Part shown: piece by piece, positions 1 through 45,476 of the stretch
Layout: the number at the start of each line of letters is the position of its first letter
Numbering within the stretch: the first letter of the stretch is position 1
Assembly (NCBI GenBank): GCA_031281585.1
Contig: JAITFE010000031.1
Span: 1 to 45,476 of the forward strand
Reading direction: 5' to 3'
From: Bifidobacteriaceae bacterium
Lineage (GTDB): Bacteria; Actinomycetota; Actinomycetes; Actinomycetales; WQXJ01
Length of the DNA: 45,476 bases
Program-made: the position numbers and the translations under genes
The notes under the pieces: model-generated
What the model saw: only the letters and a program-made list of their open reading frames with translations
What the model was told of the DNA's origin: nothing
The model's database searches: none

Positions 1-3000
1 TCAAACTTGTAAGTGTCGAATCGGTCTTTAGCGTCTTGGACGGTTTTAGCGAACAAAGATTCGGCCAATTCGGGTTCGATAGTTTTAAGTGCAGAAAACC
101 GGGTTTGTTTCATCATAAATTCTTCAGTTTTGGAAAAATCAGGACGACGATAATCCAGCTTCATGGGGTTTTTGCCTTGTTCCAACAATTCAGGGTTATA
201 ACGATACAAAGCCCAGTAACCACTTTCAACTGCTTCTTTTTGTTCTTCAATAACGTGACCCATTCCGCCTTGCAGACCATGCAAGATACAAGCTGTATAA
301 CCAATAATCACAGATGGCCCATGAAATGCTTCGGCTTCTTTGAAGGCATTGATTACTTGCTGTTGGTTAGCTCCCCAGGCGATTTGCGCAACATAAACAT
401 TTTTATAGGCAATAGCAATTTGACCCAAATCTTTTTTATGTCCGCGATTTCCTGCCGCAGCAAATTTAGCAATCGCAGCCGCCGGCGTAGCCTTCGAGCG
501 CTGCCCGCCCGTATTTGAATAGACTTCGTTGTCGAAAACTAAAATATTTACATCTTCGCCCGAAGCAATCACATGATCAAGTCCGCCGTAACCAATGTCA
601 TAAGCCCAACCGTCACCGCCAATAATCCATTGGCTGGTTTTAACTAACAACTCTCTATTCTCCCAGATCTCCAACAATGTCGGATCTTTAGAATTTTGAA
701 CGACAGGACGCAACACGCGTTTCAAATTCTCCGCGCGTTCGCGATTCCCATTGGAATCATCGTAACCTTCCAGCCATTGTTCAAAAACGGCTTTCAATTC
801 CGGAGTAACATCGGTAATCGCCATAGGTTGGCAGCCTGGATCATAGCCAACCACGTCTTTGATCTTGTTGACCAATTTATTCCGGCGTACTTTCCGCGAA
901 ACTTGCAAACCCATACCGAACTCAGCATTGTCTTCAAAAAGTGAATTACACCAAGCTGGACCGTATCCATTATGGTCAGTTGTAAACGGCGAACTCGGGA
1001 AAGCTCCTCCCCAAATTGACGAACATCCAGTCGCGTTTGCAATCACCATGCGCGAACCGAACAATTGCGTCAACAGTTTTACATAAGGGGTTTCGCCGCA
1101 ACCAGCGCAAGCCCCGCTAAATTCTAACAAAGGCTTTTCGAATTGTGAACCTAAAACTGACTCTAGTTTGGCTGGGTTGGTCTTAGCTTTCAAAGTCATA
1201 GCGAAAGCCCAATTTTTGATTTGATCTTCTTGACCCAAATAAGTCGTCGCGATTAGAGCTTTTTCTTTGGCTGGACAAACATCAACGCAAAGTCCACATC
1301 CGGTACAATCTTCAATCGAAACTTGAATCCGATATTTTAAACCGTCCGAACCCCGTAAATCTTTTACAATATAACCTTCGGGGGCGGCCTTCATCTCCTC
1401 TTCGTCAGCCAAAAACGGACGAATAGCAGCGTGAGGGCAGACGAATGAGCATTGATTACAAGAAATACAATTTTCAGGCAACCATTGCGGCACAAAAGCT
1501 GAAACTGAACGCTTTTCAATCGAAGCAGTTCCGACCGGGATAGTGCCATCCAACATGCCTGTGTCGATCATGTCTTGGACTGAAACTGAATCGCCAGCTT
1601 GACGTAAAACCGGAGTCAAAACTTTTTCAATATATTGTTTCGAGTTTACGCCCACCGAATCCGGAGTAGGGAATTCAGTCAAACCCTCGCCGGTCGCTTG
1701 GGCCCATTCAGCTGGAACCTCAACTTTATGCAAACTTTCGGTCGCACGATCAATAGCCGCCCAGTTCTTTTCCACAATGTCCATGGACTTCTTGGCATAC
1801 ATTTTCTTGGCTTCTTCTTTCATATAAGTCACAGCTTCATCGTAAGGGATGATGTTACTTAAACTGAAAAACGCCGCTTGTAAAACCGTATTGGTCCGAC
1901 CGCCTAATCCAACTTCTCGAGCCAATTTGATAGCATTGATAGTGTAAAAATTCACATGTTTTTCAGCCAACTGACGTTTCAAAATGGCAGGCAGTTTTTC
2001 GTCCAGCTCAGAATCTTCCCAAACTGTATTCAGCAAGAAAGTTCCGCCTTCTTTAATTCCAGCGATTACATCATATTGATAAACGTAACTCTGCAAAGAA
2101 CAAGAAATAAAATCGGCGCTGTCAATCAACGAGGTAGAACGAATTGGTAAGTCGCCAAAACGCAAGTGGCTGGTGGTACGGCCGCCGGATTTCTTGGAAT
2201 CGTAATCAAAATAAGCTTGCACATATTTATCAGTATGATTACCGATAATCTTACAGCTAGATTTATTGGCGCCCACAGTTCCGTCTGAACCGAAACCCCA
2301 AAATTTCCCTTGGAAAGTTCCAGGTTCGACTAAATCTAAATCTGGCCCTAATTCTAAAGAAGTTTTAGTCGCATCGTCGTTAATACCGACAGTAAAACGT
2401 TCTTTTTGCTGGTCAGCTGGTTTGATCAACTCATCGAAAACGGCCACAATCTGGTTAGGCACTACATTCTTAGAGCCAATCCCGTAACGACCACCAATAA
2501 TCTTGATTTCACTGCCGTAAAGAATGGTTTTAATATCTTGATAAAGCGGCTCTCCAATCGCCGAAGGCTCCTTAGTCCGATCTAATACAGCAATATTTTT
2601 GACAGTCTTAGGTAAAATAGCTTGAAAATCAGCTTGCGGAAAGGGCTGATAGAGACGCACATTGACTAATCCAACTTTACGTCCATTGGAGTTCAAATAA
2701 TCCACTGTTTGTTCAATTATCTGCGTGACTGAACCCATAGCTACGATCACTTCCGTTGCGTCTGGAGCACCGTAATAATTCAATAAGTCATAATCAGTCC
2801 CGCGTAATTTATTAATCTCCTGCATATAATGGCGCACGATCTCCGAAACATCCTCATAATATTGGTTGACAGTTTCGCGTTGCTGGAAATAAGTATCGCC
2901 ATTTTGGTTCGTTCCGCCGATAATTGGCCGTTCGCTGGAAAGCGCACGAGCCCTAAATTCCGCCAATTCTTTGACCGGATACAGAGGCTTCAATTCATCA

Positions 3001-3560
3001 TAATCCCAAACGTCAATTTTTTGAATCTCGTGGGAGGTTCGGAAACCATCGAAAAAATTAACAAAAGGAACTCGAGATTTCATGGTTGCGAAATGGGCTA
3101 CGGGCGAAAGATCCATGACTTCTTGGACACTGCCTTCGCAAATCATCGCGAACCCTACTTGCCGAGCGCCATTGATATCCGAATGATCTCCGAAAATCGA
3201 AAGTGCGTTCGCCGCTAAGGCTCTAGCTGAAACGTGAAAGACGGTCGGTAATAATTCGCCAGCGATTTTATACATGTTAGGAATCATCAAGAGTAAGCCT
3301 TGCGAAGCCGTGAAAGTTGTCGTGAGAGCGCCAGCTTTAAGCGCTCCATGAACCGCGCCGGCCGCGCCGGCCTCCGATTGCATTTCTTGAACATCGACAA
3401 TATCTCCCCAAGCGTTTTTCAACCCATGCGCAGCCCAATCATCTACCAATTCGGCCATAGTTGAGCTAGGCGTGATTGGGTAAATCGCTGCGACTTCGGT
3501 GAATGCGTATGCTACGTGAGCTGCGGCTGTGTTGCCGTCCATTGAATCTTTATGAGTCAT
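1..3560 (-). CDS. nifJ: Pyruvate:ferredoxin (flavodoxin) oxidoreductase, 3' end cut by window
   Basis: Oxidises pyruvate with CoA to acetyl-CoA and CO2 and passes electrons to ferredoxin or flavodoxin in the cytoplasm. The frame is open from the ATG at 3560 to the window edge, 1,186 codons, close to the usual full length near 1,170-1,200, so only a few C-terminal residues are missing. The start is fixed by a strong GGAGG at 3564-3569. The N-terminus has the family opening (DGNTAAAHVAYAF, then YPITPSSTMAE). Two 4Fe-4S ferredoxin motifs lie near residues 690-710 (CISCNQCSFVCP) and 750-765 (CTGCGLCVDVCP). A further cysteine motif (GACAGCGETP) lies near 815, and the thiamine diphosphate site (GGDGWAYDIG, then NTGGQRSKATP) near 980. 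It lies in AT-rich DNA unlike the rest of the window and is followed upstream by xerC with a gap of about 50 bases. The identity is certain from the motifs. Confidence 0.96.
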   Translation of the reverse strand, partial: MTHKDSMDGNTAAAHVAYAFTEVAAIYPITPSSTMAELVDDWAAHGLKNAWGDIVDVQEMQSEAGAAGAVHGALKAGALTTTFTASQGLLLMIPNMYKIAGELLPTVFHVSARALAANALSIFGDHSDINGARQVGFAMICEGSVQEVMDLSPVAHFATMKSRVPFVNFFDGFRTSHEIQKIDVWDYDELKPLYPVKELAEFRARALSSERPIIGGTNQNGDTYFQQRETVNQYYEDVSEIVRHYMQEINKLRGTDYDLLNYYGAPDATEVIVAMGSVTQIIEQTVDYLNSNGRKVGLVNVRLYQPFPQADFQAILPKTVKNIAVLDRTKEPSAIGEPLYQDIKTILYGSEIKIIGGRYGIGSKNVVPNQIVAVFDELIKPADQQKERFTVGINDDATKTSLELGPDLDLVEPGTFQGKFWGFGSDGTVGANKSSCKIIGNHTDKYVQAYFDYDSKKSGGRTTSHLRFGDLPIRSTSLIDSADFISCSLQSYVYQYDVIAGIKEGGTFLLNTVWEDSELDEKLPAILKRQLAEKHVNFYTINAIKLAREVGLGGRTNTVLQAAFFSLSNIIPYDEAVTYMKEEAKKMYAKKSMDIVEKNWAAIDRATESLHKVEVPAEWAQATGEGLTEFPTPDSVGVNSKQYIEKVLTPVLRQAGDSVSVQDMIDTGMLDGTIPVGTASIEKRSVSAFVPQWLPENCISCNQCSFVCPHAAIRPFLADEEEMKAAPEGYIVKDLRGSDGLKYRIQVSIEDCTGCGLCVDVCPAKEKALIATTYLGQEDQIKNWAFAMTLKAKTNPAKLESVLGSQFEKPLLEFSGACAGCGETPYVKLLTQLFGSRMVIANATGCSSIWGGAFPSSPFTTDHNGYGPAWCNSLFEDNAEFGMGLQVSRKVRRNKLVNKIKDVVGYDPGCQPMAITDVTPELKAVFEQWLEGYDDSNGNRERAENLKRVLRPVVQNSKDPTLLEIWENRELLVKTSQWIIGGDGWAYDIGYGGLDHVIASGEDVNILVFDNEVYSNTGGQRSKATPAAAIAKFAAAGNRGHKKDLGQIAIAYKNVYVAQIAWGANQQQVINAFKEAEAFHGPSVIIGYTACILHGLQGGMGHVIEEQKEAVESGYWALYRYNPELLEQGKNPMKLDYRRPDFSKTEEFMMKQTRFSALKTIEPELAESLFAKTVQDAKDRFDTYKF

Positions 3561-3613
3561 AATTCCTCCAATATATAGTTTACCAGCAGCTGAGCTTGCT
3601 AATGGGTGTCAAT

Positions 3614-4627
3614 TCACGCTCTTGGAAAAGCTAAATCATACGCTTTTTGTAACCGAACCGTAGAAAGATGCGTATATTTTTGAGTAGTAGCCAAAGAAGT
3701 ATGACCCAATAATTCTTGAACTGAACGAATATCAGAACCATTTTCTAAAATGTGGGTCGCGAAACTATGTCTTAGACTATGCGGCGAAATATCAGGCACG
3801 CCGGCCTGTAAAGCCGTACTATGCACTACACTCCTAACTTGCCGCTGACCAATCCTTCGCCCAAAACAATTAATAAACAAAGGACTATTCAGATTCAATG
3901 CACCTCGAACCTTGACTCTTATGCCCAGCCAAGCCCGTAAAGCGTAATCTGCTGGCTCCCCAAAATAAACTAAACGCTCTTTGTTCCCCTTGCCAACCAC
4001 TCGAATCAAAGCGCTTTCCGGATGCAAATCCTCAATATTCAATGACACCAACTCGCCGACGCGTAAGCCAGTTGAATACAATAACTCGATTATCGCTAAA
4101 GTTTGATAAATCTTTACACTAGGCTCGGTCAATGGCTGATTTTCATCAGTTTTGGGGAAAAATGGGGTTGTCTTCGAAATGTCGTCTGGAAGAACAACAT
4201 TCTGGCCAGACTGATGTAGCTGACAATATAAAAATTCGAATAACTTTTGAATTTGACCTTGACTTAATAATTTCGGTAAAGTTTCAGCTAATTTGGGGCT
4301 ACGTAAACGCAATGCTACATTTTTCTCCACTAAATGATTCTTAGACAACCAAGACCAAAATTTTTTTACGGAGGTAATTTTACGAGCAATTGTCGAACGT
4401 TGTTCAAAATCACTCAAGCCGTAAACCCACTCGCGTAAATTACCAATTGAAACTAGGTTCCAATCTTGAATATGTTTTCTCGCTAAAAAACTCAACACTT
4501 GCTCCAAATCAACTTGATAAGCTCTGACTGAATTGGTTGACAGACCTAAATTGACTTCTTGATATACAAGAAATTTTCGCAGTTCTTCACTCCAAGATTT
4601 AGGGACCAATTCAGATAACTTTACCAT
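3614..4627 (-). CDS. xerC: Tyrosine recombinase XerC
   Basis: A 337-residue site-specific recombinase, most likely the chromosome-dimer resolution enzyme acting at dif with XerD. The N-terminal SAM-like core-binding domain (about residues 10-95) contains GLSTNSVRAYQVDLEQVL. The catalytic domain carries the family residues: R in STGLRVGEL, K in VVGKGNKER, HxxR in SPHSLRHSFATH, H in LLGHTSLATT and the nucleophile Y in QKYTH. The ending SLATTQKYTHLS...FPRA resembles actinobacterial XerC, although the DNA is AT-rich. A roughly 30-residue insertion rich in polar residues separates the two domains. I chose the ATG at 4627 because the frame upstream is the antisense of the ATPase gene. It overlaps the ATPase stop by 7 bases, suggesting co-transcription. 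It is a housekeeping enzyme rather than an obvious phage integrase, although location next to a tRNA gene invites that thought. Confidence 0.88.
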   Translation of the reverse strand: MVKLSELVPKSWSEELRKFLVYQEVNLGLSTNSVRAYQVDLEQVLSFLARKHIQDWNLVSIGNLREWVYGLSDFEQRSTIARKITSVKKFWSWLSKNHLVEKNVALRLRSPKLAETLPKLLSQGQIQKLFEFLYCQLHQSGQNVVLPDDISKTTPFFPKTDENQPLTEPSVKIYQTLAIIELLYSTGLRVGELVSLNIEDLHPESALIRVVGKGNKERLVYFGEPADYALRAWLGIRVKVRGALNLNSPLFINCFGRRIGQRQVRSVVHSTALQAGVPDISPHSLRHSFATHILENGSDIRSVQELLGHTSLATTQKYTHLSTVRLQKAYDLAFPRA

Positions 4628-7101
4628 GAAAATAAACCTAGCTCTAAAATGGCTTGAGACAAAGGCAGATAAAAGAGCAAGAATGATAGTAAAATCAATC
4701 CAATGATCATTCCCAGCCGCCATGACAACAACGGACGGGATTTCAACATGAGTACTAAAAAAGCTAACCCAAAAATACAAATTGTGGCCATTCCATGAGG
4801 ATTGAAAATTGAACTAGACTGAAGTAAATAAAAATACACACCAAAAACCACCAATCCGATGCCAATTCCCCAAGGTACGCTGAATTTTAATACTCGTCTC
4901 AAAAATCCTCTAGTGTATTTTGTCGAATTTGCTGGAAGAGCCAGGAAAAAAGCTGGAATTCCAATAGTTAAAGCACTGACAATAGTCATTTGTCGAGGTA
5001 AAAATACGTAATCAACCGAAAAAACAATGGTGGAAATTGCTAAAATTACGCTATAAAAAGTTTTAACCAAAAACAAAGATGCCACTCTTTCCATATTGGC
5101 CATAACGCGTCGGCCTTGCGCGACAACCTCAGGTAAATGCGAAAATTTTCCGTCTAATAACACTAATTCAGAAACAGATTTAGTCACAGCCGAAGCGTTT
5201 TTTTGAGCGATGCCCAAATCAGCAGTTTTCAAAGCTAAAGCGTCATTCACGCCGTCGCCAGTCATTGCGACCACTTTACCTTGCATTTGAAAATTTTGTA
5301 CCAATTCCACTTTCCGTTGCGGGGTTACTCGCGTATAAATTTCTTCTACCCCCACTTGATTAGCTATCGCTCGAACCGTTTTTTCAGAATCACCCGAAAT
5401 AATCACTGGATGCACCCCTTGCTCCAAAAAATAACTGATGGTAGCTTTAGCGTCGTCCCTAATAGTTTCCGAGCATTTAATAATCGCTAAGTTTTGTTGA
5501 CCAGCCTGAAAAAGAATCACCCGAAATCCTGCTGCTTGTAAAACCTCTACCTGATTAGCAATTTTAGAATCAGGAACTTCTTTCAATAAAAATTCTGGCG
5601 CGCCTAAAGTATATGTTACACCGTCAATTGTGCCTGAACTTGATTTTTTTACAGAATCAAACGGAGCGTAATTAGTGATGAGTAATTGATGATTTGGAAC
5701 GGTTTGGTTAGACACTGGGGCTGGCAAGCTGCCGTTCATAGTCAGAGAACTTGGTTTGGCTTGATTTTGAGCTCTTTGGGCGGGTACGTCTGACAACTCC
5801 GAGACAATGGATGTGTCAAAATTTTGAGAATCTGATGTTTCAAATTTGGTTGAGGATAATATCTTGGACACACCCTGAGCAATAGCTTGGGCGCTTTGAT
5901 TAGATCCGGGTTGAGAAACCAAAGTGAATAAAGCTTGGAGTTTTTTATAGGATGAAGCTGAAATCCCTAATGATTGACTGTTTTCATTGTATGACTGAGA
6001 CGGTTTGAAATCTCCGGCGGCGGTTTCATTTGGGTAAACCGAAGTTTCTTTTCCGTCCTTGCGCCCTCGGTTGATTAGAGTAGAAGTTTGGCGTACTGGA
6101 CTGTTCGCTAATTCATCTAACCAAATAATGTCGTCTAATCTAATTTCTCCAGTAGTAATCGTACCAGTTTTATCGAGACACAACACGTCAATCCGAGCTA
6201 AAGTTTCAACAGCTTGCATTTGTTGAACCATCACTTTTTGACGCGCTAAAATAATTGAAGACAAAGCAAAATTCAAAGAAGTCAGCAACACCAGTCCTTC
6301 AGGGATCATACCTACAATCCCACCAGTAGTCAAAACTAAGGCTTCGCGCCAACGATCGGTCGTAAATAGCAGTTCCCACCCCCCAACCGCCCGAACTTGC
6401 GACCAAAGCATTAGGAGTGACAATGGAATTATGCCGAATGAAATATAACGCAAAATAGCATTAATTCCATCGCGTAGATCAGACGGGGCTAATTTGAATT
6501 GTTTGGATTGGTTAGAAATTTGATTGGCAAAACTATCAGCGCCAACTGCGATAACTTTGGCTATTCCCTGGCCATAGGTCACATATGAACCCGAAAACAA
6601 CTGATCGTCGATTTTTTTGTCAATTTCATCTGACTCACCCGTAAGTTGAGATTCATCAACTCGCAAACTTTGAGATTGCAAAACTTTTCCATCAACCAAG
6701 ATCTGATCTCCGGATCGTAAAACTAAAATATCATCCAACACGATTTGATCAAAACTGATAGGCTTTTCAACACCATCGCGAATCACAGACTGTTGGTTGG
6801 TTGACAACACCGATAATTTATCCAAAGTTCGTTTGGCTCGATATTCCACAAGAATACCAATAATTGAATTTACAATGATTACAAACCCAAACAAAGCATC
6901 GGGATAAGAACCAGTAACCAAAACAACTAAAGTCAAGCCTATCAGCAAAAAGTTGAAAATAGTTAAAACGTTTGAACGTAAAATGCTCAACCAAGAGCGC
7001 GAAGATTTTTGACGAAAATCGTTGACTTGCCCCAAGCTAATGCGTCGTTGCACTTCTGCATCAGTTAAACCTGCAACTAATGACAATTGTGCATCATCCA
7101 C
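4621..7101 (-). CDS. ctpE: P-type cation-transporting ATPase, CtpE-like
   Basis: An 826-residue membrane pump coupling ATP hydrolysis to cation movement. The family closest in my memory is mycobacterial CtpE, linked to calcium uptake. Key sites are the actuator loop LTGESDE near residue 154, the membrane motif GMIPEGLVLLTS, the phosphorylated Asp in CLDKTGTIT near residue 310 and the hinge MTGDGVNDALALK near 618. About ten hydrophobic segments are present, with five after the catalytic domain. A polar low-complexity insertion of about 120 residues follows the phosphorylation site. The only sensible start is GTG at 7101, giving the N-terminus MDDAQLSLVAGLTDAEVQ. No ribosome site is visible because the tRNA gene abuts directly. 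The gene therefore begins at the compositional junction, and its true 5' end may belong to another context. It overlaps xerC by 7 bases. Confidence 0.85.
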   Translation of the reverse strand: MDDAQLSLVAGLTDAEVQRRISLGQVNDFRQKSSRSWLSILRSNVLTIFNFLLIGLTLVVLVTGSYPDALFGFVIIVNSIIGILVEYRAKRTLDKLSVLSTNQQSVIRDGVEKPISFDQIVLDDILVLRSGDQILVDGKVLQSQSLRVDESQLTGESDEIDKKIDDQLFSGSYVTYGQGIAKVIAVGADSFANQISNQSKQFKLAPSDLRDGINAILRYISFGIIPLSLLMLWSQVRAVGGWELLFTTDRWREALVLTTGGIVGMIPEGLVLLTSLNFALSSIILARQKVMVQQMQAVETLARIDVLCLDKTGTITTGEIRLDDIIWLDELANSPVRQTSTLINRGRKDGKETSVYPNETAAGDFKPSQSYNENSQSLGISASSYKKLQALFTLVSQPGSNQSAQAIAQGVSKILSSTKFETSDSQNFDTSIVSELSDVPAQRAQNQAKPSSLTMNGSLPAPVSNQTVPNHQLLITNYAPFDSVKKSSSGTIDGVTYTLGAPEFLLKEVPDSKIANQVEVLQAAGFRVILFQAGQQNLAIIKCSETIRDDAKATISYFLEQGVHPVIISGDSEKTVRAIANQVGVEEIYTRVTPQRKVELVQNFQMQGKVVAMTGDGVNDALALKTADLGIAQKNASAVTKSVSELVLLDGKFSHLPEVVAQGRRVMANMERVASLFLVKTFYSVILAISTIVFSVDYVFLPRQMTIVSALTIGIPAFFLALPANSTKYTRGFLRRVLKFSVPWGIGIGLVVFGVYFYLLQSSSIFNPHGMATICIFGLAFLVLMLKSRPLLSWRLGMIIGLILLSFLLFYLPLSQAILELGLFSW

Positions 7102-7190
7102 GCGGAGAACGGGGGATTCGAACCCCCGAGGGCTTGCACCCAACACGCTTTCCAAGCGTGCGCCATAGGCCACTAGGCGACACCTCCGGA
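7095..7190. other. Compositional junction between AT-rich and GC-rich blocks
   Basis: Below about 7,100 the sequence is AT-rich with A/T-ending codons. Above about 7,110 it is GC-rich with G/C-ending codons. The change happens within the tRNA-Ser gene, most likely somewhere between the D arm and the T arm, where tRNA-Ser genes of related bacteria are nearly identical. The mispaired acceptor stem agrees with a join of two tRNA genes. An assembly artefact is the simplest reading, and recombination or island insertion is the alternative. Confidence 0.8.
7103..7187 (-). tRNA. tRNA-Ser(GGA), apparently a hybrid gene
   Basis: Reading the minus strand, the D arm (GCC/GGC), anticodon stem (CACGC/GCGTG) with loop TTGGAAA, long class II variable arm (GGG...CCC) and T arm (GGGGG TTCGAAT CCCCC) all fold. 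The anticodon is GGA, for serine. The acceptor stem does not fold fully. The 5' strand GGAGGTG faces the 3' strand GTTCTCC, giving four good pairs, one G-T wobble, then T-T and G-G mispairs. A matching 3' strand would be CACCTCC, and a matching 5' strand GGAGAAC. The 5' side lies in GC-rich DNA and the 3' side touches AT-rich DNA, so the two ends probably come from two different tRNA-Ser genes. CCA is not encoded. Confidence 0.9.
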
Positions 7191-7246
7191 CGGCTCGCCC
7201 CGCCCGCGACGCTTCAGGTCGCCGGGGGGCGTTCGCCCGCCATACA

Positions 7247-8182
7247 TTACCCGATGCCGTCCACCTCACCAGCCTCCCCCCGTTCCGGACCCACCAGAAC
7301 CGCGATCTGGGATGCCACCATGCCCTCCAGCGCGCCGGTGTAGATGGACAACTCCGTCTCGTAGGCGTCGCCCGCGATTCGATAGCCGTGGGTGGCCGCG
7401 TAGTCTTTGAGCTCCGCGTAGGCGGCGAACAGCAGATCGTCCGAACCCTCCAACTCATCCGGGTCCAGCGTCAACTGGCGCAGCAGCTTCAGATAAGTGC
7501 CGGCGGGCTTGACATGCAGCCGGGCCGGCTTGGAGCGGCCTCGCGCGGGGCTGCACAGGGAGAAGTCCTCGAGGTAGTCCCCCTTGACGAAGGCTTCGCG
7601 CCCAATCCGGTAGGTGGTCTGAAACTCCACCTCCTGCCCCAGGGACTGGCAGTATTCGATGTGGTTCCGCACCGCCTGGATCAAAGTCAGGCTCCATTCG
7701 TCGGTGGCCGGGTGCGCCGGCGCGCCGCCGGGCGGCTCGGCGGCTTCGGCCGCCTTGGGCGGCGTCACGCGGGTCTGGATGAAAGGCTGCGCCTCACACC
7801 ACTCGACGGTGATGCTGGGACCGCGCTGAGCGGCATCGAGCAATTCCAAGCGCGCCAAAGTGCCACGCAGCGCGCGCTGCTTGCGGGCGATCTCCCGTTT
7901 TTCGACCTCCAGCGCCGCGACGCAGTCGGCCAACACCGCGCGGAGGGCGTCCGGATCCGGAGCCGCCAAGTAGTCGCGGATTTGCGCCAAGGAGCGCCCG
8001 GCCCGTCTCAGCGCGCTGATGAAGAAGAAATCGGAGACCTGGACCGGCAGGTATAGCTGGTAGCCGTTCGCGTCGGTGACGGCGGGGTGCAGCAGCCCGA
8101 CCTGGTGGTAGTGCCGCAGCGTCTCCTTGGTGGTGCCGCAAAGGCGGGCGAACTCCCCGGTCCGGAGCAAGTATTCGGCCAT
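7247..8182 (-). CDS. MerR-family regulator with GyrI-like effector domain
   Basis: A 311-residue cytoplasmic transcription factor of the BmrR/TipA kind. The winged helix-turn-helix occupies about residues 1-75 (TGEFARLCGTTKETLRHYHQVGLL). It is followed by a charged helix of about 80-118 that should form the dimer coiled coil, and a C-terminal domain (about 125-305) resembling the GyrI-like multidrug-binding fold. The start at 8182 is supported by GGAGG six bases upstream. Longer frames reach further upstream but cross the operator. It is divergent from an MFS exporter, and the shared intergenic region holds a MerR-type promoter. The regulator probably activates the exporter on binding a hydrophobic drug. 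The ligand is unknown. Confidence 0.87.
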   Translation of the reverse strand: MAEYLLRTGEFARLCGTTKETLRHYHQVGLLHPAVTDANGYQLYLPVQVSDFFFISALRRAGRSLAQIRDYLAAPDPDALRAVLADCVAALEVEKREIARKQRALRGTLARLELLDAAQRGPSITVEWCEAQPFIQTRVTPPKAAEAAEPPGGAPAHPATDEWSLTLIQAVRNHIEYCQSLGQEVEFQTTYRIGREAFVKGDYLEDFSLCSPARGRSKPARLHVKPAGTYLKLLRQLTLDPDELEGSDDLLFAAYAELKDYAATHGYRIAGDAYETELSIYTGALEGMVASQIAVLVGPERGEAGEVDGIG

Positions 8183-8214
8183 GGCGCCTCCTCGGGCCGC
8201 AAGCGAAACGCCTG

Positions 8215-8245
8215 TTGACTGTGTGGTTACCCCACAGTTTAGGGT
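8215..8245 (+). promoter_or_regulatory. MerR-type promoter/operator with 19-bp spacer
   Basis: TTGACT at 8215-8220 and TAGGGT at 8240-8245 are separated by exactly 19 bases, the overlong spacing typical of promoters untwisted by MerR-family activators. Within the spacer lies a near-perfect inverted repeat: ACTGTGTGG at 8218-8226 and CCCCACAGT at 8230-8238 around TTA, with one mismatch. It points toward the MFS gene starting at 8327 and lies beside the divergent merR-like start, so autoregulation is likely. Confidence 0.75.
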
Positions 8246-8326
8246 CGCTGTTGAAAGGACCGCAACACGTCTCAGCCCGCGCCGATCAGCGGCGTCGGGG
8301 CTGCCGCGACAAGGAGGAGAACTGTC

Positions 8327-9721
8327 ATGACACGTGAAATGGCGCGACCGAAGACCGAGGCCGAACGCCGCGCGGCGCCGCAGGGCGACAACGCCCGGAC
8401 CGCAGCCGACCCCCGTGCCGGGGGGAGCGCCGACCCGGCCCGACCGGAACTGGCACCCGACGCGCGTGCGCCTGAGGCCGCACAATCCACAGAATCACCG
8501 GGATCGCCTCAGCCGGGCTGGCGGCGCGCAATCACGGTGATCTGGTCCGGCCAGGCCGTCTCGATTCTGACCACCTATTCGGCCAGCTTCGCCGCCATGT
8601 GGCACATCACCGCCACCACCGGCTCGGCGCTCTATCTGGCGGTAGCCGGAATTGCGGCGCTGGCGCCCACTGGAATCCTCAGCCCAATCGGCGGCCTGGC
8701 CGCAGACAGGTTCGACCGCAAACGCCTGATGATCGCCGCCGACTCGACCGTGGGCGTGTTGTCCCTGGCCATCGCCGCAATCGTCTTCTACTTCGAAGCG
8801 CCGATCGGTGTGCTGCTGGCCTTCCTGGCCGTCAGGGGCGCCGCCCAGGCCTTCCATTCGCCCGCGCTGACGGCGGCGTTGCCGACCATGGCGCCGGAGT
8901 CGCAACTGGTGCGGATCAACTCGCTCAGCCAGACCTTGATCGCCTTGGCCGGCATTGTGGGCCCGGTGCTGGGGATCTTCCTCTACCAGGCCCTCGGCTT
9001 CGCGGGCGTGTTGGCCCTTGATGGGGCAGGCGCGGCGGTCGCCTGCCTGACCATGGCGAGAGCCAAAGTCCCGCGCCTGAGCCAACGGCCGAAGACCAAG
9101 CCGCTCGCCGACTTCGCCGAGGGCCTGGCGGCCTTCGCCGCCGACCGCTCGCTTGGCGCCCTGATTCTTTTCTGCGCCGCCGTGATGCTGATCGCAATGC
9201 CGGCCGGTTCGCTGTTCCCGCTGATGGTGTACCAAGTGTTCGAAGGCGGCGGGTATCACGCCTCGCTGGTGGAGGTGGTCTGGTCGGTCGGCCTCCTGGT
9301 CGGCTCCGCGGCGCTGGTGGTGTGGGGCGGCGGCCGCCGGCCTATGCGGATCGCGTTGGCCGCCACCTTGGCCCTCGGGGCGGGACAAGCCGCGTGCGGC
9401 CTGCTCAAACCCGGCCAATTCGCCGTGTTCGCCGTGCTGGCCGGGATCATGGCGACCGCGATCGGCATGTTCACGGCTCCGCTCCTGGCTGCCACGCAGA
9501 AGCGCGTGCCGCCGGAACTGCTCGGCCGGGTGACCGGCTTGTTCCAAACGGTCATCACCCTGGCGGCACCAGTCGGTTTGGTCTTCACGGGCTTCGGCGC
9601 CCAGCGTCTGGGACTCACCACCTGGTTCGCCGTCAGCGGCACCGCTGTGGTGGGCGTGGCCATACTGGGGCTGATGTCAAGACGTCTGCGGGACCTGGAC
9701 GCGCCGGCGGCCGTGACGTGA
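8327..9721 (+). CDS. MFS efflux transporter, macrolide/multidrug type
   Basis: A 464-residue inner-membrane proton antiporter of the MFS_3/MefA-like group. A hydrophilic N-terminal extension of about 60 residues (charged, rich in Pro, Ala and Arg) precedes about 12 hydrophobic segments. The loop 2-3 signature GGLAADRFDRKRL lies near residue 122. The start has an excellent ribosome site, AAGGAGGAGAA, at 8310-8320. The gene is divergent from the MerR-family gene and controlled by the promoter between them, so the pair is probably a drug-inducible export module. The substrate cannot be read from sequence. The extension is longer than usual, and internal starts such as the ATG at 8339 are possible. 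Confidence 0.85.
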   Translation: MTREMARPKTEAERRAAPQGDNARTAADPRAGGSADPARPELAPDARAPEAAQSTESPGSPQPGWRRAITVIWSGQAVSILTTYSASFAAMWHITATTGSALYLAVAGIAALAPTGILSPIGGLAADRFDRKRLMIAADSTVGVLSLAIAAIVFYFEAPIGVLLAFLAVRGAAQAFHSPALTAALPTMAPESQLVRINSLSQTLIALAGIVGPVLGIFLYQALGFAGVLALDGAGAAVACLTMARAKVPRLSQRPKTKPLADFAEGLAAFAADRSLGALILFCAAVMLIAMPAGSLFPLMVYQVFEGGGYHASLVEVVWSVGLLVGSAALVVWGGGRRPMRIALAATLALGAGQAACGLLKPGQFAVFAVLAGIMATAIGMFTAPLLAATQKRVPPELLGRVTGLFQTVITLAAPVGLVFTGFGAQRLGLTTWFAVSGTAVVGVAILGLMSRRLRDLDAPAAVT

Positions 9722-9789
9722 CCCCGGCGCCGACTGCCCGGCCCCAGAATGCGCGCCCCCCAGCCGCGCGAGCCAGCCCAGCCTGGTCG

Positions 9790-9806
9790 GCCGGAGTTCT
9801 TCCGGC
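9790..9806. terminator. Possible bidirectional hairpin between convergent genes
   Basis: GCCGGA and TCCGGC form a 6-bp stem with a 5-base loop between the stops of the MFS gene (+) and the membrane-protein gene (-). There is no clear T run on either side, so support rests only on position and symmetry. Confidence 0.3.
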
Positions 9807-9839
9807 GTTAGTTGGGCCCAGCCGCCGGGACCCGAGCCG

Positions 9840-10958
9840 CTACGGGGCTTCAAACTTGAGGGACGTCACGCCGGACACGTCCACCCGTTGGCCGTTCTCC
9901 AAGGTGACCTGGACTGGGGGAACGTCATCGGCTTTGGGCTTCACTATCTCGTTGACCACGGGCACCCCGTCCGGCGAGTAAACCCTCAAGTTGCCAGACC
10001 ATTCCCCGACCACCGCGACCTCGTAACTCCCGGCCGGGATGTCCAGGCCAACCACGTAGTTTCCTGGCGTGACGTTGGTCGCCAGCTTGGTTTCCGCCGG
10101 GGTCAGGGTGATCGGGGAGACGCCCTCCCAATGCACCAAGTCGCCTTCCGCCAGGTCGGTGACGTATTTCGCGGCGCCCAGCTTGAACTCGCCTTCGCCG
10201 AGCAGTTCGACGGCTTTGAGCGGGTCGGCGGGGGATTCGATGCGGAGGTTGCCCGTGTCGTCCGGATCGGTGGTGATCGCGTAGTGGCCGGGAGATATTT
10301 CGACTCCCACGGTGTACGTGCCAGACGGCAGCGACACCTCGGTCGCAAGGGTGTTGTCTCGGGTGCCTTGCACCGGCTCGCCGCCCGTCTGAGGAGCAGG
10401 GGCGGTTTCGGATTCGGTAGGCGGCGCCGAAGTCGCAGCCGTCGCCCCGCCGCTCGGTTTGTCTGCTGCGGAGTTGTCGTCAGACCTGGTCAGAGCAAAA
10501 GCCCCGGCCACGCAGGCGGCCCACGCCCCCAGCACGGCGATCCAGAACCAGGGCCGCCGGAAGAGCGGCTTGGCCTTGCGCGGGGAACCCGGCGGTCCGG
10601 GCGGACCGGGCTCTGGTGGCTGGCCCGGTTGCGCGGCCTGTTGGGCCGCCGGTTGGCCGGCGTAGAGCGGGGAAGAGGAAGCCGGGCCTGCAGGGTCGGG
10701 CGGTTGCACGGGAGCCGCGCCAACGTAGAACCCCGGAATCTCATTGCCGCCCGCGCCGGACGGTTGCCCTCCATACGGTTGCCCGGCATACGGTTGCCCC
10801 GAATAAGGAGACGGGCCCAAGGGCGGGGCGCCGGGGGGCGGAACGAGCCCGCCGCCGCGCGGGACGGGCGCGAACGCGGTCTCCGGCTGCCCGGACGCGC
10901 GCGTCGGCCGGGGCCGCGTCGGGTCGGGGCCAGCAGTTGGCGGAGGAGGCACTGTCAT
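9840..10958 (-). CDS. Proline-rich single-pass membrane protein with duplicated extracytoplasmic domain
   Basis: A 372-residue protein of unknown role. Residues 1-130 are a disordered cytoplasmic stretch very rich in Pro, Gly and Gln, with tandem SGQPYAGQPYGGQPSG-like motifs. A transmembrane helix lies at about 138-158 (FWIAVLGAWAACVAGAFAL). A Ser/Thr/Ala linker follows, then two copies of a small domain: about 207-255 (GTYTVGVEISPGHYAI...GNLRI) and about 290-345 (GNYVVGLDIPAGSYEV...GNLRV). The pattern G-x-Y-x-V-G-x-[DE]-I-x-[AP]-G is known from secreted, uncharacterised proteins of Gram-positive bacteria. The architecture (Pro-rich tail, one helix, outside repeats) suggests a cell-envelope sensor or scaffold. 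It starts at ATG 10958 and appears monocistronic. Confidence 0.75.
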   Translation of the reverse strand: MTVPPPPTAGPDPTRPRPTRASGQPETAFAPVPRGGGLVPPPGAPPLGPSPYSGQPYAGQPYGGQPSGAGGNEIPGFYVGAAPVQPPDPAGPASSSPLYAGQPAAQQAAQPGQPPEPGPPGPPGSPRKAKPLFRRPWFWIAVLGAWAACVAGAFALTRSDDNSAADKPSGGATAATSAPPTESETAPAPQTGGEPVQGTRDNTLATEVSLPSGTYTVGVEISPGHYAITTDPDDTGNLRIESPADPLKAVELLGEGEFKLGAAKYVTDLAEGDLVHWEGVSPITLTPAETKLATNVTPGNYVVGLDIPAGSYEVAVVGEWSGNLRVYSPDGVPVVNEIVKPKADDVPPVQVTLENGQRVDVSGVTSLKFEAP

Positions 10959-11120
10959 GACTGTGTGGCTTTCGACTAGGCGGCTGAGAAGGGGAATCCT
11001 CAGTCGTTCACCTCTAACCTAGCGCCCGCGCTGGCCAATGACACAAGGCGCCGCGCGGGCGGCGGGGCCCACCAGCGGCGACGTTTCCAAATATCGCGCA
11101 GGGCCGAGCGCCGGGGCCGC

Positions 11121-12611
<1,491 letters not shown>

Positions 12612-12800
12612 TCAGGGGCGTGAGGCGACCCGCGCTGCGGGCAGGATCAGCCGCGCCGTGAGCTCCCCTTCCCGGCGGGCGTCGATGTCGAGTTGGCGGT
12701 TGAAGCCTTTGGCGATCGATTCGACCAGCGCCAGCCCGAGTCTGGCGCGCAGCCCGTCGAAGGTCGCGCGAGTTCGGTGACCTCGTCATTCGGTCCGCCG
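12612..12800 (-). pseudogene. Remnant resembling the C-terminus of a sensor histidine kinase
   Basis: A minus-strand frame ending at a TGA (12612-12614) reads GLRARLGLALVESIAKGF and then ends ELTARLILPA. It has almost exclusively G/C third positions, so it looks like genuine coding DNA. The pattern resembles the last beta-strand region of a histidine-kinase ATPase domain. Just upstream, in another frame, DEVTELAR resembles the end of a HAMP domain, and an in-frame TGA at 12786-12788 blocks the reading. No start codon or ribosome site is present. A frameshifted, internally deleted kinase gene is my best guess. The fragment is short, and the family call is inference. Confidence 0.35.
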
Positions 12801-12913
12801 AGGGTCGAGTTGCGAGCCGAGCGTGTCAGGGGAGATGCCTCGCACGAACCGCTGGCGGCTGGCGGAACAGGAGCTGGCTGATCCATCGGGTCGGGAAGCT
12901 CAGGGAGTGCAAG

Positions 12914-12944
12914 AAAAAAACGGCCCTCCCATTCGGAGGGCCGT
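12914..12944 (-). terminator. Strong intrinsic terminator without an obvious gene
   Basis: A perfect 10-bp stem (ACGGCCCTCC at 12920-12929 with GGAGGGCCGT at 12935-12944) with a 5-base loop is followed, on the minus strand, by a run of seven T. It would end a transcript coming from positions above 12,945 on the minus strand. The only thing there is the region antisense to the NYN leader, so a small RNA of roughly 100 bases may end here. Confidence 0.75.
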
Positions 12945-13045
12945 CGGGCCACGCTCTCTCGAACGTGGTGGTGATACCGGTAGGCTACCAGGCCAGCCGC
13001 CCCTTCAGGTGGGGCGCGAAGCCGCGACAGAGACAAGGACCCCCG

Positions 13046-13684
13046 GTGCCCGGGCGACGATTGATCGCCTATATCGATGGGCTGAACCTTTACCACGGCC
13101 TGCGTCAAACGATGGGGCACCGCTGGCTGTGGCTCGACGTGGTGGAGCTCGTCCGCTCGCTGAGACCGGCCAGCGACCTTGTGCGCGTCAACTACTACAC
13201 CGCGATGACGGTCGAATCGCCGGACGCCCAGTCCCGTCAGCAGAACTACCTCAAAGCCCTCGCGGCCGCGAACCCGGCCGAGCTGAGGATCCAAACCGGC
13301 CGCTACCAGCGCCGCTCGCACCTGTGCGAGAACTGCGGGCACAAACGGGTCGTCTACGAGGAGAAGGAGACCGACGTCCACGTCGGCGCCCAACTCGTGG
13401 CCGACGCGGTCCTGGCGCGGATGGACGACGCGCTGGTGGTGTCCGGGGACGCCGACTACCTGCCGGCCATCCGGATCGCGCAGGCCGCCGCCCCTGGGGT
13501 GCGCCTGGTCGGCGGGTTCCCTCCGGGACGCGTCTCGAAACGCATCCAGGCCGCCCTGCCGGCGTCCTTCGTGATCGGGGAAGCCAAGATCCGCCGGGCC
13601 CAACTCCCGGACACGGTGCTCGACGGGCCCTGGGCGTATGCGCGTCCAGCGAAGTGGTCGGCGCCGCCGAACCCGGCCTCATGA
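13046..13684 (+). CDS. NYN-domain (PIN-like) protein, putative ribonuclease
   Basis: A 212-residue cytoplasmic protein of the NYN/LabA-DUF88 group of PIN-like nucleases. The first acidic site is in AYIDGLNLYHG (residues 8-18), and the second is in VVSGDADYLPAI (about residue 130). The middle acidic residues are probably in EKETDVHVGAQLVADAVL. A CENC pair near residue 93 may bind zinc, as in several NYN proteins. GTG 13046 is chosen because AAGGA lies at 13035-13039 with good spacing and the fold begins at once. The longer frame from 12965 adds a low-quality leader. It is isolated and convergent with the MFS gene downstream. The substrate is unknown. Confidence 0.8.
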   Translation: MPGRRLIAYIDGLNLYHGLRQTMGHRWLWLDVVELVRSLRPASDLVRVNYYTAMTVESPDAQSRQQNYLKALAAANPAELRIQTGRYQRRSHLCENCGHKRVVYEEKETDVHVGAQLVADAVLARMDDALVVSGDADYLPAIRIAQAAAPGVRLVGGFPPGRVSKRIQAALPASFVIGEAKIRRAQLPDTVLDGPWAYARPAKWSAPPNPAS

Positions 13685-13739
13685 CAGCCCCGCCCAAGGT
13701 TGGCGCTTCCGGCCGCCGCCCGGCCCATGCGTCCGCCGA

Positions 13740-15281
13740 TCACCGGGCGGTTCTGCGGGCCCGCCGGCGCGTTCCCGCCTCGAAGCGTTCCTCCGGCACG
13801 CGCAAGACCGCCGCCAATGCGAGCAGGGCGGCCAGGCAGCAGCCGGCCAAGTCCAACCCCACGGCGGTGGCGAAGCCGGTCTCAATTGACTGGCGCACCG
13901 GCCCCGGCAATTCCGCGAGCCCGGCCGTGTGGCCCAAGTCGAACACTGCCCCGGGCGGCAAGGCGGTGCCGTCAATCCGCATTTGCGCGGCGATTCGGGC
14001 CTGGGCGGCGGCGAACAGCACGGCTAGCTGAACGGAGGCACCGACCGTCAAAACCATGCTCTTGACCAGGGCGGTCGCACCGGAGGCGGTGGCGTATTCG
14101 GCGGGCGGCACCGACCGTTGAAGGGCCACCTCCAGCGGCGCGAAAGCCAGGCCCACGCCCAAGCCGTAGAGGAAAACCGCCAGGCCGGCCAAGGGCCAAG
14201 GCGCCGTGTAACCCAACGGCGCGACCGCCGCTATCCCCACCGTCATCAGCCCGAACCCAACGGCGGACTGAAGCTTGTAGCGGCCGGTTCGAGACATGAA
14301 GACGCTCTCGGCGAAGCTCCCCGCCAGGGTACCCAGAATCTGCGGCCAGATCAGCCAACCGGCCAAAGCGGGGGACGCGCCACGTGAAATCTGCCAGTAC
14401 AGCGGCAACACATAGGCGACCCCGGCGGTGGCGAAGTACCCCAGCATGAGGGCGGGCAGACCCCGCCGGAACTGTGGACCCCGCAACATGGCGAGGGGAA
14501 GGACAGACCGCGGGCCCGCAGACCGCGCCGACAAGTAGAACGCGCCAAACGCCCCAAACGCGACCCCCATGCAAACCAACACCGTCGGGTTGGCGCCGCT
14601 CAAATCACGCGCGAACTGAGGCGCCAGCGCCAACGCCCCCACCCCCAACACCAACAGGGCCCCCCCGCGCATGTCAATCCGCGCTGCGGTCCGCTGGTCG
14701 GGGAGACGCCGCGCTGCCCAGACCGCAGCCAGGTTGGCCACTATGACGGGCACCTGGACGAAGAACAGCCAACGCCAACCGGCCACTCCGGCGATCTGTC
14801 CGGCGCTTGCGATCAGGCCTCCCAACGGCGCCACGGCCACGCCCGCCACATAGGCGGCGGTGAAGAAGCCCACATAGCGTCCCCGGTCCTTGGGAGGAAT
14901 GGCGACATGCACAAAGGCCTGGGCGACAGGCCAGGCCGCGGCGCCTCCGGCGCCTTGAAGCGCACGCCAGGCCGCCAGTTCCAGCATTGACCGGGCCATG
15001 CCGCACCCCGCCGTGCCCACCGCGAACAGGATCAGCGCCGCCGCCAGGAGCTGTGGCCGCCCGCGCGTGTCCGCCAGGCGTCCCCAGAACGGGATGGTCG
15101 CGGCCCCGCCCGCCAGGAAAGCGGTGGTGACCCAAGCCTGCTGCTCAAACCCGCCCAGCGAGTCCCCGATCACCCGCCACCCGACTGATGTCACCATCCC
15201 GTCCAGTCCACCGACGAAGGTGAGTGGCACCATCACCAAAGCTGCTGCGCGGGCGCGCTGGGAGTGCCCGTGTGCGTTCAT
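13740..15281 (-). CDS. MFS drug/metabolite transporter, DHA2 (14-helix) type
   Basis: A 513-residue membrane protein of the EmrB/QacA-like family with about 14 hydrophobic segments. The motif A region reads FWGRLADTRGRPQLL (about residues 65-80), and antiporter motif C-like glycines follow. The start ATG at 15281 overlaps the HAD stop by one base (TGATG), so translation is coupled, and this is the last gene of the long operon beginning with the RpiR regulator. In that setting it may export a product or by-product of the imported substrate rather than a drug. The C-terminus is Arg-rich and short. Confidence 0.83.
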   Translation of the reverse strand: MNAHGHSQRARAAALVMVPLTFVGGLDGMVTSVGWRVIGDSLGGFEQQAWVTTAFLAGGAATIPFWGRLADTRGRPQLLAAALILFAVGTAGCGMARSMLELAAWRALQGAGGAAAWPVAQAFVHVAIPPKDRGRYVGFFTAAYVAGVAVAPLGGLIASAGQIAGVAGWRWLFFVQVPVIVANLAAVWAARRLPDQRTAARIDMRGGALLVLGVGALALAPQFARDLSGANPTVLVCMGVAFGAFGAFYLSARSAGPRSVLPLAMLRGPQFRRGLPALMLGYFATAGVAYVLPLYWQISRGASPALAGWLIWPQILGTLAGSFAESVFMSRTGRYKLQSAVGFGLMTVGIAAVAPLGYTAPWPLAGLAVFLYGLGVGLAFAPLEVALQRSVPPAEYATASGATALVKSMVLTVGASVQLAVLFAAAQARIAAQMRIDGTALPPGAVFDLGHTAGLAELPGPVRQSIETGFATAVGLDLAGCCLAALLALAAVLRVPEERFEAGTRRRARRTAR

Positions 15282-16015
15282 CAAGTCTTGGCCCTCCCCG
15301 TCGCGGCCGCAGGCAGCCCTCGGTCCTGCGCTGGCCCCGGCTCACCGAGCAACCAGTGGCCCAGCCGAGGATCCGCGAGGCTCGGCGCAGTCCGCACATA
15401 CCGCGCCAAACGCCGGGGCAACACTCGCCGCGCCGTCAACGCTTGCGGCCCTACCAGGAAGGTTGTAAGCCCAGCTCTCGTGGAGGATTCCGCTCCGACT
15501 GCTGAATCCTCTACCGCCGCGCAGTCCACGGGGTTAAGTCCCAGGCGTTCGCATGCGATCCGATAGACGGAGGGATCAGGTTTGGGGGCTGCGGCCTCTG
15601 CGGCGGTCACCACATGGCGGAACACCCCGGCTAGCCCAGCGTTGGCGAGCATGGCGGCGACTACCGAAGGTGGTCCGTTCGAGGCGATCGCTAGCGGGAG
15701 GCGCCCGTTGAGCGCGTTTAGCAGGCCTGCCGCGCCTGGGAGAAGGCTCGGCGGCGCCACCAACGCGCCGTCGCGCAGGGCAGCCTCAACAGCGGTGGTG
15801 ATAGCTGCGGTTTGCTCTTCACAGCTGGCCCATGTGGCGATCGCCTGCCCGGCCGATTCCGCCGAACTGCCTTCCAGAGCCTTCCTTTGCGCACGGGTGA
15901 GTCGCAGGCCCGCTACCGCCGCGCCGCGTTGGAATCCCGCCTCCCAGACGGCCGTGCTGTCGACCAACAGGCCGTCAAGGTCAAAAACGACGCCTTCCAA
16001 CCGCAGGGACCTCAA
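15281..16015 (-). CDS. HAD superfamily phosphatase, beta-phosphoglucomutase-like
   Basis: A 244-residue cytoplasmic HAD hydrolase of subfamily IA. Motif I is FDLDGLLVDS (nucleophile D12, acid/base D14), motif II is ASNGPPS (about residue 113), motif III contains the lysine of APKPDPSVY (about 145), and motif IV is VEDSAVG. The cap domain is alpha-helical, between motifs I and II. The start is TTG 16015, overlapping the preceding ABC gene's stop (TTGA), with AGGGAG upstream. Most genes of this operon are joined by 4-base overlaps, so the unusual start is believable. It probably dephosphorylates a small sugar or polyol phosphate arising from the imported compound. Confidence 0.85.
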   Translation of the reverse strand: MRSLRLEGVVFDLDGLLVDSTAVWEAGFQRGAAVAGLRLTRAQRKALEGSSAESAGQAIATWASCEEQTAAITTAVEAALRDGALVAPPSLLPGAAGLLNALNGRLPLAIASNGPPSVVAAMLANAGLAGVFRHVVTAAEAAAPKPDPSVYRIACERLGLNPVDCAAVEDSAVGAESSTRAGLTTFLVGPQALTARRVLPRRLARYVRTAPSLADPRLGHWLLGEPGPAQDRGLPAAATGRAKT

Positions 16016-16776
16016 AGCGCTCCCTCGGCTGAGCTGAACGACGTTAGGACCAGTTGCTCGGTGTACGGATGCTTGGGGCTGCTCAAGACCTCCGCCGTGC
16101 GTCCCGCCTCCACGATCTGGCCCTGGCGCATCACCACCACCTCCTCGGTTACGTGCCGAATCACTGCCAGGTCGTGGGAAATCAACACCAAACCCAGGTG
16201 ACGCTCCTGGCTCAGCGCGGCCAGGAGATTGATGATCTGCGCCTGTACGGAGATGTCAAGTGACGAGGTGGGCTCATCCGCCACTATCAAAGCCGGGCCG
16301 GCGGCGAGCGCCCGAGCTATGGCAACTCGTTGGCATTGCCCGCCTGAAAGCTTTCCAGGCCGCCGCCGCGCGGCGGTTGCGCTGACCCCCACCGCCTGGA
16401 GCAGTTCATCCGCCACGGCCCCGGCTTCCCGCAGGGTCAGGCCCTGCGTGACGTGTGCGGCCTCCCTGACCGCAGACCTTGCGGACAAGTGCGCGTTGAG
16501 CGCGGCGTAGGGATCCTGATGAATCATCTGAACTCCCTTGCGGAGAGGCGAGCGTCGCCCGATCACTGACCAGGGCCGGCCATTGACGGTGACATGGCTG
16601 CTGGGCAAAGCTCCAACCAACAAGCGGCCCAGAGTCGTCTTGCCGGAGCCCGACTCGCCGACAACCCCAAGGCGAGATGTGCGTGTGGCGGTCAGGGAGA
16701 CGCTGCGCAGCACCTGGTGATTGCCGAATCTGAAGTCGAGATCCTCGGCCTTGACCGTAACCGCCTGGCCGCTCAT
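16012..16776 (-). CDS. Oligopeptide-type ABC transporter ATPase (second ATPase, OppF/DppF-like)
   Basis: A 254-residue cytoplasmic ATPase for the importer encoded just upstream. It has Walker A GESGSGKT, Q-loop HQDPYAALN, signature LSGGQCQRVA, Walker B LIVADEPTSSLD and the switch histidine in ISHDLAVI. It lacks the C-terminal extension found in the partner ATPase, as some family members do. The start ATG 16776 overlaps the partner's stop (ATGA). A longer upstream frame exists but is the shadow of the partner gene. It is expected to form a heterodimer with the 16773-17774 product. Confidence 0.9.
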   Translation of the reverse strand: MSGQAVTVKAEDLDFRFGNHQVLRSVSLTATRTSRLGVVGESGSGKTTLGRLLVGALPSSHVTVNGRPWSVIGRRSPLRKGVQMIHQDPYAALNAHLSARSAVREAAHVTQGLTLREAGAVADELLQAVGVSATAARRRPGKLSGGQCQRVAIARALAAGPALIVADEPTSSLDISVQAQIINLLAALSQERHLGLVLISHDLAVIRHVTEEVVVMRQGQIVEAGRTAEVLSSPKHPYTEQLVLTSFSSAEGAL

Positions 16777-17774
16777 GAAGCGGTCTCCAACACGGCCGCG
16801 CCAACGGCTGTGGGGTCGGTCGCTGGGGCGTGGCACGCCGCCGCCCGGACGGGGCCAAGGCGGCAGGGCTCCGGCGGGGCGTCCGAACAACTGGCAGTTG
16901 CCACCGGGCAGCGCGGAGCGAACCTGCAGCCGCTCGTCAGCCAGGTCGGTTCCGGGGGCTGTCCCTCTATCACTGGAAGGGGACGGCCGGGCGCGGTTCG
17001 TTCGGGCAACGAAGCCAGTAGGGCACGGGTGTAGGGGTGCGCGGGGGCGGCCAGCACCTCGGCGGTTGGACCGCATTCGACTGCCACACCCGCGTACATC
17101 ACAACCACTTGGCCGGTGGCGGCGGCGATGGCGCCAATGTCGTGTGAGACCAACAGGAGTCCAAGCCCCACGTCGCGGCGCAATTCAGTCAGCAAGTCCA
17201 ACACTGAACGCCGTATCGATGCGTCGAGCGCCGTGGTCGGTTCGTCCGCGATCAGTAGTTTCGGACGGGTAGCCAAGGCCAGAGCAATCATCACGCGCTG
17301 GCGCATGCCACCCGAGAGCTCATGCGGGTAGGAGCACAGTAACTCTTGGCTCGGTTCCAGGTGGACGGCTTCGAGCAGTTTGGCGGTTTGCGCGGCCACG
17401 TTCGCGCGGCGGTCATGGTGCCGGATTGTCTCGGCCATTTCCCGTCTGACCTGCCGCAGGGGATCCAGGCTGGAGAGCGAAGCTTGCGGCACCACCGTGA
17501 CCGTGCGGCCCTGGTGGGCGCGCCATTCCTTGGCCGTGGCCCGCGTCATGTCCTGGCCGTTCAAGCGGATCGAGCCGTTGGTGACGACGCCCCCGATCCG
17601 CCCCAGGAGTCCCGCCACTGCCCGCACGGTCATGGACTTGCCGCAGCCCGTTTCGCCGACAAGGCCGACGGCCTGGCCAGGCCCGACGTCGAAGCCTACG
17701 CCGTTCAACACCGCCGCCCGCCCTATTCGCACATGCAGGTTCTCCACCTGGAGCACTGGGTGATGCGCGTTCAT
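16773..17774 (-). CDS. Oligopeptide-type ABC transporter ATPase (first ATPase, OppD/DppD-like)
   Basis: A 333-residue ATPase. It has Walker [10 protein letters not shown]-loop [11 protein letters not shown], signature [10 protein letters not shown], Walker [13 protein letters not shown] and the switch histidine in VSHDIGAI. The C-terminal oligopeptide-type extension carries the cysteine pattern [14 protein letters not shown], known to hold an iron-sulfur cluster in related ATPases. The start ATG 17774 overlaps the permease stop (ATGA). It works with the two permeases and the lipoprotein of the same operon. Confidence 0.91.
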
Positions 17775-18703
17775 TTCTGCCCTCCTGAGTCTTGGCCGAA
17801 CGAGTCGGCGATCAACCCGAATCCGGTGCCCAACACCAAGATCGCCAGTCCTGGAATCAGCGAAATCCACCAGGCCACCGGCAGTAATGAGATGCCTTGC
17901 TGCATCATTTGGCCGAGTTCCGGATGGGGGTCGCCAATGCCCACGCCGAGGAAAGCCAATGAGGCGATGCCGCCCAATGTCGCCACGGCCTGAGTAGCGG
18001 CGTATGAAAGGTTGGTGGAGGCCACGTCCGGCGCGACATGCCGCAGCAGGATCCGCAGACGCCCGTAACCGAGCAACTGTGCCGCGACAACCGACTCCCT
18101 CTCCCGCAGTGAAAGGCCACGAGCCACAGCAAAACGCGTGTAGGGGGCCCAACCGCTGACAACGATCGCAAGAATCAAGGCCGGAGTCCTCGAGGGCAGC
18201 CCGGGAACGGCCAGGCGGTCACCCACGCCGACTGCCAGGAGAAGCACCAGCAGCATGTACGGAATAGCCAAGAAGGCGTCCACCAAACGGAGCGCTACCT
18301 CCCTGACTGCGCGGCCGGAAACGACCAGGAGAAGCCCCAACGCAGTGCCTATGGCCAGGCTGGCCCCCACGCAGGCAACGGTGATCGTCAGGTCCGTCAT
18401 CCCGGCCGCGAACACCCGCGCAAAGACATCACGGCCAAGCTGGTCCGTTCCGAATGGGTGCGACCACGACGGGGCCGACAGGGGTGAACCCGCGAAACTG
18501 GTCGGATCCGACCGTGTCAGGGCCGGCACCAGTATGAACAGCATTGCGCATGCCAAGAGAAGGGCCGCGCCCGCTGAACGTTCGCCGCCTTGCCGAAGAG
18601 CGCTACCAAAGCGGCGGATCGCGCTGGCGGCCGCGGTCATGTTCCGTCGGCTACCGTCAAGGCGGTCCGGCGCCCGCCGGACCGGAGTCGCGGTCGTCGT
18701 CAT
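17771..18703 (-). CDS. Oligopeptide-type ABC permease (DppC-like)
   Basis: A 310-residue inner-membrane subunit with about six helices. After a first helix near residues 48-65 comes HPFGTDQLGRDVFARV, the hallmark of DppC/OppC proteins. The cytoplasmic coupling motif, a variant of EAA, falls in the stretch VVAAQLLGYGRLRILLRHV. The start ATG 18703 overlaps the upstream permease stop (ATGA). The N-terminus of about 40 residues is basic. It is one half of the pore of the importer in the phosphoesterase operon. Confidence 0.9.
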   Translation of the reverse strand: MTTTATPVRRAPDRLDGSRRNMTAAASAIRRFGSALRQGGERSAGAALLLACAMLFILVPALTRSDPTSFAGSPLSAPSWSHPFGTDQLGRDVFARVFAAGMTDLTITVACVGASLAIGTALGLLLVVSGRAVREVALRLVDAFLAIPYMLLVLLLAVGVGDRLAVPGLPSRTPALILAIVVSGWAPYTRFAVARGLSLRERESVVAAQLLGYGRLRILLRHVAPDVASTNLSYAATQAVATLGGIASLAFLGVGIGDPHPELGQMMQQGISLLPVAWWISLIPGLAILVLGTGFGLIADSFGQDSGGQK

Positions 18704-19728
18704 CGCGTCCTCGGATCAATCGCGCGTCCCGCGACCTCGGCAGCCATGTTGCAGGTCACAATCACCAAGGCCGTGAAAATGGTCAAAGCCTGGATAACGG
18801 GGAAATCGCTTGTGTTGATTGCCCCGGTCATGACGTGCCCTATGCCTGGGATCCCGAAGACGATTTCGACAATGACCGCCCCGCTGAGGAGGCCCCCCAT
18901 GCTCAGCGCGACCATGGTGACCAAAGGCAACGCGCAACTCGGGAGCACGTGCGCCAATGTGATCCGCCAGGGGGAGAGGCCCCGCGCCCGGGCGGCTTCG
19001 ATGTGGCCATCCGCCATGACGGACGCGACCCGTTCGCGGACCACTCGCAGGATCATTGGTGTGTACCAGACGCAGAGAGTGGCAACTGGCAGCACCAAGT
19101 AGCGGAAGTTCTCCGGATACCCGTCGCCCCAGCCTCCTGCGGGCAGCCACCCCAGGCGGACGCTCAGCAAGAGGATAAGCGCCAGGGCAATCAGCGCGCT
19201 CGGTGCCGACATGGCCACGGTTGAGGCTCCCCGCATCAAGCGGTCAAAAGAACGGCCCGCCTTGGTGCCGGTTGCAAGGCCGAGGGCTATGCCCAGGACG
19301 GATGAGACTGCCGCGGTCAGAACGGCAACCATGAGGGTTGTGCCTAGCCCGGCGCCAACCAGCTGGGCCACCGACAACTCTGAGTATTGGTAGGAATCGC
19401 CCAGGTCTCCGCCCAGTAGATCGAGGAGGTAGACGCCGAACTGTTGTATCCAGTTGCCCTCAATGCCCAGATCCTGCCGCATTTGCTCGACCAACTCGGG
19501 TGGAACGCTCAACAACAGCGTCACTTGGCGGGCGCGGCCGACTGCGGGATCCTCCAGGGCGAACCGAATCAAGAAAAACGTCACCACCATGACGCCGAGC
19601 GCCACAGAAGCCGCTTGGAACAGTGGCCGCCCGACTCGCAGCGTCCAGCTCCAAGGCCGGATGCTCGCGTGCGCAGACCGCGCCCTCAAAGGGCTCGGCG
19701 GGGCGGTTACCTCAGTTGTGTCGATCAT
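18700..19728 (-). CDS. Oligopeptide-type ABC permease (DppB-like)
   Basis: A 342-residue membrane subunit with six predicted helices. The first helix is at about 38-57, followed by the long loop with LGIEGNWIQQFGVYLLDLLGGDLGDS, which matches the DppB family. The coupling region is HIEAARARGLSPWRITLAHVLP, and the ending IVEIVFGIPGIGHVMTGAI...AIDPRTR is typical. The start ATG 19728 overlaps the stop of the binding-protein gene (ATGA). It pairs with the 17771-18703 permease. Confidence 0.91.
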   Translation of the reverse strand: MIDTTEVTAPPSPLRARSAHASIRPWSWTLRVGRPLFQAASVALGVMVVTFFLIRFALEDPAVGRARQVTLLLSVPPELVEQMRQDLGIEGNWIQQFGVYLLDLLGGDLGDSYQYSELSVAQLVGAGLGTTLMVAVLTAAVSSVLGIALGLATGTKAGRSFDRLMRGASTVAMSAPSALIALALILLLSVRLGWLPAGGWGDGYPENFRYLVLPVATLCVWYTPMILRVVRERVASVMADGHIEAARARGLSPWRITLAHVLPSCALPLVTMVALSMGGLLSGAVIVEIVFGIPGIGHVMTGAINTSDFPVIQALTIFTALVIVTCNMAAEVAGRAIDPRTR

Positions 19729-21356
19729 GGGATCACGTAATAAAGCCCGAAGATGTTGGTGATGACCGTCTCCGGCAGGGAGGTGGCCGCCGTGGTGCTC
19801 AACATTGCCATCGGCAGAATCAGCGAATTGTCCGCCAGGAACTGATCGGCAGTTGCCATCAACTCGGGCAATTCCGCCTCACGCGCGCCCCGGAACTGGT
19901 TCATCAGTTCCGTCAGGGTGGCGGCTTCGGCGCTCTGGCTGAATCCGGGACTGTACGATTCGCCGTACAGGGAAGATGGATCCAGCATTACCTGGCCAAT
20001 GTAGTTGGGGCTGTCCACAAAATACTGTGCGATCGCCAGCGTGAGGCCGAAATCACCTCTCGCCATAACTTCATCGCCGTTTGCGGATGTGACTGGAACG
20101 ATTTCAACCTCAATTCCGATGGCCTTGAGTTGTTCTTGCAGGGCTGTCGCTGAGGCGTTCCGCTGCCAGGTGTTGTCCGACCAGCTAATCAGCTTGACGG
20201 AGCAACCGTCTTCGCAGACGGTGCCTCGCAGCAATCGCTTGGCCTCGTCCAGGTCGCGGGCGAAGGGCTGAACGTTTGGCGGCTCGCCGGTCACAGTCCA
20301 AGGAATGCCGTAGAGCGGGCGGGCGAAGTCGGCGCCGCCCAAGACCAATTCGGCCATTTGCTCGCGGTCAACCGCCAGGTCGATCGCCCGCCTGACGTTG
20401 GCGTCCTTAATCACTGGATCGTTGAAGTTGTACAGGTAGCCGTGGAAGCTGCCTGGCCACCACGCCGGGTCCAGCCGCATGCCGTCAGTGAGCTGCGAGG
20501 CGAGAGATCCGGGGATGTTGTCCATGAAGTCGATTTCGCCGTTCTTCAATTGGGCCAGGCGTGTCGCCGCCTCCGGGACCTTGGTGATCACGATCCGTTT
20601 CACCTGCTGTTCGCCTGCGTAGTAGTTGGGGTTCGCGGTCAGTTCGAACCGTCCGTTTGCGACATCCATCGTTTCGATGGAGTAGCGTCCCGCCGAGATG
20701 GGATGCTCGAAGAACGAGTCGCCCTCGGCCAGGCCTGCGGCGGGGAAAATCAGGGCGTAGGGCTCCGCGATCTGTTTGGCGAAGTCGGTGTGCGGTCGGG
20801 ACAGTTTGACCTCGACAGTCGAGTCGTCGACCGCTTTGATCCCCTCGGTGTCTTGCAGGAACTTGACCGTCCAAGTCATGGGGCCCGCCCGCAGCCGTTC
20901 GAATGACGCCACCACGTCTGGGGCGGTCAAGGATGAGCCGTCTGAAAACTTGAGATCTGGCTTGAGCTTGATGGTCCAGGTCAGGCGGTCAGCGGATTCG
21001 GAAACCGACTCTGCCAACTCCATCCGGTCGCCCTGATCCGCCCAGCCCGGGAGTGCTAGGGTCCCGCCGTAGAGATACCCAATTTGAGCGCCGAACGGTT
21101 GCCAGGTATTGGTGTCCAGACTCGCCGGGGCAGTTTCCGCGGCAATTCGGATGACCTCCGGCACGCCGCCTGTGGCTGAGTTGGTCGGGTTGGCGGCCGT
21201 GGTGGTGTCCACGCAGCTGGCCAGGCTGGTGGCGGCAACGGCCGCGATGGCAGTCACCGCGCAAGCGCGGACCAGAGCGCGAAGCCCCCGGCGGGGGCGC
21301 CGCGAACACCGGTCGGCATGCGGGTGATCAATGATGAGCGAAGCGGGGTCCTTCAT
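19725..21356 (-). CDS. Extracellular solute-binding lipoprotein, family 5
   Basis: A 543-residue substrate-binding protein anchored to the outer face of the membrane. A basic start is followed by a hydrophobic stretch and the lipobox SLASC near residue 46. The mature part has the SBP_bac_5 layout, with LKFSDGSSLTAPDVVASFERL, DNIPGSLASQL, VRRAIDLAVDREQM and GYLYNFNDP. The start ATG 21356 has AAGGAGA six bases upstream. The ATG at 21371 has none. The family normally binds peptides, but some members bind nickel, sugars or other compounds. The neighbouring phosphoesterases suggest a phosphorylated ligand here, which is inference. The C-terminal stop overlaps the permease start. Confidence 0.9.
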   Translation of the reverse strand: MKDPASLIIDHPHADRCSRRPRRGLRALVRACAVTAIAAVAATSLASCVDTTTAANPTNSATGGVPEVIRIAAETAPASLDTNTWQPFGAQIGYLYGGTLALPGWADQGDRMELAESVSESADRLTWTIKLKPDLKFSDGSSLTAPDVVASFERLRAGPMTWTVKFLQDTEGIKAVDDSTVEVKLSRPHTDFAKQIAEPYALIFPAAGLAEGDSFFEHPISAGRYSIETMDVANGRFELTANPNYYAGEQQVKRIVITKVPEAATRLAQLKNGEIDFMDNIPGSLASQLTDGMRLDPAWWPGSFHGYLYNFNDPVIKDANVRRAIDLAVDREQMAELVLGGADFARPLYGIPWTVTGEPPNVQPFARDLDEAKRLLRGTVCEDGCSVKLISWSDNTWQRNASATALQEQLKAIGIEVEIVPVTSANGDEVMARGDFGLTLAIAQYFVDSPNYIGQVMLDPSSLYGESYSPGFSQSAEAATLTELMNQFRGAREAELPELMATADQFLADNSLILPMAMLSTTAATSLPETVITNIFGLYYVIP

Positions 21357-21367
21357 GGTTGTCTCCT

Positions 21368-22801
21368 TCATTCTTGGGGGACCCTGGACGCCCAAGCGAG
21401 CTCCAGGAGGTGGGATGTGGGCTCGATTTCGACGGGCCAGGGAAAAGGCACGGGGCCGACGGCTGAGGTCGTTGACGAAGACGTCCAAGGCTCGGACGGG
21501 GCGAGCCGCCAGAGCAGGCCACCGGGCCCCAACCGAGGGTCGAACAGCAATTCGATCTGCGCCGCCTGCCCCAAATCCAGCGCCGGGCCGTGCCAACGGC
21601 ACCGGTCGGCCGGAGCAGAAGCCGCAGCGGCGCCGCGAAATGCCGCCGCGCCGAGGTCTATGTCCACGAATAGGCGGTGGCTAGCGCAGTCGAAACCGGC
21701 CGCGAAGGCGCCGTCGCTGGACTCGAGCCATTTCACGGCCTCGGCATAGGCGTTCGGGCGTAAGCCGGCATTGACCAGTTGAGAGAGGTCGCCAGTCTCG
21801 CGGAGGCGAAGGTGCAGAATCTCACCTGGCTCCAAGGTCGCCAAGTCTGTGGTCGGGGCTTGTTCGAGGTGCCCGCCCAAGTCCGGGGGCGGCCAGGCGA
21901 GGTGTTCGCGGACTGTGCCCGTGAAATCGAGCACTTGGCAGCGGAGGCCCTGCGCGTCCACCGCCAACTGGGCGACGTGCGGATACTCCTGCGGCCCGGG
22001 CATCATGCCGTGCGGAATTGCCGGGTGGTCCGTTGCGGGGTCGCCTCCTGCGGCGCCGCCGGCCGTTAGCTGAAGTACGCCCCGGTGAACCTGAGCGTCG
22101 AAGGCTAAAACATGGCTGCACAGATAGGCAGTCACGCCATGGCGTACCAAGATGTCCCAGAGCGAGGCTCGCGCACCAGGAGCGAAGCACCAGGGGAGGG
22201 ACGAATAGCCGTTGACCGGGAAAACCGGATAGTGACCGGCCACAAAAACGTATTCTGCGTCGTATCCCGCAGCGAGCGCATCTTCTAGCCAGGCGGCCTC
22301 CAGGCCGGTGAGGCCGCGAACCGGCTGCGAATCGGGCTCAGCGGCCACGTCCGGTTGGTGCAGCGAAACGTAGAGCAAGTTGCCGTGGCGCACCCAATAG
22401 GACAGAGTCTCCTGGCCTGCTGGGCCGTTCCGTGGGAGCCGGTCGGCCCAGTGCTTACGGTACACGCCGTAGGACTCTGGTGAGGGAGTGTTGTGGTTGG
22501 ACGTGGCCTGGTAGATCGTGAGGCCCAGGTCCTGAACCCAACCCATCTCCGAACCGAGCCAGAACGCCCACAGGTCATCACGTGAACCGTCCGCCACCGC
22601 GTCGCCCGGAAAAGCAATGAATTCAGGCGGCGGAGCGAGCCGTCTGACCACCGCGGAATTGCGTGCCAGGCGTGCGCCATTGCCGTATGGGTCTGTTGCC
22701 TCACCCGAACACGAGTCGGAGTACAGCACGAACTGCGCTCCGCTCGGATCGCGCGGCACCAGGGCCGGAATGGACGCGGGCACCGCCCCCCGGCCGCTCA
22801 C
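21368..22801 (-). CDS. Calcineurin-like metallophosphoesterase with variant metal motifs
   Basis: A 477-residue protein. The N-terminal two thirds resemble metallophosphoesterases, but the usual signatures are altered: DSCSG instead of D-x-H, FPGDAVADG as the GD motif, TSNHNT instead of GNH[DE], AGHYPVFPVNGY, and CSHVLAFDAQVH where GHxH is expected. I recall proteins with the same variant set, so this is probably a family trait rather than decay. The last 140 or so residues form a separate domain, perhaps a LamG-like beta sandwich (WHGPALDLGQ...IELLFDPRLGPGG). No signal peptide is seen. GTG 22801 overlaps the upstream stop (GTGA) and removes a junk-like leader. The substrate is unknown. Confidence 0.75.
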   Translation of the reverse strand: MSGRGAVPASIPALVPRDPSGAQFVLYSDSCSGEATDPYGNGARLARNSAVVRRLAPPPEFIAFPGDAVADGSRDDLWAFWLGSEMGWVQDLGLTIYQATSNHNTPSPESYGVYRKHWADRLPRNGPAGQETLSYWVRHGNLLYVSLHQPDVAAEPDSQPVRGLTGLEAAWLEDALAAGYDAEYVFVAGHYPVFPVNGYSSLPWCFAPGARASLWDILVRHGVTAYLCSHVLAFDAQVHRGVLQLTAGGAAGGDPATDHPAIPHGMMPGPQEYPHVAQLAVDAQGLRCQVLDFTGTVREHLAWPPPDLGGHLEQAPTTDLATLEPGEILHLRLRETGDLSQLVNAGLRPNAYAEAVKWLESSDGAFAAGFDCASHRLFVDIDLGAAAFRGAAAASAPADRCRWHGPALDLGQAAQIELLFDPRLGPGGLLWRLAPSEPWTSSSTTSAVGPVPFPWPVEIEPTSHLLELAWASRVPQE

Positions 22802-23676
22802 GCTCCGATCCTTGTCAGTTCGATTTCCGCAAGCACGCCGTAGTGGTCGCTGGCTGGTTGGGCTTTGAACACCACCTGACAGGAGGTGGCGACGGCGCGA
22901 ACTGGCTGGCTCACCCGCAGAGAGTCTGAGCCCCACGTTATGGCATGCCCTTCCGGGCCGTGAACCAATATGTGGTCAATCCGCCGGTGGTGGACCGGTT
23001 CAATCAACCCCGACTCGACGAACGCGGCGACGCGCGGGTTCTCGGTGGTCCAAGTGTGGCCCGGACCGCCATCCCCGGCCACGTCCCAGGCGTTCAGATA
23101 GTGAACGCTGCGCCCATCCAACACTCTGCGTCCAGCGAAAAACTGCATGCAGTCGCTGTCCGGCATCGCGTCGAAGTCCCCGGCGATTATTGAGGGGGCG
23201 TCTTGGCGCAGCGTCGACTCCAAGTCGGCGATTGCGAGCGCATCGCGGCACCGCAAGGCTTCGCCGTTCAACGGCCAGTATGGCTTGACGGCCACGAACA
23301 GAATGTTCACGCCAATCGGCAAGGGGATCACGGCGGCCAAAGCGTTGGGCGCCGGCATGGTCGGGTCGCCTGGGAGCATTGTCCCGACCACGCGGTTCGG
23401 TCGCCAGCGGCTCGCGAGGGCCGTGCCTGCCGAGGCGCCTTGGATGACATCCGAATCATGTACACCCGTCAAGTCGGTCGCGCTGAGCAAGTGTCCCAAC
23501 TGGTCGTACTTGTCGTCTCGGTGGACTTCCTGGAGCGAGACCAGGTCCGGGTCAGCCGACTTGATTGCGTCCCTCAGCGCGTTCTGCCGCGAATCGTCGC
23601 CGGCGTGTCCTTCCACATTCCAGGTGAGCACCCGCAGGGTCATGGTGGCGGGTGAGCTTGGTGTTGGCGAAGTCAT
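22798..23676 (-). CDS. Endonuclease/exonuclease/phosphatase-fold hydrolase
   Basis: A 292-residue DNase I-like-fold enzyme. The active-site residues are visible: N in VLTWNVEGH, E in LVSLQEVHR, D and N-equivalent in IAGDFDAMPDS, D in RRIDHILVHG and the final H in ASDHYGVLAEI. The fold covers nucleases, inositol-polyphosphate phosphatases and sphingomyelinases. No signal peptide is seen, so it probably acts in the cytoplasm. Flanking metallophosphoesterases and an importer favour a phosphodiester or phosphomonoester small molecule over DNA. The start is ATG 23676 with AAGGAAGGG upstream. The internal ATG at about 23643, right before LRVLTWNV, is an alternative. Confidence 0.85.
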   Translation of the reverse strand: MTSPTPSSPATMTLRVLTWNVEGHAGDDSRQNALRDAIKSADPDLVSLQEVHRDDKYDQLGHLLSATDLTGVHDSDVIQGASAGTALASRWRPNRVVGTMLPGDPTMPAPNALAAVIPLPIGVNILFVAVKPYWPLNGEALRCRDALAIADLESTLRQDAPSIIAGDFDAMPDSDCMQFFAGRRVLDGRSVHYLNAWDVAGDGGPGHTWTTENPRVAAFVESGLIEPVHHRRIDHILVHGPEGHAITWGSDSLRVSQPVRAVATSCQVVFKAQPASDHYGVLAEIELTRIGA

Positions 23677-23692
23677 GGGGTCTGGCCCTTCC

Positions 23693-24700
23693 TTATTGGG
23701 TGGTGGTGAGTGTGGGGACGCCTTGGGCGGTCCGCGTCGGCGGTTGCGCGGGGGTCCGTGCTGGCGGCGCAGCGCCTTGGCGCCTGCCCCGCGTTGAGGC
23801 GCGCCAGCGGCGGCCGTTCCAGGTGAAGGCGGTCACCGCCGGATCGATCGTGGTCTCCAAGCAAGGTTCGAATCGAGCCACGGAGTGGCAGTACCTCGTG
23901 GCGCGGAGGGAGCCGCCGGATGCGTCAAGCTCCACAAGGGCAACGTCATGGGGGCTTTCCGCCAGCGCCGCTTGATTGAGTTGGAGGATGTTGCCGCTGA
24001 TGGCGTGCGTGCGCACGTGCAGGTGGCCGGTGAGGGCCAGCACCGGGCCGGGCCAGCGCCGCAGCGCCGCCTCGACCGCGGACAAGTTGGCCAGGTCGCC
24101 GGCGTAGAGCCAGCCGCAGCCCTCGACCCGCCGCCTGACGCTCAGCACCGGGAAGTGCGACGCCCAGATCAAGAGGCCTCCGGCGCCGGATTCGGTGCCC
24201 GATGCCGTCCGGTACGGCCACGTTCGGAACGTCCCGGCGTCCACATGGCCGCCCGCGCCGTCCGCCCGCAGTTCGCCAGCGGCCAGCGTATGGCGGCCCA
24301 GGCGGGTCGCGCCGAACATCCGCAAAGGCCCGCCCGCCGCCGTCAGCGCTTCGGCCATCACCGAAGGCTCCGCCGGGCCGGGCCACGCCATGTCATGGTT
24401 CCCGGCCACCACATAGACCGGTCGGGCAAGAGCCGCGAGCCGCCGCGCGGCCTGGGCGTAGATTTCCGGGTCGGGGCGGTCGGCCAGGTCGCCCAGCACA
24501 AGCGCGGCGTGGACCCGTGAATCCAGCCAGTCGAGCGCCAAGTCCAGGAGGTCGAAGGCTTTGCCCAAGTGGATCGGGTTGTTCCACATTGCGGGGGGCG
24601 ACCCGGCTGCGGCCAGGTGCAGGTCGGTCAGCACGCCGAGGCGCAGGAGGTCCCCGCCATCTTCTTTGGCTGGGGAGGGAGCGCGGACGGTGGTGGACAT
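23693..24700 (-). CDS. Calcineurin-like metallophosphoesterase, complete motifs
   Basis: A 335-residue cytoplasmic phosphoesterase with the full metal-binding set: D-x-H in GVLTDLHLA, GDLADR, VAGNHDMAW, ASHFPV and GHLHVR. It binds two metal ions in the family and cleaves phosphomonoesters or diesters. The C-terminal 60 residues are basic and Pro/Ala/Arg/Thr-rich (about 310-335), probably disordered. It is the first enzyme gene after the RpiR regulator, 7 bases from that gene's stop. The start is ATG 24700, with a weak GAGG nearby. The three phosphoesterases in a row are the reason to suspect an organophosphate pathway. Confidence 0.87.
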   Translation of the reverse strand: MSTTVRAPSPAKEDGGDLLRLGVLTDLHLAAAGSPPAMWNNPIHLGKAFDLLDLALDWLDSRVHAALVLGDLADRPDPEIYAQAARRLAALARPVYVVAGNHDMAWPGPAEPSVMAEALTAAGGPLRMFGATRLGRHTLAAGELRADGAGGHVDAGTFRTWPYRTASGTESGAGGLLIWASHFPVLSVRRRVEGCGWLYAGDLANLSAVEAALRRWPGPVLALTGHLHVRTHAISGNILQLNQAALAESPHDVALVELDASGGSLRATRYCHSVARFEPCLETTIDPAVTAFTWNGRRWRASTRGRRQGAAPPARTPAQPPTRTAQGVPTLTTTQ

Positions 24701-24707
24701 GGGAGCC

Positions 24708-25628
24708 TCAGAGCCTGTGTTCCACGATCACGTCTTGGGTGCGCTTGACCGTCTGGGCGGTGCCGGGGTTCTCAACCACCACGAGCGAGAAGAGGGCGTC
24801 CAGAATGGACAAATGGACCAGGCGGCTGGAGAGGGCCTCAATTCGGTGCGCGGTCTCGCGGGAGCCGCCCACCACGACGAGCTCCGCCAACTCGGTGAGG
24901 GGCGAGCGGGCGAAACTGGTGACCGCTGCGGTCTGGGCGCCGGCCTCGCGCGCGGCCCGCATCGCGGCCAGCGTCTCGAAGGTGGAACCCGTGTGGCTGA
25001 TCGCCAGACAGAGGTCTTGGGGTCCGGTCAGCGCGGCGGCGACATGCTGGGCGTGCGGGTCTGGCAGGTGCATGGCGCAGAGCCCGGCGGTGGTCAGCCG
25101 GTAGGCGGCGTCCTGGGCCAACGGGGCGGAGGTGCCGACCGCGACCAGGAGAATGCGCCGGGCGCGCGCCGCCGCGGAGGCGATCCGCTCCAAGACCTCG
25201 CCGTCAACGGAGCGGCTGGCCTCGATCAGGGCCTCGGCGCCGCCCCGCAGCACCTTGACGGTGATGTCGCGGTAGCCGTCGCCCGCGTCCACCGGTTCCG
25301 GCAGGCGTTGATCCTGTCCCAGGACCTCGCCCGCCAGTCTCAGCTTGAGTTCTTGGAAGCCGCGAAGGCCGAGGCTCTGGGAGAAGCGGACCACCGTGGC
25401 CGGCGACACGCCGACCGCCTGGGCGGTCTCGGTGACGGAGAGGCGAAGCACGTCGCCAGGCTGGTGGAGAACCCAACGCCCAACCCGCTGCTCGGCTTGC
25501 GTCATGGTCTGGACGGCGGCCCGGATCGCCTCCATGATGCCGCCGTCGAGGGCTTGGGGGCCCGGTTGGGCTGCGGGGACCGGCTGGGCCTTGGGCGCCG
25601 CCGGGAGCGTGTCGACTGTCACGTCCAC
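24708..25628 (-). CDS. RpiR-family regulator (HTH + SIS domain)
   Basis: A transcription factor of about 306 residues. The N-terminal HTH of the RpiR type has MTQAEQRVGRWVLHQPGDVL, then the recognition part TETAQAVGVSPATVVRFSQS. The C-terminal SIS domain (about 150-290) has VAVGTSAPLAQDAAYRL and AISHTGSTFET, and this fold binds phosphosugars. The start is uncertain. GTG 25628, 25622 and 25616 give short leaders, the ATG at 25535 begins at the HTH, and none has a clear ribosome site. It heads the 11-gene operon and probably senses a phosphorylated intermediate made from the imported substrate, consistent with the phosphatases that follow. Confidence 0.86.
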   Translation of the reverse strand: MDVTVDTLPAAPKAQPVPAAQPGPQALDGGIMEAIRAAVQTMTQAEQRVGRWVLHQPGDVLRLSVTETAQAVGVSPATVVRFSQSLGLRGFQELKLRLAGEVLGQDQRLPEPVDAGDGYRDITVKVLRGGAEALIEASRSVDGEVLERIASAAARARRILLVAVGTSAPLAQDAAYRLTTAGLCAMHLPDPHAQHVAAALTGPQDLCLAISHTGSTFETLAAMRAAREAGAQTAAVTSFARSPLTELAELVVVGGSRETAHRIEALSSRLVHLSILDALFSLVVVENPGTAQTVKRTQDVIVEHRL

Positions 25629-25932
25629 GAAGCTATTGGTCGTGGGTGAACGGCGGGGAAACTGCGGGCCAACGCCCGGCGAACGTTGAAAGAACTTTTC
25701 GGTCGCCCTGGTCGGGTGAGGGATGGTTTCACGGCGGGCTGGTAGGCGGGCGGACGGCATCGGGCACCGGGAAAAACCCGAATAACGCATCACGAGCGTA
25801 GCGAAAACTGCGTGCTGACCAGCTATTTTGGCGGAATCTTGTGAAAATCTGGGGTTGATTCATGGGGTAAGTTGGATGCACGGCGTATGCCTAGTTTCAT
25901 GTTCGTACACGAGTGGCGCCTGGAGGTTCTGA
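25629..25932. other. Divergent intergenic region between the RpiR operon and sdhCAB
   Basis: About 300 bases with a less GC-rich part around 25,795-25,870 (several A/T runs), where promoters for both directions probably lie. Only the sdhC ribosome site GGAGG at 25922-25926 is unambiguous. I could not identify matching -35/-10 pairs with confidence. A GC-rich inverted repeat flanks an A run near 25766-25779 (CGGG AAAAA CCCG). Confidence 0.5.
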
Positions 25933-26721
25933 GTGAGTTCAGGGATTCAAGAGCGGTCTGACATCGATCAGATCCCGGTGGCGAAACGGCCCGCCACCTC
26001 GCCGCCGCCCCGTCCGCAGACGTGGGTGCTGAAAGTCATCATGGCCACCACAGGATCGATCTTCGTCCTGTTCCTACTGTTTCACCTGGCGGGGAACCTC
26101 AAGGTCTACCTGCCTGACGACCCGCAGGGGCACTTCAACGAGTACGCCCACTGGCTGAGGACCTTGCTCAACCCGCTGCTGCCGGGCTCGACCTTCCTGT
26201 GGGCGTTCCGCGCCGTCATGGCGCTCGCGCTCTGCCTGCACGTCTACTCCGGCCTGACGCTGTGGATCAGGGCGCACCGGCTGCGGGGACGGCACGCCCG
26301 CAAGGTGCACGCCACCAAGCACCACCTGACCGGTCGGACCATGTTGTGGTCCGGGCTGATCATCCTGTGCTTCATCATCTTCCACCTGCTGGATCTGACC
26401 ATAGGGCGGGTGGTGGACTCGAAGGAGTTCTCCACGAGGCCCACCTACACCCTTGAGGGCGGGGAGGTGGTGGCAGACGCCTATTCGAACCTGGTCCACT
26501 CCTTCCAGCGGCCGTCCGTCGCCGTCTTCTACGTGGTGGTGATGGTCGTGATCGCGTTCCACCTCAGCCACGGCATCTGGTCCATCATCAACGACTTCGG
26601 CGCCACCGCCCACCGGACCCGGTTGGTCTTCCTCTTCCTGGCGGACCTGGTGGCGCTGATCATTGTGATCGGCAACGCCTCCATTCCGTTGGCGGTCCTG
26701 GCGGGAGGGATAACGCTATGA
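25933..26721 (+). CDS. sdhC: Succinate dehydrogenase/fumarate reductase cytochrome b subunit
   Basis: A 262-residue membrane anchor with five predicted helices, the single-anchor type (no SdhD) found in Actinomycetota and Bacillus. It carries quinone and heme sites. Candidate heme ligands are the histidines in LLFHLAGN, CLHVYSG, IIFHLLDL and AFHLSHG. The start is GTG 25933 with GGAGG six bases upstream. Its stop overlaps the sdhA start (ATGA). The gene order C-A-B matches actinobacterial operons. Whether the complex runs as dehydrogenase or fumarate reductase cannot be read from the sequence. Confidence 0.93.
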   Translation: MSSGIQERSDIDQIPVAKRPATSPPPRPQTWVLKVIMATTGSIFVLFLLFHLAGNLKVYLPDDPQGHFNEYAHWLRTLLNPLLPGSTFLWAFRAVMALALCLHVYSGLTLWIRAHRLRGRHARKVHATKHHLTGRTMLWSGLIILCFIIFHLLDLTIGRVVDSKEFSTRPTYTLEGGEVVADAYSNLVHSFQRPSVAVFYVVVMVVIAFHLSHGIWSIINDFGATAHRTRLVFLFLADLVALIIVIGNASIPLAVLAGGITL

Positions 26722-28718
26722 ACGCCACACCGGACACACCCGTTAGCGAGCAGAAAGGCGCCCAAGTGGCCACTGAGATCGACCGGCTCCGGGTAGTGGG
26801 CAAGCCGCTGGACGGCCACCTGCCGGACGTCCACCCGCGCGACGCCTGGACCGACCGCAAACTGCACTACAACCTGGTCAACCCCAACAACCGGCGCAAG
26901 TTCAAGGTGATCGTGGTCGGCACCGGCCTGTCGGGGGCGGGCGCCGCCGCCGCGCTGGGCGAACTGGGCTACGACGTGGACGTGTTCTCATTCCACGACG
27001 TGCCGCGGCGCGCCCACTCGATCGCCGCGCAGGGCGGCATCAACTCGCCGCGCGCCCGCAAGGTCGACAACGACTCCATCGACCGGTTCGTCAAGGACAC
27101 GGTCAAGGGCGGCGACTACCGCGGCCGCGAGGAGGACGCCTACCGCCTGGGCGAAGAGGGCATCCGCGTGATCAACCACATGCAGGCGATCGGCGCGGCG
27201 TTCGCCCGCGAGTACGGCGGCCAGTTGGCCACCCGCTCGTTCGGCGGCGTCCAGGTGTCCCGCACCTACTACACCAGGGGCCAGACCGGCCAACAGCTGG
27301 AATTGGCGGCCGCCCACGCGCTGTCGCGCCAGGTGGCGGCCGGGACGTGCAAACTGCACTCCCGCCAGGAGATGCTGGACCTGATCGTCAAAGACGGCCG
27401 CGCCCAGGGGATTGTGGTGCGCGACCTGGTCACCGGCAAGGTCAGGGCGCAGACCGCGCACGCGGTGATCCTGTGCACCGGCGGCTACGGCAACATCTAC
27501 TACAAGGCCACGTTGGCGAAGAACTCCAACGCCACGGCGATTTGGCGGGCCTACAAGCGCGGCGCGTACTTCGCCAACCCGTGCTTTGTGCAGATCCACC
27601 CGACCGCCCTGCCGCTCATGTCGAAGTGGCAGTCGAAGAAGACGCTCATGTCGGAGTCGCTCCGCAACGACGGCCGCATTTGGGCGCCGCGCAAGAAGCA
27701 AGACGACCGCGACCCGAACACCATCCCCGAAGAGGAGCGCTTCTACTTCCTGGAAGAGCGCTACCCCGCCTTCGGCAACCTGGTGCCCCGCGACGTGGCG
27801 TCCCGGAACATCCGCGAGCGGATCGACGCCGGCTACGGCGTTGGCCCCCTGCACAACGCGGTCTACCTGGACTTCCGCACCGGCATTGAGCGCCTGGGCG
27901 TCAAACTCATCCGCGAGCGCTACTCGAACCTGTTCAACATGTACGAGGAGCTGACCGGCGAAGACCCGTACAAGACCCCCATGCGGATCGCCCCGTCGGT
28001 CCACTTCACCATGGGCGGGCTGTGGACGGATTACGACCAGATGACCTCCATTCCGGGGCTGTTCATTGGCGGCGAGGCGGGTTGGGCCTATCACGGCGCG
28101 AACCGCCTGGGTGCCAACTCGCTCCTGTCCGGTTGCGTGGACGGCTGGTTCACCTTGCCCTACGCCGTGCCGAACTACCTGGCCGGGCTGTTGGGCCAGG
28201 CCGCGCTAGACCCAGGCGACCAGGCGGTCAGGGACACCGTTAAGTACGTGCAAGACGGGATTGACCACCTGCTCAGCATTGACGGCACCTATGGGCCGGA
28301 CCACTTCCACGAGCAGCTCGGCGCCATCTTGGACCGGTACGCATCGGTCTCCCGCGACCCGGAAGGGCTGGCCACCGCGATCGGGGAAATCCGCAAGCTG
28401 CGGGAGGAGTTCTGGCGGGACGTCAAAGTGGTCGGCGAAGGCGACCGGCTCAACCAGGAACTGGAAACGGCCGGCCGCGTGGCGGACTACCTCGAACTGG
28501 GCGAACTGCTGTGCATTGACGCCTTGGACCGCGACGAATCGGCGGGCGCGCACTTCCGCACCGACCACGAGATCGACGGGGAAGCCAAGCGCGACGACGA
28601 GGACTGGTGCTTCTGCTCCGCCTGGGAGTACCCCGGCGACCCGAGCGCGAGGCCCATCCGCAACTTCGAACCTCTGACCTTCCGGGCCGTGCCCCTCCAG
28701 CAAAGGAACTACAAGTGA
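26718..28718 (+). CDS. sdhA: Succinate dehydrogenase/fumarate reductase flavoprotein
   Basis: A 666-residue cytoplasm-facing catalytic subunit. The FAD-binding fold starts at VVGTGLSGAGAAAALGELGY (about residue 66). The covalent-flavin histidine is in RRAHSIAAQGGIN, and substrate and active-site regions include RTYYTRGQTGQQL, QIHPTALP, SVHFTMGGLW and HGANRLGANSLLSG. The length and the C-terminal EDWCFCSAWEYPG segment fit the B-type enzymes of Actinomycetota. The start overlaps the sdhC stop, and the stop overlaps the sdhB GTG, so the three subunits are translationally coupled. Confidence 0.96.
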   Translation: MNATPDTPVSEQKGAQVATEIDRLRVVGKPLDGHLPDVHPRDAWTDRKLHYNLVNPNNRRKFKVIVVGTGLSGAGAAAALGELGYDVDVFSFHDVPRRAHSIAAQGGINSPRARKVDNDSIDRFVKDTVKGGDYRGREEDAYRLGEEGIRVINHMQAIGAAFAREYGGQLATRSFGGVQVSRTYYTRGQTGQQLELAAAHALSRQVAAGTCKLHSRQEMLDLIVKDGRAQGIVVRDLVTGKVRAQTAHAVILCTGGYGNIYYKATLAKNSNATAIWRAYKRGAYFANPCFVQIHPTALPLMSKWQSKKTLMSESLRNDGRIWAPRKKQDDRDPNTIPEEERFYFLEERYPAFGNLVPRDVASRNIRERIDAGYGVGPLHNAVYLDFRTGIERLGVKLIRERYSNLFNMYEELTGEDPYKTPMRIAPSVHFTMGGLWTDYDQMTSIPGLFIGGEAGWAYHGANRLGANSLLSGCVDGWFTLPYAVPNYLAGLLGQAALDPGDQAVRDTVKYVQDGIDHLLSIDGTYGPDHFHEQLGAILDRYASVSRDPEGLATAIGEIRKLREEFWRDVKVVGEGDRLNQELETAGRVADYLELGELLCIDALDRDESAGAHFRTDHEIDGEAKRDDEDWCFCSAWEYPGDPSARPIRNFEPLTFRAVPLQQRNYK

Positions 28719-29467
28719 GACTGATCCTTGAAGTGTGGCGTCAGGACGGCCCTGATGCCGAAGGAAGCTTCGAAACCCACGAGATCAACGACGCGACGCC
28801 GGAAATGTCGCTTCTGGAGTTGCTCGACCGCCTGAATCATCAGCTGGTCGAGGACGACCAGGACCCGGTCGCCTTCGAGTCCGACTGCCGCGAAGGGATT
28901 TGCGGCACCTGCGGGCTGGACGTCAACGGGGTCCCGCATGGTCCGGAGGACAACGTGCCGGCTTGCGGCCAGCACGTCCGCTCCTTCTCGGACGGCCAGA
29001 CGGTCCGCTTCACGCCGTTCAGGGCGAAGTCCTTCCCGGTGGTCCGCGACTTGATTGTGGACCGGACCGGCCTGGACCGGATCATCCAGGCAGGCGGCAC
29101 CATCTCGGTTGACGCCGGCACGGCCCCGGACGCGGACACCCTGCTGGTGACGCATGACGACGCGGAGCGGGCGCTCGACTTCGCCGCGTGCATCGGCTGC
29201 GGCGCGTGCGTGTCGGCCTGCCCGAACGGCGCGGCGTACCTGTACACCGGAGCGAAGCTGTCCCACCTGGCCCTGATCCCGCACGGCAAGGAGGAACGCG
29301 CCAAGCGGGCCCGTTCAATGATCACGCAGATGCAGCACGAGTTCGGCCCTTGCTCGCAGATCGGCGAATGCGCGCTGGCCTGCCCGGCGAACATTCCGCT
29401 GGTGGCGATCGCGGCGGTCAACCGCGAGCGCCTGCGGGCCGGCTTCAAGAAGGGCAAGCCCAACTAA
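28715..29467 (+). CDS. sdhB: Succinate dehydrogenase/fumarate reductase iron-sulfur subunit
   Basis: A 250-residue electron-transfer subunit. The 2Fe-2S site is CREGICGTCGLDVNG with a later CGQH (about residues 60-87), the 4Fe-4S site is CIGCGACVSACP near 160, and the third cluster site is CSQIGECALACPANIPL near 213. GTG 28715 overlaps the sdhA stop (GTGA) and begins with the normal RLILEVWRQ. An upstream in-frame ATG at 28607 would only add the shadow of sdhA. A terminator hairpin lies about 110 bases downstream. Confidence 0.96.
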   Translation: MRLILEVWRQDGPDAEGSFETHEINDATPEMSLLELLDRLNHQLVEDDQDPVAFESDCREGICGTCGLDVNGVPHGPEDNVPACGQHVRSFSDGQTVRFTPFRAKSFPVVRDLIVDRTGLDRIIQAGGTISVDAGTAPDADTLLVTHDDAERALDFAACIGCGACVSACPNGAAYLYTGAKLSHLALIPHGKEERAKRARSMITQMQHEFGPCSQIGECALACPANIPLVAIAAVNRERLRAGFKKGKPN

Positions 29468-29575
29468 CCCGCCAACAACAAGGCGCCCGGTGCCGCGGGG
29501 CCGCCAACGTGACCGAGGTCGCGGAGGCGCCCACACGGCATCGGGCACCCGTCGTTAACCTCCAAAAACGCCCAC

Positions 29576-29615
29576 GACTGTCCCCACCATTCAAACCGGG
29601 GACGGTCATTTCTTT
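29576..29615 (+). terminator. Terminator-like hairpin after sdhCAB
   Basis: GACTGTCCCC at 29576-29585 pairs with GGGGACGGTC at 29598-29607 (one G-T pair) around a 12-base loop, followed by ATTTCTTT. Position and T-rich tail suit the end of the sdhCAB transcript. Confidence 0.6.
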
Positions 29616-29716
29616 GAACGACGGGGACACACATGAAGCGGCGGGGGCGCGGGGCCCGGTGAGGTTCCCACCACAGGCGGATGAACCGGGGGCCGTGCTC
29701 ACGTACTCTGTATCCC

Positions 29717-32056
29717 GTGGTTAAGCGAGCGCTGCGCATGGGCGGCAAATGGACGGTCGGCCTGGCCGGCTTCATGGTGATTTCGCTGGCGTGCGGGGTT
29801 CTCGCGTCGGCGCTGTTCCTCCCGGTCGTGGCGATCGCCGACGTGGCGACGGACACCGGGACCAAGGTGCTGGACGCGGTGCCCGCGGAACTTCAAATGC
29901 CGGAACTGTCGCAACGCTCCTACATGTACGCCTCAGACGGCACCACTCTGCTCGCCACGTTCTACGCCCAAAACCGCGTGGTGGTGGGCCTGGACGACAT
30001 CTCCGAGCCGATGCAGCACGCCGTGATCGCCTTGGAGGACCGGCGCTTCTATGAGCATTCGGGCGTGGACGTCCAAGGCATGGCCAGGGCGTTCATCAAC
30101 AACTCGGTCAACGAGGACGACGTCCAAGGCGCCTCGACCCTGACCCAGCAGTTCGTCAAGAACTCCCTCATCCAAAAGGCGGCGCTGGAGGGCGACGAGG
30201 AAGCCGCCGACGCGGCCATCGAGGTCAATTACGGCCGCAAGCTCCGCGAGGCCAAGATGGCCGTCGAACTGGAAAAGAAGTACGGCAAGGACAGGATCCT
30301 CGAGGGCTACCTGAACATCGCGCAGTTCGGCCCGTCGCTCTACGGCGTGGAGGCGGCCGCGAACTACTACTTCGGCGTCAGCGCCAAGGACCTGACCCCC
30401 GTCCAAGCGGCCACGATCGCGGCGATCACCCAAAAGCCGAACGGCCTGGACCCGGAGCAGTTCCCGGAGGCGAACAAGCCTCGCCGGGACGACGCGCTGC
30501 GCGCCATGCTCCGCGACAAGTACATCACGCAGGCGGAATTCGACGAGGCGATCGCCGTCGACGTGACCGAATCGCTCGACATCCACCCGACCCCCGCCAG
30601 CTGCGACGCCGCGGACGCGCTGAACGCCGGGTTCTTCTGCGACTACGTGGTGGCGGAACTGCTCCGCTCGGAGGCGTTCGGAGAGGATTCCGAGACGCGG
30701 GGCGCCTTGCTGCAACGGGGCGGCCTCCACATCACCACGACAATCGACTTGAAGATGCAGAACGACGCGATGAACGCGATCGAGACCAAGGTGCCAATGG
30801 GGGACCCTTCGGGGGTCGCGCAAGCCTTGACCGCGGTTGAGCCCGGCACCGGCGAGATCAAAGCGATGGCCCAAAACCGCCACTACAAAGGCGGCCAGAC
30901 GGACGATGCGACCACGACCGCCGTCAACTACAACGTGGACCTCAAGTACGGCGGCTCCTCCGGTTTCCAGCCCGGATCGACCTTCAAGCCCTTCATCTTG
31001 GCGCAGTGGCTGACCGCCGGCCACGCGTTGCGGGAGACGTTCGACGGCTCGAAGAACCACTACGTCAAGGACCGCTGGCCGGCCAAATGCATGGACGGCG
31101 GGACGGTCTGGGTCGAGGACTGGCCGGTGTCAGGCGGCGCCAGGAAGAACAACACCGCGCTCCAGGCGACCATTAGCTCAATGAACGCCTCCTACGCGGC
31201 CATGCTGCGCAAACTCGATCTGTGCGAGGTCCGCGACCTGGTCGCGGCGATGGGCGTGCAGCGGGCGGACGGCAACGAGTGGCAGGTGCTCCCCTCAATG
31301 GTCTTGGGGTCCAACGAGGTCTCCCCGCTGTCCATGGCGGGCGCGTACGCCACCTTCGCCTCGGGCGGCATCTACTGTCCCCCAACCTCGATCAAGTCGG
31401 TGACGGACGCCTCCGGCGAGGAAATCGCGCTCCCGGAACGGGAATGCCGCCGGGTCCTTGACGAAGGGGTGGCCAACGCCGTCAGCTTCGCCTTGCGGTC
31501 TGCGGTCGCCGGCGGCACGGGCACGGCCGCGAGGATCACGGACGGCCGTCAAACGGCGGGCAAGACCGGCACCACGGATGATTCGAAGGCCGCCTGGTTC
31601 TGCGGCTACACCCCGCAGTTGGCGGCGGCGATCTGGGCTGGCTACCCCGGAGAGCAGAAGGTCCTGCGGGGCACGATCGGCGGCCGGTACTACTCCGGAG
31701 CGTTCGGCGGCGACCTGTCGGCCCCCGTTTTCAGCCACTTCATGTCCAACGTGCTGGAAGGCACGGAGAAGCTGACGTTCGGCCCGGTCCCGAAGAAGCT
31801 CGACGTGGGCAACCCCATCCGGGTGCCGTCGGTGCTCGGACTCAGCCCCAAGGACGCCAAGAAGAAGCTGGAAACCGAGAACTTCAAGGTCGAAGTCGCC
31901 AAAGAAAAGGTCGCCTCCGACAAATACGCGGCCGGCACCGTCGCGGAGCAGGACCCCTCCAGTTGGTCCTACCCCGGCAACACGATCACCCTGAAGCTGT
32001 CTTCCGGCCCGCCGCCCAAGCCCGCGGCGTCTTCCCCGGCCCCGGCCCGCGGTTAG
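29717..32056 (+). CDS. Bifunctional penicillin-binding protein (GT51 + transpeptidase + PASTA)
   Basis: A 779-residue class A PBP that polymerises and crosslinks peptidoglycan. A membrane anchor lies at about 10-35. The glycosyltransferase domain has LEDRRFYEHSGVD (about 105), GASTLTQQFVKN and a long helix EAKMAVELEKKYGKDRIL. The transpeptidase domain has the nucleophile S in GSTFK (about 421), the SMN motif and KTGTT (about 616). One PASTA-like domain (VPSVLGLSPKDAKKKL) and a Pro/Ala-rich tail finish it. I prefer GTG 29717: TACTCT at 29704-29709 lies seven bases upstream, which suits a leaderless message. The ATG at 29681 is the alternative. Confidence 0.92.
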   Translation: MVKRALRMGGKWTVGLAGFMVISLACGVLASALFLPVVAIADVATDTGTKVLDAVPAELQMPELSQRSYMYASDGTTLLATFYAQNRVVVGLDDISEPMQHAVIALEDRRFYEHSGVDVQGMARAFINNSVNEDDVQGASTLTQQFVKNSLIQKAALEGDEEAADAAIEVNYGRKLREAKMAVELEKKYGKDRILEGYLNIAQFGPSLYGVEAAANYYFGVSAKDLTPVQAATIAAITQKPNGLDPEQFPEANKPRRDDALRAMLRDKYITQAEFDEAIAVDVTESLDIHPTPASCDAADALNAGFFCDYVVAELLRSEAFGEDSETRGALLQRGGLHITTTIDLKMQNDAMNAIETKVPMGDPSGVAQALTAVEPGTGEIKAMAQNRHYKGGQTDDATTTAVNYNVDLKYGGSSGFQPGSTFKPFILAQWLTAGHALRETFDGSKNHYVKDRWPAKCMDGGTVWVEDWPVSGGARKNNTALQATISSMNASYAAMLRKLDLCEVRDLVAAMGVQRADGNEWQVLPSMVLGSNEVSPLSMAGAYATFASGGIYCPPTSIKSVTDASGEEIALPERECRRVLDEGVANAVSFALRSAVAGGTGTAARITDGRQTAGKTGTTDDSKAAWFCGYTPQLAAAIWAGYPGEQKVLRGTIGGRYYSGAFGGDLSAPVFSHFMSNVLEGTEKLTFGPVPKKLDVGNPIRVPSVLGLSPKDAKKKLETENFKVEVAKEKVASDKYAAGTVAEQDPSSWSYPGNTITLKLSSGPPPKPAASSPAPARG

Positions 32057-32059
32057 AAC

Positions 32060-32076
32060 GGCCGGGTTACCCGGCC
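32060..32076. terminator. Perfect hairpin between convergent genes
   Basis: GGCCGGG and CCCGGCC form a perfect 7-bp stem with loop TTA between the stop of the PBP gene (+) and the threonine aldolase gene (-). The TTA loop is itself the aldolase stop codon. There is no T run, so termination is only likely. Confidence 0.45.
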
Positions 32077-33128
32077 CGCCGCAGACGTTGGGTCGCCTCT
32101 TGCAGGTGCCCGATGCCGTCCGCCAACGCCGCGTCGTCAATGTCCCGGTGGGTGACCAGCCGGACGGCCGGCCCCATGGTCAGACAGCCGACCCCCGCCT
32201 CCTGCCACGCCTTCGCGAGCTGAGTCGCCGTGAAGCCTGCGTCCGGGCCTGGTTCGGCCATCACTATGTTGGTGGGCGGCTCCTCGGCCACCAGTCCCAG
32301 GTCCCGCAGGGCGCTCGCCAATTCGGCCGCCCGCCGCCGGTCCTCGTCAATGCGGGGCAGCTCCTCCTCCAAAGCCACCAGCGCGGCCGCCGCCAGCACC
32401 CCGGATTGGCGGAGCCCGCCGCCGAAGGCTTTGCGCCAGCGCCGGGCGCGCTCAACGAACGCGCGCGAGGCGCAAAGCATTGAGCCGACCGGCGCGCCCA
32501 GGCCCTTCGAGAAGCAGACGCTGACCGTGTCTGGTTGGCCCAAAGCCTCGGCGGGGCTGACGCACTGGGCGGCGGCGGCGTGCCAAAGGCGGGCGCCGTC
32601 AACGTGGACGGCCCACCCGGCTTGGTGGACGGCATCGTACAACTGGCGGGCCAAACGCCAAGGGATGAAGTGGCCGCCGGCGTGGTTGTGGGTGTTCTCC
32701 AGGCAGACCAGGCGCGTGATCAACTCGTAGTAGGCGGGTTGGGCGGACTCCTCCGCGGCGATGGCCTGAATATCGGCCGGGGCGGGCACCCCCGGGGCGT
32801 AGGACCAGGGGAGCTCCAGGGGGATGCCGCCCGCGATCCAGGCGGCGGTGCCCAACTCGTGAGACAGCACGTGGGCGTGCCTGGGCGCCAGGAAGCGTTC
32901 GCCGCGGCCCAGGTGCGTGGTCAACGCGACCAGGTTGGACATGGAGCCGGACGGCATGAAAAGACCCGCTTCCTGTCCCAACAGCGCCGCTGTGCGGGCT
33001 TCCAGTTCGGCAACGGTGGGATCGCGGTCAATCACGTCGTCGCCGGTGGGGGCGGCCGCCATCGCGCGGCGCATCGATTCGGAGGGCTGGGTGACCGTGT
33101 CGGATCGGAAATCGACTTTGATAGCCAT
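32067..33128 (-). CDS. ltaE: L-threonine aldolase (low-specificity type)
   Basis: A 353-residue PLP enzyme cleaving threonine or allo-threonine to glycine and acetaldehyde. The N-terminus VDFRSDTVTQPSESMRRAM, the PLP-contact region GDDVIDRDPTVAELE, the LPSGSMSN-equivalent FMPSGSMSN, LENTHNHAGG, VHVDGARLWHAA and the PLP lysine in CFSKGLGAPVGS (about residue 200) are all present. The start is ATG 33128. It is divergent from the VapB-like gene and convergent with the PBP gene, so it is transcribed alone. Confidence 0.92.
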   Translation of the reverse strand: MAIKVDFRSDTVTQPSESMRRAMAAAPTGDDVIDRDPTVAELEARTAALLGQEAGLFMPSGSMSNLVALTTHLGRGERFLAPRHAHVLSHELGTAAWIAGGIPLELPWSYAPGVPAPADIQAIAAEESAQPAYYELITRLVCLENTHNHAGGHFIPWRLARQLYDAVHQAGWAVHVDGARLWHAAAAQCVSPAEALGQPDTVSVCFSKGLGAPVGSMLCASRAFVERARRWRKAFGGGLRQSGVLAAAALVALEEELPRIDEDRRRAAELASALRDLGLVAEEPPTNIVMAEPGPDAGFTATQLAKAWQEAGVGCLTMGPAVRLVTHRDIDDAALADGIGHLQEATQRLRRAG

Positions 33129-33192
33129 GCATCAGTTATATCGCCCCGGTGAAGGACCCGGCGCGGGCGCGGATTACGTAGACTAGCCGATT

Positions 33193-33534
33193 GTGATCTT
33201 CCGCTCCATCGCCGACTCGAGGCCGTATCCGGATCACGGATTCGTGTCCTCGCGGCAATGGTCGCGGGTTCCACCCCGCCAGGTGCGCCTCGCCGAGTTA
33301 ATCACCACCAAGTCGACGCTGGACTTGGCCAGCTTGCTGTCCGAGGATTCGACCTTCTACGGGGACCTGTTCGCCCACGTGGTCTACTGGCAGGGCGCCT
33401 ACTATCTGGAGGACGGGCTGCACCGGGCGGTGCGGGCGGCCTTGCGGGGCCGGGGCACCCTGCACGCGCGGGTGCTGAACCTGGACGAGTTGGAAACCGG
33501 GCCGGCAGACGGAGGTCAGGCCGATGGCTCCTAG
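33193..33534 (+). CDS. Small conserved actinobacterial protein, VapB-like annotation family
   Basis: A 113-residue protein I recognise as a conserved actinobacterial family, often labelled as a VapB-type antitoxin without functional proof. The core is PYPDHGFVSSRQWSRVPPRQVRL, then TTKSTLDLASLLSEDSTFYGDLFAHVV and YLEDGLHRAVRAAL. No toxin gene of the VapC kind is next to it. Instead it overlaps a LytR C-terminal-domain protein by 11 bases, its usual partner. GTG 33193 is preceded by TAGACT at 33179-33184, so a leaderless message is likely. The function is unknown, and the antitoxin label should not be trusted. Confidence 0.78.
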   Translation: MIFRSIADSRPYPDHGFVSSRQWSRVPPRQVRLAELITTKSTLDLASLLSEDSTFYGDLFAHVVYWQGAYYLEDGLHRAVRAALRGRGTLHARVLNLDELETGPADGGQADGS

Positions 33535-34129
33535 CACCCCGGAGTCGCGCCGCCAGCATCTGCGCTGGCGCCAGGCGACCATCTATTCGTTGCTGGTCGG
33601 CGGGCTGATCGTGGTGGCGGCCTGGGCGATCGGCATGTGGACGGGCCAACTGCAGCCCATGTTCAACGACGATTTCAAGTACAAGCCCACCGAAAGCCCC
33701 CAGGCGCAGATGGCGCCCTGCCCGGTCGGGGCCGGCGCGACCTATCCGGCCGTGACCGCGGTCACCGTCAAGGTTCTGAACGGCACCAACAAGGACGGCT
33801 TGGCCGGCAACACCGCCCAGGCCTTGGCCGCCCAGGGCTTCCCCGGACCCGCGACGGGCAACGCCCTGCCCTATGAGGGCGTCGCCAGGCTGGTGGCCGG
33901 AGGCGAAGGCGTCAACCAGGCCTACACGCTCCTGGAATTCTTCCCCGAGGGGACCATCATCACGATCGACCGGCGCGAGGGCACCTTGGTGGACGCGATC
34001 CTCGGCTCCGAGTTCGTCTCGCTCCGAGCCCCCGAGGAGATCGGCTTCGACCCGGCCGCGACGATTGAGCCGCTGCCCTCCTGCCGCCAACTTGATGAGA
34101 TCCTGAGCCAGGGCGCCGAAGGCGACTGA
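33524..34129 (+). CDS. Membrane-anchored LytR C-terminal-domain protein
   Basis: A 201-residue protein. A short basic cytoplasmic tail and one transmembrane helix (about 20-40, YSLLVGGLIVVAAWAIGMW) precede an extracytoplasmic LytR_C domain with VKVLNGTNKDGLAGNTAQALAAQGF and TIITIDRREGTLVDAILGS. LytR_C domains often occur on cell-envelope proteins of the LytR-CpsA-Psr group, but the catalytic LCP domain is absent here. The ATG at 33524 overlaps the preceding gene by 11 bases, indicating coupled expression. It may take part in wall-polymer attachment. That is inference. Confidence 0.8.
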   Translation: MAPSTPESRRQHLRWRQATIYSLLVGGLIVVAAWAIGMWTGQLQPMFNDDFKYKPTESPQAQMAPCPVGAGATYPAVTAVTVKVLNGTNKDGLAGNTAQALAAQGFPGPATGNALPYEGVARLVAGGEGVNQAYTLLEFFPEGTIITIDRREGTLVDAILGSEFVSLRAPEEIGFDPAATIEPLPSCRQLDEILSQGAEGD

Positions 34130-34605
34130 TGGGGGCCGCTGCCCTTCCCACGCCGCCGCCACCCTGCCACCCGGCAGATCCCGCGCCCGCCGTGCCTCCG
34201 CCGCATGTCCCCGCAGTTCCTTTCCCGCAACCTCACCTGGCGGCTGTCCGTTTCTCCCCGAAGCGGGGGTTTTCGGCTCGCTTCGGGGAGAAACGGACAG
34301 GTCTGGGTTGGGCTCGTTAACGGTCTGGCACGCTGACCTGGGACGATGCCGTGTTGCCGGTTGGCGGCATCGGGCGCGGTTGTCCGTTTCTCCCCGAAGC
34401 GGGGGTTTTCGGCTAGCTTCGGGGAGAAACGGACAGGCGTGGGTTGGGCGCGTTGACGGTCTGGTCCGCTGACGTGCGACGATGCCGTAGGGCGGGTTGG
34501 CGGCATCGGGCGTGGTTGTCCGTTTCTCCCTGAAGCGGGGGTTTTCGGCTCGCTTCGGGGAGAAACGGACAGGGGCCCAGCCGACGCGTGGATGAAGGAC
34601 TCTGA
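34130..34605. other. Non-coding stretch made of palindromic repeat units
   Basis: Between the LytR_C gene and lacI I see no gene. It holds three copies of a 55-base palindrome at a 136-base period and the start of the left direct repeat. Long open frames in several readings are repeat artefacts. Confidence 0.7.
34245..34571. repeat. Palindromic repeat, three copies at a 136-bp period
   Basis: Copies are at 34245-34299, 34381-34435 and 34517-34571. Each has two arms of about 20-21 bases (beginning TGTCCGTTTCTCCCC, ending GGGGAGAAACGGACA) around a 13-base loop GGGGTTTTCGGCT. The copies differ at single bases: the second has A for C at the base of the stem, and the third has T for C in the left arm. 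The 81-base spacers are also related and contain a second hairpin, GATGCCG...CGGCATC. The exact 136-base spacing makes these tandem units. Confidence 0.93.
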
Positions 34606-34795
34606 TCACGCCGGCAGGCGCGCCGTGGAGGCGCGGCGGACCACGCGGACGGCGTGCTCGACCTGGGTATTGGCCGGTGCCGTTCCGGCCACTATGTCGA
34701 ACAGGAGACGGGCGCAGGTGGCGCCTGCCTCACGTGGGCGCACGTCGATCGCGGTGATCGGCGGGTTGTGCATTTCCAAGCGGTCGGAGTCGACG
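34321..34795. repeat. Left copy of long direct repeat
   Basis: Matches 43861-44335 at a constant offset of 9,540 bases, with about 20 differences over 475 bases. The final 224 bases (34572-34795) have only two differences. It contains two of the palindromic units and the last 190 bases of lacI. The match stops abruptly after GTCGACG at 34795/44335. Confidence 0.93.
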
Positions 34796-35610
34796 CAGGC
34801 TGCGACGGCAAGGGTGCGCCCTATTTCGTGGCCGGCCAGAGCCAAGACCGAGGCGATTTCGACGGCTGAGCCGTCCGGGCCGCAGACCAACGCGTCAATG
34901 TCAGGATGCCTGGCGAGCAGGTCGGCCGCAGTTTCGCGCATCTGTGCCCAAGTCGCCTCATAGGGCAGAGTCGCCGTCAGCGGCTCGCAGCGGCGGTCGC
35001 GGCACCATTCGGTGTATCCCAATGCCACCTGGCGGGACCATTCGACGGTTCCCTCGCAGGCCAATAGGGCAGGCCGACGGGCGCCGCTGGCGGCCACCTC
35101 GTCCATCAACTCGTGAATTGCCTCGCGGTGGCGCGACCAAACCAGGCCGTCCGGCGCTGGTCCCTCCGGCACCGGTTCGCAGGTAACGACGGTGATCGGC
35201 GAGCCTGCCAGGGCGGCGATGAAGGGGTCGTCAACGCGAGGGTCGGAAATGAGCAGGCCGTCGGCGCGCAACGGCCTGAGGCCTGCGCGTGCGGACAGAT
35301 CGGCGACGATCGCCAGGTCGTAGTCGTGGCGGGTCGCTTCGGCCAGTGCGCCGAAGGCGAAGGACATGTAGTAGCTGGAACGGTTGAGCGCCTCTGGCAG
35401 CGCCAAGGCGATGACTCCGGTGGAGGTTCCACGCAGGTGCCGGGCCGCGCTGTTCGGCACATACCCCAATTCGGTGGTGGCTTGAGCCACTCGCTCGCGG
35501 GTTCGAGGCGCGACCCGACCTCGGCCGGTCAAGGCGTCCGAAGCGGTGGTAACGCTGACTCCCGCGCGTTGGGCGACGTCAACGAGGGTCGCGCGGCGGG
35601 GGCGTGACAT
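34606..35610 (-). CDS. LacI-family transcriptional regulator
   Basis: A 334-residue repressor. The N-terminal helix-turn-helix is TLVDVAQRAGVSVTTASDALTGRGRV, followed by the hinge (NSAARHLRGTSTGVIAL) and a periplasmic-binding-like effector domain to the C-terminus. It is divergent from the binding-protein gene of the second ABC cassette, with a perfect 16-bp palindrome between them as its probable operator. ATG 35610 is preceded on the minus strand by TACACT six bases upstream, suggesting a leaderless message. Its last 63 codons lie inside the direct repeat, and a second copy of just that end is found near 44.2 kb. The ligand is unknown, presumably the imported compound or a product. Confidence 0.92.
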   Translation of the reverse strand: MSRPRRATLVDVAQRAGVSVTTASDALTGRGRVAPRTRERVAQATTELGYVPNSAARHLRGTSTGVIALALPEALNRSSYYMSFAFGALAEATRHDYDLAIVADLSARAGLRPLRADGLLISDPRVDDPFIAALAGSPITVVTCEPVPEGPAPDGLVWSRHREAIHELMDEVAASGARRPALLACEGTVEWSRQVALGYTEWCRDRRCEPLTATLPYEATWAQMRETAADLLARHPDIDALVCGPDGSAVEIASVLALAGHEIGRTLAVAACVDSDRLEMHNPPITAIDVRPREAGATCARLLFDIVAGTAPANTQVEHAVRVVRRASTARLPA

Positions 35611-35684
35611 GGCCCAAGTGTACTGCGTGTTAATTCTGTGTTGCCATTCGCCGTTTGTTCTTCCTTTTGCCCCCGCGATGTGGT

Positions 35685-35715
35685 TAGCATCAGACCTGTG
35701 CCGGAACGTTCCGGC
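35685..35715 (+). promoter_or_regulatory. Probable LacI operator and promoter of the second ABC cassette
   Basis: GCCGGAACGTTCCGGC at 35700-35715 is a perfect 16-bp palindrome with the central CG typical of LacI-family operators. A possible -10 element TAGCAT lies at 35685-35690, placing the operator over the expected transcription start. No convincing -35 box is seen. The gene controlled begins at 35754. Confidence 0.7.
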
Positions 35716-35753
35716 TCCAGTTAGCACCAACTATGCCTCAAGAGGAGCCCCAT

Positions 35754-37376
35754 ATGAGCCATCCACGAGCCCTCGTCGCCTTTGGCGCGGCAGGCGCAGT
35801 CGCCATCGCCTTGGTCTCTGGCTGCTCCGGTCCAAGCGAACCGAACCCCAGTGGGTCCGGTGCCACGATCACGACGCCTGGTGCCGAAGAGCCATTCATC
35901 GCTCGAGTCGATCCCAAGGCTCCTTCAGGCGGACAGCTAACCGTTCAGTTAGATTACGACGCCGCCGAACTTGGCGGCCTCGACCCGGCCGCAGCGACCG
36001 TGGCACGGGCGTGGATGATTGAAGGTCTGGTCTACGAAACCCTTGTGAACATCGATGAAAGCCTTTCCCCGGTGCCGGGACTGGCGCTCTCTTGGTCAAG
36101 GCCAGATGATGTCACCTACGTTTTTCAGCTTGACCCGGCCGCGACTTTTTCCAACGGCCGGACCATGACCGCGGAAGATGTGGTCGGCAGTCTTGACCGT
36201 CTCCGCAACAGCGAAAACGTCTGGGCAGCCCAACTCGGGCCGATCACCTCGGTCAGTGTGACCGGTGAGCATGAGGTCACGGTGGTCCTGGCGAGTCCCT
36301 ACACGCCATTCCTGCCGGCGCTGGCCAACACCCCGGCGGCAGTTCTCCCGATCGCGGAGTTGGAGGCTGGCGAATTCGACCCGGTCACCGAAATGCTGGG
36401 GACCGGCCCCTTCGTTGTGGATGAGCACCGCCAGGACGAATACTGGGATTTCTCGCTCAATCCGCATTACGCAGACGAATTGGGCGTCTCCTCGCTGCGC
36501 CTAGACATCGTTGCCGAGGAGACCGCGCGGGTAGCGAGTTTGAAGAACGGCAATTCGGACCTGTCCATCTTCAACTCCGTGGATTCGGTGGGCGAACTGT
36601 CGGCCGCCGGCCTGACTTCGGCAGCGCAGCGGAACACCGACTTCTACTATCTGGTGGTCAACTCGCGTTCGTCCAACGAGAAACTCGCAGACCCGGCGGT
36701 TCGGGCCGCCGTCAACGCCGCCGTAGACCGCGATCAACTGAACGAACTGGTCTTCAACAACCAGTCCGGTGCCACAGGCGTGACCCCGGCCTCGTTGCCG
36801 GACGCCTGCGATCCGGCCGAGTTGCCATCCGCACGGGCGGACATTGAAGGCGCCAAAGCGGTGATCGACGCAATCGGCGGTCTGGACGTGAACCTGATCG
36901 TATACACGGATGAGCCGGTGCTTGCGGAAATGGCCCAGGTGATGCAGCAACAGTTAACGCGAATCGGGGTGACTACGAAGATCGAGCAATACGACTTCGC
37001 GACCTACTCCGCCAAGGTTTACGGGGACCCGTCCGATTTCGATTTGGCTTTGAACTGGTACGCCGGGTACGCCGATCCTTCCATGGTGACCCGCTGGTGG
37101 AGCCCTGACCTGGCTGGATTCTCCAGCGTCTTCATGCGCGGGTCGGACGAACTGGATCGACTGATCGAGGCCGGGGCCGCTACTCCGTCCGGCGAGGCTC
37201 GTGCTCAAGTCCTGACCGACCTCTGCGTCGAGGCTGATGAGGGATCGGAGATGATCGCGCTGCTTGCACGCCCAGCAATCCTCGGTTGGAACGCCGGTGC
37301 CGTCAGCCCCACGTTGGCGGCTCGTGAAGGCTACGGAAACTTCTTGCGCCACATTGCGGAATACCGGGCGAGCTAG
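35754..37376 (+). CDS. Extracellular solute-binding lipoprotein, family 5
   Basis: A 540-residue substrate-binding lipoprotein of an oligopeptide-type importer. The signal peptide (HPRALVAFGAAGAVAIALVSGC) ends in the lipobox LVSGC near residue 24. The mature protein shows the SBP_bac_5 layout: GLDPAAATVARAWMIEGLVYETL, TFSNGRTMTAEDVVGSLDRL, MLGTGPFVVDEH and VRAAVNAAVDRDQLNELVF. ATG 35754 has GAGGAG at good spacing. The upstream in-frame ATG at 35733 would spoil the signal peptide. It differs considerably from the other binding protein in the window (19725-21356), so the two importers probably take different ligands. Confidence 0.91.
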   Translation: MSHPRALVAFGAAGAVAIALVSGCSGPSEPNPSGSGATITTPGAEEPFIARVDPKAPSGGQLTVQLDYDAAELGGLDPAAATVARAWMIEGLVYETLVNIDESLSPVPGLALSWSRPDDVTYVFQLDPAATFSNGRTMTAEDVVGSLDRLRNSENVWAAQLGPITSVSVTGEHEVTVVLASPYTPFLPALANTPAAVLPIAELEAGEFDPVTEMLGTGPFVVDEHRQDEYWDFSLNPHYADELGVSSLRLDIVAEETARVASLKNGNSDLSIFNSVDSVGELSAAGLTSAAQRNTDFYYLVVNSRSSNEKLADPAVRAAVNAAVDRDQLNELVFNNQSGATGVTPASLPDACDPAELPSARADIEGAKAVIDAIGGLDVNLIVYTDEPVLAEMAQVMQQQLTRIGVTTKIEQYDFATYSAKVYGDPSDFDLALNWYAGYADPSMVTRWWSPDLAGFSSVFMRGSDELDRLIEAGAATPSGEARAQVLTDLCVEADEGSEMIALLARPAILGWNAGAVSPTLAAREGYGNFLRHIAEYRAS

Positions 37377-37398
37377 CGGCGCGGGCTCGGGGACGAAC

Positions 37399-38370
37399 AT
37401 GTCGGCGGCGATTACGGTGTTCAAGCGCGTGGGACTCGCGTTGGGCACACTGGTGGCGTCGACAATGGTCGTCTTCGGGGCGATGCGCCTGCTGCCGGGG
37501 AATTACGCCGACTTGATACTGGGGCCTTTCGCTTCGGACGCCGCCAAAGCCGAGGCAACCGCCCGACTGGGGCTGGACCAGTCCGTGGCGGTGCAGTATT
37601 GGCGCTGGCTCACCGCTTTGGCGCGTGGCGATTTCGGCACGTCTTTTGTCAGTGGCACGCCGATCGCCGAAGAACTGGCCCTGCGACTGCCCGTTACGAT
37701 CGCAATAGCCTGCGGAGCAGGGCTGGCGGCGGTCGTGCTGGGGACCGGGTTGGGTTTGATCAGCGCGGTCCACGCCCGCGGCGGCGCTGGAGGTGCCGGG
37801 GGCCGCTTGCTCAGCGCCCTGGGCATCTCGATCCCCGAGTTCGTGTTGGGCGGCGTGGTGGTCTACGCGGTGTCAAGCCTGGGGATCGGGTCGTTGGTCG
37901 GAGCGTTCGCTGCACCGGGCCAGGACTGGCAGGCCTTCGCGCTGTCAATGATCCTGCCGACTGCGGTGCTCTCCGTTTTCTGCGTTTCCGCAACTGCCCG
38001 CACCACGCGCGATGCCGTGCTCTCAGTCTTGGTCGAACCGCACGTCACCGCTTCGGTCTCGCGAGGGGAGACTCCTTGGTTCATCATCCGCCATCACGTC
38101 ATGCGCAACGCCTCAATTCCGGTGCTGACTCAAACTGCCACCATTGTGGCGGGCATGCTCGGCGGCGCCGTCATCGTGGAGTCCGTCTTCGACGTTCCCG
38201 GTGTGGGCTCCTACCTGGTCCAGGCTTTGGGTCGGCGCGATTATGGGGTGGTGCAAGCTGGCGTGGTGCTGGCGGCGGCTGTCTTCTTGGCCTCAGGGCT
38301 GATTGCGGATCTCGCCGCGCTGGCTATCGATCCGAGGCTGCGGTCTTCTGGGCGTGGGAGCAGGCGGTGA
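37399..38370 (+). CDS. Oligopeptide-type ABC permease (DppB-like)
   Basis: A 323-residue membrane subunit with six predicted helices, starting at ATG 37399, 22 bases after the binding-protein gene. It has the loop ATARLGLDQSVAVQYWRWLTALARGDFGTSFVSGTPI, characteristic of DppB. The coupling region VTASVSRGETPWFIIRHHVMRNA and the ending VIVESVFDVPGVGSYLVQAL...AIDPRLR follow. An earlier in-frame ATG at 37264 lies inside the binding-protein gene and is rejected. The stop overlaps the next permease (GTGA). Confidence 0.9.
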   Translation: MSAAITVFKRVGLALGTLVASTMVVFGAMRLLPGNYADLILGPFASDAAKAEATARLGLDQSVAVQYWRWLTALARGDFGTSFVSGTPIAEELALRLPVTIAIACGAGLAAVVLGTGLGLISAVHARGGAGGAGGRLLSALGISIPEFVLGGVVVYAVSSLGIGSLVGAFAAPGQDWQAFALSMILPTAVLSVFCVSATARTTRDAVLSVLVEPHVTASVSRGETPWFIIRHHVMRNASIPVLTQTATIVAGMLGGAVIVESVFDVPGVGSYLVQALGRRDYGVVQAGVVLAAAVFLASGLIADLAALAIDPRLRSSGRGSRR

Positions 38371-39197
38371 GGGCGCGGCGGCGGCCAGACGTGTTGATGA
38401 TTTGCGCCGCGTCGACGCTGGCGATCATGGTGATCGCCACCGTTGCCTGGAAGGTGGCGGGGTTCGGCGGTTCCGCTGAGGAGACTGTCGGCCCGCGCCT
38501 GCAACCGCCGTCCGCGGCTTGGCCGTTGGGCACCGACACTTTGGGTCGTTCTTTGATGCCGCGAGTGCTTGAGGGAATCGGCACCACTCTGGTGCTCTGC
38601 GCGACTGCGGTGGCGGTGTCTGCGGTGTTGAGCGTACTGCTGGGGATGCTGGCCGGGTACTTGGGTGGAGCTGTCAGCGAGGGAGTCTCCCGGTTGGTGG
38701 ATCTGGTGTATGCCTTTCCGGCGCTGGTGCTCGCGATCCTGGTCTCGGCGGTGCTGGGCCCCGGCCGCAAAGCGGCTATCATCGCGATCGTCTTCATCAC
38801 CATCCCGCTGATGACGCGGATGGTGCGAGCCGCCTCCCGAAGCGTGGCCGGGAGGGACTTCGTGACCGTGGCCCGGATAGCAGGAGTCTCAACCCCGCGC
38901 ATTCTGGCCACCCACATCGCCCCCAACATTGCCGGCACAATCGCAATTCAAGTGAGTTACGCCCTGTCTGTGGCGATCCTCGTTGAGGGCGGATTGAGTT
39001 TCCTGGGGTACGGGGTTCAGGTGCCCTCGGCTTCGCTCGGGTCGCTGGTTGGCAACGGAATGGGGCAGCTCACCACGGCGCCTTGGCTGGTGATTGCCCC
39101 GGGAACCGCCCTGGTGGCTTCGATTGTGTCGATCAACGTGATCGGGGACGCCCTCTGCGACCGGTTCGAACCGCGTCAGACCAGGGAGTTGTCGTGA
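38367..39197 (+). CDS. Oligopeptide-type ABC permease (DppC-like)
   Basis: A 276-residue membrane subunit starting at GTG 38367, which overlaps the DppB-like stop by four bases. The DppC signature WPLGTDTLGRSLMPRVLEG lies near residue 50. Five further helices follow, with the coupling region VTVARIAGVSTPRILATHIAPN and a conserved ending LSFLGYGVQVPSASLG. The frame is open far upstream, but that part is the shadow of the DppB-like gene. It forms the translocation pore with the previous protein. Confidence 0.89.
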   Translation: MRARRRPDVLMICAASTLAIMVIATVAWKVAGFGGSAEETVGPRLQPPSAAWPLGTDTLGRSLMPRVLEGIGTTLVLCATAVAVSAVLSVLLGMLAGYLGGAVSEGVSRLVDLVYAFPALVLAILVSAVLGPGRKAAIIAIVFITIPLMTRMVRAASRSVAGRDFVTVARIAGVSTPRILATHIAPNIAGTIAIQVSYALSVAILVEGGLSFLGYGVQVPSASLGSLVGNGMGQLTTAPWLVIAPGTALVASIVSINVIGDALCDRFEPRQTRELS

Positions 39198-39245
39198 TTG
39201 GCGCGCCTCGCGCGACAGGGCACGCCGCCTGTTGCGGGAGCGGTC

Positions 39246-40121
39246 ATGGGTAACGCCGTCGAAGTCCGAGGCCTGCGGCTGGACTACGTCAACGGCCAAC
39301 GCCGCGTCCGGGCCCTGGACGGAGTTGATCTGACACTAGAGCGGGGAAGGGCCGTGGCGATCGTTGGGGAATCCGGTGCCGGCAAATCGACCTTGGCGGC
39401 GGTGATCGGGCGTCTGGAGCCACGGGGCGCCGAACTGGTCGAGGGCCTGGTCCGTGTGGCGGATCTCGACGTGTTCGCGCTGGATCCGGGTGCGAGGCGT
39501 CGGTTCCGCCGTGAGCACGTGGGATACGTTCCACAGGACCCCATCGCCGCGCTTGATCCGACCATGCGGATAGGACGGCAACTGGCGCTGGCCCTCAAAC
39601 TCCACAATTTGCCAGCAAGTCCGGAATGCTGCGGTGCGATGTTGGCAGAAGTGGCCATGGCCGACCCGCAGCGAGTGGCACGGCTCTATCCGCTGGGCCT
39701 GTCCGGCGGCATGGCACAGCGGGTGGCCATTGCCCTGGCGCTGATCGGCAAACCGCAGGTGGTCATCGCAGACGAGCCGACGGCGGCTCTCGACGCCAGC
39801 GTCCGCGAGGAGGTCATAACCCTGTTGTTCCGTAAGGCGCGGGAGATCAATGCGGGCATCCTCTGGCTCAGCCACGACTTGCGGGCGGTGACGCGCTGGT
39901 GCGACGACGTGGCTGTCATGCGCCGGGGTCGGGTGGTGGAACACGGCCCAGCCGCCCGCGTCCTGACTGATCCCTCCCACCCGTACACCCGCCACCTGGT
40001 GGATTCTGATCCTGCCCGAATCAAGCCTGGCCAGAAGCTCGAAGCACTTCGAGGGCCGTTTAGCGACGAGTCTGCGGATGAAGATCCCGATCCATGCGTT
40101 GAGGAGGGCGGCCACCCGTGA
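39246..40121 (+). CDS. Oligopeptide-type ABC transporter ATPase (DppD-like)
   Basis: A 291-residue ATPase. It has Walker A GESGAGKS, Q-loop VPQDPIAALDP, signature LSGGMAQRVA, Walker B VVIADEPTAALD and the switch histidine in LSHDLRAV. The C-terminal oligopeptide-type extension is short and lacks the usual cysteine cluster, unlike the first operon's ATPase at 16773-17774. ATG 39246 is preceded by GGGAG. A TTG at 39198 directly after the previous stop is a less likely start. The stop overlaps the next ATPase (GTGA). Confidence 0.9.
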   Translation: MGNAVEVRGLRLDYVNGQRRVRALDGVDLTLERGRAVAIVGESGAGKSTLAAVIGRLEPRGAELVEGLVRVADLDVFALDPGARRRFRREHVGYVPQDPIAALDPTMRIGRQLALALKLHNLPASPECCGAMLAEVAMADPQRVARLYPLGLSGGMAQRVAIALALIGKPQVVIADEPTAALDASVREEVITLLFRKAREINAGILWLSHDLRAVTRWCDDVAVMRRGRVVEHGPAARVLTDPSHPYTRHLVDSDPARIKPGQKLEALRGPFSDESADEDPDPCVEEGGHP

Positions 40122-40909
40122 GCACAGTCGAGCCCGTCCCCAGGTCCGCCCCGGTAATCGAGTTGAAGGACGTGAGCGTGGCCTTCACTAGCGGCCATGG
40201 CCGCCGCCGGCGCGTTCTGAAGGCGATGGACCGAGTCAACTTGGCCATCCATGCGGGCGAGACGCTCGGCTTGGTCGGCGAATCTGGTTCCGGGAAAACC
40301 ACCACCGCCCAGGTTGCCTTGGGGCTGCGGCGCTGGGATTCGGGAACCGTCACCTTCGCCGGAGAACCCCTCACCCGCCGCCTCCGTGACCGGGCCGGAC
40401 GGGTGGCGGCCGTCTTCCAACACCCGCTGTGGTCACTCGACCCGAAGCACAGCGCCCTCGAAGCCGTCTGCGAACCGCTTCACGTGACGGCTCGCGGCTT
40501 GCCAGCGGCAACGCGGCGAGAGCGGGCGGCGGCCATGTTGCGAGACGTGGGCCTGGGTGAGGACTACGCTCAACGCCGTCCGCACGAGTTGTCAGGCGGC
40601 CAGCGTCAACGGGTCTCGATTGCCCGCGCCCTGGTCACAAACCCTGAGTTCATAGTCTTTGATGAGGCTGTCAGTGCCCTCGACGTCTCGGTGCAGGCCC
40701 AGATCCTGGCCCTGCTCACCGCCTTGCAGAGCCAACATTCGTTTGCCGCCCTGTTTATCTCTCACGACTTGGCTGCTGTGCGTTATGTGTCCCATCACGT
40801 CGCCGTCATGGTCCAAGGCCGGATCGTAGAGCAGTCCGACACCCAAACGTTTTACGCCGGAGCGGCCCATCCCTACTCGAAGCAACTGATTGAGGAGCTC
40901 AACCGATGA
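40118..40909 (+). CDS. Oligopeptide-type ABC transporter ATPase (DppF-like)
   Basis: A 263-residue ATPase partnering the preceding one. It has Walker A GESGSGKT, Q-loop FQHPLWSLDP, signature LSGGQRQRVS, Walker B FIVFDEAVSALD (AVS replacing the usual PTS/PVS) and the switch histidine in ISHDLAAV. GTG 40118 overlaps the preceding stop. The stop overlaps the start of the P1 peptidase gene (ATGA), tying the hydrolase to the transporter in one translational unit. Confidence 0.9.
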   Translation: MSTVEPVPRSAPVIELKDVSVAFTSGHGRRRRVLKAMDRVNLAIHAGETLGLVGESGSGKTTTAQVALGLRRWDSGTVTFAGEPLTRRLRDRAGRVAAVFQHPLWSLDPKHSALEAVCEPLHVTARGLPAATRRERAAAMLRDVGLGEDYAQRRPHELSGGQRQRVSIARALVTNPEFIVFDEAVSALDVSVQAQILALLTALQSQHSFAALFISHDLAAVRYVSHHVAVMVQGRIVEQSDTQTFYAGAAHPYSKQLIEELNR

Positions 40910-41925
40910 CTAACCCCCCGCGCCCTGCCCCGTTCCACGTTGGCCAAGGCGGCCCGACCAACCGGACCGCGCGGCCTAGGGCCAGTTTCAGCGCCGGACG
41001 CGGAGAAGTCGTTTTCGACTTTCCGGGCGTGCGAATCGGCACGGCCGAATACGCCGAGGGTCCCACCGGGGCCACCGTCTTGGCCTTCGAACGTGCCCTG
41101 CCGACTGCTGTCGACCGGCGGGGCGGCGCCATCGGCGCGACCGGTTGCTACCCCGAGAACCACGCCATCTGCCTGGCTGGCGGGTCCGTCTACGGACTGG
41201 CTGCCGCCGCCGGCGTGGCCGAGGCGCTGCTCGAGGAGGACGGTGCTAAAACGGCCTTCGACCAACTCAAGTTGGTCAGCGGAGCGATCATCTACGACTT
41301 CTCGGTCAGGCGCAACGCGGTTTTTCCGGACGCCGCCCTGGGCGCGGCCGCCCTGGCCGCCGCTCGCGAAGGCCGCGCGTCCTTTGGGCGAGTTGGCGGG
41401 GGCATTGGAGCGTCAGTCGGCAAAGTCGATCCCGTGCGCGGCGAATTCGCTGGTCAAGGAGTCGCCTTTGAGCAGGTCGGGCCAGTCAAAGTCCTGGTGG
41501 TGAGTGTGGTCAACGCCGTCGGCGTAGTAGTCGGGCGCGACGGCCGGGTGGTGCGGGGGAATTGCGACCGTGCCACCGGACGAAGGTGCCTGCCGGTCGA
41601 AGACTGGCGTGACGGCATCGGCCGTCTGGAGCCAGTCCGCGTCAGCGGCGGCAACACGACCGTCACGGCCGTCGTGACGAACATCGCCTTGGCGCCGCCG
41701 GATTTGGCGCAGTTTGCGGCGCAAGTGCATTCCTCGATGCACCGCGCCATCCAACCGTTTCACACCGCCCTCGACGGTGACATCCTGTTCGCGGTCACCA
41801 CCGAGGATGTGACCTGGTCGGCATGTCTCGGCAGTGGGTTTGAGGACCAGGCGGCTGTTTCGGTGGCACTGGGTGCCCTTGCCGGCGAGGTCGCCTGGGA
41901 TGCAGTCCTGGCGGCGGTTGACTGA
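40906..41925 (+). CDS. P1/S58-family peptidase, DmpA/BapA-like self-processing Ntn hydrolase
   Basis: A 339-residue enzyme of the DmpA-like fold. In this family an internal peptide bond is cut autocatalytically, freeing the N-terminal Ser/Thr nucleophile of the beta subunit. The substrates of known members are beta-peptides, D-amino acid amides and short peptides with an N-terminal beta-alanine. The nucleophile here is probably Thr251, after Asn250, in SGGNTTVTAVVTN. Other family features are GVRIGTAEYAEGPTGATVL at the start, IGATGCYPENHAICLAGGSVYGLAAA, and GRVGGGIGASVGK. No signal peptide is seen, so it acts on imported substrate in the cytoplasm. It is coupled to the transporter ATPase by a 4-base overlap. 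Confidence 0.88.
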   Translation: MTNPPRPAPFHVGQGGPTNRTARPRASFSAGRGEVVFDFPGVRIGTAEYAEGPTGATVLAFERALPTAVDRRGGAIGATGCYPENHAICLAGGSVYGLAAAAGVAEALLEEDGAKTAFDQLKLVSGAIIYDFSVRRNAVFPDAALGAAALAAAREGRASFGRVGGGIGASVGKVDPVRGEFAGQGVAFEQVGPVKVLVVSVVNAVGVVVGRDGRVVRGNCDRATGRRCLPVEDWRDGIGRLEPVRVSGGNTTVTAVVTNIALAPPDLAQFAAQVHSSMHRAIQPFHTALDGDILFAVTTEDVTWSACLGSGFEDQAAVSVALGALAGEVAWDAVLAAVD

Positions 41926-41928
41926 GCC

Positions 41929-42570
41929 ATGCATACCTTTGCCCAGTTCACCACGGGATCAAGCCACGCGCGCCAGATCATTGCGCGCCATCCGCTGGCT
42001 TTGGTGGTCGCCGTGATCTGTGACGCCTGGCCCGAAGGCGTCCACGTCCCGGTGGTGTTCGCCAATGACGAGGCCCCGGACGCCCCTGTGGTGGGCAGCG
42101 AACTGGTCGGCCACATGGCCCGGTCGAATCCCCTTTTGACGGAATTGCGGCGTGACGGCCGGGCGCTGGCGGTGTTCACCGGGCCGGGCTGTTACGTCTC
42201 GCCAACTGCGACCGGGGTGGAGCCGGACGTTCCTACCTGGGATTACGCGGCCGTCCACGTGCGCGGCAGGGTGGCGATCGTGGACGACGAAGCCGGCTGT
42301 TTGAAGATTGTCACGCGAACGGTCGAGGCGTTCGAGGCCCTCGAACCGGTTCACTGGGACATGGCCGGTTCGCTGACGCTGTTCCGGAGGATTGTCCGCG
42401 ACGCCGTTGGCTTCCGACTGCGCGTGGAGGCAATGGATGAGATGGTCAAAATGAGCCAGGACCTGGCGCCGGAAACCCGACGGCGGATCGCTCAAGCCGC
42501 GAGCGAGCGTGGGGGGGACGGCGCCGAGGTGGCGGAATGGATCAGAAGAACGGGTGGCGAACAGGCTTGA
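41929..42570 (+). CDS. PaiB-like FMN-binding protein
   Basis: A 213-residue protein of the PaiB/negative transcriptional regulator family, a split-barrel flavin-binding fold. Diagnostic parts are HPLALVVAVI, VHVPVVF, LVGHMARSNPLL, ALAVFTGPGCYVSPT and VPTWDYAAVHVRGRV. In Bacillus the family member was linked to repression of sporulation and protease genes. An enzymatic flavin role is equally possible. The N-terminal end differs from typical members, which start with a conserved Tyr-Pro. It starts three bases after the P1 peptidase stop and is the middle gene of the three-gene catabolic tail of the cassette. Confidence 0.8.
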   Translation: MHTFAQFTTGSSHARQIIARHPLALVVAVICDAWPEGVHVPVVFANDEAPDAPVVGSELVGHMARSNPLLTELRRDGRALAVFTGPGCYVSPTATGVEPDVPTWDYAAVHVRGRVAIVDDEAGCLKIVTRTVEAFEALEPVHWDMAGSLTLFRRIVRDAVGFRLRVEAMDEMVKMSQDLAPETRRRIAQAASERGGDGAEVAEWIRRTGGEQA

Positions 42571-43667
42571 AGATACACACTTGGTCGGCTGAGGTGGGTC
42601 AAGCTGATGCCGCTGAGGCCTTCGGCGCTCACTTCGCCTCGTTAATCCAGCGCGCCGTGCGCGAATACCGGTGGCTGTTCGACGTGCTGGGCTTGGAGCC
42701 GGGGACAGTTCGGCGGCTCGCCTTGGAAGGGCTTGACGCGCTTCGAGACTGGGCACCCGACCTGGCGATGGAAGTGCAGGCCTTGGCGCGGGGCGCCGGG
42801 TTGCCTGTGGAGGACGCGGCCATGCTTTCGGCGCGGACCGAAATCCTGGCGGCGGCCTCACGGGGATCCGGCCGCGAGTGTTCGACCGCAGTGCACCTGC
42901 CGGCCGACGGATCGGCGCCGCGCACTCTCCAGACTTGGGATTGGCTCGACTGTGTATGCGGGCACGCGGCTGTTCGCCACATGGCCAGCCCCGGTCCGGG
43001 CAGGCTGGGGTTGTGGATGTTCACCGAAATGGGGCAAATCGGGAAGGTTGGGGTCAACTCCGCCGGTCTGGGCTTGCACTTCAATATCCTGAACCACGAG
43101 TCTGACTCCGGCTTGGCTGGGGTGCCGGTCCACGCCGTGGCGCGGCGCATAGTCGACACGGCCGAAGACTTGGCTGCGGCCACCGAGATCGCTGCTTCGG
43201 CGCGGGTGGCGGCATCGACGGCGATGACTGTCGCTGTGTCGGCGCGGCCCGGCCGCGCGGCTGGAGCCGTGTGCCTGGAGGTCAGCCCCGCGAAGGTCGA
43301 GGTCCTAGGACTGGAAAAGGGGGGCACCCTGGTCCATACCAACCATTTCCTGTCCCCCTCTCTGGCCTGTGGCGACATCAGCCCGCATCTAGCTGAGTCG
43401 CGCGAGCGCTTCACCGAATTGGTTGCCCGAGCAGACGGCGTCAGGGAACCGGACTCGCTCAGGCGAGTGACGGCCCTGGCCGGGCGGGACGCTGGTGGCT
43501 GTCTGACCGTCATGTCCGGTCCGGACACCCCCGCCGAGGAATTCTGGGTCACCAAGGCGACGGTCTGCCTGGAACTGGATCCTCCGGGTTTGGCCTTCTG
43601 CGAGGGCGGCCTGGCCGCAGCCAGCCCTCAGACCTGGCGCCGCATCCCGCCGGCGTCTCCCGTGTGA
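42537..43667 (+). CDS. C45-family autoproteolytic acyltransferase/hydrolase
   Basis: A protein of up to 376 residues in the family of acyl-CoA:6-aminopenicillanic-acid acyltransferase, whose members self-cleave to expose an N-terminal cysteine. The likely nucleophile is Cys115 in GRECSTAVH. The preceding LPVEDAAMLSARTEI and following LQTWDWLD are typical, as are GLWMFTEMGQIGKVGVNSAGLGLHFNIL and the C-terminal VTKATVCLELDPPGLAFC. Members act on N-acyl amino acids, conjugated amides or beta-lactam side chains. The start is uncertain: ATG 42537 (34-base overlap with the PaiB gene) or TTG 42567 (4-base overlap, TTGA), which begins at the conserved KIHTWSAEVG. It ends the cassette. Confidence 0.82.
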   Translation: MDQKNGWRTGLKIHTWSAEVGQADAAEAFGAHFASLIQRAVREYRWLFDVLGLEPGTVRRLALEGLDALRDWAPDLAMEVQALARGAGLPVEDAAMLSARTEILAAASRGSGRECSTAVHLPADGSAPRTLQTWDWLDCVCGHAAVRHMASPGPGRLGLWMFTEMGQIGKVGVNSAGLGLHFNILNHESDSGLAGVPVHAVARRIVDTAEDLAAATEIAASARVAASTAMTVAVSARPGRAAGAVCLEVSPAKVEVLGLEKGGTLVHTNHFLSPSLACGDISPHLAESRERFTELVARADGVREPDSLRRVTALAGRDAGGCLTVMSGPDTPAEEFWVTKATVCLELDPPGLAFCEGGLAAASPQTWRRIPPASPV

Positions 43668-43821
43668 GCAGTGGTGGCGCGCCGCGCTGCACGGGAAACC
43701 TCGCACTGAACCCTTGGGCGCTGAATCTGCTACTTCTTCGGCGCGGGGCGGTGGATGCTGTGCCCCACTCATTTCCAACAACCCCAAACGCAGACTTCCG
43801 TGTACAGACGTTACTGAGAAG

Positions 43822-43852
43822 CCGACCGGGGGACCTCCCCGGCCCCGGTCGG
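43822..43852 (+). terminator. Strong GC hairpin downstream of the second cassette
   Basis: CCGACCGGGG at 43822-43831 pairs perfectly with CCCCGGTCGG at 43843-43852 around an 11-base loop, about 155 bases after the last cassette gene. There is no T run, so it is only a candidate terminator or RNA-stabilising hairpin. Confidence 0.4.
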
Positions 43853-43920
43853 GCTTGGGACGGTCTGGTCCGCTGACCTGCGACGATGCCGCGGGGCGGG
43901 TTGGCGGCATCGGGCGCGGT

Positions 43921-44111
43921 TGTCCGTTTCTCCCCGAAGCGGGGGTTTTCGGCTCGCTTCGGGGAGAAACGGACAGGCGTGGGTTGGGCGCGCCAACGGT
44001 CTGGTCCGCTGACCTGCGACGATGCCGTGTGGCCGGTTGGCGGCATCGGGCGCGGTTGTCCGTTTCTCCCCGAAGCGGGGGTTTTCGGCTAGCTTCGGGG
44101 AGAAACGGACA
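43921..44111. repeat. Palindromic repeat, two further copies at a 136-bp period
   Basis: Copies are at 43921-43975 and 44057-44111, with the same arms and loop as the three copies near 34.2-34.6 kb and the same 136-base spacing. The second copy carries A for C at the loop-closing position of the right arm. The spacer again holds a GATGCCG...CGGCATC hairpin. Confidence 0.92.
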
Positions 44112-44145
44112 GGGGGCCAGCCGACGCGTGGATGAAGGACTCTGA

Positions 44146-44335
44146 TCACGCCGGCAGGCGCGCCGTGGAGGCGCGGCGGACCACGCGGACGGCGTGCTCG
44201 ACCTGGGTATTGGCCGGTGCAGTTCCGGCCACTATGTCGAACAGGAGACGGGCGCAGGTGGCGCCTGCCTCACGTGGGCGCACGTCGATCGCGGTGATCG
44301 GCGGGTTGTGCATTTCCAAGCGGTCGGAGTCGACG
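44146..44335 (-). pseudogene. lacI 3' fragment
   Basis: Encodes the last 62 residues of the LacI-family regulator (from VDSDRLEMHNPP to the shared stop). Only one base in this part differs from the intact gene at 34606, and that change is silent. The helix-turn-helix and most of the effector domain are missing. Upstream the sequence jumps at GTCGACG to the unrelated 30-bp repeat array, so no functional product is expected. It is evidence of an earlier second lacI cassette or of repeat-driven rearrangement. Confidence 0.85.
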
Positions 44336-44840
44336 GGCCCTGGCGGCACAAGAAGCGCCAATCGGCGACCCGGCCGCAAAGGAAGCGCCAATGGGCGACC
44401 CGGTGGCACAAGAAACGCCAGTCGACGCCGAGTGGCGGATCCTGTAACACTTGAGCTGCCCAGCGGCGGATTCTGTGCCGTCCTTGGCCCTCCACCTCGT
44501 CGAGCGCTGGATAATGTACACCACTCGGCGAAGTGCAACTCTCTGACCAGCGCAAACGTAAGATCGCCCGGACAAAACACGCCACTCGCCGAAAGGCCCG
44601 GACATAATACGCCGCTCGGCGTGCCGGCGGCACAGGAGACGCCAGCGGGCGGCTCGGCGGCGCACCAGACGCCAGCCGACGGGTCGGCGGCATAGGGAAC
44701 GCCATTCGGCGGGTCGCCTGCCCGGTGGACTTGAGGTGCCACGGGCTTCGGGCGGGTCCGTGGTGGTCGCTGGCGGGGACGTGTGGGAACTGATCCGACA
44801 AGCGCCATGGAGGGGCTCGGGGAACGTCCGGTCTTGGCGG
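44336..44840. other. Non-coding stretch dominated by 30-bp repeats
   Basis: About 500 bases between the lacI fragment and the ECF S-component stop. No gene is credible. It is mostly imperfect 30-bp units, with a less repetitive centre around 44,430-44,515 and an unremarkable GC-rich end after 44,740. Confidence 0.7.
44341..44735. repeat. Imperfect 30-bp repeat array with internal hairpins
   Basis: The core CGCC[AG] recurs at 44356, 44386 and 44416, then at 44580, 44610, 44640, 44670 and 44700, exactly 30 bases apart within each group. A diverged unit (CACCACTCGGCG) is near 44519. A loose consensus is CGGCACAAGAAACGCCA followed by NTCGGCGGNNCGG. Most units can form a small hairpin CGCC-4 bases-GGCG. 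ACTTGAG[CG]TGCC appears twice, near 44450 and 44730, after each group. Units are directly adjacent, so there are no spacers. Confidence 0.82.
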
Positions 44841-45476
44841 TCAGGCGGGTCCGAAGGCGGCGCGGGCGCCGGCGCGGCGGAGCAGGGCGAGGATGGGGCG
44901 GCCGAGCGCGATCAGGGCTGCGGCGCAGGTGATCGCGCGGACGGTGTCCCAGGAGGTGGTGGAGGTGACCAGGGTGAAGACCAGGAAATGGCCCCAGTTG
45001 GCGGCCGCCGTGGCGGCCGGGTCGAACCCGATCCCGCTGGCCGCGGTTCCGGCGCCGGCCAGGGACGGCCAGAACCACAGGTTCATGAGCGCGCCGAACA
45101 GGTAGCTGGCCGCCACCCCGTAGGCGGCCAGCATGGCGATCTCGGCCCGCCCGGCGGCCCGCCTGGGGAGCAGGCCCGCGCCCGCCGCGATCCAGGCTGA
45201 GCAGGCCATCTGCATCCCCAGCCACGGCCCGACCCCGCCCGTGAGGAGCGCGGACGCGAGGAGGGACACCCCGCCCAGCGCGAACCCGAACCCCGGCCCG
45301 AACGCCCGCCCGCCCAGGATCAGCAAGAAGAAGACGGTCTCCACGCCGCCGATCCCGGAGCCGAGCGGCCGGACCGCCGCGATCGCGGCGGACAGCACGC
45401 CCAGCAGCGCCAGGGTCTTCGCGTCCATGCCGCCCTCCAGCACCTGCGCCAGGATCAGCAGCATCATGGCCGGCAG
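44841..45476 (-). CDS. ECF transporter S component (partial, 5' end beyond window)
   Basis: An integral membrane substrate-binding (S) subunit of an energy-coupling-factor vitamin or metabolite importer. At least 211 residues are visible, with six or so hydrophobic segments. The stretch RPLGSGIGGVETVFFLLILGG, then FGPGFGFALGGVSLLASALL and GVGPWLGMQM, is typical of an actinobacterial S-component family often found with ECF ATPase genes. The frame stays open to the window edge and the visible start begins in the middle of a helix, so the real start probably lies outside, although an ATG exists at 45467. The ligand is not known. The stop TGA is at 44841-44843. Confidence 0.8.
   Translation of the reverse strand: MPAMMLLILAQVLEGGMDAKTLALLGVLSAAIAAVRPLGSGIGGVETVFFLLILGGRAFGPGFGFALGGVSLLASALLTGGVGPWLGMQMACSAWIAAGAGLLPRRAAGRAEIAMLAAYGVAASYLFGALMNLWFWPSLAGAGTAASGIGFDPAATAAANWGHFLVFTLVTSTTSWDTVRAITCAAALIALGRPILALLRRAGARAAFGPA

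Follow-up and report, generated by a model that had tools for sequence, protein, structure and literature searches.

Family-5 substrate-binding proteins bind peptides, nickel, sugars or opines, and their sequence does not decide between these ligands; the importer family to which they belong is routinely annotated as peptide transporters. In the acc operon of Agrobacterium, the family-5/cluster-C 'peptide'-type binding protein AccA, whose pyranose-2-phosphate pocket is formed by Asn54, Ser419, Tyr375/376 and Glu510, imports the sugar phosphodiester agrocinopine, AccF then cleaves it, and the sugar phosphate that is freed acts as the effector of the regulator AccR (PMC4526662). In the XanT/XanP xanthosan system of Xanthomonas, likewise, a sugar phosphodiester is taken up by a dedicated route and hydrolysed inside the cell to a sugar phosphate (PMC12807533). 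We herein analyze an operon that brings together a family-5 binding protein, an Opp-type ABC importer and a set of predicted phosphoesterases; it lies in a window (the whole stretch of DNA analyzed) of 45,476 nucleotides.

Gene content and conservation of the operon

The operon is compact and runs on the minus strand from 25,628 to 13,740. All eleven genes were found, in the order originally predicted:

24708..25628, minus strand: RpiR/MurR-type regulator (Pfam HTH_6 6.9e-20, SIS 9.2e-16)
23693..24700, minus strand: MPE1, calcineurin-like phosphoesterase (Metallophos 5.1e-11)
22798..23676, minus strand: EEP-fold (sphingomyelinase/TDP2-like) phosphodiesterase or phosphatase (Exo_endo_phos 4.3e-21)
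21368..22801, minus strand: MPE2, purple-acid-phosphatase (PAP)-like with altered motifs (PAP matches 4e-8)
19725..21371, minus strand: SBP, family-5 (cluster C) substrate-binding lipoprotein (SBP_bac_5 8.6e-70)
18700..19728, minus strand: ABC permease B, Opp/Dpp/Nik type (BPD_transp_1 1.9e-37)
17771..18703, minus strand: ABC permease C (BPD_transp_1 8.4e-21)
16773..17774, minus strand: ABC ATPase D with oligo_HPY domain (ABC_tran 3.6e-29, oligo_HPY 1.3e-20)
16012..16776, minus strand: ABC ATPase F (ABC_tran 2.6e-25)
15281..16015, minus strand: HAD-IA hydrolase, sugar-phosphatase/beta-phosphoglucomutase type (Pfam Hydrolase 2.7e-23, NCBIfam PGMB-YQAB 1.2e-20)
13740..15284, minus strand: MFS transporter, DHA2 drug-efflux type (MFS_1 1.9e-38)

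Pfam confirmed the four phosphate-ester hydrolases of three folds, and the gene types given in the original prediction held, with two refinements: MPE2 is purple-acid-phosphatase-like, and the MFS transporter belongs with the DHA2 drug-efflux proteins and is no sugar importer. Most junctions overlap, as had been claimed; eight of the ten do so by 4 nt (EEP/MPE2, MPE2/SBP, SBP/B, B/C, C/D, D/F, F/HAD and HAD/MFS, the last by 1 nt if the MFS gene starts at ATG 15281), while gaps of 7 and 16 nt separate RpiR from MPE1 and MPE1 from EEP. MPE2 starts at GTG 22801, ATPase D at ATG 17774 with an AGGAGG ahead of it, and SBP at ATG 21371 or at ATG 21356, which has the better ribosome site; with relatives as a guide, the start of RpiR is more likely GTG 25622 than GTG 25628. 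Promoter- and terminator-like sites within the operon were not more frequent than expected by chance. The hydrolases are presumably cytoplasmic, as no signal peptides were visible in their sequences.

Four other genomes show the same gene order, in two of them (L016 and L018) cut off by contig ends. Between four and ten of the operon genes are retained, in unchanged order, in three related MAGs: L017 (RpiR-MPE1-EEP-SBP-B-C-D-F-HAD-MFS), L018 (RpiR-MPE1-EEP-MPE2, then contig end) and L016 (RpiR-EEP-MPE2-SBP, then contig end). The fourth genome, the Labiotermes-gut Nocardioidaceae MAG L023, carries RpiR-MPE1-EEP-SBP-B-C-D-F followed by a UshA-like phosphoesterase and HAD. An RpiR orthologue heads the operon in L016, L017, L018 and L023; a search ahead of RpiR in four relatives revealed no operator common to them. 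Judging from these gene orders, several termite-gut actinobacteria retain the operon in varying form, and it is no chance neighbourhood; the gene-neighbourhood check proposed with the original prediction thus ties the phosphoesterases to the importer. MPE2, kept in L016 and L018, goes together with binding proteins of the window/L016 type; operons with the L017/L023 type lack it. On this comparative view, MPE2 and the MFS transporter are dispensable, accessory parts of the operon, and L023, which lacks MPE2, has recruited an unrelated, UshA-like phosphoesterase. MPE1 was undetectable in the L016 genome (a 1.9-Mb MAG). In L091, the importer clade and RpiR stand without an adjacent phosphoesterase, and an EEP gene and a phosphoramidate-like set lie elsewhere in the genome.

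Enzymes, importer and regulator

By alignment, both MPE1 and EEP retain their metal and catalytic residues. The MPE1 motifs DxH, GD, GNHD, H and GHxH are intact, and D26, H28, D71, N101, H102, H182, H226 and H228 are invariant; its best family matches, the CpdA/SpdA cyclic phosphodiesterases, are weak. A phylum-wide search returned MPE1 matches of 105-110 bits in four genomes of one distant genus, which were dropped, the protein being 25-30% identical and lying beside ruvAC or unrelated genes. The structure model of EEP (pLDDT 91) matched the solved folds of nSMase (Z 28.0) and of the Bacteroides mannosyl-6-phosphatase Bt3783 (Z 25.1), with Nocturnin, CNOT6L, PDE12 and TDP2 as further fold relatives. 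The superfamily fold and the catalytic N, E, D and H residues are present, and N20, E50, D167, D234, D277 and H278 are conserved across 13 relatives with few or no exceptions. EEP lacks the usual GD[FL]N and xTH(L) motifs and has GDFDA and xVKP instead, D169 aligning with N and K131 with H of 4ruw. No transporter linkage was seen for the Planctomycetes and Nonomuraea EEP relatives (31-38%), and the majority of the distant ones (<=40%) do not lie near transporters. By its NCBIfam match, HAD is of the sugar-phosphatase type.

MPE2 matched the PAP/TRAP proteins of the PDB at 4e-8 (profile 4.2e-7), and its low-confidence model (pLDDT 50) matched PAP in Foldseek at 5e-7, the C-terminal part of that model having no assignable fold. 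Its motifs are altered (SDxCSG, SNHN, AGHYP and CSHVL); D29, D67, N102, H190 and H230 are retained, and the metal-ligand set is incomplete, with SHVL aligned to the GHDH of TRAP, SDxC as motif I and the Tyr ligand not seen. It is possible that MPE2 does not act as an ordinary phosphatase.

The binding proteins of the window, L016, L017, L023 and L020 form one clade (support 100/99), separate from seven paralogues in the window genome and from the second family-5 protein of the window; no further member was found at E<=1e-85 among 396 sampled actinobacteria. Asp408 of DppA is the anchor for the dipeptide amino group, and its position is taken by Phe in the window and by Ala in both L017 and L023, although the alignment with E. 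coli DppA is uncertain in this low-identity region. The second family-5 protein likewise lacks the DppA Asp and adjoins amide hydrolases. Since the importer of that second Dpp-type operon is paired with amide hydrolases instead, importers and enzymes in the window look matched to their cargo. The MFS protein is EmrB/OtrB/Tcr3-like and scores far under the cut-offs of those families.

In drawing up the balance for an organophosphate cargo, we counted in its favour the conserved operon, the separate binding-protein clade, the retained residues of MPE1 and EEP, the loss of DppA Asp408, the fold relatives of EEP (sphingomyelin phosphodiesterases and mannosyl-6-phosphatase included), the type of the HAD enzyme, the amide hydrolases of the second Dpp-type operon and the AccA/AccF precedent. 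Counted on the other side were the range of ligands bound by family-5 proteins, the scores of AgaA and NikA-type proteins, the lack of a detectable MPE1 in L016, the layout of L091, the mostly unlinked distant EEP relatives, the DppA Asp loss in the second family-5 protein, and the nucleases that the EEP and MPE folds also include.

Proposed function and nature of the cargo

Uptake and dephosphorylation of an organophosphate, as originally predicted, is the best reading because conservation links the phosphoesterases with the importer. Hence, we consider it probable that the operon imports an organophosphate that is then dephosphorylated stepwise in the cytoplasm, in a catabolic or scavenging role. 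The intact molecule would enter through the lipoprotein and the ABC transporter of Opp type, and EEP and MPE1 would split its phosphodiester or related ester bond. From the fragment so formed, which would resemble a sugar phosphate, HAD would strip the phosphate, and the MFS transporter of DHA2 type would expel an unusable remainder. RpiR/SIS would sense a phosphosugar-like intermediate and control the operon, and MPE2 would serve as an accessory module that goes with one form of the cargo. The sequences themselves show the gene content and order, their conservation, the folds, the catalytic motifs and the clade of the binding protein; we infer from them the metabolic direction, the succession of the steps, an intermediate of sugar-phosphate nature and the export by MFS. 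As cargo, a phosphodiester that contains a sugar, or another phosphorus ester close to it, is the most probable. Nothing specific supports the glycerophospho-, inositol- or nucleotide-type cargoes suggested originally; the only clue from outside the operon points towards a sugar decoration of the phosphoramidate type.

This clue comes from Pseudonocardiaceae. MPE1 occurs in 3 of 297 genomes and NF004508/PRK05849 in 13, and all three MPE1 genomes lie within the 13 (hypergeometric 286/4,322,340 = 6.6e-5, phylogeny ignored). In Campylobacter, the four proteins Cj1415-Cj1418 are required for CDP-phosphoramidate 3'-phosphate (PMC11800397). In the sampled Pseudonocardiaceae, the locus was read in all 13 NF004508-positive genomes, and the architectures of Cj1418 (PPDK_N + PEP-utilizers), Cj1415 (APS kinase), Cj1417 (C26 amidohydrolase) and Cj1416 (nucleotidyltransferase) stand side by side. 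L072 carries such a set together with HAD-MPE1-EEP, and L073 carries one with HAD-MPE1; in the Amycolatopsis genome L020, EEP follows the set by about 100 bp, with a convergent MFS-RpiR-SBP-B-C-D-F that carries the window's clade of binding protein. Possibly, then, the cargo bears a decoration of the phosphoramidate (P-N) or methyl-phosphoramidate type, or it is itself a natural product of the phosphoramidate class, and EEP, MPE1 and HAD would remove the decoration, with termite bacteria as consumers or resistant takers and Pseudonocardiaceae as makers. It would fit that agrocin 84, a phosphoramidate, is likewise taken up through AccA (PMC4526662). On the other hand, NF004508 is above cut-off in no termite-gut genome, the window genome and its relatives included; Kribbella has an equally close EEP and lacks NF004508; L092, L094, L095 and L097 carry the Cj1415-1418-like set without any of the operon's enzymes; and the likeness to the Cj proteins is one of domain architectures. 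RpiR similarity between the termite and Pseudonocardiaceae contexts is no better than background, and RpiR was rejected as a link between these loci, unrelated plasmid RpiRs being equally similar. Given this, we regard a system that takes up and degrades sugars with phosphoramidate decorations, or phosphoramidate natural products, with the Cj1415-1418-like clusters as its maker counterparts, as a tentative and rather unlikely specification of the cargo.

The same Pseudonocardiaceae clusters look biosynthetic, and together with the efflux type of the MFS they would also suit an operon for biosynthesis, re-uptake or self-protection, in which a phosphorylated natural product or aglycone is exported by MFS and recovered by the ABC importer, with the hydrolases activating or detoxifying it; neither the window operon nor its termite relatives hold a scaffold-building enzyme (synthase, glycosyltransferase or ligase), which makes this unlikely. 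Recovery of a nucleotide or a piece of an oligonucleotide from outside the cell (e.g., cyclic dinucleotides or nucleotide cofactors), with EEP as phosphodiesterase, MPE1 as cyclic-nucleotide phosphodiesterase and HAD as nucleotidase, could draw on the Nocturnin-to-TDP2 fold relatives, on the CpdA/SpdA matches and on the UshA/CpdB-like proteins added in L023. Those family matches are weak, however, the regulator is from a phosphosugar-sensing family, and no operon version shows a nucleoside kinase, phosphorylase or base deaminase, so that we think such salvage quite improbable. An ordinary peptide importer, co-transcribed by chance with housekeeping phosphoesterases, would agree with the usual peptide or nickel ligands of the family and with L091, where phosphoesterases do not accompany the importer; order and content conserved across MAGs of different Actinomycetota families, the eight 4-bp overlaps, the lack of a peptidase and the recruitment of further phosphoesterases in L023 render this very unlikely.

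Comparison with known systems

Uptake of an organophosphate by a clade of this importer family tied to three or four phosphoesterases would be one more case of such a function outside Agrobacterium, and would point to a definite source of phosphorus or sugar for the actinobacteria of the termite gut. Moreover, because the same rare enzyme families adjoin putative phosphoramidate genes, the operon could open a way into the phosphoramidate chemistry of Pseudonocardiaceae, which is unexplored. We know of no described operon that combines a dedicated phosphoramidate importer with esterases, apart from the accidental entry of agrocin 84 via the acc system. The gene set as a whole was described nowhere in the full-text literature searched, which took in few subscription papers; the claim that no described system has exactly this set stands in this sense, but its principle was already known from the agrocinopine acc operon.

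The Campylobacter MeOPN pathway (Cj1415-Cj1418) resembles the present case in that its four architectures recur in Pseudonocardiaceae clusters, several of them with relatives of the operon's enzymes or importer, but it was not found in the window genome or in its termite relatives, and the operon's enzymes are not part of it. Bt3783 (PDB 4c1r) shares the EEP fold (2.8 A over 232 residues) and shows phosphorylated sugars to be possible substrates of EEP enzymes; it is 18% identical to EEP and comes from another organism and context. The xanthosan system, similar in its dedicated uptake and intracellular hydrolysis, differs in using a TonB-dependent transporter, a 2H phosphoesterase and a ROK regulator, and has no Opp-type ABC importer. 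Like the acc operon, the operon described here combines a family-5/cluster-C binding protein with an ABC importer; unlike AccF, which belongs to the glycerophosphodiester phosphodiesterase family and whose domain type is found in none of the eleven proteins, the cleaving enzymes are of the EEP, calcineurin-like and HAD types, the regulator is RpiR/SIS and an MFS exporter is present. Nor is the binding protein especially close to AccA, as AgaA and NikA-type proteins score at least as high against it. Hence, the principle is known from the acc operon, while the enzymes and the regulator differ.

Operon architecture and conservation

The operon runs on the minus strand of the window from 25,628 to 13,740, and domain and gene calls bore out its predicted eleven genes in order: an RpiR/SIS regulator, a calcineurin-like phosphoesterase (MPE1), an Exo_endo_phos-fold hydrolase (EEP), a purple-acid-phosphatase-like variant (MPE2), a family-5 binding lipoprotein (SBP), permeases B and C, ATPases D and F, a HAD phosphatase and an MFS transporter. 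Most of the ten junctions were also described as overlapping; indeed, the first two are gaps of 7 and 16 nt, and the remaining eight are 4-nt overlaps. As far as can be told from sequence, the eleven genes are a single transcription unit. An NYN-domain gene (putative ribonuclease; 12965-13681) converges on its end. The draft genome (3.98 Mb, high GC) is actinobacterial.

An EEP-alignment scan over 84,980 species genomes yielded 29 loci, and those closest to the window carry the operon. L017 (G022) and L018 (G217) come from the genus of the window genome, from public MAGs titled Bifidobacteriaceae, whose naming pattern presumably reflects a termite-gut survey. The operon is complete except for MPE2 in L017, while L018 reads RpiR-MPE1-EEP-MPE2 and L016 RpiR-EEP-MPE2-SBP before their contigs end. 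L023 lies in a gut-derived Nocardioidaceae MAG of Labiotermes labralis (Lab288; PMC7024585) and has the order RpiR-MPE1-EEP-SBP-B-C-D-F, followed by a UshA/CpdB-like phosphoesterase and HAD, with a second UshA/CpdB-like protein encoded divergently upstream; its MPE1 (9161-9976) spans two frames that meet at about 9430-9468 in the assembly, owing to either a true frameshift or an assembly error. Hence, the linkage of phosphoesterases to the importer, claimed from the window alone, recurs in the gene neighbourhoods of relatives. EEP is present in only three of the 18 genomes of the window's family, and the operon is therefore patchy.

In Solirubrobacter (L030, 9962-12090), an EEP relative is directly followed by a 432-aa frame that, on visual comparison, resembles L023's UshA-like proteins; an NCBIfam search with this frame gave no match. 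On a Microbacterium paraoxydans plasmid (L102, 11989-21160), an EEP relative adjoins RpiR. Close by are a metallophosphoesterase, a tyrosine-phosphatase-family protein and a further RpiR, fragmented and accompanied by part of a sugar-type binding protein; these may represent another operon for phosphoester uptake. Rhodococcus and Dietzia plasmids (L104, L105) share a conserved group of RpiR with HD-domain and phytanoyl-CoA-dioxygenase-family proteins, a pairing which we take to be that of PhnZ and PhnY, known from the oxidative breakdown of phosphonates.

Enzymes and importer variants

Judged by alignment, MPE1 possesses the full motif complement of an active calcineurin-like phosphoesterase, invariant among relatives. 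EEP keeps the superfamily's metal and catalytic residues in the alignment of its relatives, and its predicted model is confident (pLDDT 91); the nearest solved structure is human neutral sphingomyelinase (Z 28.0, 2.4 A over 251 residues), with Bacteroides EEP proteins and TDP2 also near and mannosyl-6-phosphatase Bt3783 at Z 25.1. Direct alignment with 4ruw revealed two substitutions, Asp for the usual Asn of GDxN (GDFDA) and Lys for the usual His of xTHL (VKP), both kept in nearly all of 13 relatives. MPE2 matches purple acid phosphatases in sequence comparisons and, through a low-confidence model, in a structure comparison; its motif I is SDxC, and Leu replaces the last metal-binding His (CSHVL versus CGHDH in human TRAP), a change common to three genomes and thus not decay. 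The HAD protein is of the sugar-phosphatase/beta-phosphoglucomutase type and the MFS protein of the DHA2 efflux type.

In a tree that also included seven paralogues from the window genome and the second family-5 protein of the window, the SBPs of the window, L016, L017, L023 and L020 (Amycolatopsis) form one clade (support 100/99); no further clade SBPs were found at E<=1e-85 in other genomes among 396 sampled actinobacteria. The clade divides into window plus L016 (100/100) versus L017 plus L023 (99/98). In RpiR and EEP identity, by contrast, L017 stands much nearer to the window than to L023: its RpiR is 76% identical to that of the window versus 45% to that of L023, and its EEP 67% versus 49%. 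MPE2 tracks the SBP split, accompanying the former type and missing with the latter (four genomes). These genomes, few as they are, suggest that a single enzyme core has been combined with two importer variants, each specific to its cargo, and that MPE2 belongs with one of the two.

Two further features of the window are as follows:
34606-43667, LacI regulator on the minus strand: second independent operon, with family-5 binding protein, two permeases, two ATPases, S58 (DmpA-like) peptidase and, further on, C45/AAT-type acyltransferase
34184-34619 and 43860-44159: direct repeat, 300 nt, 94% identical, 9.5 kb apart

The second operon looks suited to taking up an amide or peptide and hydrolysing it and, with amide hydrolases beside a family-5 importer, contrasts naturally with the phosphoesterase operon. 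Next to the far repeat copy lies an open frame (44146-45225, minus strand) that repeats the LacI gene's C-terminal part; the repeat could have arisen by duplication or be an artefact of assembly close to the contig end.

Phosphoramidate-like genes in Pseudonocardiaceae

Searching 297 Pseudonocardiaceae for MPE1 returned three genomes, in two of which HAD and MPE1 adjoin a set of putative phosphoramidate genes (L072, L073), in L072 together with EEP. The set encodes a PPDK_N plus PEP-utilizer protein (NF004508/PRK05849), an APS-kinase-like protein, a C26 amidohydrolase and a MobA-like nucleotidyltransferase, which have the architectures of Campylobacter Cj1418, Cj1415, Cj1417 and Cj1416, respectively. 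Cj1415-Cj1418 convert glutamine, ATP and CTP into CDP-phosphoramidate 3'-phosphate (PMC11800397), and Cj1416 is named a nucleotidyltransferase (PMC3546167). Of these 297 genomes, 13 encode NF004508, and the three with MPE1 all fall within this group (hypergeometric, relatedness ignored: 286/4,322,340 = 6.6e-5).

Other combinations were also observed. In L020, EEP directly follows the set, and a convergent group holds RpiR, an MFS gene and an importer from the window's clade; L021 combines the set with EEP, and its genome carries importer and RpiR about 60 kb off (L091). In L093, L096 and L099 the set is accompanied by a HAD 54% identical to that of L072 (plasmid HADs reach at most 39% among those matching over at least 70% of the protein). 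G302 holds the set, EEP and MPE1-HAD-RpiR at three separate places, and L092, L094, L095 and L097 hold the set without the operon's enzymes. NF004508 was not found above cut-off in the termite-gut genomes; given this and the cluster contents, the rare enzyme and importer families are common to consumers without the set and putative makers with it.

The co-occurrence of these families with the set in putative makers would fit a cargo containing a P-N bond. However, co-occurrence does not prove such a bond: an EEP just as close is found in Kribbella, which lacks the set, and RpiR does not link operon and set loci specifically.

Often found with the Pseudonocardiaceae sets (L020, L021, L072, L073, L092-L100) are genes for a methyltransferase and a sulfotransferase-fold protein, the latter a candidate for the phosphoramidoyl transferase; legionaminic-acid-type genes occur in L021 as well, and an Azospirillum plasmid (L106) holds a similar set.

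Cargo and proposed mechanism

The equivalent of DppA Asp408, the dipeptide anchor, is Phe in the window SBP, Ala in L017 and L023 and Asp in L020. Since this alignment is weak, and the Asp is also missing from the other family-5 protein of the window, whose gene adjoins those for an S58 peptidase and a C45/AAT acyltransferase, loss of this residue alone counts little. The importer is conserved with the phosphoesterases, and we infer an organophosphate cargo. RpiR/SIS regulators are typically phosphosugar sensors, as established for MurR and RpiR. In acc, the Agrobacterium agrocinopine uptake operon, the same importer family carries sugar phosphodiesters inward, and cleavage releases a sugar phosphate that acts on the regulator (PMC4526662); the xanthosan system follows the same uptake-then-cleavage logic but with different proteins (PMC12807533). 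Based on these precedents and on phosphosugar sensing, we propose that the importer would take in the organophosphate, EEP and MPE1 would cut a phosphodiester-like bond, HAD would dephosphorylate the product and MFS would expel the remainder. The original prediction of uptake followed by stepwise cleavage thus holds in outline, but its example cargoes were too specific and it overlooked the acc precedent (PMC4526662). The system would be a variation on a known uptake-cleavage principle, and it comes with a concrete, testable chemical lead.
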